Source: Catonia carolina
Taxonomy: Eukaryota > Arthropoda > Insecta > Hemiptera > Achilidae
DNA length: 64,000 nucleotides
Reading direction: 5' to 3'
Assembly (NCBI GenBank): GCA_035578175.1
Contig: JAQMRL010000003.1
Location: 97,633,969 to 97,697,968, forward strand
Numbering within the stretch: position 1 is the first letter of the stretch; every line of letters starts with the position of its first letter. Under the pieces are notes generated by a model. That model was not told the DNA's origin, made no database searches, and was given only the letters and a program-made list of their open reading frames with translations. Below, in pieces: positions 1 through 64,000 of the stretch. The position numbers and the translations under genes are program-made.

Positions 1-97
1 AGGAGAAGTAAAGGCCAAGCTCACACGAGCTTGTAGCGCTGAGTGGAAGGATGATCAGAAAGATTGCAGTGAAGGAAAGTCTTTCGCAACAGTTTGA

Positions 98-441
98 CAT
101 ATAACATTTTATAAAATAAAACATTTTAAGTAAAATTCTGAAATACAGAAAGCACCTATATGACAAAAATTTGAAGACAATACTGAGAGATCTATATTTT
201 GAATTCACTTTGTTTGCCGAATAGACCAAACAAACATTTAAAAGAAATTATGTTTTTCTCAAATTGAACAAAGAAGTTAAGATAACTTTTTAATATTGCA
301 TGAACAATTATTTTTAACAGATGAACTAAGATATATTTTTTGAAATTACAAAACCTTATTTCAATTTTATATAGTAATTATGTATAATTGTAATACATCT
401 TCAAGATTGCATATCAATAAATTAAAATAAATATTTTTCAG
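98..441. other. AT-rich stretch, probably intron
   Basis: No convincing coding sequence. It precedes the first visible VPS62-like exon and ends in its acceptor. An AATAAA-like string lies near 115-120, just after a short open frame at 2-97 (listed among rejected items). Confidence 0.4.
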
Positions 442-728
442 ATACATTATTACGAAACAAAACATCAATAATATATGGTGAACGTCCTGAAAACAAAAAG
501 ATCTTTGTTCCTGTTTATGCACAAGTTAAAACATGTCAAAACTCATTGCATTTCCATGTCACTTATTGGTTATTTTTTCCATACAGTCAAGGAAAAGAAG
601 TATGTACAGTGGATTTAGGACCATTTGGCCCTTTTCCAATACCTTTATTAAATGGACATTGCCTGGGAAAAATGCAAGAATTTGGAAGTCATGTTGGTGA
701 CTGGGAACATATGAGTCTTTATTTTAAG
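442..728 (+). CDS. VPS62-like exon with GDWEHMSLYF motif
   Basis: The acceptor is a T-rich tract ending CAG at 439-441 and the donor is AAG|GTATAG at 728/729. Two bases complete a codon from an upstream exon, and 95 codons follow in phase. It contains FVPVYAQVKTC and the family motif GDWEHMSLYFK at its 3' end. Confidence 0.78.
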
Positions 729-3700
729 GTATAGTAAATATTGAATTATAAGTTTACAATTTTTTTTAATTATTCAGTTTTTATTCTTGTTTTAATAAAT
801 TTTTCACAGCTACTTTTTTATATCAACATCAAATTTCTGATATATTTAAATCTGTATAACATTCATATCTTAAGACACATATGGCACTCTGTGATGTTTC
901 TCTGTGTCTATAATTATCTGGTCAACTTATCAGTTTACTTGCCTAGAGTTAAAATTTTATCTTTCCATACGCAAAAAGCTGTCATAAAAAATTGAATTTT
1001 GAAAAATTAAGGTGATATTTTACTTAAGTTAAAATAAAAATCAAATTAATATAATTTTCTAACTACAGTTTTGTTTGAACAATGAACAATTTTGTTATAC
1101 TATATTTACTTTTGCATTATTGATTTATTAATAATATTTAGGTTTTATATCAAAAAAAGTAGAGGCTGTGTTCTAAATTAAAGAAATGATTATAACATTA
1201 GTACTTTACATACTATTAAATAAAACTGTCAATATTTAAATTAGCTCCAAAACAAACACACCATTCCAACTGATCTGAAAATAACACTGAACTGCACGAA
1301 AATATTACATACTGAAATTTATTAAGGAATTACAACAATATGAATGTAATATCATGAAATTTAATGAATTTACATGGAAGCAAAAAAATTATTTAAAAAA
1401 TTAGAACATTTTATTTTAATTCTGCACAATTTTGGATGGTATAAAATCTTAACCTTTTTAAGTTAAAATTTTTGTTAAACTTGTAGCACACTGTTTTTGT
1501 TATTCATTGTTCACTGTATAAACCTGTATTTACTTTTGTAGTTGCTAATGTTTAAATAGTCGATGCTACTTTTGTATAAGATACAAAAAAGTCCTTTAAT
1601 TTTATTATTTTGCAACTCAAAAAGGTCGATCTAGTCTAATGGTAAAGTCATCGCCACAAATCAGAATTTTTGGAGATGAAGGTTCTGTGGTTCAAATCCT
1701 AGTAAAAGTAGTAAAGGTAGTCCTAGTAAAGGTATGGATTTGAATACTAGACATGAATACCGGTGTACTTTGATGGTTGAAGTTCAATTAATCATACTTT
1801 CTCAGGAATGGGCAAACTGAATCTGTACAAGACTACATCTCATTTACTTGTAATACACATCATCCTCATCTCATTGAGCCTTGGGATTGCTTATTGCTTA
1901 ATTTTACAGATTGCAATAACATACATTATGGGTAAAAAAAAATTATTTAAAATTAATGGTTTTATTTTAAGGTACATTATTTATGGTCTTGTTTTAATTT
2001 ATAAATACACGAACAGAATTTTTGTCTTTTGATCAAGAAGACAGAGAATAACCTCATTTTTGAACATACCAAACTACTGTCTGTCTATAACTTGATGGCC
2101 TCCCGCAGAGAGGAGCAGAAACGGCCCGCTACTAGCCTTCTCAATAACATTTCATTATGTACTACTTACTACTACTAACTAGTACATTGGAATTGGTACA
2201 TAATGAAATGTTTTTGAGAAGGCTAGTAGTGGGCCGATTCTGCTCCTCTCTGGGGGAGGCCATCAACTTATAGACAGACAGTACCAATATTATGTACATA
2301 ACCTAAGTTTTCAGAGATAAATAATAATGATTTTCAATTAATACAGTTTATTTACTTGATAGATTTATGATCTAAAATAAAAAAATATTTTATTTTTTAG
2401 GAAGAACACAAACCAACACTAATGTATATATCTGCTCATGATACTGGAGCATTTTATAAATTTGAACATGACTCAAAAAGATTTCTGTTTCAAAAGCAAG
2501 AAATTCGACTGAATGATGCTCGTATGGGTGCACTACAAAGACCCACTTTTCCTAAAATTGTAAATCTTATCTCTGGCAGTCATCCTGAATTATTTGCAGC
2601 TAAAGGATCTCATGGACTATGGGCAGCACCAGGTATGTTATTAATTAAAATTTCTTAAAAGGCAGTTTATAGATTACTCATTATTTTTTGTTGTAATTTT
2701 CCTCTTAGATGTTTCTTTTTTGTATATTTAAAGTTGCATCAGCTGCTTTTGTTATCAGCAATTACTGTGGGTTACAGAATCGTTTTACTTTGTAATATGA
2801 GAAATATCTCACAATTTTGAGATCCTACCTGTTAATCAAACTTGGTACCTTCTGCTTTGCAGTGACAGTGTAGTGCAAACTAGTTCTCTAACCACTAGGT
2901 CACAGAGACGGCCCTATATAAAATTTAATTACTGTTCATAGTAATGATTTCAGTAGTTGACAGCCTGATTTAAGGAGTAAGGCTTTCAGGGACCATTTTC
3001 TTTATTTCTCTTTCAAGTTTACTGGGTCAGGCCCAACATAACTCCTTTCAACCTCTCTCTATCACTGAACCATCTCTCCTCTCTTAGCATCACATTTTTT
3101 CCCTGATTCGTCCATAATAAACCCACCTATCACTCTTGGTCTACCTTTGGTTTTGCCCCATGTCTTCAAGTACAGTACTCCTTTTTGGCAATATACCCTG
3201 CTCCATCCTACTGACATGACCAAACCATCGCAGCTTTGTCTCCAATCCTCCTTACATGCTCTTCATTTCCAGTTGTTCCCTTATTTCATAATCTTATACT
3301 AATTCTTCTTACCTTCTCCAGCATACTCCTCTTGAACTTAATTTCATACTAAAGTTACTTGTTGGTCTTCATTCGAAGTACAGAGATTTGAAATTCTCAT
3401 AAAAAATTTTAATCCCAATACACCACCAATATTTTTGGTGAAACTTTCCACAAGGGACTATAAATTCACCAATAAAGTAAACATAAAATTTCAAAGCATA
3501 TCAGAGAAAGCTCTAATGTTGAAAATGCAAAATGTTACAATTAAAAAATAAAACAAATGTTTTTGTAATATGTCTTACTGTAAATTAAAATATCTGTTAT
3601 TTTTGTTTTGTTTGTGTTTACAAAATTTGGGAACCACTGAATGATTTTTTTGTATGGTTTTTCATTCTTCTTACAAAAGTTTAGGTATAAAAATGTTAAT

Positions 3701-4343
3701 TTGAAAAACCTTCCGAGGAAATCACAAAAACTGTTATCCGTAAGAGATACTGAATTGGGACCACTTTTAAACAATTATTCAGCGCAAAAATTCTTTAAAT
3801 TATCTAAAAAAATTATCACTGAAGCAAGGTGCAATTCTGGAACATATTCCTTTACTTAAAATATACCCACTGATACTAGTGACATCCTGTTCAAAGTGAA
3901 GGTGCAATTAATATATATATTTTTTATCATGATATGAATTATTTTAAATTAAAACACTTTCCTTTCTTGATATGGTAGTTCTGCAAGTTGGGTTGTACTG
4001 TGTACAACATACATATATGAAGTAAGTTGTAATAAAAAAAAGTTGTATTAAGGTCACAGTAACTCAATTAACTAGAAAAAATAATATAAAAATTAATTCT
4101 GCAAAAGAAATGATTTCTCCGAAATACTAGTCATTAAAAAATAAATTTGCCGCATTGTATTTACAAAATGGTTTCCATCAAGTCAATAGTATGAAAAAAT
4201 AAACAATAAAAAAGTAGGTTCAATGTTAAAGTAGTACACTAATGGTATGATGTGCACTTTCACCACAGTGAGATAATTAGAATATCTCAATATAATTTGA
4301 AGGTATATTATATAACAATGCTTTCAAGGACTTCCTTCCTAAT

Positions 4344-4388
<45 letters not shown>

Positions 4389-7338
4389 ACTCCTGCTCTA
4401 TCTCTCTCTAAATAATCAAGTAAAAATGTACAAGTGAAACTGATTTGTTTGCAAAGTGTTACAGAACACAAAAATGTTGTTTCTATTACATGATTCACAA
4501 TTTTCTTTAGATTTTTATAAACAATAAAATGAAACCTACCTACAATTTATAATATAGTTATTTTTTGTTTAATATTACATCAAATGCTTGATTGTGACCA
4601 CAGTGGATTAAAAGTTAAATTTTTTTTAAACCAGTTTAAGTTCAAGAATCAAACCTGGGTCTACTACTTCTGCTTTGCAAATAGTTTACTTACTATATAA
4701 TCAAGACAGCCATTTATTAAAAAATTATATGTATAAATAATAAAAAATAAACAAAATAATGTTAGTCAATAACCCTTTCAGTGCCGAAACAATATTTAAA
4801 AGTTTGATCTAAAGCCATTTAATTTGAGTAAGGGTGTACAAAAAGAGCCAGCCCTTATTTTGAAAACTTGCAGGCATAAGTCTGCCATTGCCAACCCAAA
4901 TTTCAATGTTACAGAAAAATAAAATTTCCTGTTAAAAATTATTTTTCATTATGTTCATAAAAAAAAAGAAATCATTCTAACACTAAAAATATTCAAAATA
5001 TTATTTTTTAGTTTATTTTAAGTCGCATCAACATTAGCTTTTAAGTCGCTTGGTCATTAGCAACTACTGTGGGTTTTGGTACCTTAACGGTGGTTTTAAC
5101 ATGTTAAAATTTTTAGACCCTAGCTGGGAATTGAACCCGGGACCTTTCTCTTTGCAGGCTAGCGTGCTAGTCACTATGCGAAGGAGGGGATTTAAAAATA
5201 CATTATTCCATTAAATTTTGTTTAAAACTTTTTTTTGTAAATGTTCGGTTATATGGACGTTGGCACTTTATGCATAACTTACGGACGTCCAGGAAACCGT
5301 ATTTTGTCACTACATAAAATATATCGACGTCCTGTTTTCCGGATGTTGGTACTGAAAGGGTTAATAAATATTTGAACTGTCACTAGCAATACAGGTATAT
5401 TTTCAAATATACATAAAATTTAGTACTGTCAAAGTATTCTGTTGCTACCACAATTGCCCTGTTTAATTATTTATTTATACAGTTATTCACAGTGTGAAAA
5501 TGTTTAGCATAAATCCCACCAGCCTAGTCCATTGGTGTAGTGGTAAGTGCAAGTGGGTTCTACGCTGGTTTCCTTGGTTTGATTCCTGATCAGGTCTGGT
5601 ATTTTTTTCATCTGTATATTACCTCGATCATTACCTATTACCTACACACGAGCCAAAACTTATGTAGGCATCATGACACAAAAAAGTAGACTTATGGTAG
5701 ACTAAAAAGACTTAAAAAGACTTTAAAAGACTAAAAGACTAAAAGACTTTAAAAGACTTTAAAAGACTAAAAAGACTTTTTTTTACTTTAGGTAGACTAA
5801 AAAGACTTAGTAGACTAAAAAGTAGACTTAAAGTAGACTTACTTATAAACAATAAATTCATTGGGATGGTACTGTTGTAAAGCGCTAGATTGCACTTTTG
5901 GAAGAAGTTTTGATTATCTTAAATGGTTTGAGATATAAATGTACCAATATTAACATAATTACAATGTATAAGGCGCATGAATTTTTTAAGGGGAGACTTA
6001 CTGGAGAAAATAAAATTTTCTCAATTAATTTAATGTTAAAATATGGTTTGAATTTCTCTATTTCCAATGGTTTCTAAATTGCGCTTCTGGTTCAGTAGGG
6101 ATGTGTTTATTCGAAATTGACGAGATTAAGTCCTTTTTGGATAAACAAAATTTTGGATAACCCGGAACTTCATTTAATAACTTGTAACCTGCAACCTGTC
6201 TGTCTATTGTTTACTTTACAGTACAATACAGTCTGTAATTGTAAAACTTTACACAGTACTCTTATGATATGATTTTATTCTACTACGGTATTTATTATTT
6301 AAATTTGAATCAAAAACTCAAAATTAAAATATTTAACCTGTTTCGGATAAACCGGACTTTCAGATAAACGTGTCCCTAGTGTACAAGCAGAAAAATTTTT
6401 ATAATTTTTTCAGCAAATTACGTTATGCTATTACCTTCAGAATTTCTTAGTTATAGTGGGAAAAACAGTTATGCTGCATGAATTTATTGCATGTACTTGA
6501 TACCAATTTGGGTCCGGAAAGAATATTTTAAAAAAAAGTAGAGGACTAGACGTGTAAAAAGAAACCTGTAGCTACATAAATAGCCAGATTATGGACCAGG
6601 GAAATCTTAATAAAAGGCATAGCGCGTAGCAGTGAACATAAACTTCAATGATAATTTTCCGCAATTAAAATTTCTTCATACTTATGGGCCTTTCTTCAAA
6701 AACTACAGCAGTAGAAGTATGAAATTTTGACAGAACCATACTAGGGGTAATTTATAGCTGTATGTCAATACATAATAAGGTTTATAATAAGAAAAATAAG
6801 AAAATTTTCTAGGTAAATGGTTAAAAATTTAATATAAAATTTAAATTTTGAAATAGGCACATAATTTCAGTAGGGCTTTGCAATACCTAAACATATATGG
6901 TGCAAATTTAAGAGATACTGCTCTTAAATTTGCAGAAATTTGCTCTTAAATTTTTTTAGTTTTCTAAAACAAAAAGAACATAATATTGATATTGAAGATG
7001 AAAATAATAACAATGTGAAGATATGACAGTAAGCATCCCCTTGGTCACAAATATTGATATGTTTAAAATAATTGATAAATTATTATCTTTTTAATTTAAC
7101 AGGTAAACATAAATATGTAAGACTACCAAGACTTTATGATGAAAGTGGTTTTGGAACACCATGGTCAACTTGGAAATCAATAATATTATTAAAGGAGACT
7201 GATTCTCATTGGTTAAAATTCTGGGGTCGTTGGGGAAACCCAAAATCTCAATGTCATCCTGTAGTAAGAAACATTTGTCAACAATTTGATGGACCAACAG
7301 GAATACCAATGAAAAAACAACATTTTAAATGTAGTTAA
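442..7338 (+). CDS. VPS62/DUF946-family protein, 3' part of gene, three coding exons
   Basis: Coding exons 442-728, 2401-2632 and 7103-7338 join in one frame and give about 250 residues ending at a TAA. The first exon starts one base into a codon, so earlier exons lie upstream or outside the window. Motifs that recall the VPS62 (DUF946) family are HFHVTYWLFFPYSQGK, GDWEHMSLYFK, MYISAHDTGAFYKF, GSHPELFAAKGSHGLWAAPG and LYDESGFGTPW. The family is named after a yeast vacuolar-sorting gene; its biochemical role is poorly defined and animal members are usually uncharacterised. I see no membrane segment in the visible part. The introns (1672 and 4470 bp) are filled with SINEs, an inverted-repeat element and LINE remnants. 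The exons themselves are intact, with no frameshift or stop, so the gene is probably functional. Family assignment is from motif memory. Confidence 0.78.
1625..1720 (+). repeat. tRNA-like SINE head
   Basis: Contains an A-box-like TAATGGTAAAGTCATCG and a B-box-like GGTTCAAATCC about 40 bases downstream, spaced as in tRNA genes. No clean cloverleaf or acceptor stem can be folded, so this is more likely a tRNA-derived SINE than a working tRNA. Repeats of the GTAGTAAAGGTA type follow. Confidence 0.45.
2075..2283. mobile_element. Short inverted-repeat (MITE-like) element
   Basis: About 209 bp whose two halves are near-perfect reverse complements: TACTGTCTGTCTATA at the left end and TATAGACAGACAGTA at the right. 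The arms are about 85 bp and share a GC-rich GCAGAGAGGAGCAG block; the loop is short and AT-rich (ACTTACTACTACTAACTAG). No coding capacity. The whole piece would form one long hairpin. Confidence 0.75.
2401..2632 (+). CDS. VPS62-like exon with SAHDTGAF and KGSHGLWAAPG motifs
   Basis: The acceptor TTTTTTAG ends at 2400 and the donor CCAG|GTATGT is at 2632/2633. The exon enters in phase 0 and leaves one base, which completes a glycine codon with the first two bases of the next exon. Confidence 0.78.
2831..2916 (-). repeat. tRNA-like SINE head, reverse orientation
   Basis: Read on the minus strand it shows GTGACCTAGTGGTTAGAGAA (A-box-like) and later a B-box-like GGTACCAAGTTTGATT. It is degenerate. 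It resembles the other tRNA-like heads in this intron. Confidence 0.4.
3010..3350 (-). repeat. Degenerate LINE 3' remnant (C-terminal RT-associated region)
   Basis: The minus strand reads KLRWFGHVSRMEQGILPK, the tryptophan-glycine-histidine motif found in the C-terminal tail of RTE-like LINE proteins, followed by frameshifted residue-poor sequence. There is no RT core. A dead 3' fragment. Confidence 0.5.
4347..4386. repeat. (CT)n microsatellite
   Basis: About 20 uninterrupted CT units, then a degenerate TCTCTC tail to about 4410. Open frames through it on both strands are repeat artefacts. Confidence 0.95.
4632..4711 (-). repeat. tRNA-like SINE head, reverse orientation
   Basis: The minus strand has a B-box-like GGTTTGATTCTTG preceded at tRNA-like distance by a degenerate A box near the right end. 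Weakly preserved. Confidence 0.3.
4773..5360. mobile_element. piggyBac-like non-autonomous element
   Basis: The ends are inverted: CCCTTTCAGTGCCGA at 4773 and GGTACTGAAAGGG ending at 5360. The right flank is TTAA and the left flank is ATAA, which fits a TTAA target with one mutated base. No transposase frame; a tRNA-like SINE head (5095-5190) lies inside. Family assignment rests on the TTAA flank only. Confidence 0.55.
5095..5190 (-). repeat. tRNA-like SINE head nested in the element at 4773-5360
   Basis: On the minus strand it shows a clear A-box-like TAGTGACTAGCACGCTAGCC and a near-canonical B box GGGTTCAATTCCC. The best preserved tRNA-like promoter in the window, but there is no complete cloverleaf. 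Confidence 0.55.
5520..5690 (+). repeat. tRNA-derived SINE
   Basis: The head GTGTAGTGGTAAGTGCAAGT and B-box-like GGTTTGATTCCTGATCAGG match the head of the SINE at 24765-24930, as does the following AGGTCTGG block. The body then differs (TTACCTCGATCATTACC). It runs into an AAGACT-rich tandem tail. Confidence 0.6.
5693..5842. repeat. AAAAGACT/TAGACT tandem repeat, probable SINE tail
   Basis: Irregular units of the AAAAAGACT and GTAGACTTA type fill about 150 bp directly behind the SINE at 5520-5690. Their position and A-richness suggest an expanded SINE 3' tail. Confidence 0.8.
6093..6381. mobile_element. Tigger/pogo-like MITE
   Basis: Inverted ends CAGTAGGGATGTGTTTAT (left) and ATAAACGTGTCCCTAGTG (right), with further GGATAA(A/C) motifs inside both arms; 289 bp and non-coding. 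The CAGTAGGGA type of end suggests the pogo/Tigger group; this is inference from the ends. Confidence 0.6.
7103..7338 (+). CDS. VPS62-like terminal exon
   Basis: The acceptor TTAACAG ends at 7102. GT completes the split glycine codon, then KHKYVRLPRLYDESGFGTPW follows, and a tryptophan-rich stretch runs to the stop TAA at 7336-7338. No canonical AATAAA was found close behind it. Confidence 0.78.
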
Positions 7339-8172
7339 TTAACAATCTTTCAAATGATAAATGTACAAACGTAAAATTATTGGTGGCAATTTTTAAAATT
7401 GTCATCTATCATTTTCCTTCATCTGTCTGTCACATGCAGATGTCAGAAACTACAAGAAATAACAAACGGTTTTAGGACTCACAATCTGCATAAAATATTA
7501 GTGGGCCTGAATTGGGTTTGAAGTTCCGGTTTTGACCAAAAGAGGCCCAAAACCGGAAGTCAAGAAATCAAAGTTGGAATTAGGAAACAAAAAATATTGT
7601 CATTTATTCCTCCTTAAGAGCAGATACAGAAATCATTGGTTTGAAGTTCGACCGGAAGTGGCCCGAAACCAGAAGTTAAAAAATCAAAGTTAGAATTCGG
7701 AAACAAAATAATGTCGTTCTATTCCTCTTAAAGAGTACATACAGAAATCACTAATGGTTTTTCCCATATGTCAAAGGTATGCCTTTTTAAAAATTGCCAC
7801 CAGCCACGAGACGCATTGTCTCATGAAAGGCATTTTTAAAATTAATATGGTTAAAATTTAGGAATTCAGTACTGTACAAAGAAAAAAAGAAAAGAGTTTA
7901 TTGTAACATAATTTAATGAGACATAACAAAACGTTATAACTTAAGTTATTAATGTCAGAAGTAATTGGAGTAGTGGAAGAAAAACTAATACACAGACATT
8001 TTTCTGATCTTTGAAATTACAATTCTGCTGTATCCAAAATTTGTTTAGGAATCACCCTTCATTCTTTGAAGATGGTCGATCAATCTATTGTGATAATAAC
8101 TGATTCTCTCATTCACACTCTCTGCTACTCTTTCCTATGTATATATATATATATACTACTTATATTATATAT
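7339..8172. repeat. Intergenic stretch with an inverted-repeat element holding a 120-bp tandem pair
   Basis: TGGTGGCAATTTTTA at 7381-7395 is repeated in inverse at 7788-7802. Between them two imperfect units (7512-7634 and 7635-7754) share GGTTTGAAGTTC, AAATCAAAGTT and TACAGAAATCA. The right arm sequence through about 7840 recurs in reverse at about 63815-63863. The rest to 8172 is AT-rich with a short TA repeat near 8144. Confidence 0.6.
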
Positions 8173-8698
8173 TGTTGCCGACGCCTCCCACCATTATCAG
8201 CGCCTGTAGGCAGTCCCAGAACCTACCTGCCACAAGGAGCGCAGCCAGCAGTGCCTCCCCTCCCCTATGAAGTGGACTAGCTGGAGGGGTGTTTAAGCAG
8301 CCACACTGAACCACGAGTGACTTTTGCCTACCAACTTCCGAACGGAGAAGAAGAAAGAAGACTGAGCAAGAAGAACAGCCCAGCCGAGACTGGATGCATC
8401 AACCCTGGTCTACGCTACCAGTGGCAGATGCACATTCCTGCACCGCTGACCCGGAGAGAGAACCGCCTTGCTCGACCCGATACTGTGGGGCTCTGGGGTT
8501 ACCACTATCATGCTGCAGTGGGGATTCAACTGCTGCTGAGGGAAGGCTAGGCCTGAACCCGTTAGCTGAGCCATCACTCTTCGGGCTCCGTTTCCAACAC
8601 GCCGGACCGCTTCAAACCACAAAACACCCGGCCCTTTTCAGGGGCACCAAACTTACAAGCAAGGTTTTGCCACGTGTTGTCAGTCTCAGTCGGTGACA
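8173..8698. mobile_element. Probable solo LTR
   Basis: A 526-bp block, strikingly GC-rich against its surroundings, starts TGTTGCCG and ends CGGTGACA, so the ends are TG...CA in an imperfect inverted repeat. ATAT flanks both sides (8169-8172 and 8699-8702) as a 4-bp target duplication. Open frames on both strands inside it have no recognisable domain. No internal retroelement genes adjoin, as expected after LTR-LTR recombination. Gypsy-type is the likely class but is not shown. Confidence 0.6.
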
Positions 8699-8859
8699 AT
8701 ATTTATTGCAAAAATATATGTATATTTGCGAGTGGATTACACAAACCAGTATACCTCGCACCCTACCTCCATTTAACCCTATCCTGCCAATAATCCTCTC
8801 TTAAATAAAAAAATTCAAAATAAAGTGATCATTTAAATACCTCATTGTCCAATATACAC

Positions 8860-9240
8860 TCTCCTCCTACGACAATCCTGGTCTTCCTCTCCCGAGCCTC
8901 ATCTTTGGCATTCACCGCCATATCACCTGAGACCATCTAGCATCCATACCACCTCATTTGTCCATACCAGTTGTTAAACCAATCAAACTCCACTGTTTCT
9001 ACAAGGCTGATATCAGTACTAGTTCTAGCCCTTGATAAATTAATTTCTAAGTCTGTACAATCTCACTCTTTAACTTTAATATAAGTAGGCCATCTTCTTG
9101 CTTCCAGGCATTTGGAATTTCTCTCCATGCATTTCTCCCACACCTCTGCTAGGGATCCTTTTAATTACTGCTTTACGCATATATAGCTCTTTAACTCTCT
9201 CCTTGTATTGCAATTTTGAATTCTATCCTCCTTCGTACAA
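8860..9240 (-). repeat. Degenerate LINE 3' remnant
   Basis: The minus strand reads fragments such as EVWEKCMERNSKCLE and AKDEARERKTRIVVGG, with a WYG motif between, in the order seen in LINE C-terminal regions; frames are broken. It has no RT core and is distinct from the intact element that follows. Confidence 0.35.
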
Positions 9241-9304
9241 CCCTTGACACTTCATAGAAAATTATCTATGCATTTCAGAAGGTTTCAAAATATTATAAAT
9301 TGGT

Positions 9305-12300
9305 TTATGAATCTAATGTACAAGGCATTAATTTTTTTTTTTTGTCATCAGTCTCTCGACTGGTTTGATGCAGTTCTCCAACCTTTCTATCTTGCGCAAG
9401 TCGTTTCATATCTACATACCTGTAACACCCTACATCTTTTGTAATTTGCTTTATATATTCTAATCTTTGCCTCCCTCTACAATTTACTCCCTCAATGTTA
9501 CCCTCCATTATTGATAGCCCAATACCTGGATGTCTTAGGATATGCCCCACTAGCCTATCCCTTCTTTTGGTAAGATGCTTCCATATACTTCTTTTTTCAT
9601 CCACTCGCCTAAGAACCTCTAAATTACTTATTTTGTCCACCCACCTAATCTTTAACATTTTTCTATAACACCACATTTCAAAAGCTTCTATCCTCTTCCT
9701 TTCTACAGCCCCTATCACCCACGTTTCACTTCCGTATAATGCTACACTCCAAGCATAATGTTTTAAGAAATTTTTCCTAATCTGTAAATCAATGTTTGTA
9801 GTCAGTAAGCTGTTTTTCATTTCAAAGGCTTTTCTAGCTTGAGCAATTCTACTCTTGATATCACTTGTGCTTCTACCATCCTTTGTTATTTTACTCCCTA
9901 GATAGCAGAATTCCCTAACTTCCTGTATGCTTTCGTTGCCTACTTTTAAATTTCCCATCTCTTCTAAACCACTCTTGCTGCTGCACAACACTTTCGTTTT
10001 GTTCTTATTAATTTTCATGAAGTAATCCTTTCTCAAGATCTCATCCATTCCATTTAAGGCATCCTCTAGTTCTTTCTTTGCCTCGGCTAATACTACTATA
10101 TCATCGGCGAATCTCAGCATTTTTATTGTTTCTCCTTGAATTTTTATTCCTGCGTCAAATTTCTCCTTCACTTCATTTATAGCCTCTTCTATATACAAGT
10201 TAAAAAGTAGTGGTGACAAAGAACAACCTTGTCGTACACCTTTTCTTACAGCAGCCTCTTTTTCGTACCCCTCGATTCTCAAAACAGCCGTTTGATTCTT
10301 ATACAGACTGTAGATAACTTTCCTTTCTTTGTATTTAATTCCTAGCCTTTTCAAAGTTTTAAACATTTTACTCCAGTCCAAATTGTCAAATGCTTTCTCT
10401 AAATCTACAAATGCCATAAAAGTAGTTTTATTTTTCTTTATCCTTTTCTCAATAATCAGTCTCAGAGCCAATATTGCATCTCGAGTTCCCATTCTCCTTC
10501 TAAATCCAAATTGGTCATCGTCCAATACTTCTTCTACTCGGTGTTCTATTCTCCTGTATATAATTCTTGTCAGTATCTTAGATGCATGGCATGTTAGGCT
10601 GATGGTTCTGTAATGTTCACACTTCTCCGCTCCTGACTTTTTTGGTATTGGAATCATAATGTTTTTTTTAAAGTCCGATGGTACCTCTCCACTCTCATAC
10701 ATTCTGTACACAAGTTTGTATAATTTGTTTTGAGCAACTTCGCCACATCGTAATAATAATTCCGATGGTATGTTATCTATTCCTGGTGTCTTATTCATAT
10801 TCATATCCTTAAGTGCCCGATCGAATTCTTCTCGTAGTATAGGGTCCCCTCTTTGATCTTCTTCAACATCAGTTTCTTGTTCTATCGCATCATGTTCTAA
10901 TTCGTTTCCCCTGTAGAGTTGGTTTACGTATTCCTTCCATCTTTCAGCTCTCTCTTGGCCATTCAACAATGGTTTGCCACCTGCGCTTTGTAAATTAACA
11001 GCTTTCATCTTTCGTTCTCCAAAGTTTTCCTTTATTTTTCTGTAAGCTGCGTCCACTTTACCAACTGCCATTTTACTTTCAATGTCCGTACAGTTCGCTC
11101 TGATCCACTCTTCCTTCGCTTTCTTACACCTTTTGTTTATGGTATTTCTCAAGTAGCAATATTGCCTTTTACCTCTCTCGTCCTTTGCGTTTTTATATTT
11201 TCTTCGCTCATCCATCAGTTCTAAAATATCATTAGTAATCCACGGTTTCCTACCTCTTCTTTTTGTATGTCCTAACCATTCTTCCGCTGCTTTCACTACC
11301 ACCTCCTTGAAGTTTATCCACTCCTCCTCTACACTTCTTGTGTCATTACCTCTTTCTTCTATCCCTTTTTGAATACTCTCCTGGAAACCTACCTGGTTGT
11401 CTTGTTCTCTTAGTTTGTCTACATCCCACCTAGCATTTCCCTGTCCCTTCTTCAGTTTTTTAAGTTTAAGCCCGCTAACCATTACTACTAAGTTATGATC
11501 ACTTCCTATGTCTGCACCTGGATAGGCTTTACAGTTCATAATCTGGTTTCTGAATCTTTGTCTAACCATTATGTAATCTATTTGGTATCTTCCCTTGTCA
11601 CCTGGCATCACCCAAGTGTATAACCTCCTTTTGTGATTCTTAAAAAGAGTATTGCCTATCACTAAATTATATTTGGAGCAGAAATCTACCAGCCGACTCC
11701 CTCTGTCATTTCTTTTCCCTAGACCATATTCTCCGACTATCTTTCCTTCTTTTCCTTCTCCAACTACTGCATTCCAGTCTCCCATAACTATCAAATTTTC
11801 ATCACCCTTGACATATTTTATTACTTCATCTAATTCCTCATATACTTGTTCTATTTCTTCCTCTCTGTGTGAAGACGTAGGCATGTAGACCTGCACTATC
11901 GTGGTGGGCTTTGGTTTCGTATCTACTCTAACCATGATAATCCTATCACTACACTGCTTATAGTAAGTCACTCTTTGTCCAATTTTTTTATTCATTACTA
12001 GACCCACTCCGCCCTGCCCTCCGATGGCTTTAGTGTTAATAACCCTATAATCCCCTGACCAAAAGTCTTGATCATCATCCCAGCGTACCTCACCAATGCC
12101 TACAATATCTAACTTCAACCTATCCATTTCCCTTTTTAAATTCTCTAACCTACCAGTTTGTTTTAAACTCCTAACATTCCATGTTCCAACTCGCAGAATT
12201 TCAGAAACTTTTATTTTTTTGATGAAGTCCCCTCTGATAGTCCTCGCCCGGAGATCCGAATGGAGGACTAGTTTATCTCCGGAATGTTTTACCAGAGAGG

Positions 12301-12310
12301 ACGCCATCAT
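9305..12310 (-). CDS. LINE endonuclease-reverse transcriptase ORF
   Basis: A 1001-codon frame. An exonuclease-endonuclease-phosphatase domain occupies about residues 40-275, with GTWNVRSL, GEVRWDDD, MGDWNAVVG and the terminal SDHNLV. The reverse transcriptase is about 520-800, with TPGIDNIPSELL, QFGFRRRMGTRDA, RKGVRQGCSLSPLLFNLY and the catalytic FADD near residue 733. A C-terminal region with AFEMWCYRKMLKI and GHILRHPG follows. The protein nicks target DNA and copies its own RNA there. The element contributes no stop codon: the frame runs through the A-tail as lysines and ends in flanking host DNA at 9305-9307. There are no frameshifts or internal stops. Confidence 0.9.
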   Translation of the reverse strand: MMASSLVKHSGDKLVLHSDLRARTIRGDFIKKIKVSEILRVGTWNVRSLKQTGRLENLKREMDRLKLDIVGIGEVRWDDDQDFWSGDYRVINTKAIGGQGGVGLVMNKKIGQRVTYYKQCSDRIIMVRVDTKPKPTTIVQVYMPTSSHREEEIEQVYEELDEVIKYVKGDENLIVMGDWNAVVGEGKEGKIVGEYGLGKRNDRGSRLVDFCSKYNLVIGNTLFKNHKRRLYTWVMPGDKGRYQIDYIMVRQRFRNQIMNCKAYPGADIGSDHNLVVMVSGLKLKKLKKGQGNARWDVDKLREQDNQVGFQESIQKGIEERGNDTRSVEEEWINFKEVVVKAAEEWLGHTKRRGRKPWITNDILELMDERRKYKNAKDERGKRQYCYLRNTINKRCKKAKEEWIRANCTDIESKMAVGKVDAAYRKIKENFGERKMKAVNLQSAGGKPLLNGQERAERWKEYVNQLYRGNELEHDAIEQETDVEEDQRGDPILREEFDRALKDMNMNKTPGIDNIPSELLLRCGEVAQNKLYKLVYRMYESGEVPSDFKKNIMIPIPKKSGAEKCEHYRTISLTCHASKILTRIIYRRIEHRVEEVLDDDQFGFRRRMGTRDAILALRLIIEKRIKKNKTTFMAFVDLEKAFDNLDWSKMFKTLKRLGIKYKERKVIYSLYKNQTAVLRIEGYEKEAAVRKGVRQGCSLSPLLFNLYIEEAINEVKEKFDAGIKIQGETIKMLRFADDIVVLAEAKKELEDALNGMDEILRKDYFMKINKNKTKVLCSSKSGLEEMGNLKVGNESIQEVREFCYLGSKITKDGRSTSDIKSRIAQARKAFEMKNSLLTTNIDLQIRKNFLKHYAWSVALYGSETWVIGAVERKRIEAFEMWCYRKMLKIRWVDKISNLEVLRRVDEKRSIWKHLTKRRDRLVGHILRHPGIGLSIMEGNIEGVNCRGRQRLEYIKQITKDVGCYRYVDMKRLAQDRKVGELHQTSRETDDKKKKLMPCTLDS

Positions 12311-12704
12311 AATTTTTCATATTTTGAAGTTCTCGAAGTTCTCGAAGCTCTTGAAGATCTGCATATACTAAGTAAGCCTAACCAGAATCATACATGAAGG
12401 AGTTTCCTTACAATAATTCTAGTCAGACAGAAAAAGCTGTAGTTTACTGTTGCTTTCAGCTTTTTGGTTGGCAGACTGAGTGCCCCAAGCCACCGTCTGC
12501 CAGGGTGGAATGGGCAGCCCTTCCAGTTCCGTTCACCATGGGCCGGTTATCGTGCTGATGAGCGGTCACATGGTTACTAACAGGCCACACAACGTGAATG
12601 TATGGATAGGACACTAGCCTTCTATCCCGGCTGGTTCCCTTAAGCCTTTTGTGAAAGGAATTAAGGGGTCTCCTTCCAGTTGATGACAGAAGCCCTTTAT
12701 AGCC
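9333..12704 (-). mobile_element. Full-length RTE-like LINE with 12-bp target duplication
   Basis: The element runs 5' to 3' on the minus strand. CAAGGCATTAAT occurs at 9321-9332 and 12705-12716, flanking it exactly, and the 3' end is a short A-tail (T run at 9333-9343). It carries a roughly 390-bp 5' leader (12311-12704) and one long intact ORF, the compact layout of RTE-type elements. The 3' end has a small hairpin (9349-9362) immediately before the tail, shared with a SINE family elsewhere in the window. The clean duplication and intact ORF point to a fairly recent insertion. Confidence 0.9.
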
Positions 12705-12716
12705 CAAGGCATTAAT

Positions 12717-13342
12717 ATAATGTCATCAATTTTATCCGAAGTATACATGAATCTTTACAATTCATTAGTACTTACAAACTAAAATGTTTAACCACAGCTA
12801 CAGATAAATTTAAAAAAAATACAGTCATTTACTTGTAAAAATTAGTAATTAACACAATTATATTGTTACAATAAATTATATATTATTTATAAATATATTC
12901 AGGGATTTGAAATAAACCATGACAATTTAAAAAAAAAATGTAAATTTATTTACAATATAGAATATAATTTGTACAAATAATTATAATTAAAGTTCATTCA
13001 ACTTATCTTTGGAACGGGTTTATCTGCTATTGGCTGGATATGTAAATTGTAGTTACAGAAAATGTCTTGTGCGAACCATTCCAATGGAGAGAGAAAAGTC
13101 GCATCTGATTGAAATTTTATTTAACTATGATAAAGCGCTGAAATGCACATAAGAAACGCTTAGCCTGTTACTGTGCCAGAAGCAGACAAATATAAATATG
13201 TTGATATAACATGATTCATCACTGGTGCCTGACTGCCCAATACAGACATTGGTCACATTCATTCTTCCAACCGTATGCTCTTATGATTTGTTTACACTAG
13301 TTCCAAAGTTAAGTTATAAGGTATAGTGATAGATTTGTGATA
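12717..13342 (-). other. 3' flank of the EB-module gene
   Basis: AT-rich, no coding signal. Minus-strand AATAAA signals lie at 13116-13121 and 12945-12950, either of which could end the transcript that stops coding at 13343. Confidence 0.45.
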
Positions 13343-13428
13343 TTATTTTGTTAAAATGTAAATAACTATATTAAAAAATAGTATTAATTTAAAGCTTTGA
13401 CCTCCATTTAATACTGGGGATGATGTAC
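13343..13428 (-). CDS. EB-module gene terminal exon: hydrophobic tail
   Basis: The acceptor is a long T tract ending TTTTTGTAG. The exon continues exon 7 in phase 1, gives TSSPVLNGGQSFK then LILFFNIVIYIL, and stops after two more residues. The extreme C-terminal position of the hydrophobic stretch favours a GPI signal over a transmembrane helix. Confidence 0.65.
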
Positions 13429-16400
13429 CTACAAAAAGAAAATATAATATAATTAATATAAGTAATGTATAAAATGTAAATAAAAAATGTATTATTATTA
13501 CTTCTGTAAAATATTCATAAATAAAACATAAAATTTTACCAAAATCAGTTTTTTTTATTGATGAAAGCGTTAAGTTCATTTTTAGTTATGTAGATGACAG
13601 AAGGCTCTTATCTATACAGTTTTAAGGAAATACTAGTAGATAAAAACAGCATATAGCTATGCTGTTCAATTTTATGTAGTGGATAAAGCTGTTAAGGTAA
13701 ATTGACAGACATCTTTAATGTAACAATTCATAGACATCTTTTTATCATAATATTTCTTTGAAAAAAATCCAATGTAAAACTTTATCTTCTATAATTAAAA
13801 TACCGTTCATCCACCTTAAATGACACAGTGCACAATACTGAAATTTAACTTTGTGCGATTTTGTTCTGTGGGGTATTATTAAGGAAGTAATTTAAAAAAA
13901 ACTGAAATATTCAAATGAACTGAAAATGAATTTATCTTCATTAATGAAGACAAACAGTTTTTGTGAATCAGTTTCAAGTCGTTGCGTGGAATATTTTTGT
14001 GGAGTGTATAATTTACCATTCACACACTTGGACAAATGAACATTTTGAAAAATTTTAATAAAATTACAATAATTTTTTTTGCTTGGAAATATTTTTTAAT
14101 TTGTTTCACTTTCATAGTTTCCATTTTTTTAGGGGAAGTAACATATGGGCCAACCTGGTTTTTGTCTAGTATGGCCAATTCTAGACCACCTTACTTTAAC
14201 ATTAATAGTAACTTTAACATTTCTAGAAGCACTTTTTCAGCCTACATACTCAGCATTCTTTCACTGTAGGCTTTCCTCCCTTCCAACGACTACCCAATGT
14301 TCTGTTATTTCGCTTTAAGGAAGTCCTTAATGTTAGTATTCATAAGTCTGAATTTGGTTTGATTCTTTATGTTTCTTAGGTATTCTGATTTTCTCAGTAA
14401 CCCTTCTAACTTCTTTGAACTATTTATCTGACATGTTAAGGTCTATAGTTATCCATTCTATACAGTGTCTTTAAAATCTTTGCCTTCTTAATCTAATTGG
14501 TTCCATTAATCGTTTGGTTTTTTTAACAATTCTTCTACTCGATTGCTTAGTTGATTGCTGTTTAAAAATACTTTTTATCTAAGTTAAGTAACATAACTCA
14601 ATAATTTAGAGGAGACAATCCTTTACTCATCTAACAACCAGATAAAAAGAACATGAACAACAAGAAAAGTGTGAGTCCATTTACTAAATGTTTGACACTA
14701 TAGCATATTAAACAAATATAACAACTTACCTTTTCCACAATCATTGTTTCTGAAATCAGGTTTATATCCTGAAGCACATTTGCAAGTCTTATTGGAACAG
14801 GTAACTAAAGAAATATCTTTTGATCGAATCACACATTCTCTTGGATCATTACAACTTTCTCCTAATTCTAAAAAAATAAAAAATAAAATATTTTATAATA
14901 GTATGAATAAGAAACTGTAAATGTCTTTGGGCCTATGTTTGCTAGAATGATTTCTCCTTTATGATGATGTGTCAGAATTAGAATCATCCTTATTTACAAT
15001 GTTCAAGATAGTGTCACATTAAAACGAATACAACTATATTTTGCTACAGTTAAAAATTACAGTGTTTACAGTGCCAAAAATCAGTATAGAGTAAATAATT
15101 AACATGTCTGGTTAAAGACAACACAGCTGTTTCGAGCAGCAGTGGATAGTGTTCAGATTGTTATTATGGTGGGCAACAACTAAAATGGATAGGAACCTAA
15201 ACAGAAGATTTAACATTTGTATTGTGTAGAATTTAGATAACTCCATCTCTAATTTGAGGTCCTCTCCAGAGGAAAAATTCTGCTAGTGCATTGAATAGCC
15301 TTTCTTGAAGCCATATTTTCAGTCTCTGAGCAAAATGTTGTATGTCAGTTCTTTTGAGAGTCTTCCTGCAGGGTGTTCAACATTTTTGCTCCCATGTAGA
15401 ATGACCTCCTTTCAGTTTCCTTGAGGTTATGCAGGATGGCAGTAGCTGGATGCACGTTATGTATTACAATCATGGACCCGAAAACCTATCCTCAGCCTTT
15501 TTGGGTCCTTTATGTGGATGCAGGTTATGGCCTCCAGAATATACAAGTTTGTTACTGTGAGGATTTTTAGTTCCCTGTACGTTTCTCTACACAACTCTCT
15601 GAGCTGGAGGATTCCCAAAATTCTAATGGCTCTCTTTTGGAGGATCAAAACTCTTTGTAGGTTCTCAGCTGAAATGCCTCCTCATTATACAATTTCATAA
15701 CAGAGATATGACTTAAATATTTCACAGCGGGAATCTTGGTTTTTACATGTTGCTAAAGTTATTCATTCTCTGCATTATGTACTGCCCTAGGCTGAGCTGA
15801 CTACATAGGAAATTGATTTGAAGCGTCCATGTAAGACCATCATCAACTGTTATACCAAGGTATTTAGTTGAGGTAGCCTCCTCTCCACACTGGTTTGCCT
15901 TCCTGTAGTTTCTCTCTGCCTTTCCAGTACTAGCTGTTTTGTTTTCATCTCTTTCACTACCATTGACAAATTATTACCTGAACACAAACCAATGTAAAAG
16001 GAACTCAGAATAAAGCAAAAAAAAAAAAACAAACTCTTGGCAGCATTAAGGCATCATATTAGAAAAAAAGAAAAAATGGTGAATATTTACATTAAGTTAA
16101 GGGGATTCAGTTATGACACAAATTAATGGATTTGATATAGTAGTACACGTACCCATTACACTCCAACATGACCCATCTCTTAAAATTGATGTTGGTGAAC
16201 ATACACAGACTTTTTTAATAGGATTACAAACTGAATTTTGCAGAAATTCCTGGCATTGCCCATCTTCTTCACACCTACTTCCAAGGCCATCTGCAACTGA
16301 TATTTATAATAAATTAGTATAAAAATATGAATAACCAACCTTACTTCAAATAATAAAACTTTATCTTACAACAACAATATTGTTTTATTCTTTCAGTCAA

Positions 16401-19400
16401 TATCAGGAGTAACCTTGAACATCTACATGTAATGACGACCTGTTTTTTTTATGCAGTAGTTAATAAGAGAAACAATTAATAGTACAATAGAAACCTAAAT
16501 ATCAATTCCATAATATGGATACTTTAATCATTGGAAACCATAAATAAAATTAGGCTCCTTACATTTTTATCAAGTAGACATGTGTCTGTTAATTTTGTAA
16601 CAATAATTTTAGACAGAATTACACAGAGACCATTCTCAGAAAGAGTACGTATCATATTTTTTTGAAACCCCTCTTTCTGCAAACAGATTTTCAAGTGAAA
16701 TCATAAAGTTTCAAAACTACAGATTAAAATTACTGAAATTTATTTTCAATACACATACACAGGGTGATTCTAAATTGTATTAAATTCTAGAGAGATAATT
16801 CTTTAGCTAAAAACAAGAAAAAAGTTTATTTAAACATAGGTTAGGAAATGCTCCATGATTCCTGGGCAAAGAGTAAAATAAAACCATACTGAAATTCTGA
16901 GAAGGTAAATTAAAATAAAATTTTAGTGGTTTTTTATGGTTTTTAACTGGGAAATTAAAAAAACATGAGACCAAGAACTGTATCGCTTTTAGTTTAAGAA
17001 ACTACGTGAAAACATTAAAAAGTAGGGTTAAAAAATATATTTTTTCAAGTTTAGCATAAAAAAACCTTGTTAAATTGCGAATAAACACACTAAATGTTTT
17101 AATGAAAATTGTAGAGAATTTTATTTAAAAAAAATGATAGACTATAAATAACACCAAAGAAAATTGAACTCATTTGAGAAGTTCAACTATGAGACACCAC
17201 TAAAATTTCATTCTTTGCTCAGGAATCATGGCAAAATCTTTCACCATGCATAACTCGCTAACGAAGCATTTCCGAATCTATGTTTATATGAATTCTTTTC
17301 CTTATTTTTAGCTATAGAATCATCTCCTTAGAAAATGCATGAAATTTAGAATCACCCTGTATAGATGTTTCATTTTCAAAGTAATCTTTAAAGAGAAAGT
17401 TTCAAGAATAAATGAGAATTCTTAGTTTTTGGTTTCTCATTAAAAACCTGCATTTTATTAAAAATGTATGTAAAATTTGAAGTGACAAAAGCACAAAAAT
17501 TAAACAGTGTTGTTTATCTGGGAGTTTTCATAAAATGGCCAGAAAAATTAATATTGTAAAATTACAATTTATTTATTGTAAACTGAAAAACTTAGCTTCA
17601 TAACATACACTGATCTAAAGTAGCATTACTTCATATTTTTTTCAATACAGTTTAAAAATTAAACTATTTTAAGTAATGTTAGAAACGTACTGTGATTATC
17701 TTTTGCAAAATAAATACTATTGTCTAGCTAAACAATAGATTAATAAATACTTACTAGGAAGACAACGTTTACCATCATAGCTAAGGACAAAATTTATTTT
17801 ACAGCGACATATTGTAAAGCAACGAGAATTTGGTGTTGTGCAATCACCTTCATTTCTGCATGGTTCACCAATAACTGTAAAAACAAACACAATATTACAC
17901 AATTCATATCATTTAAAATTACAACTTTTTTAAATTTTTATACAAAAGTATTGTTACAACTGGTACAGTATGTTACTTAGAATAATATGTTTGTTAATTA
18001 ATGTGAGCAGAATTTTTAACAACTAAAATAAAATACTTGAGCACTCAAAAATGGGTGACTTAAACTATAGTATTAGTTTGAAAAGAAAAATTTTACTCTT
18101 TACCATTCCTCAAAGACAAACATGTTCTAATAAAATACGGTAACTATGTAACACAAACAAAATGGAACAAGCTTTTACATTTAATACTTTTTCTGTAGGC
18201 TATATTTGTATTTGATACAGGTTGTACATAATTATTTAAAACAAATAACTTACAAAACAAAGAACTGATTCTTACAACAAAAAAGACAGGGAGATACAAC
18301 AACCCTGTCTTACATTCTTATTCGTTCTCACTTGTTTTACAATCTGGCAGCCCGTATCGACAACCACTGTCATGCCCCCATATAACCTCTTTCTTGCATG
18401 TATAAGATGGAAGGAAAATTGTTTTTAAAGTCATACACCTAAATTAGGACACCTGATCCATAATGGAAAAATTACACAGTAAATATTCAGAATCATAAAA
18501 ATGCATAAAGGTTGTGATAAAATGCATAATGTTACTGAAGGGGTCAGTCTTTAAATATACCTTTGATATACCAGTTGAAGTTACATAATTAATTTTTATA
18601 GTAGAGATTAAACATATTAATTCAAAATTTGATGACTCACTTGTGTTTCATTCAGTGAAACTGAATTGACTGTGAGCTTTTCATAACTAATTATTTTAGG
18701 ATTCCAGTAACTTTTCTTTCACCAAATAATGCAAGTGAGTTGTTAAATTTCAAATCAATAATATTATTTTGAAATTTCTGTGCATAATGGAAACCATAAA
18801 AATATTTAAATACCTGATGAGGGTAAACAATCACTTCCATTGCTGTTTGGATGATAATAAAATGGACAAGCACACTTTCCAGTTTCACAGTAAACAGGAA
18901 TATCAGATTTTACTTTACATTCTCCTGAAACTCGACAATGTCCTCCTATTGCTGGAAAAGATGATTGTAGTTAAGTTCATTATAGGAAAGAAAATAATTA
19001 ACATGATCAGCAATGACTTAACCAGCCTAAACTCTATACACAACTATATACAACTTTTAAAAAAATACATGTATTGTATACTGAAAACACAAAATCTAGT
19101 ATAATGTATTTTAAATAGAGATTCTGTTTGTGCTTTAAGCACAAAATTTATATTTATAATTTATATAAATGATACAAAATATTTATTTATATTTTATACT
19201 GCATTTATATAGAGTTCTACAGACAGATTGAAAAAAAACATTTACATGGTTGTAACGAGGACACTTTCAGGATTCTGTAAAAATCTGAAAATGAAAATTA
19301 GTAAAATCTGTATGGAGATATTGTGAAGTAAATAACAAAATAATTAAATTAAAGTTTCAATTGATTTTGAAGTATCATTAATGTGACAGGAGTTGTTTAT

Positions 19401-22400
19401 TATGGTGCATAAGTTATTTCATAAATAACAATGATACAAAGGATAATGACAAGATTGTATTTTGTTTCTTATTTTCTTCTGTCCATTTTTGTGATCATAG
19501 TTTGTTTAAAGTTACTGTCCAGGAGAGTGAGAATAATCTGCAAGAGGCCTTTTTAGGTTTTGTGAAGTTTATCGTCAGTCTAATTTCAAAATTTCTAGTT
19601 AAAAAACAAAAATTATGACTATGACAATGACATATTACAGAAGTGCAAAACTTTAATAGAACTTGTGGTACAATAAGTCTGCATTTAAAAGGAAAGGCCT
19701 GAACTGACACCATTGAAGAAATTCCATAAAACATATTACTTTTGTTTACTGACATATTATTTACTGAACTGACACATTGAAGAAATTCTGTAAAACATAT
19801 CATGGTAGTAAGCCCTGGGTGTGGTAGAAGAAGTATGAGAATTCCATTCAGTCTGCAAAGAAGTGTTAAAGGCTGCAGCAGACTGGATCAGTTCAGAAAT
19901 GAGGATACATGGTGAACATTAGGTATCAGTTCTCTTAATGAGACAAACATAGAGTACTGCCAGAAATGGACGGATTATTTTTTTTAAATGTCTCCACGTA
20001 GGATTCCTAGACTGGCCAAAAGTTATGAACAATTGGAAGGTGTAACCTGGGGTGACCAATGGCTAGGTGGATGCAGAAACTGGTCCTGGGACTTTCTTGA
20101 ACGGTAGAAAAATTTCTTTTCTTTTTATCTGTAAATCTACTTTTTTTTCAAAATTTTCCCTGTCAGATTAGTTCTGTTGAAATATTCAGTATTTTTAAGT
20201 ACTTTTCAATTTGCATACACCAATTATTTACCATACATTTACTTTACATATAATAACATTGTGCACTATAACGTGCTTCTGGAAGAAATACAGTTTTACA
20301 TCTTAAGTTTTAATTTCTAGATACAATTTTTTTATTACAGATATCTTTTGTAAGATGATATGCAATATTTCAATTTTCTGTACCCCTACCAAATTTTTTA
20401 GTTTATTTTACTGTTTTTATTTCTCCTAAACATTTAAAATTAATCACTTTCTTTATTTCTGTATTATTAGATTTTAGTACTTTATATTTTTATTATTTTT
20501 ACTGTCTGAAAACCATTCTTTTTTCATATAAGATTTGTAATCCAATTTTATTTGCCCACTCTTCCCATTTTTTAGTTCTAGTTTTGGCAATTTTTATATC
20601 TTTGCAAAAATTTTAATATAGTCTGGACATAACATTAGATTTGTGTTTAACATTTGTTTTTAATGTATAGGCCTAGTATAATTTTTATTAAAAACATTAT
20701 TGAAATAATTTTATAAATAATGAAGAAACAGTATTTCTTACATACAGACAGAAGGATAACAAATATCGTCATGAAAATGAGCATTAGAAATACACTGACA
20801 CACTCCAGATGAACCAGGGGTTTTGTGGTAACATTCAGCTTTAGTTCCAAATGCTGCTGTGCACTGAATATTTTCAATACAAGGATCACCAATTAATACA
20901 GCTTCTGTAAACATAACAACATGTCACACAGTTTTCTTGAGTAATTTACATAAAACTAGTATACTTCAATGCCTCAATCAAGCAGTTGGTTGCGAAGCAC
21001 TAAGCCAAAGATCCTGGATTTAAATCCCAGGTATCATCTTGTATATCAATCTCAAATAAATACTTAATTGATGAACTTTTTAAGACGTACAATTCTTAAC
21101 AATAATTTTAGTGAAACAGTGTTTTATTTTCAAATAATTTTTAATGTATATTAGACTAGCTGCTCTTGCTTGCTTCACTTTATTCATAGATATTTTATTT
21201 CGTTTACAGATCTTACACTATTGTTTAGTAAGCAACTAAAACTTATCACTGTGAGTAAACCTTCTTGAGTATACAGTGCCTGCAATATTATATCGGTCCA
21301 ATTAATTAACCAATTTTGAAGTATCATATAAGAAAATAACAAATTTCTCCCTAAACTAAACAACAGACAAACAATTTTTAATAAAAACTGTAGCACTTTT
21401 ATCGCATTTAATTTGTAATTTATGCATTTTTATGCAATTATTCCAATCTCAATTTCTGAAAATAAAGTTATAAATACCACATAAAAAACAAAAACACTTT
21501 TTAAGAAATACAGTTTACAAACTTTTTCGAACATACATTCAATTATTCTTTGGTCGTATTTCTCATCTTCCACTGGTAATTCATAGTGATGTCAAGAACA
21601 TTCCTGTTTCCAGTACAAATAGTTTTAATTTATACTTCTGATTTTGCTTTCTAAATGTCAATTTGTGTGAGAAATTAAACCTATTAGGTTTAGTTTGCCA
21701 TAATGAGCTACAAGCAGGGGATGGTTGGTAGTGAAGTATAATAGAGAAGGTTTCATCAGATGCAAAATGAATTCCTTGTTTCGTTGATCGAAGTACATTA
21801 TATCACAAAGTAGAAGAACTTCATTCACTTACACCATTATGAAGTCGCAACATATTCTAGGAGAAACAAAATGTTTTTCTAAAAATAATCTGGTGTTTGG
21901 ACAAAAATAAAAAAGCTCTCATTCTCAGTTTTCATTCATACTGTAGTCTTTTTAACTCTTATGATCTCTTATAGATTAAAATAATTATTGATATAACAAT
22001 TTTGGATGCTACTCAAACACATAGCACATAGTATGAAAATAACTTGCAAGTTGGTCCAAAACTGTTTAATTTGAAGAGAAAAACCGGTATTACCTTTTAG
22101 ACAAGTTGTTACATTATGATCAATCGGAAGGTAACCATCCTTACACGCACAATTTGTATTACCTTTGCAATACGCGTTTGTTCCACAATCTGTATCATAA
22201 TGACATTTTGATGAGACAACTGAAAATATAAAACAATGACATTATTTTTAGTCAACTTAATAATAATTTTGTAATACAAGTTTAAAGTACTGTATGTACA
22301 GTATGGTCATAAGTTGACATAAGTACGTACAGTATGGTGATAAGTTAACGATTGCGCCAATCATGCGGACAGTAAACTATCTATCCTACTTACATCAACC

Positions 22401-25400
22401 AACCCGAAAGCATAAGACATGTATCAAGTGTGTAACTCAAAATGTAACCACCACAAACTCTTAAGTAATAAAATTCAGTCCATGACCCGTCACACTAAAT
22501 AAATAAGTAAGGAGTACTCTAATTATTTAAAGAAATTGAATTGTTTAAAATTCAATTGCAATTTAACATAACTTTACTGAAAATAATGAAATATGAAAAC
22601 CCTAAAAATACAATAACTTTTTGAAATAACCGTAAAGCTAGTATTACTCACGATAATTAGCTTGCATCGACAGAACTCACTAGTCTATCACTACAAAAAT
22701 GTCAAAGTGCAGTAATTCAGTTTACTGCTAATGACCAAAATGGATACTAAATATAGCTTAGGCTTAGTGTTATGGCTTATTTAGAATGAATGTTTATTAT
22801 TTAGGATAATTATTAAAAATCAATAAATAATACATTGAGATGTTTATAAAACGACAGTTATAAACATAATAAATCAATGTAAGAGTAAAACAACAATATC
22901 ATGTCATGGTTAGAGCTATCGCTATGATGTATTTAGAAAAGCACATAATAGTAGCACTCCCCCCCCCCCGCATAGTCCAGTCTTACTCTCGCTGATGATC
23001 GTCAACTTATATTGCGTTACCAGTACCGGGTCATTGAGAAAGTTGCATCCATTTTAAAAAATTACAGTTTAAAAACTACTGGAGATAAAGTCATAATTTT
23101 TTTGTTGTAAACAGAAACTATTAAAGGATTTTTACAAACCTTAATAATTTTGTATGTGAGCACCATCAGTTGCTTTGCACACATCTAAATGATAGTCAAC
23201 CTCTGTCCAGGTGCGCTGTGTCAAATCAACCGTGGCTGAAGCAACAGCAGTAGCAATTCGTCATCATAAATTATTCATTTTATGAATCTTCTCATTAACA
23301 CAACCTCAGAAGAAAAAATCAAGCGGGGTTAAATCTGGGCTACGCGGAGGCCAAAGCACAGGACCGGCCCTACTGTTTTATTGGTCAGGGAACCCTTATT
23401 TGAGAGTGTGGTAATTTTTTAAAATCGATGCAACAATTCTCAATGACCCGGAACAAAAACCATTAGGATTTATTGCTACATTTTCCATTAATTTGCCATT
23501 TCATTTGACAGTTTTATGCTAAATATAAACAGTTAAGTAAGATGAATAATAAGTTAATAAGTTATAAGAGTCATATGGAGGGAGAAATAGGAACAATCAG
23601 TCATATTAAATTTTAATAAGGAGGTTAAGCAAAGGTGGATAAAAAGAGTTGGGCACACTCATGACTAAGCATTATTTTATAAGTTTTTTGGCCATTAGGT
23701 GCTGATACACACAAATGTTGAGAGGTAAAATAGAAACTTTATTGCTCTATATTTAAAGCTACAGAACAGTGTTGCTTAAAGACTGTAGTTCGATTAAGTT
23801 AGGTGAAAGTTGTAACTGTTCACTGTGTGAGCAGCAAGTACTGAAAGACAATTTAATTTTTTAACTGCTTTATATAGGGCTGTATCAATTTAGATTGTTG
23901 CCTACTCTTTTCAATTGATGGTAGTTTTGTTGTTATCTAAGGAAAGGAGAAAGATAATTTCTTAATGAATTTTGTTGTCATAAAGTAGCACAGTCTTGGC
24001 CATAACAGGCAGGTGGAGTGTTAAATTATATGCCTTGAACTGCTAGTTCTAGAACTAAAAAAAAACTAGTTCTGTTTCTTATCACATGGTCAGCCAATTA
24101 AATGACTGAAGCATTTAAGAACAGAAGAGGTAAACGTGTGAAAGACACTAGTCACAGTTATCTCCTCTGAGAGTAATGAATTTTATCGTGTAGCCAGACC
24201 CTGTGGCGAATGAAGTGAAGGTGTCATTGCAAGGTAGATACTTTTCGGAGGGCTTGGCATGCTGATAAGCATCCTTTTCCACTCAGTGATGAAGGCAATG
24301 GTTAACCACCTCACTCCTAGTTTTACTAAGTAAAGCCTCTAGAGGTTCAAACCAGCCTTTTGACTGATGACCTAACAACAATAAAGAATAGATTGCTACA
24401 AAAGATTTGGCTATGGGTTTTAACCAGAGGGAGAAAACAAAGACAACTCAGAAAGGAGTGGGTGGATGGTGTTGTGAGAGCTGAGGAGAAGGGTCTTCAT
24501 ATAAAGATGTGTTTCATATGAATGAGTGGTGTTTTGGTTTATGGGAAATGGACGAGTGCTGTAATTATTTTGTTTTTTTTTAGGTTTTACGTCTGACTGT
24601 TTTGCAATCGCTGCTAATGCATGGCTGTAGAAAGCCATTATAACAATAACAATAAAAACGACGAGAAAATAATGTTGTTTCAATAAGAATTATTTTTTTC
24701 AAAAAGATAACCTGAAACTTTCTTTGAAATTTAAATTCCTCCCTCCATTTTCTTGGTCGGCCCATTGGCGTAGTGGTTATAGCAACTGGCTTCTATACCA
24801 GCATCCCAGCTTCAATTCTCAGTCAGGTCTGGCATTTTTGCATGACTCATTTTCATATATCATCATTCTCCACCGTCTGTGTTAGCAGAAATTGCTAAAC
24901 AGTCAGACGTAAGCAAAAAAAAAATCCATTTTCTTGCATTATGTCATTCCATAAAATAATTAACATAATCATTGCATTTTTCTTCATCATCTCTTATGTA
25001 GATAAATATATGATAGCAATGATATTTATGATATGATAGCAACTTAAATTTAATATTCATTATGCTGATGGTTCCAAATAGAATGAAATATTACACATAA
25101 CTCGATCACAGAAGCTTTTCACAAGAAAACCAATTCTTTCCATTTAGCACCAGTTTTATAATTACACTTCTTACAACATTCTTACAACACTTCTTTTATA
25201 ACATTGTAAATAAACTAGATAAAATTGTGAACCATACATATCAACTGAACAAATTAGTATGAAAAATACAATTACATTTTGGCTACAAAAAATAAAACGT
25301 TAAGAAACAGTTACTGCTCTTTAAAAATAAAATCAAGCGTTTCAGAATAACATGCATCAAAAGATCATGTGACCTAATTATGAAGTATAAATAAATTAAT

Positions 25401-25507
25401 AAGATAATAATTAACTTACATTTTAATGTTATATTAGCAGTTTCCAATGAATTAACAAGAAATAATAAAATCAATAATAAAATGACTGACGTTTCACCCA
25501 TTTCCAA
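13343..25507 (-). CDS. Secreted EB-module protein, eight exons, probably GPI-anchored
   Basis: Coding exons in order: 25420-25507, 22094-22219, 20746-20904, 18814-18951, 17755-17874, 16153-16296, 14730-14867 and 13343-13428; together 999 bases and 332 residues. Every intron is phase 1 with GT/AG ends. Exon 1 encodes a signal peptide (SVILLLILLFLV). Exons 2-7 each encode one six-cysteine module of the form C-x5-C-x(5-11)-C-x(3-10)-C-x-C-x(10-13)-C, which fits the EB module of invertebrate extracellular proteins. The last exon gives a short spacer (SSPVLNGGQS) and a hydrophobic tail ending the protein, typical of a GPI signal; NGG offers cleavage sites. The likely location is the outer cell surface. 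Ligand and function are unknown. An untethered secreted form or a single-pass anchor are alternatives. Confidence 0.8.
13429..14729 (-). other. Intron 7 of the EB-module gene
   Basis: AT-rich. A 77-codon plus-strand open frame at 14036-14269 has no domain and no codon bias and is treated as chance. No repeat recognised. Confidence 0.6.
14730..14867 (-). CDS. EB-module gene exon 7: module 6
   Basis: Acceptor TTTTTAG, donor GAAAAG|GTAAGT. Spacing C-x5-C-x11-C-x4-C-x-C-x12-C; contains LGESCNDPREC and CKCASGYKPDFRNNDC. Phase 1-1. Confidence 0.8.
14868..16152 (-). other. Intron 6 of the EB-module gene
   Basis: Holds a degenerate LINE 3' remnant on the minus strand (15240-15850); otherwise AT-rich. 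Confidence 0.6.
15240..15850 (-). repeat. Jockey-like LINE 3' remnant
   Basis: The minus strand encodes LQKRAIRILGILQLREL and ELKILTVTNLYILEAI, the region after the reverse transcriptase in jockey-type LINE proteins. The same stretch is represented in the fragment at 38600-39483 (IQKKAVRYMMG, LQLLTVPSLYIFEL). 5'-truncated and broken. Confidence 0.55.
16153..16296 (-). CDS. EB-module gene exon 6: module 5
   Basis: Acceptor AATATCAG, donor ATGG|GTACGT. Spacing C-x5-C-x8-C-x6-C-x-C-x10-C; contains GSRCEEDGQCQEF and VCVCSPTSILRDGSC. Phase 1-1. Confidence 0.8.
16297..17754 (-). other. Intron 5 of the EB-module gene
   Basis: Contains the foldback element at 16759-17360; otherwise AT-rich, nothing recognised. 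Confidence 0.6.
16759..17360. mobile_element. Foldback element, ACAGGGTGATTC family
   Basis: Ends ACAGGGTGATTCTAAATT and AATTTAGAATCACCCTGT are inverted. Inner blocks also pair: CTAACGAAGCATTTCC near the right end against GGAAATGCTCCATGATTCC in the left arm. About 602 bp, no coding capacity. Related to 33820-34833 and to single-arm remnants elsewhere. Confidence 0.7.
17755..17874 (-). CDS. EB-module gene exon 5: module 4
   Basis: Acceptor TTTTTACAG, donor CCTA|GTAAGT. Spacing C-x5-C-x6-C-x3-C-x-C-x12-C; contains IGEPCRNEGDCTTPNSRC. The shortest module and the closest to a textbook EB repeat. Phase 1-1. Confidence 0.8.
17875..20745 (-). other. Introns 4 and 3 of the EB-module gene
   Basis: Noncoding except for module exon 4 at 18814-18951. 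A local direct duplication sharing CATTGAAGAAATTC and TAAAACATAT lies at about 19705-19800. No other repeat recognised. Confidence 0.55.
18814..18951 (-). CDS. EB-module gene exon 4: module 3
   Basis: Acceptor CTTTTCCAG, donor TCATCAG|GTATTT. Spacing C-x5-C-x9-C-x4-C-x-C-x12-C; contains HCRVSGECKVKS and CACPFYYHPNSNGSDC. Phase 1-1. Confidence 0.78.
20746..20904 (-). CDS. EB-module gene exon 3: module 2
   Basis: Acceptor TTTACAG, donor GTCT|GTATGTAAG. Spacing C-x5-C-x9-C-x10-C-x-C-x10-C; starts AVLIGDPCIENIQC. The longest module, with a GSSG-containing insert. Phase 1-1. Confidence 0.78.
20905..22093 (-). other. Intron 2 of the EB-module gene
   Basis: Contains a tRNA-like head near 20971-21040 (AGCAGTTGGTTGCGAAGCAC, then GATTTAAATCC at box B distance). 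The rest is AT-rich and unassigned. Confidence 0.45.
22094..22219 (-). CDS. EB-module gene exon 2: module 1
   Basis: Acceptor TTTTCAG, donor AAAAG|GTAATA. Cysteine spacing C-x5-C-x5-C-x5-C-x-C-x13-C; contains KCHYDTDCGTNAYC. Phase 1-1, so the exon is a self-contained cassette. Confidence 0.8.
23026..23451 (-). mobile_element. Internally deleted Tc1/mariner-like element
   Basis: Inverted ends CCGGGTCATTGAGAA...GTTGCATC of about 33 bp bound 426 bp. The minus strand still encodes a transposase C-terminus: WPPRSPDLTPLDFFF, RRIATAVASATVDLTQRTW and DYHLDVCKATDGAHIQNY before the left end. The catalytic core is missing. A second copy of the family is at 56590-56956. Confidence 0.7.
23994..24388 (+). 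mobile_element. SINE, full-length copy (3'-hairpin family)
   Basis: About 395 bp in the same family as 57066-57460, in the opposite orientation relative to the window. It begins CATAACAGGCAGGTGGAGTG, carries the shared AGCCAGACCCTGTGG block and ends with the hairpin segment CAAACCAGCC...CTGATGAC (24348-24371) followed by TAACAACAA. No clear tRNA promoter in its 5' part. Confidence 0.75.
24560..24625 (-). repeat. Truncated tRNA-derived SINE 3' end
   Basis: The minus strand gives GCAAAACAGTCAGACGTAAA then an A-rich tail, matching the 3' end of the SINE at 24765-24930. The tRNA-like head is lost. Confidence 0.55.
24765..24930 (+). mobile_element. tRNA-derived SINE with A-tail
   Basis: The head has A-box-like GCGTAGTGGTTATAGCAACT and B-box-like CTTCAATTCTCAG, then AGGTCTGGCATTTTTGC. 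The body ends AACAGTCAGACGTAAGC plus a ten-base A-tail. A relative with the same head is at 5520-5690. Confidence 0.7.
25420..25507 (-). CDS. EB-module gene exon 1: start and signal peptide
   Basis: Starts MEMGETSV and continues into a strongly hydrophobic LLLILLFLVN; donor AAAT|GTAAGT leaves one base (phase 1). An ATG two codons later is an alternative start with little effect on the leader. Confidence 0.75.
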
Positions 25508-25936
25508 ACAGAATCAAGTAGTAATAGTAAAATTCTTTACAGTGTATTGTAACTTCATTAGATACGCATGAACTGTTAAATGCATGCTCACATCTTACTC
25601 AATGCTGAGAGGTTTTCTTATCAGTAAGGTAACAAACTAGTCATAAAAAGTAGGTGTGTTATATGTTTCATTCTCCTATTATTATAACTGTTGTTAAATA
25701 CATTAACTTGTCTTTATCAATGGAATTTGTTGTTACTAAAGTTAAATAATAATAAAAGTGATTTAATGTAGCCTATGTAAAAATTATACATTTATGAATG
25801 TATGTTAAAACCCTATTGTTTAATAAATTAGTCTAATAGCAACATTGTAAACTATTGTAACATTACTACAAATGTAATTATTGAGTTTTAATTGTAGAAT
25901 CTATGTATATTTTTACTTTCTTTTACCCTATAAAAA

Positions 25937-26207
25937 TATATAGGAAAGGAAAGTATTAGTTTCATGTTGATTTTCCGAAATACATGTTTTCAGGCCCCCT
26001 GAATCCAAAAATACATGTTTTAAGCAATTGGTTTGTGTGTGTGAACAAAATATCTCAAGAATGGAATATCGTACAAAGTTAAAATTTGTAATGTAAGTTA
26101 GTTACCACTAGGGGACCCAACACAAACATTTTTTTATTAAAATCGGTTCCAGTGAAAATTAAATTTCAAAAAATCAACATAAAAACAATAATTTCCTTTC
26201 CTATATA
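25937..26207. mobile_element. Inverted-repeat MITE, TATATAGGAAAGGAAA family
   Basis: TATATAGGAAAGGAAA at 25937 and its reverse complement ending at 26207 bound 271 bp; further pairing of the TTGATTTT blocks inside. A related decayed copy, with TTTCCTTCCTGTATATTC, lies near 27800-27915. Confidence 0.6.
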
Positions 26208-26234
26208 TTCATATAGGGAAAGAGAAAGTTATAA

Positions 26235-27390
26235 GAAAAAATGTTCATATAAACCTAAAGCTGGAAATGTTCTATTGGCAAGTTACTTCTGGAATTCAGT
26301 TACCCTAGTGATGTGAGGCAACAATACAATTTTCAATGCTTTAAATAAGAGGCAAGCTTGGTAGCATCTTGTGCTCTTAAGCTGAAAGAATGAATAAAAT
26401 AGTTCTGAAAACCATAATTTAAAAGATATCTGCCATAAAACACGAAATTAAGAAAAACACAAGTACATTTAACATTTTAAGTTTAATATAAAATAACGTT
26501 GTTGAATTGCAAGCTCATTAAGCCATTATTTTTTAAAATTCAACACAGAATTAAATTCCAACAAAATATATGTAAAATTATGTCAATAACAAATAACCAC
26601 AAAATATTGTAATTGAATTTTATTAATAACAAAACTGGCTACTCAATTTCTTAGATAATTTTGTGTGTAAATCCGTTGTGAATAAACAAACCATCCAACC
26701 CCACAGGAATGTCTGATGGAGTGAAATCAGGAGATTGTAGTGGCCATTTTGACCAACCCATTGCTTTAAAAGAAACGGGATAGTCAATTATCGTAATAAT
26801 ATTTAGGCAATAATTGGGAATTTTTCTAATCGCCAAGAAAATAAAATTTTACCATGCCCAATGGGTTGAACATTTAAATAGAATACCCAAAAGCCACTTA
26901 CCTGGTTTAGCAAGGCGATACAAACCAGTGGAAAGCAGAGGTATTGGCAGGCCAGAGAAAAGATGGGTGCTGCCACAACAATAAAAATGCTTAACCTATG
27001 AAGAGAAAAATATATTTGGGCACAAGAAAACCTAAATGAGACTGCAACAAAACATTTCCAGTATATTATGGTTTCATTTAACACCAGGTGTGTGGTATTC
27101 TTGGTGATAGTCCACTGGTCCATTTTTCTTACCATGGAGGATTACAAAGGTAGGGTACATACATTTTTTTTACAAACATATCGCATAAACTTAATATTCA
27201 TTAAGTGATTTCTAATTTTGTCTCATAATTAAAGCCCTCAAATTTTTAATATGACCTTATTTCGCTAGAGTTCCAGAATTCCAGGCAAAATCTTCCACTA
27301 GCCTTAACTTGCTGATGAAGCGTTTCTGAATGCTTTTAGAAGAATCCGCTCCTGAGAGATTGCCATTCAGTTTTAAATCACCACATATAA
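26235..27390. mobile_element. Decayed foldback remnant, ACAGGGTGATTC family
   Basis: The arm at about 27285-27345 has AACTTGCTGATGAAGCGTTT, a mutated form of the family core. The opposite arm near 26240-26320 pairs with it around TGGAATTC. The ends are no longer clear. Confidence 0.4.
26651..26780 (-). repeat. Tc1/mariner transposase C-terminal scrap
   Basis: The minus strand reads WSKWPLQSPDFTPSDI, a degenerate form of the WPPRSPDLTPLDF motif around the last catalytic acid of this superfamily. Confidence 0.4.
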
Positions 27391-27679
27391 CTCCAACACT
27401 TTATTTATTTAAAATGCAAAATGTAGTTCAATGTATTTTAAATAATATTTACATAATCATACCGGGGAGGATTTAATGTTTTTACAAAAGATACAAAAAA
27501 AGAGAAAAACTATAAGTTTTGAGAAGTAAATAACAAGAATATTATAAATGAAACTTTTCTACATATTAAAATTGTCAGGTTATTTTAACACATAATGCTT
27601 GAGTTCCAGCTCCGTGTAGTTGGAAGGAATGCAGTGCTTTGTTATAGTAGTGGGAGAATGAATGAGAATGAATCAGCTA

Positions 27680-27740
27680 TACACACACACACGCACACAC
27701 ACACACACACACACGCACACACACACACACACATACATAT

Positions 27741-27775
<35 letters not shown>

Positions 27776-27783
27776 CACACGCA
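27680..27783. repeat. (AC)n/(AT)n microsatellite
   Basis: Runs of AC with scattered G or T, then a pure TA block, then AC again. All long open frames here are repeat artefacts. Confidence 0.95.
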
Positions 27784-28955
27784 CACGCAAACGAACCAAT
27801 AGCTGAAGATATGACTTTTGGGTTCAGGGGCCAAAAAACTTGTTTTATCGGTGAAAATTCGATTTTGAAAAACCAAAATGATAACAATAGCTAATTTCCT
27901 TCCTGTATATTCATAAAAGTCAAAAGAAAGTATATTGTACAAAAGGGCATAATTAACACATAGTTTTTGCTTGAAATATTACTGAAAATTCCTTAGGAAT
28001 ACCTTGTCAGTGACAATATCTTTTACGTCTATACATTCAAGGAAACAGCCCATGAAATAGGTTTCAACTGATTCTTCAACCCAGTCAATTCCTCAACCGA
28101 GCTTTACAATAACGGGTCGGCTAAAACTAAAAAATAGACTAGGGTTTTGATTTTCACGGTGCTAACAATTTATGATCGTTTTTAAGGAAAGTTTCAACAC
28201 CTGACGATGTTAATAAGTTTGCGGACTAATACATATCGATTAAAACTCTGTCGTGTGGTAAGTCTTCGCATTTTGGGGATTTTAATTCGAAAAATCAAAG
28301 CAACTGCTGATATTGGTCCCGTTTAAGATGGATTTGTTAATACTTCAACGCTTATAAATGATTTTCTGTAATAATTTTTGTATTTGACAGTACAGTAGCG
28401 TGGCACTCAGGCTCACATCTGTAAAAAAATATCATTACACGTCGTAATGACTCCAATATTTTTTTACAATTATAGCCTTTAAAAACAAATCCTAATATAG
28501 TATCAGATGAGAAATAACTTTATCTTATTATTATTAATTTAGGTTGTACGAAGCTATTTCAATAAAAAAACATGTGAGAATTGTTTGGTACGTAATACAA
28601 TTTTATTAATACATATTCCACAAACAAAATTCTGGTTACTGACATTGTGAAATTTAAAAAAAAATATATTGTGAAAAATATATACATGTATTTTTAATCT
28701 GAACGATGTCAGATTTATATAAGCACTGTAAATGGAAGCAAGAAGATTCATTAGACTACGTGTTTAGCTACACAATTGTTTAAAGTTACCTAAATATTTT
28801 ATTACATTACTTTTTTATGAAAAACTCGATCCACGACAATTGGCCGTTTTTTTTCTAACTATCGAGAAAGTTAAACATTTTTACGTTTTCTTATATTTTA
28901 AAACAACTCGGTACAACGGAATTTGTGGTTTTCTTTAGAACTATTAAAAAATTAA

Positions 28956-29033
28956 ATGAGAATGAATGGAAATTTTTTTGTTACGTTTAATAATGTTGTA
29001 GTAACAATAATACTGACAGCTTTAATCTCATGG
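28956..29033 (+). CDS. Gene A exon 1: hydrophobic leader
   Basis: Starts ATG AGA ATG, 26 codons, donor TCATGG|GTAAGT. In copy B the same 26 codons show two silent and three conservative changes, which is what marks it as coding. Confidence 0.6.
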
Positions 29034-31179
29034 GTAAGTCGCTATAAACCTACATCTTTCAATGTGTTTTGCAAAAAGAAGAGCTGAGTGGATGAAGATG
29101 CTATGAAACATTACTTTTTCTTGCCTTACATGAATATTCAGGGAAAGAATTTGTTTTTATGTCGATTTTCGAAATCGAGTTTTTGAACCCGGCAGAAATA
29201 TTTCGCTAGCTGTAACTCGCTAACGAAGCGTTTTCGGACCTTTGTTGATATAACATTTTTTTCATATATTTACTAGCAGAATGCGCTGGGAGGGAGACTT
29301 TTTGTATCACTTTGTATAATATGTTAAATGTATGTACAATTTACATTGTAGGACCCAAGGAATAAAGACTGTAGGGTGATGAATTCGAGTAAAATAACAG
29401 GTATCAGTGATAAGACGAAACCAACTCAACTTAATTTGGTTGAAACAAGTCAAGAGGTGCTCGTGTTGCAAGACGCAATGGACGACAGAAAAAAAATTAT
29501 ATATAAGGTAAAGAAACCACTCAGATACGAGGACAATAGCCTTAATCTTAATTTGTAAAAGATTTTATTAATTCTTTTATGAAAAACTTTTTTTATTTTG
29601 AAATACCGTTCGTTCATTCTCAGAGAGTATTGTGTATTAAAGTTTAGTTGATGATAATACTATAATAAGGTATAATACGAAGAAACCAGTTTGAAGAAAA
29701 GTGTTATTATAGACATTTTAATTGAACGACATAAATTTTAATGAAGGGATAATAGTGTATACGATAATTGAATTTTTTTAAAAAAGGTACAATTCACAAA
29801 ATGATGAGAGCTTTAGAATTTCAATCGCATTTTTGTCAAAAATTTATTTTTGTTAAATTCCGTTTGTATCAAATAAGCTCTTCAATTTGTTGACCGTATG
29901 AGTTAGTGATCTTTAGAAGAATATTCGAGTGTTCATGTCCCCATGTTTTCTTCTTAGTTTATTGTCAACGGACTACTGTTTCTGTGTTATAACAAAATCG
30001 ACTGCCACTAAACATAATATTAACCTACTAATTTTTAGTTCCAACCTCCAAATTAACCACCGAATTCTCTTATAATTACTTTTGGTCGAATTAACAGTAG
30101 TATAACAATTTAGGACCATCTATTGATAGCATTTTTAAACATGCTGTAGAAGAAAAACGGTTGCCCTGGTATGGACATGTTGGAAGTACGGAGGCCAGAT
30201 GGATTAATAAAGTAATGGAAGAAAGCAAGGATGGAATGCAACCCACAAATATACGATTAGGTGGGCGAGGCTGTGCAGGAAAGAGGCTAGGGCGAGCGTG
30301 GCTCGGGTGATTAGGGGTAAATTTAGGATCTGATAAAGGGAAGGAAGACAGCATTTGTCTTCTTCATCATTGCCTCCTCAATCTTGAGGTTGGTGGACAT
30401 ACAATTATGCTACCTCCATCTTGGCAGTCTCTTCGCTTCCATTCCTTACTCTTATCCGTAAATTTCAATATCGGTCTTCCTCTCGTTGCCTACACCTTCA
30501 GAATGGTGATTAACAAGGTTTAATGTCATAGCAGATGTCCAATCGTACTGAATCTTCTACCTTTGATTATTGTCAAATTCTTTCTTCACCCACTCGTGTC
30601 ACTACAATCTCGTTAGTCACTCTATCTATCCATTGAATCTTAAGAATTTTTAGTCAACATCACATTTCAAAGGCTTCCAGTTTCTTCCTATCCACATTTT
30701 GTAGAGTGTACATGTCTGAGGCGCAAGTGCGAAATTACACCTCGGAGAAAAATTACTCCAATTTTGCAAATAAATGTTCTAACAGAAGTCTTTCTTTTGT
30801 CCGTCTCTTCTTTCTTTTAGATGGCTTTTAATATATAAAAAAATCAACATTTTTTTATTTTATTTTACAGGATGAAACAGAAGGAAAGCCAATTCCTGGG
30901 AAAATAATGGATCACGTTATCAAACATCGATTTTGGTACCTTTTGTTACCTTCTATTCCAGTTGCAGCTATATGTGGTGGAATAAGTTGTATTTCATTTT
31001 GTTGTGCATTATTTACGAATATTTTTAAGAAGTACTGTGCATGCTGCGACTTTCTGATGAAATCATTTTCTTTTGGCTTTGCCTGGACGATTTGGGCTTT
31101 TCTCCATGTCTTTGACTGGGTTTATGTTCCCAAAAATTATGCTGACTTCTTACAAGAACGGTGCAGTACAACAGATTAA
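28956..31179 (+). CDS. Unrecognised 180-residue membrane protein, gene A, three exons
   Basis: Exons 28956-29033, 29352-29507 and 30871-31179 join with both introns in phase 0 and GT/AG ends. Exon 1 gives an N-terminal hydrophobic leader (MRMNGNFFVTF, then VVVTIILTALISW), either a signal peptide or an anchor. Exon 2 is polar and acidic (VETSQEVLVLQDAMDDRKK). Exon 3 has two hydrophobic spans, about residues 99-127 (FWYLLLPSIPVAAICGG, cysteine-rich) and 142-163 (SFGFAWTIWAFLHVF). An AATAAA at 31232-31237 follows the stop. I recognise no family. Support for coding comes from the paralogue at 45593-48657, which keeps splice sites, frame and many silent changes. It could be a multi-pass membrane protein or a secreted one with hydrophobic hairpins. 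Confidence 0.62.
29170..29335 (+). repeat. Single-arm remnant of the ACAGGGTGATTC foldback family
   Basis: Contains GTAACTCGCTAACGAAGCGT and ACATTTTTTTCATATATTTAC, which match the right arm of 33820-34833. It lies in gene A intron 1 and is also present in copy B (about 45830-45945), so it predates the duplication. Confidence 0.65.
29352..29507 (+). CDS. Gene A exon 2: polar segment
   Basis: Acceptor TTTACATTGTAG, donor ATAAG|GTAAAG; 52 codons starting DPRNKDC, phase 0-0, so it can be skipped without a frameshift. An in-frame ATG at 29379 is an alternative start for a 145-residue form. Confidence 0.6.
30120..30740. repeat. LINE scraps in gene A intron 2
   Basis: The plus strand at 30127-30360 reads RLPWYGHVGSTEARWINKVM. 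The minus strand at about 30640-30730 reads NVDRKKLEAFEM. Both are C-terminal LINE motifs, here in opposite orientations. The same arrangement recurs in copy B at about 47565-48230. Confidence 0.5.
30871..31179 (+). CDS. Gene A exon 3: two hydrophobic spans
   Basis: Acceptor TTTATTTTACAG; starts DETEGKPIPG, ends QERCSTTD then TAA at 31177-31179. The best conserved exon between the paralogues. Confidence 0.65.
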   Translation, partial: DETEGKPIPGKIMDHVIKHRFWYLLLPSIPVAAICGGISCISFCCALFTNIFKKYCACCDFLMKSFSFGFAWTIWAFLHVFDWVYVPKNYADFLQERCSTTD

Positions 31180-33819
31180 TCGGAATGGAATAAAGAAAGT
31201 GATCAAGGTAGCCGACCACAGTGACTGAGCAAATAAAAATCTGGTAATAAATATATATTCATTTAATAAATAATAGACAGATTTAATTAGCTACAGCACA
31301 AGCAAGCTCTTGCCTGATGAATTTCCACGTAAAATGACTTTAGTAATTTATATTATATGTGACATAATAGTTCGTAAAGCATGCCAATGCTTTAAGAACT
31401 TTTATTCATCAAGATTAGAGACTTAAAATTGTTAACCAATAACTTGTGTTTTTTGAAACTAATTCAATAAATAGTGTAACAATAATCTGTCACTTAATAA
31501 TATTAAATTAATCTAACAATTTACCAACTGTGATCTTTCAATAAGATATCTACTAATAGAATGCAATGTTTTACGAATTCTGAGATCTAAATAGAAAATG
31601 CCTAATAATGATGTGCACAAGTGTCTAAATGAACTGGCTACCGTGCCTCAAACCATCTTGGTTTTTTTATTAAAATACTTTTACAAACTATAATAACCTC
31701 AGTACATTTTTTGAGTTTTAACCTTTCCGTTAAATTTCGAGAAACTATAATGCTCTAAACGTCACTGTGTTCATGACCTTTACAAAGTGTTTTATGTGTT
31801 TTATTTCGCAAATTGTTGTTCTATAATTTTGTAGCAATAATTTCGTAAAACTTGTTACTTTGATTTTTGTAGTCACTAATACCCTTGGTTGTTAATGTGA
31901 CTTTAAAACATTAAATAAATGTAAAAATATTCTTTAACATTTGGTTTTCGTTTTAATAAAGTTTGTTTTAATTTTTCGATCCAATTAGAGTTTCCTTTTG
32001 TGTTTTTTACCTGAATTTGTTTTACTGACTTGATGGTTTTTATTAAATTCTGGAAAAAGGTAAGGATCTTTGATTTTTTCGTCGTTCATATGTTAAAGGT
32101 TGTAGTATAACAATCATGGAAAAAATTAGATAATGCCTAATTTTATTTTGAAGAAATTTGTAACGATGTTGCCTTACATGAGAAGTATGAACTCAAACAA
32201 AACTGCCCAATTCACTGAAAAAATTTAAGGAATAGATAAAATGTTGACATCATTCAAATTAAATACATGAGAAGTAACAGTTTTGCCAAGTGAGCATTCC
32301 TGCTCTAGCACATCAGGTTTTACTTCGAATAATAATTAATTTATCGGGCTCATAAAATAAAAATGTGGGATACTTGCTTAATTCAGATCTTGCAGCTACC
32401 CTACTCAGTCGGTAGATGCTATAAATAGTAAAATAGCTGACACATAAAAAATAAACACGCCTCTGAGACTACCTATTTAAATTAACATTTACCTAAATTC
32501 CAGAAATACCATAAAGAAGCATCAATTAAATTGAATGGTTGTCATTATGTTCCTTCCTATCAAAAAACAAAAGCTGAAAATACAAAAAGTCTCTCTGAAA
32601 AATATTACGCTCCTAAAAGACTATTAATCGAAAACATCAGTATTTGTTATTAGAAAAAACTAAACTATTGTTTTAAATATTCTATAATTATTCTCCAAAA
32701 AGTTCACTCTAGTAGCACCGGGACCGTTAAAGAAGTACTGGAGAAATCACTAAAATCTAAAATCTATGACAATGTGGAAATTACAACATGGTAAGTGTAC
32801 TTCTTAAAACTAAACAAGTTAGAGAAAGAAGTCAAAGATCGAATAAAAAAAGCAATTAGACAAAGTACTATGTGGCCTGTGCAAATAAATTCACGCAATT
32901 AGTCCTCAGCGACATGTCTCCTGTCCCCAGAAAAAATATATTCCTAAAAAATTGTTCAGTCAATAAATTTAAACTTTAAATATTCCATAGTTGCAACAAA
33001 AATGAAAAGCCAACATCGTGATTGTAGTTGGTCATAAAGTGGGGTGATCGCGTAAAATGACAAAACTACACAGGCCTTACATAAAATAAAATCAATTTTT
33101 TTTTAAATTGGTTTTAATTAGGGGTGATCGCTTGGTAATGGTGGAGTAAATACACACATACTGTACACACAATTCAATTATTTAAAATTTGTTTTTTTCA
33201 AAAATTTATTAATCCATTGTTACAACACTCGTTTGGCAAATAATTCAGCACAGTATAGTATCACAAGATTGTAAAAACGACCGGATAGAACTCAGAAATA
33301 AGCATGTGTTAACCGTTTTGCGACTGATAGATTTTAGTATAATAACTCTAGCATCACTAATCCTAAGATCCCGCCGATGGACTTGGTTTCTTTTATCCGT
33401 CTTTTTTCCAAAAAATTTAAAACTTTTATGAGACGCTAAGAAAACTTTGAGGGATGTTTTAAAAACACAAACATGACACTCCGTTTTCTTTTACGCAAGT
33501 TGCAGCAAATTTACGAAGAATCGGTTGTAATTAATGCTAAGTTACGTATTTGTCAAAATTTGGCAACAAAAAATATTTTTTAGTCTGGTTTTACAGAAAA
33601 TTGTCTAGCAAAAAATTTTATATATCAAACGACCTAATTTATTGTATAAAAAAACGAAGGAAGTCGCAACCATAAGTGAGAGTCAAGTGAATGTGGAAGT
33701 TTGTGGTAAAAGGAAGCAAAAACTCCTCTCTTTGAACTGATGTCATTGATTCATTCCTACAGTTATTTATATGATGTATGATATTATATGAAAGCTCGGA
33801 ATTTTGTAAATACGTGCAT
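31180..33819 (+). other. 3' flank of gene A
   Basis: AT-rich, with the poly(A) signal at 31232-31237 and no further coding signal. Parts recur in copy B and in copy C (32460-33225 matches 56331-59345 apart from insertions in C). No gene recognised. Confidence 0.6.
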
Positions 33820-34833
33820 ACAGGGTGATTCATGAAGTTCTCCCCCCACTTCTACAGCACATTGTACTAGTAAAAATAATGAAAAAATGTTATATAAACA
33901 TAGGTCCGAAAACGCTTCGTTAGCGAGTTACAGCTAGCGAAAGTTTCGCCTGGATTTCAGTTCACCAGGTGAAATGAGGTCTTCCTGGAATTGTGGTAAG
34001 GTAGATTAAGGGGCAAATTCAATCATTTCTTATGGTTTTTGATCTGATAAATTGAATAAAACAGGTCCCAGATCTGTAAGTTAAATAGTTTTTAAGAAAA
34101 CCAGTGTCAAATGCAAAAAATGGAGTGAAAAACTTATTTTTTCATCTTTGGGCAAGGATAACTGTGTTATTTCACCAAGAAACAGTTAAAATTTTTCAAT
34201 AAAACATGTAGAAAATTTTATTCTGAACAAACCGGTGTAAATTAAGTACACAGAAAGCGAATAGATGTTTGATTAAATGAGTTTTTATTCATAAGAGTAC
34301 AAAGTAAAATTAACCGGAAAAACTAAAATGAAAAAATGTGTTTTTTTCACTCCATTTTTTTGCATTTGACACTGGTTTTCTCAAAAACTATTCGCTTTCT
34401 GTGTACTTTATTTACACCGGTTTGTTCAGAATAAAATTTTCTACATTTTTTATTGAAAATTTTTAACTGTTTCTTGGTGAAATAACAAAGTTATTCTTGC
34501 CCAAAGATGAAAAAATGTGATTTTCACTCCATTTTTTGCATTTGACACTGGTTTTCTCAAAAACTATTTAACTTACAGTTCTGGGACCTGTTTTATTCAA
34601 TTTATCAGATCAAAAACCATAAGAAATGATTGAATTCGCCCCTTAATCTACCTTACCACAATTCCAGGAAGACCTCATTTCACCTGGTGAACTGAAATCC
34701 AGGCGAAACTTTCGCTAGCTGTAACTCGCTAACGAAGCGTTTTCGGACCTATGTTTATATAACATTTTTTCATTATTTTTACTAGTACAATGTGCTGTAG
34801 AAGTGGGGGGAGAACTTCATGAATCACCCTGTA
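33820..34833. mobile_element. 1-kb foldback element with 13-bp target duplication
   Basis: ACAGGGTGATTCATGAAG at the left is matched by CTTCATGAATCACCCTGT at the right. The arms (33820 to about 34268 and about 34390-34833) are near-perfect reverse complements around a loop that repeats part of the arm. TAAATACGTGCAT flanks both sides (33807-33819 and 34834-34846). Copy B has the uninterrupted site, so the insertion came after or outside that copy. No ORF with a domain. Confidence 0.85.
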
Positions 34834-35431
34834 TAAATACGTGCATTATAAATAGAAAAGATAAAGTAGAACACCTTAGTTTCATTGTGAAGAAGTACTA
34901 TCTGAAAACTGGCTATTCTACGAATCTCAGAGAGTTTGTTCCCTTTTTCAGGTTATATTCATTTCAATTTGTTTTCAAGCAAAATTATTGAACAATATAC
35001 CTACCGCTACTATTTATGCTTTCAAACGCGGTTATTACTCTATTTTTAGATGAGATTCGGCGTTTACACGGTTTTCTTTATTTAAAAGAAAATCGGAATT
35101 CTGTGGTACTACAATATTTACAAATCAATAGGAAATTTCCCACTATTCGGATTGTGTTTATAAATAGCTTAATTTTTTCCTAACACATTCAGCTACTATT
35201 TAACTATAGCGTTTACTGGTGTGCGCTTGCATTGACCTTCACTATTACACAAACTTTTGAGTACTGACACACTGGTCATCATCTAACAACAATATAATGG
35301 CTTTTTTATGTTTTGGGTATCCCTCATTCTAACCTAGGCTAATATTCCAAAAAAAGTAATGTTTGTTTGTTGGTAAAGGTAATCTCAGAAACCACTGAAC
35401 CGATTTAAAAAATTTTTCGTTATTGAAAAGT
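34834..35431 (+). other. Remainder of copy A
   Basis: Matches copy B 50610-51218 closely. No coding signal recognised. Confidence 0.6.
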
Positions 35432-35607
35432 GTTGTTGTTTTTGGTCATCAGCCGAAAGGCTGGTTTGAACCGTTAGAGGTTTTACTAAGTAAAACTAGG
35501 AGTGAGGCGGTTTACAATTGCCTTCCTCATTGAGTGGATAAGTTAGCTCATCAGCATGCCGGGCCTTCTGAAAAGCACATATCTTCCACTCTGCAAATGA
35601 CACATTT
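35432..35607 (-). mobile_element. SINE, 3' part (3'-hairpin family)
   Basis: Minus-strand orientation. It has the hairpin at 35450-35463 and the shared blocks AGAGGTTTTACTAAGTAAAA and AAGCACATATCTTCCACTCT; its SINE-5' half is lost after about 35607. Confidence 0.7.
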
Positions 35608-35639
35608 TAGCTTTAAAACATTTCGTTTAGTTTTATTTA

Positions 35640-35705
35640 TTTTTTTCGGTTTAATGTTCGACTGTTTTACAATTACTGCTAATGCAGACGGTAGTTTTTC
35701 TTAAG
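35640..35705 (-). repeat. tRNA-derived SINE 3' remnant
   Basis: The minus strand gives GCATTAGCAGTAATTG then AAAACAGTCGAACATTAAA plus A-tail, as in the SINE copies at 24560-24625 and 24765-24930. Confidence 0.5.
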
Positions 35706-35871
35706 GTTAAAAAAAATTTATATCATTATTTTTACTATGATTCATTATTATTACAAAAAAAATTAAAATAAAATAAATAAAATATTGAAAATTAAATTGT
35801 TTGAATTTATTTTTTATTTTATCTAAAAATTTAAAATAAACAATTTTATACTTAAGCTATTTTATATTGTA

Positions 35872-35873
35872 TG

Positions 35874-35929
<56 letters not shown>

Positions 35930-35937
35930 TATTATTT
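35872..35937. repeat. (ATT)n microsatellite
   Basis: About 20 ATT units with one C interruption, in very AT-rich surroundings (35700-36280) where nothing else is recognised. Confidence 0.95.
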
Positions 35938-36282
35938 AATGATTAATAGCTTAGGTCTAATAGGTACTTAAATTTAGCGTCCCTACAATAATTTGGGTAA
36001 AAACAACGAAAGATTTTATCCTACATTTTATCTGTATATTTTTTTTTTGATACAATTATTGTTTAATTAAGTAAATAACATGTATTTAAATAAAATAATG
36101 TAGTCTTTAGGTATAGTTGATAAACATTTTTAGAAAATGTAAGATCAAGATTCATATAAATTAAAAGTCCTGAGCGTTTCGGAAAATATGTAACTTCCAT
36201 AAAAACAAAAAGTAAATTTAACCGAGTCAATATATAACTAATTATATTTTATATACGTATTTTTAAACAAGAAGATAAAATA

Positions 36283-37605
36283 CGAGGGTAAGTCAAATAT
36301 TTTCCGGAATTTAGTTATATTTTTGTTATGTTAGCAGTACTGTCGTTTTGCGTTGATGACGCATGCTTTGTTTATTTGTGGTTATATGTATGCAAGTTTC
36401 AAGCTGCTAGGTTAGTTACGTTATCCGTGTCGTGCTGTCAATCATGGCTGCTCTCCACTTCTATTTGCAGCAAAGAAGTGCAACGTTCAGTGATCCGTTT
36501 TTTTTTTGTGGTCCGAAGGTGTATCAGGAGCCGAAATTCAAAGAAGACTTTCGATACAGTATGGGAACAGTATTTTGTCACAACGGAGTGTCTACGAATG
36601 GATTGAAAATTTCAAAAATGGTCGCTGGCAAGATTAAGGAGCCTGACGACCGAATACCGCCGTAAATGAAGAAAACATTGAGCGTTCACGTGAAATGATT
36701 CCCTTAGACAGACGAGTAACTATTAACGAAGTGGCACATCGTCTGCAAATTAGCCATGGTTCTGCCTACGAAATCATTTGGTTCACACTTGGGTTTCATA
36801 AAGTTTGTGCAAGATGGGTCTCAAAACAACTGACACTGTTGCATAAACAAACGCGTTTGGCCATCTGCAAAATCATTTGAATCGCTATGGTAACAACCGG
36901 GACAACTTCTTAGACAGGATCATTACTGTTGACGAAATATTGATCCATCATTACGAGCTGGAAAGTAAACGGCAGAGTATGGAATGGAAACAACCAAATT
37001 CGCTGTGCAAGAAAAAATTCAAGACCCAACCTTCCGCAGGAAAACTGATGCTTACCGTTTTTTGGGACTCACAAGGTCCAGTACTTGAACATTATCAGGA
37101 AAGGGGCAGAACAATAAATAGTATACGTTACAGTGAGATGCTTACTGCCAAGCTAAAGCCTGCAATTCGAAGCAAACGCCAAGGACTGCTGTCAAAAGGT
37201 GTTGTGTTGTTGCACGACAACAACCGTCCGCATACTGCTGCCCACACTGCTGAAACGGTCCAGAAACTCAATTTTTAAGTACTGGCTCATCATCCATGTA
37301 GTCCCGATCTTGCTTCTTCTGATTATCACTTCTTCACTCCTGATTATCATTTTGGTCTATTCAAAGAGGCATTAAGGGGCCGTCGATTTACCTTGGACGA
37401 AGCATTGAAGGAAGCGGTGCATTCCTGGCTCGCATCTCAACCAAAAACCTTCTTTTATGAGGGCATCAGGAAACTTGAACAACGATGGACCAAGTGCGTT
37501 CAAAAGCAAAGGGACTATGTCGAAAAATGTTGTACTTGTAAGTTTCCTTTTTTATTACAATAAAATTTTATAACTACATTGCGGATAATAATTAACTTAC
37601 CCTCG
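36283..37605 (+). mobile_element. Dead mariner element
   Basis: Inverted ends CGAGGGTAAGT at 36283 and ACTTACCCTCG-type at 37605 are flanked by TA on both sides; 1323 bp, the normal mariner size. It carries a complete but broken transposase gene. Confidence 0.88.
36440..37555 (+). pseudogene. mariner transposase pseudogene
   Basis: Reads in several frames. The N-terminal helix-turn-helix shows SVYEWIENFKNGRWQD followed by a stop. Then come REMIPLDRRVTINEVAHRLQ, the first catalytic region ITVDEILIHHYE, WDSQGPVLEHY, and the second acid in LLHDNNRPHTAAH. The third is in another frame (PDLASSDYHFF), with a small tandem duplication that repeats DYHF. The D,D34D layout is recognisable, but frameshifts and stops leave no functional protein. 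Confidence 0.85.
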
Positions 37606-38599
37606 TAGTAATAAAAAAACAAATACAGTACCGAATAATAAATCTAGATTATATTTGTTTTTCTTTTTGAAAAAAATGTAATGTAACACTGAATTAAGTA
37701 AACGAGAATTACAATGTAATTACACATCGGGTTTTGCTTTCCCAAAAATGTAACTTCCACTGTAATAATTTAAACGCGTTAAGACTTGTTTTTGATATTT
37801 TAATTTAGTTGAAAGTTTTCGTCATTTTTCAAAAATAGACAATATGATATTTATAAACTAAACTATCCATAAATTTATAATAAATGAACTATAATAATAT
37901 TGTATAATAATAATATTAATTAAAGTAAATAAAATTATGAAATTTCTAAAATATTTTAAGTTTCTTGTCGCCACCGGCTCGTTGTAGCACAATTTGTAGA
38001 GCTGTCATAGGACCGGCCGAAGAGGCGGGGCATCTGGCGGCGTAGTTAAAAAATAAAGAAATATTTTTTTCCTGCATCCAGGAGACTCCAAACGGAGTGT
38101 AGGACATGTCAAGATAAAACTGATAAACTGAAAGTTTATCACCAATGATAAATTCATCACTTACCACGAAAAAATTGTTTTTGCTACTGCTTACTTCAAT
38201 AGGCTTGTCATGAACCCCATTGAATCAAATATCACACAAAAAAAAATCAAAAAATCAATCAAACACAATGATAAATTCATCACTTACCAATAATTTTTTT
38301 CTGCTATTGCTTAACACAGTACACTTGTCATAAACCCCTTTGTATCAAATAGTACAAAATATTTGTTTAATTAAAAGTTTAATACTTTTCAACCAAAACT
38401 TTTTAGAAAGGAATTCGTGCTCACTGTAAAATGTTTCATCAATCAAATATTGTTTTAGCTTTTTTTAGACTGGCTTAAAAAGTCACAACTTTTTAAACCT
38501 TGTGGCAATTTTTTGATGTATTTTCTAACTGCATAAGTTGGTTTTTGTTCAAACAATTTAGTGTTGTGATTAGCAACATAATAATCGATTCTGTTTTTT
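37606..38599. other. AT-rich stretch with a GC-rich patch and a 123-bp tandem pair
   Basis: A short GC-rich patch at about 37970-38050 (minus-strand open frame with CPASSAGPMTALQIVLQ) has no recognised origin. Units at 38143-38265 and 38266-38352 share AATGATAAATTCATCACTTA and CTTGTCAT. This may be the 3' region of the LINE fragment that follows. Confidence 0.5.
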
Positions 38600-39483
38600 G
38601 TGTAGTGGTTGTGAACATCTCAATTCTGTAAAAAGGTATTTTTATTTACGTACATTATCAATTCAAAAATGTACAAAGAAGGAACTGTGAGTAATTGCAG
38701 CTCTTTAAATAGTGATCTGCATGAGGAAACATGGTTGACTCCCATCATATACCTAACAGCTTTTTTCTGTATTTTAAAAACTGATTCCATGTTACCCTGT
38801 GATGAATTACCCCATACTAATACAGCATACCTGATATGAGATAAAATTAAACCATGATAAGTTGCTATAAGCAATTTTTTATCATTTAATCTGGCAATTT
38901 GTTTTAATGCAAATACCCCAGATGATATTTAACCACAAATTTGATGGGTGTAATAATCCCACGATAGGGTCCTATCTAGTGACACTCCTAGAAACTTCAC
39001 TGTTTGCACATGATCTAGGATATTATTTTGTATAAAGACATCCACTTCTCTGTTTTCCCTTACATTGTGTTTGTTTTTGAACTGTAAGTGCTGACACTTT
39101 TTCCCATTAAATGTTAACATTAATTCATTCAGAAATTGGACTACAGATTCTATGCTAATATGTGTATTTACTTCGAGACTATCTACCAGTAAACTTTTGT
39201 TTCTGATTGAAGTGTCATCAGCAAACAATAAGTTCTACTATTGGGTAAGATTTCTGGTAATCTATTTATATACAAAAAAAACAAAATGGGACCTAAAATT
39301 GAACCCTGTGGAACACCAGCTTTGACATACACGTTTTCAGACAACATTTTTGTAAGTTTCCCCCTAACTACTCTAGTTATTTCTACGCACTGTACTCTAC
39401 CTACCAGATAAGACTGAAACCATTTAAGTTCTACGTCCCTAATACCTAATGACTCTAACATTTTCAACAAGACTTCTTGATCA
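38600..39483 (-). pseudogene. Jockey/CR1-type LINE reverse transcriptase fragment
   Basis: The minus strand encodes, across frameshifts, WFQSYLVGRVQCVEI, the RT motif AGVPQGSILGPILFFLYIN, the catalytic FADDTS, VKFLGVSLDRTLSW and the C-terminal IRYAVLVWGNSS / IQKKAVRYMMG. The 5' half of the element is absent. It differs from the RTE-like copies (GVPQGSILGP instead of GVRQGC.LSPLLF). The domain order is normal. Confidence 0.8.
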
Positions 39484-39860
39484 ACACATGATGATTGGGG
39501 AAGCCTTCGCCGCTACCTCAAAGTGGAGCAGCCGCCGGAAAGCGAAAGGAATGAGCAATCATTTCTCTTCTCCGTATCGATCTCCTTTACGGATGGAATT
39601 AATAATGTTTGATCACCTTCTCAACTAACGCATTCGCTGATACCTCAGATACATCTTGCCACTTGGCACACGCACTGTGAGAGGTGTGACAGCTGCGCTA
39701 TCTATCGGCAGCAAAAGTAGTAAAAGCAGCGACCGGCGTAAAAGTAGTACAGATTCAATCTTTGTGTCTTTTTTGAATTGGTGACTCTTATGTCAAAATA
39801 TCCGTTACTGTAAAATGAGTGAACATTTATCTAGGATTAGTTAGCATGAGAAGTTCTATA
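39484..39860. other. Unassigned stretch
   Basis: Slightly GC-richer than its surroundings (for example GTGGAGCAGCCGCCGGAAAG near 39522). No domain or repeat boundary recognised. Confidence 0.4.
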
Positions 39861-40810
39861 GGGTGATTCAAAAAGAGCGCCGGTTTTGATATATCAAATT
39901 AAGAGATTTATTTTATTGAAAAACTGAAAATAAATACATCAACAAGTTCATCTTTCCTTCCGATTTTATGTATGAAAAATGATGTCATGCATGTGTCCTC
40001 CTCTACTGCGCTGGCACGCATCAACTCTGTCCATGAAATTGGATATTACTGCACGACAAGTTTCGACTTCCATTTGCCCAATAACCCGTCGAATATCCTC
40101 CTTCAAGTCATTGATGTTTCGGGGTTTATTGGCATACACCAATGACTTCAGATGACCCCAAAGATGAAAGTCACAAGGCGTCAAGTCACTCGACCTTGGT
40201 GGCCATTGATGGTCGGAATTACGAGAAATGATGCGATCCTGGAACCGTTCACGGAGCAACAACATTGTTTCTCGTGCAGCAACTGAATTTTATACGGATG
40301 ATATTGGAGATCGTACCGAAGAATTCTCCGTACAGAAGAACATCGTAAACCCAATTGTTGAGAACGGCGACGTATTGATTTTGCTGGGCTAACAGCCACA
40401 CTGTCACGAACCAACGCAACGTTCTGCTCAGTTCGGCCAGAACGACGACGTCCAGAACTTTTAAGGTCGACTGTTGAACCCGTCTCAAAAAACTTTTTCA
40501 TGAGCCTGCGAACTGTTGATTCATTCGGTGCTTCATTACGTCCTAGAGTACCGCGAAGTCGCCTGACAGTAGCCGCATAACTCTCTCCACTCTGGTAAAA
40601 TGTTTTGACGATTAATACTCGTTGTGCAATAGTAAACTTCTCCATGGTTAGACACAGACTGCGAGAGTACTACACTGCGAACAAGAGAAACTACAACTGA
40701 ATCGTCAATCGGAATGTTCTCCAAAATAGAAATGAGGTCTAACAATGTTGCCAACCGATAAACAAAAATTTACCAGCCGTTTAAAAACCGGCGCTCTTTT
40801 TGAATCACCC
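39861..40810 (-). mobile_element. Internally deleted DUF4817-type Tc1/mariner-like element
   Basis: A 27-bp perfect inverted repeat beginning GGGTGATTCAAAAAGAGCGC bounds 950 bp. The flanks do not form a clean TA duplication. It carries both ends of a transposase gene but not the catalytic middle. Confidence 0.85.
39966..40645 (-). pseudogene. Deleted transposase gene with N-terminal DUF4817-like helix-turn-helix
   Basis: The N-terminal part (40645 down to about 40265) reads MEKFTIAQRVLIVKTFYQSG, NESTVRRLMKKFFETGS and QQLGLRCSSVRRILRYDL, two DNA-binding helix-turn-helix regions. A frame change near 40260 joins it to the C-terminal part: WPPRSSDLTPCDFHLWGHLK, NDLKEDIRRVIGQ and RVDACQRSRGGHMHDIIF. 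Only the last catalytic acid region remains; the first two acidic motifs are deleted. It cannot be an active enzyme. Confidence 0.8.
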
Positions 40811-41880
40811 GTTATTTAACTAGGAGTTAGAAAATACCAAAAAAGAAAACAGTTTAGGAAGGCGGCATTTCTTTGACATGGTTTAAAATAATATTAAAAC
40901 GATATTTTAATGATTATTTAGTATTTTAATATTAATATTAATATTTATAATTATTAATATTTGATTTAATTTTTATTTTATTAATTGATTTTGATTATTA
41001 TTTTTATTGATTATCATTTTCTATATTTTAAAGTTATAAAATATTTTTTTAAATATTAAAAAAAACTATTTAAAATTAAAATTTTGCTTTCTTGCCTGCA
41101 AATCGCCTCCTGGTTTACTTTATTTTTATTACAAGAACCTTAAGATACTTAGAATAGGGATTAACATAAGAATACTTGACTATTCCCCAAATAAAGTCAG
41201 AATCTAGTGGATATTTGAAATTTATCAGGGTTGGAACAAGTATCTGATCTGCTAAAAATTAGAGAATAACTTCAAATTTAAAACACTCGACCGTGTTTTG
41301 CCATTTTTCTTTCGAAAAAATTCGCCCAAGTGAATCAACTGGAATAAAACTAAGTAATTGCTGTTCTATGATCTAATGAACATAAAACCAAGGTACCTTC
41401 CCGCAGACTCAAAGAAAGATGTTTTAGTCTCAATTAACGTGAGCTACATTACTCAAGTAATGTTGACAATGTTTTTGTTCCTAGTACAAAACAGATCAAT
41501 TTTCCCCCAAAATATTATCTTCCGTAAGACCTTTCAGGTTTAAATTGGTCGCTAGTCGCCAGATGCCAGGCCAGATGATGGAGGCACTCATTTAGCACAA
41601 GCTAAATATCAAAAATAAAACTCAAGGTGGTAAGTGTTAGGATTTCCAGAAAGCAGTCGGTTCCAGGAGTAGCAGTCTGCAGAAAAAAAACCTAACTATT
41701 TCATTTACACATCTGGGTTGCAGGGAGGACACTTACACTTGGACACATACGACATTTTAAAAAATTCAGTTTTAAGTTTTTAAATCATATTAAAATCCTG
41801 GATGCATAAGAAACCCCGTTTTACAAACAACGGTATATTCAAATCATTTACCTAACTAAATTAAATAATTAATTGTATGT
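40811..41880. other. AT-rich intergenic stretch
   Basis: No coding or repeat signal I can support. The region 40900-41060 is almost pure A/T. Confidence 0.5.
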
Positions 41881-41891
41881 ATAACATTATA

Positions 41892-44800
41892 GGGGGTGAA
41901 GCTGATTGGTCCACGTCCTGCCCCTGGATAGCTGCAATTAGCAGTGAACTGAGCATCAGCCAACCGAGTGATTGCCGGTATAAGCAATCCCCCACTCACT
42001 GGCCAACGGCTTAGGGCGGATGAGCTGGTGAGTGAAGGGTACTCTTTTGTCCTGGGGTCGGGAAACTGGCCCCAAAGGCGGATGAACTAAGGAATTAGTC
42101 AACGGCATAAGGATTCAGAAGGCAACGGGAAACCACTGAATTAAAGATCTTCATGATATCCCATGACAATCACAATGACCATAATGATGGATGCGTTTAA
42201 CTCGAAATTTTCCGGAGGTATAAATAGTTCCCCAATCGGATCTCCGGGGGGGACAGTGTTAAATGGCAACAATAAGGAAGAGAACAAAATTAATTTGCGG
42301 AAGAAAGTGAACATCGGTACATGGAATGTAAGAAGTTTGTATGAGGCTGGAAAACTAGCCAATTTGATACAAGAAATGGATAGGTTAAAAATAGACGTCC
42401 TTGGCGTGGCCGAGACATGGTGGCCAGATGTAGGAAAGTGTGTAACCCAAGGAAAGGTCATGTTCTACTCAGGAAATCAAGAAAGTAATCACCGGAAAGG
42501 GGTTGAAATAATAATTGCAGAAAAGTTGTCCTCATCGGTAGTTGGTTTCCTGCCACATTCAGATCGTATGGCATTACTAAAACTGAAAGCACATCCTGTT
42601 AACATTAACATCATTCAGGTATACGCCCCTACATCGGAAGCATCAGAAGATGAAATAGAGGAATTTTATGAGCAATTGAAACAGCTGATGAACAAAAACA
42701 TTAAGAAACATGAAATTAACCTTATAATGGGCGACTTCAACTCAAAAATAGGAAAGGGGATGCCAAATGAATTAATAGGTCCTTATGGATTGGGAAGGAG
42801 GAATGATCGGGGTGAGCAATTGTATCAGTTCTGTCAGGAGGAGCAAATGAGGGTAACAAATACTTGGTTCAAGCTGCCACCCAGGCGTCTGTATACATGG
42901 AAAGCGCCAGCAGACTGTCCTAACAATACAATTAGAAATCAAATAGACTACATCTTGATTAATAAGCGTTTTGGAACATCAATTACAAGGACATGCACAC
43001 ACCCAGGAGCTGACGTCCCATCTGACCACGTCCTTCTCAAAACAGAATTAAAGATAAAGCTTACTAATATGAAAAACCAGAAACAAAAACCAAGAATAGA
43101 TTATGATAGGCTTAAAGACGAGAACATCAAAGATGGAGTGGCCAAAAAGTTGAATGATGCATTGACAATGTTGGTGAGATCACAATCAGCAGACGAAGAG
43201 ACCTTGGATGGCGCTTGGAGGAATATGGAGGAGCAGATCATGGATGTGGCGCAAAAGGAAATAGGATATAGACAAAAGATCAAAAGAAAAAATTGGATGA
43301 CAAACGAAATATTGGCAATGTTTGAGGAGAGAAGAAAATACAAGTGCCAAGGAAACCAAAACGGGTATAGAATGTTGCAAAATGCCATAAGAAAAGAAAT
43401 AAGAGTGGCAAAAAACAAGTGGCTGAGGGAGCAGTGCGAGGAGTTGGAATGCCTGCAGGAACGGCACGATGATTATAATCTGCATAGGAAATTGAAGGAG
43501 GTAGCTGGGATATATAGGAAAATGACTTTCTCTAACATTCAGGATGAGCATGGACAGATGGCACATGATATCGGAGAGAAGAAAGCAATATGGGAGCGAT
43601 ATATTGCCAATCTCTTTGCAGATGAAAGACCTCAGTTGGAGAATAACCTTGAGGGTGGAAATGATCTATCTGGGCCTGCAATTACAATTGAAGAAATTAT
43701 TAGAGCATTAAAAACCTCAAAAAATGGGAAAGCAGTTGGACCGGATCAGGTACCGGTTGAGATGCTCAAGTTACTTGACAATGAGGGTGTTAAGATGCTT
43801 CAAAGGTTTTTCAACCAAATTTATGATAGGGGAAAATTCCCAGTCAGATGGCTTGCATCTCTTTTCATCCAACTTCCAAAAAAGAGTAATGCAACCAAAT
43901 GTGAGGAGCACAGACTTATCAGCATAATGAGTCATACTCTTAAAATTTTTCTCAAGGTTATCCAATACAGAATCTCCACAAAGTGTGAAAGTGATATGGG
44001 ATCCTCCCAGTTTGGCTTTAAAAGGGGTCTTGGTACGAGAGAAGCACTGGTAGCAATCCAGGTACTGGTTCAGAAATGCTACGATCAGGGGAAAAATGTA
44101 ATCTTGTGCTTCATAGATTACGAAAAAGCATTTGACAAGGTACAACATAGTAAACTTGTTCAAATATTGAGAGGACTTGACATAGATCAAAGGGATGTCC
44201 GATGTATAGAGGACTTATACTGGAATCAAACGGCTGCAGTGAGGATTGACAATGAAACTACAGAGGCACAGAGTATTGTTAGAGGTGTGAGACAGGGATG
44301 TGTCCTCTCCCCACTCCTGTTCAACTTGTATTCAGAAAGCATTTTCCAAGAAGCACTCGAAGGACAACAGTTGGGCATCAAAGTGAACGGCACATGGATC
44401 AACAATGTACGGTATGCGGATGACACGGTTCTTGTGGCGGATAACATGAATGACCTTCAACATCTCCTCAACACAGTTGCAGTGCATAGCAAAGGTATGG
44501 GAATAGATATCAACGTAAGAAAGACAAAGTTCTTAATAATTACTCGCAAACCAGATGAGTTTCAGAATTCAAAGCTAAAGCTCAACAATGAAGACATAGA
44601 GCGTGTGAAGAAATTCAACTATTTAGGAACTTGGTTATGTGAAGACTGGTCATCAGATGTGGAAATCAAGTGTCGAATAGAGAAGGCACGGAGTGCATTT
44701 ATAAGGTTCAGAAGCATCCTCACAAACACGGAATTTGACCTCAACCTTAAAATACGATTCACAAAATGCTATGTATGGTCGGTACTTTTGTATGGCATCG

Positions 44801-45208
44801 AGGGTTGGACGCTGAAGGTTAACACCATGAACAGGTTGGAAGCATTTGAAATGTGGATCTACCGAAGAATCCTGAAGGTTCCATGGACGGCAAAAATAAC
44901 CAATGAGGAGATTCTGGAGAGGATAGGAAGGAAACGGGAACTGATGAGCACCATAAAAAGAAGGAAGACCGCTTATCTGGGACATGTGATGCGCAATGAG
45001 AGGTACCATCTGCTGCAACTGATAATTGAGGGGAAGATAGAGGGACGGAGAGGAGTAGGCAGAAGGAGGATGTCGTGGCTGCAGAATATCAAGCAATGGA
45101 CAGGGATGGAGGCCGCAGGAGACATAATACACACGTGTGGTGACAGGGAAAAGTGGTCAGCGGTGATCGCAAACATCCATTAATGGATAGCAGACAAAGA
45201 AGAAGAAG
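41892..45208 (+). mobile_element. Full-length RTE-like LINE with 11-bp target duplication
   Basis: ATAACATTATA at 41881-41891 and 45209-45219 flanks 3317 bp exactly. There is a GC-richer 5' leader of about 270 bp, one intact ORF and a (AGA)n microsatellite tail (AGAAGAAGAAG), which is typical of RTE elements. It sits about 30 bp from the left edge of copy B. Confidence 0.92.
42163..45183 (+). CDS. LINE endonuclease-reverse transcriptase ORF
   Basis: 1006 residues with its own stop. The endonuclease domain (about 50-290) has GTWNVRSL, VAETWW, MGDFNSKIG and PSDHVLL. The reverse transcriptase (about 530-800) has GPDQVPVEMLK, QFGFKRGLGTREA, RGVRQGCVLSPLLFNLYSE and the catalytic YADDTVLVAD near residue 751. 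The C-terminal domain has AFEMWIYRRILKVPW and GHVMRNERYHLLQLIIEGK. No internal stop or frameshift, so it may be competent. It is closely similar in layout to the truncated copy at 51233-53303 and more distant from the ORF at 9305-12310. Confidence 0.92.
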   Translation: MTITMTIMMDAFNSKFSGGINSSPIGSPGGTVLNGNNKEENKINLRKKVNIGTWNVRSLYEAGKLANLIQEMDRLKIDVLGVAETWWPDVGKCVTQGKVMFYSGNQESNHRKGVEIIIAEKLSSSVVGFLPHSDRMALLKLKAHPVNINIIQVYAPTSEASEDEIEEFYEQLKQLMNKNIKKHEINLIMGDFNSKIGKGMPNELIGPYGLGRRNDRGEQLYQFCQEEQMRVTNTWFKLPPRRLYTWKAPADCPNNTIRNQIDYILINKRFGTSITRTCTHPGADVPSDHVLLKTELKIKLTNMKNQKQKPRIDYDRLKDENIKDGVAKKLNDALTMLVRSQSADEETLDGAWRNMEEQIMDVAQKEIGYRQKIKRKNWMTNEILAMFEERRKYKCQGNQNGYRMLQNAIRKEIRVAKNKWLREQCEELECLQERHDDYNLHRKLKEVAGIYRKMTFSNIQDEHGQMAHDIGEKKAIWERYIANLFADERPQLENNLEGGNDLSGPAITIEEIIRALKTSKNGKAVGPDQVPVEMLKLLDNEGVKMLQRFFNQIYDRGKFPVRWLASLFIQLPKKSNATKCEEHRLISIMSHTLKIFLKVIQYRISTKCESDMGSSQFGFKRGLGTREALVAIQVLVQKCYDQGKNVILCFIDYEKAFDKVQHSKLVQILRGLDIDQRDVRCIEDLYWNQTAAVRIDNETTEAQSIVRGVRQGCVLSPLLFNLYSESIFQEALEGQQLGIKVNGTWINNVRYADDTVLVADNMNDLQHLLNTVAVHSKGMGIDINVRKTKFLIITRKPDEFQNSKLKLNNEDIERVKKFNYLGTWLCEDWSSDVEIKCRIEKARSAFIRFRSILTNTEFDLNLKIRFTKCYVWSVLLYGIEGWTLKVNTMNRLEAFEMWIYRRILKVPWTAKITNEEILERIGRKRELMSTIKRRKTAYLGHVMRNERYHLLQLIIEGKIEGRRGVGRRRMSWLQNIKQWTGMEAAGDIIHTCGDREKWSAVIANIH

Positions 45209-46036
45209 ATAACATTATAATAACATATCCCCCACTACATTTTTTATTCATACCTTACAATATTCAACAAACAAAATTCTGGTTACTGATATTGTGAAAT
45301 TTAAAAATATATATATTGTGAAAAATACATATTTTTAATCTGAACGATGTCAGATTTATATAAGCACTATAAATTGTTACAAAAAGATTCATTAGACTAC
45401 GTGTTTAGCTACAATATTCGTTAAAGTTACCTAAATATTTTATTACATTAATTTTTTATGAGAAACTCGTTCCACGACAAACGGCCGAATTTTTAACTAT
45501 CAAAGAAGTTAAACAATTTTACGGTTTCTTATATTTTAAAATAACTCGGTACAACGGAATTTCTGATTTTCTTTCGAACTACTAAAAATTAAATGAGAAT
45601 GAATGGAAATTATTTTGTTACGTTTAATAATGTTTTAATAACAATAATATTGACAGCGTTAATCTCATGGGTAAGTCGCTATAAACCTACATCTTTCAAT
45701 GTGTTTTGCAAATAGATCAGCTGAGTGGATGAAGATGCCATGAAACATTACGTTCTCGTGCCTTACATGAATATTCAGGGAAGGAATTTGTTTTTATATC
45801 GATTTGCGGAATCGAGTTTTCGAATCCGGCAGAAATACTTCGCAAGCTGTAACTCGTTAACAAAGCGTTTTCGGACCTTTGTTTATATAACATTTTTTCG
45901 TATATTTACTATATGACGCTGGTAGGGCGACTTTTTGTATTACTTTGTTTAATATGTTAAATGTATGTACAATTTAAATTGTAGGACCCAAGGAATAAAG
46001 GCTGTAGGGTGATGAATTCAAGTAAAATAACAGGTA

Positions 46037-46870
46037 TAGTTACTTGAGTCACGAGTTTGCCCTTGTTTACAACGAGTGGCAAAGGGAGGAAAGCATCAGT
46101 GTTCAGGCAAGACTGCTTTAAATTCAGTACAAAAAACGCAACAACTTGTACTATACCCAGAGCGTTTATACAGTATATCTTGGAATCTTCTGTAGATTAA
46201 CTGTACGAAAATAACCGTTTGTCACCGTAAATAGGAATATTAGTTTCTCGAAAACGAAGGCCAAATATTCATACTGCTGAACGAAATCTAATGTGCAGTG
46301 TAATAAAATGCTGTGAAGTTATAGCTTAACAAAAACGCATTTCCCTACCTCTTAACAAAAGCCATGTGCGAGTGGCTAATTTCTATGAAGTTGCTCTTTC
46401 TACAATTCGAAAAGTAAATAAATAAATCAAAGACGTGAAAAAGCAGTTGTCAACCAGATGTCAACAGTTTTGTTGACATCTGATAAAAAAAAAAGGAAAT
46501 GGTTAGGAATATACTAGCGGGATTGATAGTGAAGACGCCGGAGACAGCGATACTAAAGAAGGCGATTCACTCATGGAAAATTTTGTTTCAATGGACAAAG
46601 TTAGCTGGTAATTACAGTAAATCAAATATATCTAGTCATGTAATTAAGCAATAGGCAAAATTGCAGGTCAAATTTATTTCTTATAAAAGGTTTATGAAAA
46701 ACCATTTTTTCGGAATAAACCACAGCTTACAAAATGTTTGCAGAAACTGCACGGTAGTGAAATGTACGAGTAGTGTCTGACTGTTGGGGAGGCAGCACTG
46801 TCAAATTTTCTTTTTCCTTCCTTACATTTCACCCATACGCAAAAGACATCTCGTGACCACAATATCTATA
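46037..46870. mobile_element. Insertion of about 834 bp in gene B exon 2
   Basis: Absent from copy A at the matching site. The ends share a loosely inverted TATAG...GTCACGAG motif (left TTACTTGAGTCACGAG, right CTCGTGACCACAATATC). Inside, one frame reads SHVRVANFYEVALSTIRKVN, which could be a helix-turn-helix of a transposase. Class not established. Confidence 0.5.
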
Positions 46871-46962
46871 TCGGTTATAAGTCCAAACCAACTCAAGTTA
46901 ATTTGGTTGAAACAAGTCAAGAGGTGCTCGTGTTGCAAGACACAATGGACGGCAGAAAATAA

Positions 46963-48336
46963 AAATTAATATGGAAAACAAACCTCTCAGATACGAGGAC
47001 GATACCCTTAATCTTAATTTTTGTAATCGAGTTTATTATTTCTCGTATGAAAAACGTTTTTATAAATTTTGAAATACCGTTCATTCATTCTTAGAGAGTA
47101 CAGTGTATGAAAATTTAGTTGATGAATGTATAATACGAAGAATCAAGTTTGAAGAAACGTGTTATTGCAGAAATTTTAATTGCACGACATAAATTTTAAC
47201 GAATGGATAATAGTATTTATACGATAAATGAACATTTTTTAAAACGTACATTTCACAAAATGATGAGTGCTTTAGAGTTTTAATCGCATTTTTATCAAAA
47301 AAATTATTTTTGTAAAATTCCATGTGTATCAAATAAGCTCTTCAATTTGTTTACCGTATAAGTTAGTGGTCTTTAGAAGAATATTTGAGTGTTCATGTCC
47401 CCATGTTTTCTTCGTAGTTTTTGTTTAACGATAACTACTGTTTACTGTTATATAACAAAAACGACTACCATTAAACATAATATTAACCTACTAATTTTAA
47501 GTTCCAACCACCAAATTCACCACCGAATTCTCTTATAATTACTTTTGGTCGTATTAGCAGTAGTAAACATGCTGTATTGAAAAACGGTTGCCCTGGTATG
47601 GACATGTTGCAAGTAGGGAGGCCAGATGGATTAATAAGGTAATGGAATAGAGCAAGGATGAAAAGCAGGCCACAAAGACTAGGTAGGCGTAAAAAGACTA
47701 GACACAATGAATAGGCAGACAGATTTGGTAGACGTGGCTCTGCAGGAAAGAGGCTTGGGTACGGGTGACTCGGGCGATTAGGGGTAAATGGAGGATCTGA
47801 TAAAGGGAAGGAAGACAGCATTAGCTGTCTTCATCTTTATCTCCTCAATCTTGACGTTGGTGGTCCTACAATTATGCTACCTCCATCTTGGCAGTCTCTT
47901 CGCTTCCATTCCTTACTGTTATCCATAAATTACATCATCGGTCTTCCTCTCGTCCCGTACCCATTCAAAACGGTAATTAACGAGGTTGAATGTCATAGCA
48001 GATGTCTAATCATACTGAATCTTCTTCCTTTGATTGTTATCAAGCTCTTTCTTCACCCACTCATGTCAACACAATCTCGTTTTTCACTCTATCTATCCAT
48101 TGAATCTTAAGAATTTTCTGCCAACATCACATTTCAAAGGCTTCCAGTTTCTTCCTATCCACATTTTGTAGAGTGTACGTGTCTGAGGCGTAAGTGCCAA
48201 ATTAAACGTCGGAGAAAAATTACTCCAATTTTGCAAATGAAGGTTCTAACAAGACTCATTTTTTCCGTCTTTTCTTTCTTGCTTGTAGATGCCTTTTCAT
48301 ATATAAAAAATTAACATCTTTTTATTTTATTTACAG
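46963..48336 (+). repeat. Copy B equivalent of gene A intron 2
   Basis: Matches 29508-30870, including the LINE scraps (LPWYGHVAS-type reading on the plus strand near 47585). It has an extra GGCAGACAGATTTGG-containing piece near 47710. Confidence 0.6.
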
Positions 48337-48657
48337 GATGAAACAGAAGGGAAGCCAATTCCTGGGGAAAAAATGGATCATTTTATCAAACATCGATTTT
48401 GGTACCTTTTGTTACCTTCTATTCCAGCTGCAGCTGTATGTGGTGTAATAAGTTTTATTTCATTATGTTGTGCATGGTTTTGGATGATTTTTGAGAAATG
48501 CGACTGTGCATGCATCACCATTCTGCAGCAATATTTTGCATTGGGCTTTAGCTTTCCGATTTGGGGTTTTCTTCGTGTCTTTGACTGGGTTCATATGCAG
48601 AAAGATTATATTGACTTCGTACACTGCATGCGCGAACGATTAGGTGCAAAAGAATAA
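48337..48657 (+). CDS. Gene B exon 3: two hydrophobic spans
   Basis: Open from the acceptor to the stop, with the shared start DETEGKPIPG and core KHRFWYLLLPSIP. Survival of this frame next to a broken exon 2 suggests either recent disruption or continued use. Confidence 0.5.
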   Translation, partial: DETEGKPIPGEKMDHFIKHRFWYLLLPSIPAAAVCGVISFISLCCAWFWMIFEKCDCACITILQQYFALGFSFPIWGFLRVFDWVHMQKDYIDFVHCMRERLGAKE

Positions 48658-51222
48658 TCAGAAAGGAATGAACAATGTGATCAAAATAGACGACCACAGT
48701 GACTGAGCAAATGAAAATCTGGTAATAAATATCTATTCAATTAATTAATAATTGACAGATTTTATAAGCTATAGCACAAACAAGTCTCCGTCCTGATGAA
48801 TTTTCACGTGAAATTCCTATTCAGTAATTTAAATTATATGTGACATAATAGTTCATAAAGCATGCCAATGCTCTAAGAACTTTTATTCAAGATTATAAAA
48901 TAAAAATTGTTAACCCATAATTTGTGTTTTTTGAAACTAATTCAATAATTAGGGTAATAATATTTCTGTAACTATTAAATTAATATAACAATTTCGCAAA
49001 TGTGATCTTTCAATAATATATCTAATAATAGAAATCGAAATTATTGAAACCTATTCGTTCTAATAGACTATCTAAATCGTAAATGCCTAATGATGTGCAC
49101 AAGTGTATAAATGAACTGGCTTCCGTGCCTCAAACAATCTTGTTTTTTTTTTTTAATAAATTACTTTAATAAACTCTAACAACCTCAGTATATTTTTGAT
49201 GTTTTAACATTTTTGTTAAATTTCGTGAAACTATAATGCTCTAAACGTCACTGTGTTCATGACCTTTACAAAATGTTTTTATCTGTTTAATACGCAAATT
49301 CTTATTCTATATGTAACAATAATTTTCGTAAAACTTGTTACTTTGATTTTTGTAGTCACTTATACCCTTGGTTGTTTATGTAACGTTAAAACATTAAATA
49401 TATATATATTAAAACATCCTTTTTGTGATTGTTTTAATAAAGTTTGTTTCAATTTTTTGATCCAATACAGAGTTTTCTTTTGTTGTTTATACCTGAATTT
49501 ATTGTACTGACTTGGTGGTTTATATTAAATTCTGAAACAAGGTTAGGATCTTTGATTTTTTCGTCGTTCATCTGTTAGAGGTTGTAGAAAAACAATCATG
49601 GGAAAATAAGATAATGCCTAATTTTATTTTGAGGAAAAATTTGTAATGTTGTTGCCTCACATGAGAAGTATAAACTCAAACAAAACTGCCATATTCACTG
49701 AAAAAATTTAAGGAATAAATGAAATGTTGACATCATTCAAATTAAATATATGAGAAGTAACAGTTTTACCATGTCAGCATTCCTGCTCTAGCACATCAAA
49801 TTCTACTTTGAAATATAATTAATGTATCGGGCTCATAAAAAAATGTGGGATACTCGCTTAATTCAGACCTTGCAGCTACGCTAATCAGTCGGTAGATGCT
49901 ATAAATAGTAAAATAGCTGACACATAAAAAATAAACACGCCTCTGAGACTTCCTGTTTAAATTAACATTTACCTCAATTACACAAATACCATGAAGAAGC
50001 ATCTATTAATTGAATGGTTATCATTATGTTCCTTCCTATCAAAAAACCAAAAGCTAAAAAACATAGCATATACAAAAAATCTCTCCGAAAAAGATTACGT
50101 TCCTAAAAGACTATTAATCGAAAACATCAGTAGCCTATTTATTATTAGAAAACACTAAGGTATTGTTTTAAAGATTCTATAATTATTCTCCAAAAAGTTT
50201 ACTCTAGTTGCACCAGGACCATTGCACAAAACATCACCAGGGATGTTTTAAAAACACAAACATTACACTCAGGTATCTTTTACGCAAGTTGCAGCGAATT
50301 TACGAAAATGTGTAGTAATTAATGATAAGTTACGTGTTTTGTCAAAATTTGGCAATAAATATTTTTTTTAGTCTGGTTTTACAAAAAATTGTCTAGCAAA
50401 AAATTTGATATATCAAACGACCTAATTGTATTTTTAAAAAAAGAAGGAAGTCGCTTACCACACTAAAGCTATTCAACCATCAGTAAGAGTCAAGTGAATA
50501 TGGAAGTTTGTGGTAAAAGGAAGCAAAAACTCCTCTCTTTGAACTGATGTCATTGATCCATTCCTACAGTTATTTATATGATGTACGATATTATATGAAA
50601 ACTCGGAATTTTTTGAATACGTGCATATAAAAGTAAATAGAAAAAATAAAGTAGAACACTTTAGTTTCATTGTGAAGAAGTTCCTGAAAATTGGCTCTTC
50701 TACGTATCTCAGAGAGTTTGTTCCCTTTTTCAGGTTATATTTAATTCAACTTGTTTTCAAGCAAAATTATTGAACAATATACCTACCGCTACTATTTATG
50801 CTTTCAAACGCGGTTATAACTCTATTTTTAGATGAGATACGGCGTTCACTCGGTTTTCTTAATACAACAAAATCGGAATTCTGTAGTACTACAATATTTA
50901 CAAATCAATAGGAAATTTTCCACTATTCGGATTGTGTTTATAAATAGCTTAATTTTTTCCCAATACATTCAGCTACTATTTAACTATAGCGTTTACTGGT
51001 GTGCGCTTGCATTGAACTTCACTATTACACAAACATTTGAGTACTGACACACTCGTCATCATCTAACAAAAATATAATTATTGGCTTTTTGATGTTTATG
51101 GGTATCCCTCAGTCTAACCTAGACTAATATTCCAAAAAAGTAATGTTTGTTTATTGGTAAAGGTACCTAATCTTAGAAACCACTAAACCGACTTCAAAAT
51201 TTTTTCGTAATTGTAAAGTGCT
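48658..51222 (+). other. 3' flank of gene B
   Basis: Matches the copy A flank (31180-33819 and 34834-35431) with the deletion noted above. AT-rich; no gene recognised. Confidence 0.6.
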
Positions 51223-51232
51223 ATTGTTTAGA

Positions 51233-53303
51233 GAGAAAACTGAAAGAATCTAATACGTGCCAACAGGTCAAAGACCGGGTAAACCGGGAAATTCAGGAGG
51301 TGGAAAGGCAGGGGCAGCTGACCACAGCAGATAAATGGAGGAAGGTAGAGGAGATTTTGAGAAACATCACAGAGCAGGAACTCCAAGAGGACATACCTTT
51401 TAAGGATAAACAATGGATGACACAAGAGATAAGAGAATTGATGTCAGAAAGAAGGGCATACAAGAATAAAAACGAACAACAGTACAGAAAAGTTAATAAG
51501 GTAATCAAGGAGAAAATTAAAGAAGCCAAAGAACTATGGCTATCAGAGAAGTGTTCAGAAATAGAAAAGCTAGATAAACTACATGATAGTTTCAACATGC
51601 ACCGTAAAATCAAAGAGACAGCTGGCATATACAGGAAAAAGGGCATTGGAAATATAATGGATAACAACAATAACATACTGATAGACTGTAAAGAGAAAAT
51701 AGACAGATGGGAAGAATACATAGAAGGACTATTCAAAGACAGTGAAAGAATAAAGAGGATAGAACCAAGAGGAAGAAAGGGACCTCCAATCACCAAAGAT
51801 GAAGTTGAGAAAGCGCTAAAACATGTAAGAAATGAGAAGGCCATGGGACCAGATGGAATACCTATAGAAATCTTGAAAGTATTAACAGAGACTCATATGG
51901 CCACAATATTAGAGATGTTTAATGAAATTTATTATACTGGAGAGTTTCCAAAAGAATGGCTAATATCAGTATTCATTCCCATACCCAAGAAACCAAATGC
52001 ACTGAAATGTGAAGAATATAGGACAATCAGCTTGATGAACATATTCTAAAAGTCTTCATGCGAGTGATACATGAACGCATCTATAAAAAGCTGGATGATA
52101 GAATAGCAGAAAACCAATTAGGATTCAGAAAAGGATTTGGTACCAGGGAAGCATTATTCACTGTACAAACACTGATAGAAAGATGTCGAGATGTTAATTG
52201 TGATGTTTTCATATGCCTAGTTGACTTTGAAAAGGCTTTTGACAAAGTACAACACCAAAAGATGGCAAAAATATTAGAAACCTCCGAACTTGATGACGAA
52301 GACGTGAGAATCATTGTCAGCCTATACCGATACCAGAGAGCCATAATAAGAGTGGATCAGCAGAAATCTAGGGAGATACCTATAAATCGGGGAGTAAGAC
52401 AGGGATGCGTACTTTCCCCTTTGCTTTTTAATGTCTATTCAGAAGAATTGTTTGGAGAGGCATTGGAGGAAGTAAATGAAGGCATATTTATTAATGGAAG
52501 ACTCCTGAATAACCTTAGATATGCTGATGATACAATTCTCTTTGCAGACAGCAGAGAAGGGCTACAGATCTTGGTTGATCGTATTGTCCAATACTGCGAG
52601 GGGTATGGAATGGCACTGAATACAAAGAAAACAAAGATCATGGTGGTCAGCAAGAACAAGATTGACGAGGTTAGAGTTTATGTCAAGGGAACACCTCTGG
52701 GCAGAGTACATAGCTATCAGTACCTGGGTTGTAAGCTAAATGAAGAATGGGATCGTAGTAGGTAAATAAAACGACGCATTGAGATAGCCAGAAATACTTT
52801 CAATAAGATGAAGGCAATACTATGTAACGGAAAATTGAGCATAGATATTAGAACAAGAGTACTGAGATGCTATGTATTTTCTGTCCTATTGTATGGAGTT
52901 GAAGCCTGGACAATCACAGAGACGATGGAGAAAAGACTCAGTAGCTTTGAAACGTGGTGTTACCGAAGAATGTGGAGAATATCCTGGACAGAGCACATAA
53001 CAAATATGGAAGTGCTAAGAAGAATGAAGAAGGATAAGGAACTGCTCAACACCATAAAGAAAAGGAAAATGGGATATTTCGGTCACATTCTAAGGAACGA
53101 AAAGTATGAATTGATGCGGCTGGTCATACAAGGGAAAGTGGAGGGCAAAAGGGGATCGGGAAGACGACGCACATCCTGGTTGAAGAATTTACGACAATGG
53201 TGTGGAAAAACATCAATAGAGCTTTTCAGGACAGCAGCAGATAGAGTAAAGTGGGCCATGATGATCGCCAATGTCCTTAGGGATAGGGCACCTTAAGAAG
53301 AAG
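51233..53303 (+). mobile_element. 5'-truncated RTE-like LINE copy with 10-bp target duplication
   Basis: ATTGTTTAGA occurs at 51223-51232 and 53304-53313. The tail is AAGAAGAAG as in 41892-45208. The endonuclease half is missing, as in incomplete target-primed copies. It is inserted in the 3' tail of the copy B SINE. Confidence 0.9.
51234..53296 (+). pseudogene. Truncated LINE reverse transcriptase pseudogene
   Basis: Starts in the linker before the RT (RKLKESNTCQQ). RT motifs are GPDGIPIEILK, QLGFRKGFGTREA, NRGVRQGCVLSPLLFNVYSE and YADDTILFADS. The C-terminal domain has SFETWCYRRMWRISW and GHILRNEKYELM. There is one frameshift near 52046 and one in-frame TAA at 52763-52765. Closely related to the intact copy at 42163-45183. 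Confidence 0.9.
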
Positions 53304-53313
53304 ATTGTTTAGA

Positions 53314-54113
53314 CCATCAGCTGAAAGGCTGGTTTCAACCTGTAGAGGTTTTACCAAGTAAAACGAGGAGTGATGTGGTTTACAATTGCCTTCCTCACTG
53401 AGTGGAAAAGTATGCTTATCAGTATGTGGGTTTTCTGAAAAGCACATATCTTCCACTCTCTAAATGATACCTTCACTTCATTCACCACAGGGTCTGGCTG
53501 TATAATGAAATTCTATACTTTCAGAGGAGATAACTCAGATTAGTGTCTTTTTCAACTTTATCTCTTTTGTTCTGAAATGATTCAGTCATATAATTGTACA
53601 TGGCTGACCGTTGTTGTTGTTTAGGTCATCAGCCGAAAGGCTGGTTTGAACCTGTAGAGGTTTTACTAAGTAAAACGAGGAGTGAGGTGGTTTACCATTG
53701 CCTTCCTTACTGAATGGAAAAGTACACTTATCAGCATGCCGGGCCCTCTGAAAAGCACATAATTTTCCACTCTGCAAATGACACCTTCACTTCATTCACC
53801 ACAGGGTCTGGCTGTATAATGAAATTCATTACTTTCAGAGGAGATAACTCTGATTAGTGTCTTTTACACCTCTACCTCTTCTGTTCTTAAATGATTCAGT
53901 CATTTAATTGGCTGACCATGTGACAAGAAACAGAACGATTTATTTTAGCCCTGTAACGAATAGATTGAGTGTAATTAATTTGACACTCCACCTGTCTGTT
54001 ATGGGCAGACAGACATGGCTGACCATGTGATAAGAAACAAAACTATTTATTTTAGCCCTGCAACTAACAGATTGAATACAAATAATTTGACACTCCACGT
54101 GTTTGTTATGGGC
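53314..54113 (-). mobile_element. SINE (3'-hairpin family), copy B, interrupted by a second SINE
   Basis: Left part 53314-53609 carries the hairpin and central blocks; right part 54025-54113 carries the SINE-5' portion ending near GTGTTTGTTATGGGCAT. The tail side is split off by the LINE (remainder near 51219-51232). Orthologous to the SINE in copy A. Confidence 0.8.
53610..54012 (-). mobile_element. SINE (3'-hairpin family) nested in another SINE
   Basis: A 403-bp full-length copy with TSD ACATGGCTGACC (53598-53609 and 54013-54024). It begins, in window orientation, with GTTGTTGTTGTTTAGG and has the hairpin at 53630-53643. Confidence 0.88.
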
Positions 54114-56330
54114 ATATTGAAAAGTATAAAGCTTTTTTAAATAACATGGTAACTTCCAGTGCTGGTTATTGTCTGATGACATGAATGACAACTCAGATCT
54201 TGTGTAGAAAACGGTACATTACGAAAACGATCGGTGCATGATGATATGAAAGCATGCAGTGTGGTCAACCATTCCGTTTAAAATTGCAAAGTAAAGTAAG
54301 CAGAAAATGACAAAGGGATAGGAATTAACTTGCATGCGGATAGAGAAAAAGAGAGGAACTTCCTTGAGTTAGACAAGAATGGCGTGTATTTAGCGGTAAA
54401 CGAAAATGTCCCTTAACTAATCAATAAAATAAATTATAATAATTGGTCTGGAACATTTGAGATTAGCATGGAAGGAAATACGCAATTTGACTAGTTTAAA
54501 TCAGTTTAATATACTTGTACATTATTGAACAGGGAGGTTTAATGACCTTGTTAAAAAACCTAAGTTCTTCTGGCTCGAATGTTAGCACTCATAAAGGACC
54601 CCTTGACTGAAAAGATAGGTGAAAAACAACAAACGTTCTCAGCGGCGAAAGAGGAAGAAATTCTCAACGGCGAAGAACGCGGAAGAGTCTAGGGGAATTA
54701 ACCCTGAAAAAAATTTTGTTTGGTGCCTGTGAGGTATCAGACCTAACATCAAACTACTTCGGCCAACATTCATAACGTGGCCTGACGATTTTTGTTTTCA
54801 CTGGAAAGTGTTAAAGTAGCCTCTGATGAAGGACTTGAAAGAAGCTGTTTCTGTAAACTAAATATCTTAACAGAGTAGGAAAATATGACAAGCGTTACAA
54901 TAGATAAGCTGCTTATGGATGATAAATTTACTACACATTCACATGATGATATAAACAAAAAAGAGAAAGAATTGTAAAAATTATTAATGAATACTTTACG
55001 AATCTGCATTATATTAAAAGTTAACATTTTATCAATTTTATTATCAGATGGGAATAAAGATTAGTACCGGTATAAGAAACTCAAATGTGCACAGAAGTTT
55101 AAGTACTTATTGCGGAAATTCATACTCCGACAAAAACATAAAACATTTGACGGATTCTAGAAGAAAAGAACAGGAAAAGAATGATTCCAAAAACAGAAAG
55201 AAGACTTTCACGCCAGATAAAAACTTGTCGTAATTAGTGGAAAAGAGATGCCTAAGTTGAACATATTTGTTGAAATTACATAGAGATGTAGATTTATAAA
55301 ATAGAAAAGTTATTTCTTATATTAACATTTTAGATATGATATAGATACCAAAATGATACTGACGACTGTTTGTTATAAAAATATGAGTGTATTTTAAAAA
55401 TTAAAATAACAAAAAAATTATTACATTTTTACTACTAATGAATTTGCATTAGAAATGATAAAATTACAACACTGTAGGAATAAATTATTGCGAAACATTT
55501 TGAGAATATTTAAATTAATAAATACTTCTGTTCATTAAAATTCACGTGATATGGTTTCATCACACCTTTACATTGAGTTCTACATGAAATAATTTTAAAA
55601 TAATTATCTTATAGAATCATACAAATTTAATTACCAAAGTGATAAATAACGAACCTCCAAGACATTTATCTAAACAACTTTTCGTCGATTTCCTGATTAA
55701 GTATGCAGGTAACTTTACATCAAAGGTATTGTAATACCTATGCCTTGGTTCATTAGGGATCTGGGTATTTTATAAACACACTAACTTTAACCTTGTAACA
55801 ATTTTATTTTATTTTCATGATTAATAATTACAATAAATCATTTAACTTAGCCTACTAACAAATACTAGATTGCATGAAGTAAAAAGTTACACAACTTAAA
55901 CTTACCTGTCCACAAATTTCCTACCATTCGCACGCACAATAAACGTAACTCAGAACCGGTCCCGTAACGACCCTGTTGCGTACGAATCGAAAACACTTTT
56001 TATTCTGAATTTAACTGTTGACTCACTGACTACAAATGCGCTAACTGTCCTTTTACCTTTATATCTGCGGTATGATAGTTAATCCAGACCCTTCGAACAA
56101 TTTCTCCATTTTCGTGGAACTTGTACATACAAGGAATTGAAATAAATACGAATATTTTTACTATTTCCAATTTCTTAGAACTCTTATTCAAAATATTTCA
56201 TTCATCGCAGTTCACTGTCCTTGATAAACACACTGAGCCCCATAAAATACAGAATTCTTACAATGAACAACCAATACCAACCATTTCTGGAATAATGTTA
56301 CAATTTCTTTTCAGGAGTCCTTACGTGGCA
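54114..56330. other. Intergenic stretch with two small open frames
   Basis: 54885-54977 encodes MTSVTIDKLLMDDKF... (30 residues). 55048-55233 encodes a 61-residue lysine-rich polar peptide (MGIKISTGIRNSNV...) directly after an acceptor-like TTTATTATCAG. They do not join in frame through any splice pair I could find, and neither has a known domain. The rest is AT-rich and unassigned. Confidence 0.35.
55048..55233 (+). CDS. Candidate small or terminal exon, unrecognised
   Basis: 61 codons ending TAA, preceded immediately by an acceptor-like tract. Composition is polar (KEQEKNDSKNRKKTF), unlike translated AT-rich noise. No partner exon or paralogue is visible in this window. Could be chance. 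Confidence 0.22.
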   Translation: MGIKISTGIRNSNVHRSLSTYCGNSYSDKNIKHLTDSRRKEQEKNDSKNRKKTFTPDKNLS

Positions 56331-56461
56331 GAATTAACGCCTCTGAGAGGCTCTGTTCAAATTAACATTTACCTCAATTCCAGAAATACTGGGAAGAAGT
56401 AGCTATTAAATTGAATAGTTGTCATTAGTGTACCTTTCTAATACAAAACAAAAGCTAAAAA

Positions 56462-56462
<1 letters not shown>

Positions 56463-56514
<52 letters not shown>

Positions 56515-56516
56515 AT
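56463..56516. repeat. (TA)n microsatellite
   Basis: About 22 TA units plus a short degenerate tail, at a site where copy A has only AATACAAAAAGT. Confidence 0.95.
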
Positions 56517-56589
56517 GAAGTCTCTCCGGAATAATTACTTTCCAAGAAGACCACTCATCGAAAACACCAATATTTATTTTTAGAAAACA

Positions 56590-56956
56590 CTGAAGTGTTT
56601 GGCCGGTCCTGTTCTTAGGCCTTCGAGTAGTCCCCATTTGAACCCCAATTGATTTTATCTTCTGGGGTTACGTTAAAAACCATGTCTATAGTGAGAAGAT
56701 TCAAAATGTTAATCATTTACGACAACGAATTGCTACTGCTGTTGCTTCAGTCACGCTCGATATAACACAGTGCACCTGGACAGATGTCGAATATCGTTTA
56801 GATGTGTGCAGTGCAACTAACGGTGCTCATATGCAAACTTATTAAGAATGAAAAAAAACTTTATTATCTGTTTATAACAAAAAAATTATGACTTTATCTT
56901 CAGTTTTTTTAAACTGAATTTTTTTCAAATGAATGCAACCTTTAACGATGACCCGG
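56590..56956 (+). mobile_element. Tc1/mariner-like remnant, 3' part
   Basis: Same family as 23026-23451. The plus strand encodes WGYVKNHVYSEKIQN, RQRIATAVASVTLDI and YRLDVCSATNGAHMQTY, then the right end GATGACCCGG abutting TA. In copy A the matching site reads AAAGTACTATGTGG, so the TA target is visible. The left end is missing. Confidence 0.75.
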
Positions 56957-57065
56957 TACTATGTGGCCTGTGCAAATAAATTCACACAATTAATCCTCAG
57001 CAACATAATCACCTATCCCTAGAACATATGTTTTCTGTGATAAATTTTTTAAATGATGGCCTTAT

Positions 57066-57460
57066 GTTGTTGTTTAGGTCAACAGCCGAAAGGCTGGTTT
57101 GAACCTCTAGAGGTTTTACTAAGTAAAAACGAGGAGTAAGGTGGTTTACCATGCTTTCCTCACTGAGTTGAAAGAGTATGCTTATCAGCATGCCAGGCCC
57201 TCCGAAAAGCACTCACTTTCCACCCTGCAAATGATACCTTCACTTGATTCACCACAGGGTCTGGCTGCATAGTGAAATTCATTACTCTCAGAGGAGATAA
57301 CTCTGACTAGTGTCTTTTACACCTCTACCTCTTCTGTTCTTAAATAGTTCAGTCATATAAGTGGCTGACTATGTGATAAGAAACAGAACTATTTTTTTTT
57401 AGCCCTGGACCAAACAGATAGAGTGCAATTAAAATAACACTCCACCTGCCCGTTTTGGGC
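57066..57460 (-). mobile_element. SINE, full-length copy (3'-hairpin family) with 13-bp target duplication
   Basis: ATGATGGCCTTAT at 57053-57065 and 57461-57473 flanks 395 bp. The hairpin is at 57083-57096, next to the GTTGTTGTTT tail (minus-strand AAACAACAAC). Confidence 0.92.
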
Positions 57461-57731
57461 ATGATGGCCTTATATCATCTAATTTATCCCAAAGGAAATT
57501 TGTTCAGTCATTAAATTTAAACTTTAAATATTCCATGGTTGCAACAAAAATGAAATGCCAACATCATGATGGTAGTTGGTCATAAAGAGGGGTGGTTGCT
57601 TAAAAGAGCAAAAATGCATGGGCCTCACATGAAATAAAATCAGTTCTTCAAAAATAGGTTTTAATTATAGGTGATCACTGGGTAAAGGTTGAATAAATAC
57701 AAATCTGTTCCCAACAAGTTAAAGGTGTTAA

Positions 57732-58336
57732 CTCCATTTTGGTGATTTTTCAGGAGAACCAAAAATAGAAATATTTATCTTTTTTTCATTATTGTAACAA
57801 AATTTACGCCCAAATTCTACAGAAAATTTTTCTTATATACAGATTTATTATTTCATAACTTTGTCAATTTCTATACTCCTTTCCACCTAAACAAGACTTA
57901 ATATCTTAACCGAATTCTGTGTTTTGTCACTTTTTTACACTCTACATTAGTGTTAACTCCAATGTAAAATGATTTTATTAAAAAAAATTTAGTGAAATAC
58001 CTAGTGGTAACGCAACATTATAAATTTTATAAAAAAGCAGCATTTTATACACAATGTTTGAAAAAAATTCAAAGTTTACTCAATACTGATTAGTAACAGG
58101 TGAATAAAATACCAAATATTATAAAAATTCAAGCAAAATTTGAGGAATATCAGTAAAATACATTCAACTTTTATTTTACAAAAAATCTTGTACATCAACT
58201 ACAAAATTTAATTTAATATGGTTATTACAAGCTCCAAAATTTCAAGTTAGGGAGGAAGGAGGTAATATTGTACATCTTTAGAGCATTTCTTTTTGATTTT
58301 AAAAGTAGTTTTAACTCAATTTCACCAAAATTGGAG
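57732..58336. mobile_element. TTAA-flanked inverted-repeat element 1 (piggyBac-like)
   Basis: The left end CTCCATTTTGGTGA is inverted at the right (TCACCAAAATTGGAG). TTAA flanks both sides (57728-57731 and 58337-58340). 605 bp, non-coding. It shares its right TTAA with the next element. Confidence 0.75.
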
Positions 58337-58340
58337 TTAA

Positions 58341-59244
58341 GGGGGGAACATACCCAGTAACAGCTGAACAAATTTAAAAAATATCAAAAAAACTTTTTGT
58401 CTAGTTAGATTCTCTGAAATGTACTCTTAAAAATGGTATATCTGTTTATGTAATACGGCTTTTATAAACTGATGTAAAACTTGAAAAAACGACTCGGTGT
58501 TTAAACTAAATTTTGTGTTTTTTTTTACGAAAACAACACTAATTTTCAATAAACTCTAGCATGAAAACGAAACAGGATAGAGCCATAATCTTTTTTTTGT
58601 TTTGAAATGCGTTTCATTCTGTTTTAGTTAATAATATCATTAGAGTGCAGCACTAACAATATACACTAACAGTATGTAACCTATAGTGCAGGAGAATTCT
58701 GAACTACATCACAATTAGTAAGACTTTTACCTCAATTATCTAAAAATAAAAATTTTCTGTTTTTCGAAGTTTGGGAAAATCATAACTTCTTTTCTGTTAA
58801 AGATAGAGCAATAATTTATTTTTAAAGTGTTCAGAAGACTTAGTTCTATGATCTGATGAAGAGAAATTACAAAGTAACCTCAATTTGTTTTTTTATTTAG
58901 ACTTAAACATACAAGTTGTAGTTTTTCGTTGATGTAAAAATTTAAATTTTTTTTAAAAATTCAGATTATAAGATTTTAAAAAACTATGTCATCAGATCAC
59001 AGAACAGAATTTTATCTTTAATTTAAAAAAAAGTTAGACTGATAGGTCAAATACAAAATAAGTTACAGCTTTTCCAAAAACACACTGATATTTTATCCCC
59101 CACCCCTTAAAAGGCGACAGGGTGGAAATTTTTTATATCATATTATACGGAAAGTTATCTTTTTTTTAACTCTAACTTCCAAAAACAAAATCGGGTTTGT
59201 AACTCATAAGGGAAAGTTTTTCATATTTTGGGTATGTTCCCCCC
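58341..59244. mobile_element. TTAA-flanked inverted-repeat element 2 (piggyBac-like)
   Basis: The left end GGGGGGAACATACCCA and right end TGGGTATGTTCCCCCC are perfect inverted repeats. TTAA lies at 58337-58340 and 59245-59248. 904 bp, AT-rich, no transposase frame. Confidence 0.85.
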
Positions 59245-59345
59245 TTAACATCCTTTACCTCTGCGGTACAGAAATATACTGTTCGTACAATATAATTATT
59301 TAAAATTTGTTTTTTTTTTCAAAAATTTAATAATCAAGAATTAAA

Positions 59346-60065
59346 GTTTGTTTGTTTGTACCAAGTAATCCCCGGAACCACCAAAGCAATTTTAAAAAAT
59401 TTTATTATTGGAAACTGTAGAGCTTTTTTTTAGAAACATAGTTTACAAAGCATACTTTTAAATTTTGAAAAAGTTCGTGATGAGTAAAACAAAGCCATCT
59501 TATATATTATTTGTTTGATGTAAGGTCGTTTGGGAGATTTAGTTCTTACATTTATTCTTTACAACAATTTTCTGTTCTATTTTACCATCTATTGTATACA
59601 ATTGTTGTATTATGCAGTCAGGTAGTGAGGTATCAGGAATGGTACAATACCACCCTACAATATGACATCTTTTACTGCTTCCTTTTTTCAAAAATTTTGA
59701 AATTATTTATGGGTAAAAAACCCAAAAAATTATGTCAGATTTGATTTATTTATAGAAAGTTATGTAAACCTTCCAAAAATCAGATCATACCATTTTTTTC
59801 CCTATAGTAAATTTTCTTATGGTATTCATCCCCTTTCACATGCGATTCATACTGACATTAACAAAATTCTTGTTTCAAGGCGTAAGCGTCATAAGGATTT
59901 GGAGAGGGTGGGCGGCAAAAATATAGTAAAAGTTTTTTCATTAAAAAATATTTTTATTTGAACATATGAAAACACTTAATGTAATTAGTTCCAATGCTAT
60001 TTGAATCTACTTAAATCTTATTTCATCACTAGCCTATAAGAGTTCTGGCTAAATTTTGTCAAAAT
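59346..60065. other. AT-rich intergenic stretch
   Basis: A 77-codon open frame (59511-59744) lacks any domain. No element boundary recognised. Confidence 0.4.
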
Positions 60066-60433
60066 TTATTTCTCAAATTTATCTTCAGCTTCCAGAACCC
60101 TCGTTTTATGCAATCTCATCATACATTGACCATCAAGCCGATTTTCTGTCATTGTTAACCATAACCAAATTTTTGTCCTGCGTAAGGTACTGAAAGATCT
60201 TTCAATAGTGCACTTTGTATGCCGATTTTCTGTCATTGTTGACCGTAACCAAATTTTTGTCCTGCGTAAGGCACTGAAGGATCTTTCAATAGTGCATTTT
60301 GTATAGGGCTGTACAAGAGAGATAAGTAGTATGGATGGATAGAACCATACTACCATTGTTGTTTCTTTAACTAGTGCATCTAGTTCTATCTCCTTCAGTT
60401 TGGCATTGGCACACTTTTTCCTACTACACTTTT
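60066..60433 (-). pseudogene. hAT transposase C-terminal remnant with in-frame tandem duplication
   Basis: The minus strand reads KLKEIELDALVKETT, FYPSILLISLVQPYTK, then the hAT dimerisation motif CTIERSFSALRRTKIWL and TMTENRLDGQCMM, and ends with a frame extension to 60066. An 84-bp unit (60137-60220 and 60221-60304) is duplicated in frame, so the ERSFS.LRRTKIWL block appears twice. The rest of the transposase is absent. Confidence 0.7.
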
Positions 60434-61404
60434 AAGGGAAACTTTCCCTTTTCCTACACTTTTTTTCATTGGTTGCACCAAAGTTCAGTTTCACAAATGA
60501 CTCACTCACTCTGAATGCAGCATTTAAAAAGGGAACAGAAAGAGAAGAACAAGAAGGCATCTTCCCGCCACGATGATAACATGGTTTCTTGTGGCACAAT
60601 ACTGTTCCTATTGACCCGTAATCTTTTATTTTACTAAATGACCAAGGAGCAAGCCCCCACCCTTCCACTCCATGGTTATGTCTATGTTTCAGTGCTAATC
60701 GGTTTTATTTGTATAGTTGTAATTTGACTATTATCATATCCCTAAGCGTGAGAAGTAAGTGTGTTACTTAAATTTAGTTTAGTATGAAGCACAGCGAATG
60801 GTTATTACTATTCTAAGTCTATGGAACATTTTGTTAATAAAATTCTTATTTGCTTTTCTGGTTCTTGTTATAGTTTTTACCAATTTTTTTTTAAGAACCT
60901 CAAAAGCGTCCTATATAAAACCATGTTAAAATTATCCAAATACATTCAGTTTAACTCTGTATTTAAAAGTAAACAGGATATCCATTTAAAAGACATTGAA
61001 CAATAGTTTGTAATCTAAATACGTGATATTCCTATCAAAAATATTATTATTTTCAAACCACAATATTTTGTAAATGAATACATACAGTAAAATAAAGGAA
61101 ACTGTTAGATAAAGTTTGTATCAGTAAAACTAAACCAAGCATGTGCAATATTGATTAGAGAGATAAAATAAAACCACAAATTAAAGTTAAAGGAAATTTA
61201 CAAAAATTAAAAACAAAAACCTACAACTGATTTACGTAATTGTACATTATCAGTTTTATAAAGAAAACTGGTCTTCACAATATGTGTCATAAAGATTTTT
61301 ACAGAGGAATGTTAATTGTTTATTGAATTATTCAATATGAGAAGTGGTTTGTGATGTTTAATAAATAATGTCAATGAGATTTCTAACGAATTTTCAAGAA
61401 GAAA
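60434..61404. other. Upstream region of the Methuselah-like gene
   Basis: AT-rich. No clear TATA box or upstream coding exon recognised; the promoter should be here. A 78-codon minus-strand frame at 60432-60668 has no domain. Confidence 0.45.
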
Positions 61405-63081
61405 ATGGGTAAGATAGTGCACATAATTGGTTTGATAATATTACTGCACATATCAACTTTAATTATTTATACAATATACAACGACACATATAATCTGATA
61501 CATAATACAGAATTAAAAGATATTTTCCCATGTTACTTATGGGAATTCATTCACAATGATCGTATCAATTATACAAGTGAAAGCACAATTATATTTAATA
61601 ACAGATCGTTTAATGATTCGACATATAAAAAAACTGGAAATGGGATTAAATTGTGTGTTTCAGATAGGTATCATCAGTTAAACAAATCTATTAAATGCTG
61701 TCCAAGAAATAATTTTATGGAAAGCAACTTAAACTGTATTAGTATTATTAATTATACAAAATTAAACTCTGATGAGTATAACGCATTAGATTTTCTTGAT
61801 AGACTGACAGAAACTAATAATATGTTATATCTTGAAGATAGTAAATGTGATAAATATGTGCTTAAAAAGGATTACAATACTATTTTATATCATATGAAAA
61901 AAAGTATAATCTTTAGGAATTTACATGAAGATCTTAAATACTTATATTTGCGTGAAAAGTGTTTTGAGTATGTTGAAATAAATAAAAAAGTGGAAGAGAT
62001 TCTGTGTATTGATTCACTTACAGAATTCATTAACGATTCAGTGACAATATGGAAATCGGTAATATATGAACATAAAGTAGAATTAGGGTATTATTTTGTT
62101 TCGATTATCTTACTTTTAATAACACTGACTGTCTATTGCCTTATTTCTGATTTACGAACTACGATAGGAAAATGTACAATGAGTTTAGTTGTAAGTATAT
62201 TATTAAGCAATATTTCATCAGTCATTTATACATTAGTGTTATTGTATTACAATACTGTTTTTGTTAGTGAATTAAATATACTTTTTGAAAGTATTCAAGA
62301 AACACCGATAAATTTAAAATCACCATGGAATTTAAAACATCCTAGTGATTATTCAATATTCTGTCTTTCTTTTTGGAATATCCGTCAATACGCTTGGTTA
62401 GTAAATATATTTTGGTTAAATGTAATATATTTTGATATTTGGAAGGTATTTTCAAATTTCTCTGTATCTCCTTCTAGAAAGAGAACAAGAAATGAGAAAT
62501 TGTTTATAAAATATTCATTATACGCTTGGTGTACACCATTATTTATTTTATTTTTAAATTTTCTTGGTGATTTAAGCCTCCCTAAAGGATCATATTTCAA
62601 ACCGAATGTCAATTGTAAACAAATTTTTGAACCTCCATTGTATTTACTGATTGTTGCAACGGTAGTGGTTTTTATTAACTGGTTACCATTTAGTGCTATT
62701 ATTTTTAAAATTTGTAAACATAAAAGAAATACTGAAATGCTGCGAGAAAATAAAAAACTCTTATCAAAATTAATGTTTAAAGTATGTTTTAACTTTTCTA
62801 TTGTAATGGGTTTGTATTGGACCGTTACAATTTTAGCGTTTTTATTATCATACACTACTGATTTGATGCCCAGGTATATATGGACATTATTAAATAGTTT
62901 ATTTGATTACCAAGGTATTCCTGTCTTTATTTTATTTGTTAGTGAAGAACAAGTGTTAAAAGCACTTAAATCCAAATACTTTCCATCGTCATCATTTAAT
63001 CAAGGTAGCGTTACATTTACATTACAACAAAGGATATCAGTTTGCAGTATCAATGAAGAAACTGCCAGTAACCTTCATTGA
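61405..63081 (+). CDS. Methuselah-like G-protein-coupled receptor
   Basis: 558 residues in one exon, with no introns in the coding region. Residues 4-25 are a hydrophobic leader. The ectodomain to about 226 has eight cysteines (43, 84, 98, 99, 111, 148, 186, 201) and about seven N-glycosylation motifs (NYT, NRS, NDS, NKS). Seven membrane spans follow at about 229-247, 258-281, 325-349, 369-388, 411-436, 458-483 and 492-513. Family marks are GKC...SL before span 2, the span-3 block YAWLVNIFWLNVIYFDIW, YAWCTPL in span 4 and FNFSIVMGLYW in span 6. C320 and C404 could form the usual extracellular disulfide. Members respond to peptide or protein ligands and have been linked to lifespan and stress in flies; the ligand here is unknown. 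Start MGK is the first in-frame ATG before the leader. Confidence 0.9.
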   Translation: MGKIVHIIGLIILLHISTLIIYTIYNDTYNLIHNTELKDIFPCYLWEFIHNDRINYTSESTIIFNNRSFNDSTYKKTGNGIKLCVSDRYHQLNKSIKCCPRNNFMESNLNCISIINYTKLNSDEYNALDFLDRLTETNNMLYLEDSKCDKYVLKKDYNTILYHMKKSIIFRNLHEDLKYLYLREKCFEYVEINKKVEEILCIDSLTEFINDSVTIWKSVIYEHKVELGYYFVSIILLLITLTVYCLISDLRTTIGKCTMSLVVSILLSNISSVIYTLVLLYYNTVFVSELNILFESIQETPINLKSPWNLKHPSDYSIFCLSFWNIRQYAWLVNIFWLNVIYFDIWKVFSNFSVSPSRKRTRNEKLFIKYSLYAWCTPLFILFLNFLGDLSLPKGSYFKPNVNCKQIFEPPLYLLIVATVVVFINWLPFSAIIFKICKHKRNTEMLRENKKLLSKLMFKVCFNFSIVMGLYWTVTILAFLLSYTTDLMPRYIWTLLNSLFDYQGIPVFILFVSEEQVLKALKSKYFPSSSFNQGSVTFTLQQRISVCSINEETASNLH

Positions 63082-63225
63082 GACTGATTAATGATCATTA
63101 AAGTCACATAAAGGATTTCTTGAAGGAGGTTGCATTGTCAACCCTATTTTGTTAAAATGCTGTGTAACTACCTATATTTCTTTTTAGAAGCTAAACTTAT
63201 GACACAAGAATAGACAGTAGAATCT
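63082..63225 (+). other. Probable 3' UTR of the Methuselah-like gene
   Basis: Noncoding, no AATAAA before the MITE at 63226. Confidence 0.5.
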
Positions 63226-63780
63226 CAGTAGTCCGGCCTGTTCAGGACCGAGAGGGTGCCGGATTACTGAAAATTCTGGATTACTGGATGTGTTGGAATT
63301 TTGGAACTATAAATTATAAATTTAAACAAAATATGGATATGCATTGATTTCTATGTGATTTTAAATTAAATTAACTAATTAAAAGAGATTTGCTGAGTAA
63401 TTCTGTAGCCATTGTACTAAACATAATTATCGGCTATTGAAATCGCCTAGTACGGTGTGCGGGTGCTCATGTTCTGAGATTACGTTTCGTTGTCAATTCG
63501 GCATGAAGTATAAAGTATAACCTAATTCTGGGTTTTGAATAAAAGGCCAAAAATTATTCCATTTAACAATAATTAAGGTCTGTTTATTCATTTCTTTAAT
63601 CAAATCCTAAACATACATGTTAAATTAAATCCGCCATAATTAGGTCGAGTTGATTTCCTTAATTCAATTTAAATCTTTTACCAAAATCTGTCCTGGGTGA
63701 GGTTTCATACTTTTAGGCCTAATATTTTAAGGGCCGGATTACTGGAGGTGCCGGACTACTGCACGGCCGGACTACCAAGA
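63226..63780. mobile_element. Tigger/pogo-like MITE
   Basis: Left end CAGTAGTCCGGCC and right GGCCGGACTACCA are inverted; further GCCGGATTACTG motifs lie inside both arms. About 555 bp, non-coding. Confidence 0.7.
63538..63543 (+). terminator. AATAAA polyadenylation signal inside the MITE
   Basis: The first canonical AATAAA after the receptor stop codon at 63081 lies within the inserted element. Confidence 0.45.
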
Positions 63781-63814
63781 TTATATTGTACTTACATAAA
63801 ATATGTTAAATTAA

Positions 63815-64000
63815 AAAATCCTTTTCATGAGATGACACGTTGCATGGTTGGTGGCAATTTTTAACCCTTAAGGCTCCCCAGCTGTTCCATACTGTTCCAC
63901 TACTAATACACAGTAGCCGTATTACATTCCTTTCCCATGACATTACACTCACATTCATATAGTTACATTTACTTGTGAAAAACCATTTGTAAAGCATAAT
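63815..64000. repeat. Repeat copy cut by the window end
   Basis: CCTTTTCATGAGATGACACG and TGGTGGCAATTTTTA (63849-63863) match, in reverse, the right arm of the element at 7381-7845. The remainder runs out of the window. Confidence 0.5.

What the first reader, a model, noticed from the sequence alone, without database searches (positions are those of the whole stretch)
9344..9368. A LINE and a SINE family share a 3'-terminal hairpin with a compensated stem change
Read 5' to 3' on its sense strand, the LINE 9333-12704 ends CAAACCAGTC-GAGA-GACTGATGAC before its A-tail. SINE copies (57066-57460, 53610-54012, 35432-35607) end CAAACCAGCC-TTTC-GGCTGATGAC before an AAACAACAAC tail. The outer bases agree, the loop differs, and the one changed stem pair is T-A in one and C-G in the other. 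The copy at 24353-24366 has one unpaired stem position. A kept structure with a compensatory change is what is expected if the LINE reverse transcriptase recognises this hairpin and also mobilises the SINE. SINE/LINE 3'-end sharing is known in general; this pair is read from the sequence. The RTE-like copies at 41892 and 51233 lack it.
Basis: partly seen in the sequence, partly recalled or inferred. Interest (0 to 1): 0.75.

Follow-up and report, generated by a model that had tools for sequence, protein, structure and literature searches.

The report
Hairpin closing a jumping gene's coding end
The RNA hairpin that ends this insect jumping gene appears to be written in the last codons of its own protein; short elements in the same window end in a close variant of it, probably taken from a sister jumping gene rather than from this one.

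Summary
The LINE (9332-12704) ends CAGTC-GAGA-GACTG-ATGAC; SINE-like copies end CAGCC-TTTC-GGCTG-ATGAC. The hairpin and its one compensated pair are real.

The pairing is doubtful. All four loop bases and the tails differ (A12 against (AAC)n). In zebrafish L2 LINEs the loop matters most (PMC4176376). The SINE end reads SNQPFG** and the LINE end ASNQSRD**, so the SINE tail looks like the coding end of a sister LINE not seen here. The five aligned SINE copies show no compensatory change.

The stronger finding: the hairpin overlaps the ORF end. Among 26 relatives showing both stem residues, 20 are S-x-D, 5 P-x-G, 1 S-x-N, none mixed: an amino-acid echo of one base pair, but only one switch on the tree. 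The RTE-like LINEs said to lack the hairpin have their own, 5-bp stem and 4-nt loop, at the stop codon; so do an old fragment at 30.4 kb and a stray contig, L001.

Genome-wide copies could not be collected (genome search did not complete). Known kind; the coding overlap is the twist.

The parts
9332..12704 (-). Full-length LINE, single ORF (AP endonuclease + reverse transcriptase), A12 tail at 9332-9343
   Evidence: 11-bp TSD at 9321-9331 and 12705-12715, read in the sequence (flanks printed)
9345..12307 (-). 987-aa open frame; it runs through the hairpin in a frame other than the one (ASNQSRD**) that matches the C-termini of relatives
9349..9362 (-). LINE 3'-terminal hairpin CAGTC-GAGA-GACTG, followed by ATGAC and the A tail
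53610..54012 (-). SINE-like copy B, full length, nested in copy A; TSDs 53598-53609 and 54013-54024
   Evidence: copy A aligns across the site once its flanks are joined
53630..53643 (-). Hairpin of copy B, CAGCC-TTTC-GGCTG
57066..57460 (-). SINE-like copy; TSDs 57053-57065 and 57461-57473; hairpin 57083-57096
23995..24390 (+). SINE-like copy (ends approximate); hairpin 24353-24366 with one broken pair (C-A)
35432..35607 (-). 3' part of a SINE-like copy; hairpin 35450-35463
53300..54113 (-). SINE-like copy A (older, ends approximate), split by copy B; hairpin 53318-53331 with innermost pair broken
45175..45188 (+). 3' hairpin ATCCA-TTAA-TGGAT of the RTE-like LINE 41892-45.2k; stop codon TAA lies in the loop
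53272..53285 (+). 3' hairpin TGTCC-TTAG-GGATA (one G-U) of the decayed RTE-like LINE 51.2-53.3k
30376..30389 (-). 3' hairpin CCTCA-AGAT-TGAGG of an old LINE fragment, in frame with ...PPTSRLRRQ**

Best explanation
The hairpin is the 3' recognition signal of a stringent-type, RTE-like LINE, and it is written into the last codons and stop of the LINE's own ORF. Proposed mechanism: the LINE protein binds the 5-bp stem and 4-nt loop at the very end of its mRNA and starts target-primed reverse transcription in the simple tail just after it. Because the signal is also coding, the stem constrains the last amino acids while the loop codon is nearly free. The SINE-like element carries the same kind of end (CAGCC-TTTC-GGCTG), which still reads like a LINE C-terminus (SNQPFG**). 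It was most likely captured from, and moved by, a sister LINE of the same group with that stem and loop, not by the 9.3-12.7 kb copy. Shown: hairpins, TSDs, reading frames, amino-acid coupling. Inferred: protein binding, choice of partner, selection on the structure.
For: Five LINE ends seen as DNA (LINE 9k, RTE 42k, RTE 53k, the 30.4k fragment, L001) have a 5-bp stem (one G-U in RTE 53k) and 4-nt loop 5-10 nt before the tail, with five different stems, at the ORF end. A Watson-Crick hairpin of that geometry within 12 nt of an arbitrary point: 612 of 18258 window trials (3.35%), 2255 (12.4%) with G-U. 0 of 3000 sets of four random window points share a Watson-Crick stem of 5 or 6 bp with one common loop size of 3-8. 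165 distinct proteins were listed by two searches (120 best of 603; 120 best of 407); 39 of them end in N, Q/R/K, S/P/L plus at most a few residues; 26 show both stem residues: S-D 20, P-G 5, S-N 1, S-G 0, P-D 0. The loop residue takes ten kinds in these 26. Another 33 of the 165 end TC-x-x-[ATV]-[ED]; x1 is L15, R10, P3, Q1, W1, K1, C1, F1, so 29 of 33 share the first codon letter C. Partner: loop and tail differ between LINE and SINE, and the loop mattered most in ZfL2.
Against: The S/P and D/G coupling is one switch on the tree; a lone change would fall on that branch with chance about 0.013 by branch length, so it is suggestive, not proof. The LINE groups are homologous (LINE 9k and RTE 42k proteins 36% identical), so the hairpins are not independent draws, and the geometry was chosen after seeing the first cases. 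Folding z-scores of whole 71-nt ends are weak for the LINEs (-0.71, -1.55, +0.63; L001 -0.19 on 51 nt; 30k -1.14). The second copy of the old fragment (48k) has a broken stem and folds otherwise. SINE copies show 0 two-sided changes. All five P-G proteins have an extra C after G that the SINE frame lacks. Only one copy of this LINE family was seen at its 3' end.
Confidence: 0.66

Rival explanations
1. One reading: the 9.3-12.7 kb LINE family itself recognises both hairpins and moves the SINE, reading stem and flanks and ignoring the loop.
For: Flanks TCAAACCAG and CTGATGAC are identical and the stem is kept by a compensated pair. [quoted passage not shown]).
Against: All four loop bases and the tail repeat differ; in ZfL2 the loop mattered most. 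A class of relatives with the SINE's stem letters exists.
Confidence: 0.18
2. The end is conserved for protein reasons in the LINE (C-terminal NQS-x-D motif) and is only a fossil in the SINE; the hairpin is incidental.
For: The motif is read in one frame in both; the coupling of residues is one event; whole-end folding energies of the LINEs are unremarkable.
Against: Five different stems give the same geometry at the same place; in the TC group the residues agree by codon letter (L/R/P/Q) rather than chemistry; in the 42k LINE the right arm lies beyond the stop codon.
Confidence: 0.12
3. Convergence or chance: the SINE end and the LINE end are not homologous.
For: Beyond about 25 nt there is no detectable similarity (22 of the last 40 identical; three SINE copies against five LINE targets scored within 100 letter shuffles each).
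Against: 19 of 25 terminal bases agree, anchored at the tail, with the same reading frame and double stop; the pattern has 0 hits in shuffled windows.
Confidence: 0.04

Closest known systems
Stringent-type LINE/SINE pairs with a shared 3' stem-loop (UnaL2, ZfL2-1/ZfL2-2; PMC4176376: abstract, sections 13 and 19 read)
   Same: Stem-loop close to the 3' end, simple tail, SINE sharing the end.
   Different: L2 clade there; here the hairpin overlaps the last codons and stop of an RTE-like ORF, and the loop differs between LINE and SINE.
RTE-clade LINEs and their SINEs (Bov-B/Bov-tA and others in PMC3747384; HaRTE1/HaSE1 in PMC3272025; lepidopteran RTEs in PMC2887409; Sbg8/Sbg9 of Blattella with a Locusta RTE in PMC9191728; passages read)
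   Same: One ORF with AP endonuclease and RT, very short 3' region with simple repeats after the stop, SINEs sharing the 3' end.
   Different: The passages read describe no hairpin inside the coding end; 'hairpin' and 'stem' have no hit in PMC2887409 or PMC3272025. PMC5135761 says a 3' stem-loop is known for RTE in mammals (passage), so the hairpin as such is not new.
Monocot L1 LINEs with ZmSINE2/3 (PMC3747384 section 4.3, passage read)
   Same: LINE and SINE share a 3' hairpin whose stem carries compensatory mutations.
   Different: There the stem letters vary while loop and flank letters are conserved; here flank and most of the stem are conserved while the loop differs. L1 clade.

Membership tests
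RTE-like LINE | One ORF with AP endonuclease then reverse transcriptase, no RNase H | tested here: met
   Pfam: RVT_1, Exo_endo_phos and Exo_endo_phos_2 only
RTE-like LINE | Falls in the RTE clade on an RT tree with named reference elements | not tested
   No labelled reference set used. Most relatives are unnamed; named ones include Craniofacial development protein 2 of Cacopsylla. 36% identity to the window's 42k LINE
Stringent-type LINE | 3'-terminal stem-loop before a simple tail | tested here: met
Stringent-type LINE | Loss of retrotransposition when the stem-loop is changed | not testable with these tools
   needs an assay
SINE | Short, several copies, shared 5' end, TSDs, LINE-like 3' end and tail | tested here: met
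   clear TSDs in two copies (57k, 53k B)
SINE | RNA polymerase III head (tRNA, 5S or 7SL) with A and B boxes | tested here: inconclusive
   No tRNA, no Rfam match at gathering, only weak unrelated ones with lax settings in two copies. The one B-box-like site is at the 3' hairpin, and such sites are no commoner than chance window-wide (12 found, 12.7 expected). A boxes were not scanned. It could be a short element made from a LINE 5' end, a kind listed in PMC3747384
LINE/SINE partner pair | 3' ends alike including loop and tail | tested here: not met
   Loop 0 of 4; tails A12 and (AAC)n

The most novel reading that the evidence does not exclude
Across RTE-like LINEs the retrotransposition hairpin is built from the last codons and stop of the ORF, so the C-terminal amino acids are dictated by base pairing: residues coevolve as RNA partners (S..D with P..G; possibly K..L in an aphid). 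SINEs then take over a piece of coding sequence, stop codons included. Termination at this site could couple translation to capture of the template in cis.
Probability: 0.35. Interest if true: 0.65.

Novelty: new variant of a known kind. Interest (0 to 1): 0.45.

Why it matters
If the recognition hairpin is part of the coding sequence, one short stretch serves as protein end, stop signal and reverse-transcription signal at once. That would explain why RTE-like LINEs have almost no 3' untranslated region, would let the partner LINEs of orphan SINEs be predicted from C-terminal residues, and gives a cheap test of specificity by silent codon changes.

Tried and rejected
Rejected: the SINE body as a copy of the LINE 5' region (local alignments within shuffles). 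Rejected: four other CTGATGAC hits as family members; the contexts of three were read, the fourth (44649, inside the 42k LINE, other strand) was not. No DNA of relatives came from viral contigs, by pattern or by protein. The one genome-contig scan gave 14 loci; I read stretches of four (L001, L002, L003, L007) and only L001 showed a usable related 3' end; the other ten were not read. A test of the inner pair in the TC group by compatible codons was judged uninformative and dropped without a call. In one search I placed the RTE 42k tail wrongly, so that row found no hairpin; it was redone, with letter shuffles instead of dinucleotide shuffles (one search likewise for 30k). Tail boundaries are mine, by eye. 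The outer-pair swap in P0034 (NKSTDL) is a codon guess, no DNA was seen. The RTE insertion signature described in PMC13295347 (passages) was not tested here. That a mammalian Bov-B end can be drawn with a similar hairpin is recalled, untested and not used.

Full report
Observation. The window looks like insect DNA (my reading of its mobile elements and of the insect names among the named protein relatives). The pattern CAAACCAGYCNNNNGRCTGATGAC, with up to 3 mismatches allowed, is found five times (four exact, one with one mismatch) and in none of 100 shuffles. The LINE copy (9332-12704) has an exact 11-bp duplication on both sides and an open frame of 987 residues with AP endonuclease and reverse transcriptase domains. 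SINE-like copies 57066-57460 and 53610-54012 have duplications of 13 and 12 bp; the latter sits inside an older copy, and joining that copy's flanks lets it align along the 57k copy.

Where the hairpin lies. Proteins related to the LINE end in ASNQS-x-D or similar. In the window copy that reading, ASNQSRD followed by two stops, is in a neighbouring frame of the long ORF, so this copy seems to have slipped frame near its end. The hairpin CAGTC-GAGA-GACTG is therefore the coding end of the element: the left arm covers the codon for Q and two letters of S, the right arm D and the start of the stop. The SINE end read the same way gives SNQPFG and two stops.

Amino-acid echo of pairing. Two protein searches listed 165 distinct proteins (the 120 best of 603 and the 120 best of 407). 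Of these, 39 end with N, then Q, R or K, then S, P or L, and at most a few residues more. Twenty-six show both stem residues: 20 S-D, 5 P-G, 1 S-N, none mixed. Twelve of the 39 stop right after S or P and one after L, so they cannot be scored. TCN with GAC pairs T-A; CCN with GGC pairs C-G: the same pair that differs between LINE and SINE. On a tree built without these residues both traits change once, on the same branch, which is 1.3% of the tree length. The residue in the loop takes ten kinds among the 26.

Other LINEs. The RTE-like LINE at 41892-45.2k ends ATCCA-TTAA-TGGAT with its stop codon in the loop; the decayed one at 51.2-53.3k ends TGTCC-TTAG-GGATA, one pair being G-U. An old fragment at 30.4-30.7k, found by tblastn with 12 of the 285 proteins, reads ...PPTSRLRRQ and two stops over CCTCA-AGAT-TGAGG; its second copy at 48k has a broken stem. 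L001, a LINE contig filed in a bacterial MAG, ends CTGCC-GTAA-GGCAG. Thirty-three of the 165 proteins share L001's kind of end; at the residue whose first codon base closes the stem, 29 of 33 are L, R, P or Q, alike in codon letter C. In the third search (120 best of 521), 104 of 120 proteins have the end motif I asked for, and 99 of 103 residues at the matching column can be coded by CNN; but R, H and Q are also chemically alike. Counting the column itself, 17 of 267 and 13 of 574 equally variable columns are as uniform in first codon letter; of these only 12 per group were printed, and the others printed are sets of like residues such as K/R/N, D/E/G or F/W/Y.

Chance. A perfect 5-bp stem with 4-nt loop ending within 12 nt of a point occurs in 612 of 18258 window trials (3.35%), 2255 (12.4%) with G-U. 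Shuffled ends give 0.65% (LINE), 1.1% (SINE), 0.15% (L001) and, with G-U, 5.8% (RTE 53k); letter shuffles give 1.0% (RTE 42k) and 0.9% (30k). Multiplying the background rates for the four window LINE ends gives 4.6e-6; this overstates the case, because the geometry was chosen after looking and the LINEs are homologous. Whole-end folding energies are not remarkable for the LINEs, nor for SINE copies 57k and 24k (z -1.60, -0.59), but are for 53k and 35k (z -3.00, -3.49).

Within the SINE. Among five aligned copies none of 18 predicted pairs has a two-sided change; the two innermost hairpin pairs each have one broken copy. That is what decay of dead copies looks like and neither supports nor refutes selection. 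No tRNA, 5S or 7SL head was found, but A boxes were not scanned, so the name SINE is provisional.

Partner. Loop and tail differ between this LINE and the SINE. In ZfL2-1 and ZfL2-2 the loop, more than the stem sequence, decides which RNA is used (PMC4176376 section 13), though stem changes lowered UnaL2 activity (section 19). I therefore place the SINE with an unseen sister LINE of P-G type. Against this, the five P-G proteins found all have an extra C that the SINE frame lacks.

Literature. Shared 3' ends are general (58 pairs; CR1 and RTE predominant), and compensatory stem changes are reported for monocot L1 and SINEs (PMC3747384, passages). RTE simple repeats start right after the stop (PMC2887409, passages). 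Blattella SINEs share sequence with a Locusta RTE (PMC9191728, passages). [quoted passage not shown] I found no statement that the hairpin overlaps the coding end in the listings of searches and the passages named; the library holds open-licence papers only, so this is weak evidence of absence.

Limits.

Noticed in passing
28610-35441 and 45256-51229: A long repeat present twice, in pieces of 85-91% identity, each copy with an old LINE fragment (30.4-30.7k, 47.8-48.2k); SINE 35k and the RTE-like LINE at 51.2k sit at its right edge.
   Followed up: partly
35422-35430 and 54116-54124: ATTGAAAAG lies left of SINE 35k and right of SINE A; perhaps one ancestral SINE insertion copied with the long repeat.
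   Followed up: partly
12676-12688 (-): The LINE 5' end holds TGTCATCAACTGG, close to the reverse complement of its own 3' end.
   Followed up: no
33818-34269 / 34383-34834: Inverted repeat with 452-nt arms, 97% complementary, 113 nt apart.
   Followed up: no
39200-39300 (-): Looks like a fragment of another reverse transcriptase (reads FADDTS by eye).
   Followed up: no
61387-63081 (+): ORF of 564 aa with a secretin-type 7TM domain, reminiscent of methuselah-like receptors (recalled).
   Followed up: no
36847-37278 (+) and 40181-40669 (-): ORFs that resemble transposase pieces, the first mariner-like, by eye and recall.
   Followed up: no
L001:2960-3010: A contig filed in an Acidobacteria MAG is a LINE, so probably contamination from an animal.
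   Followed up: partly
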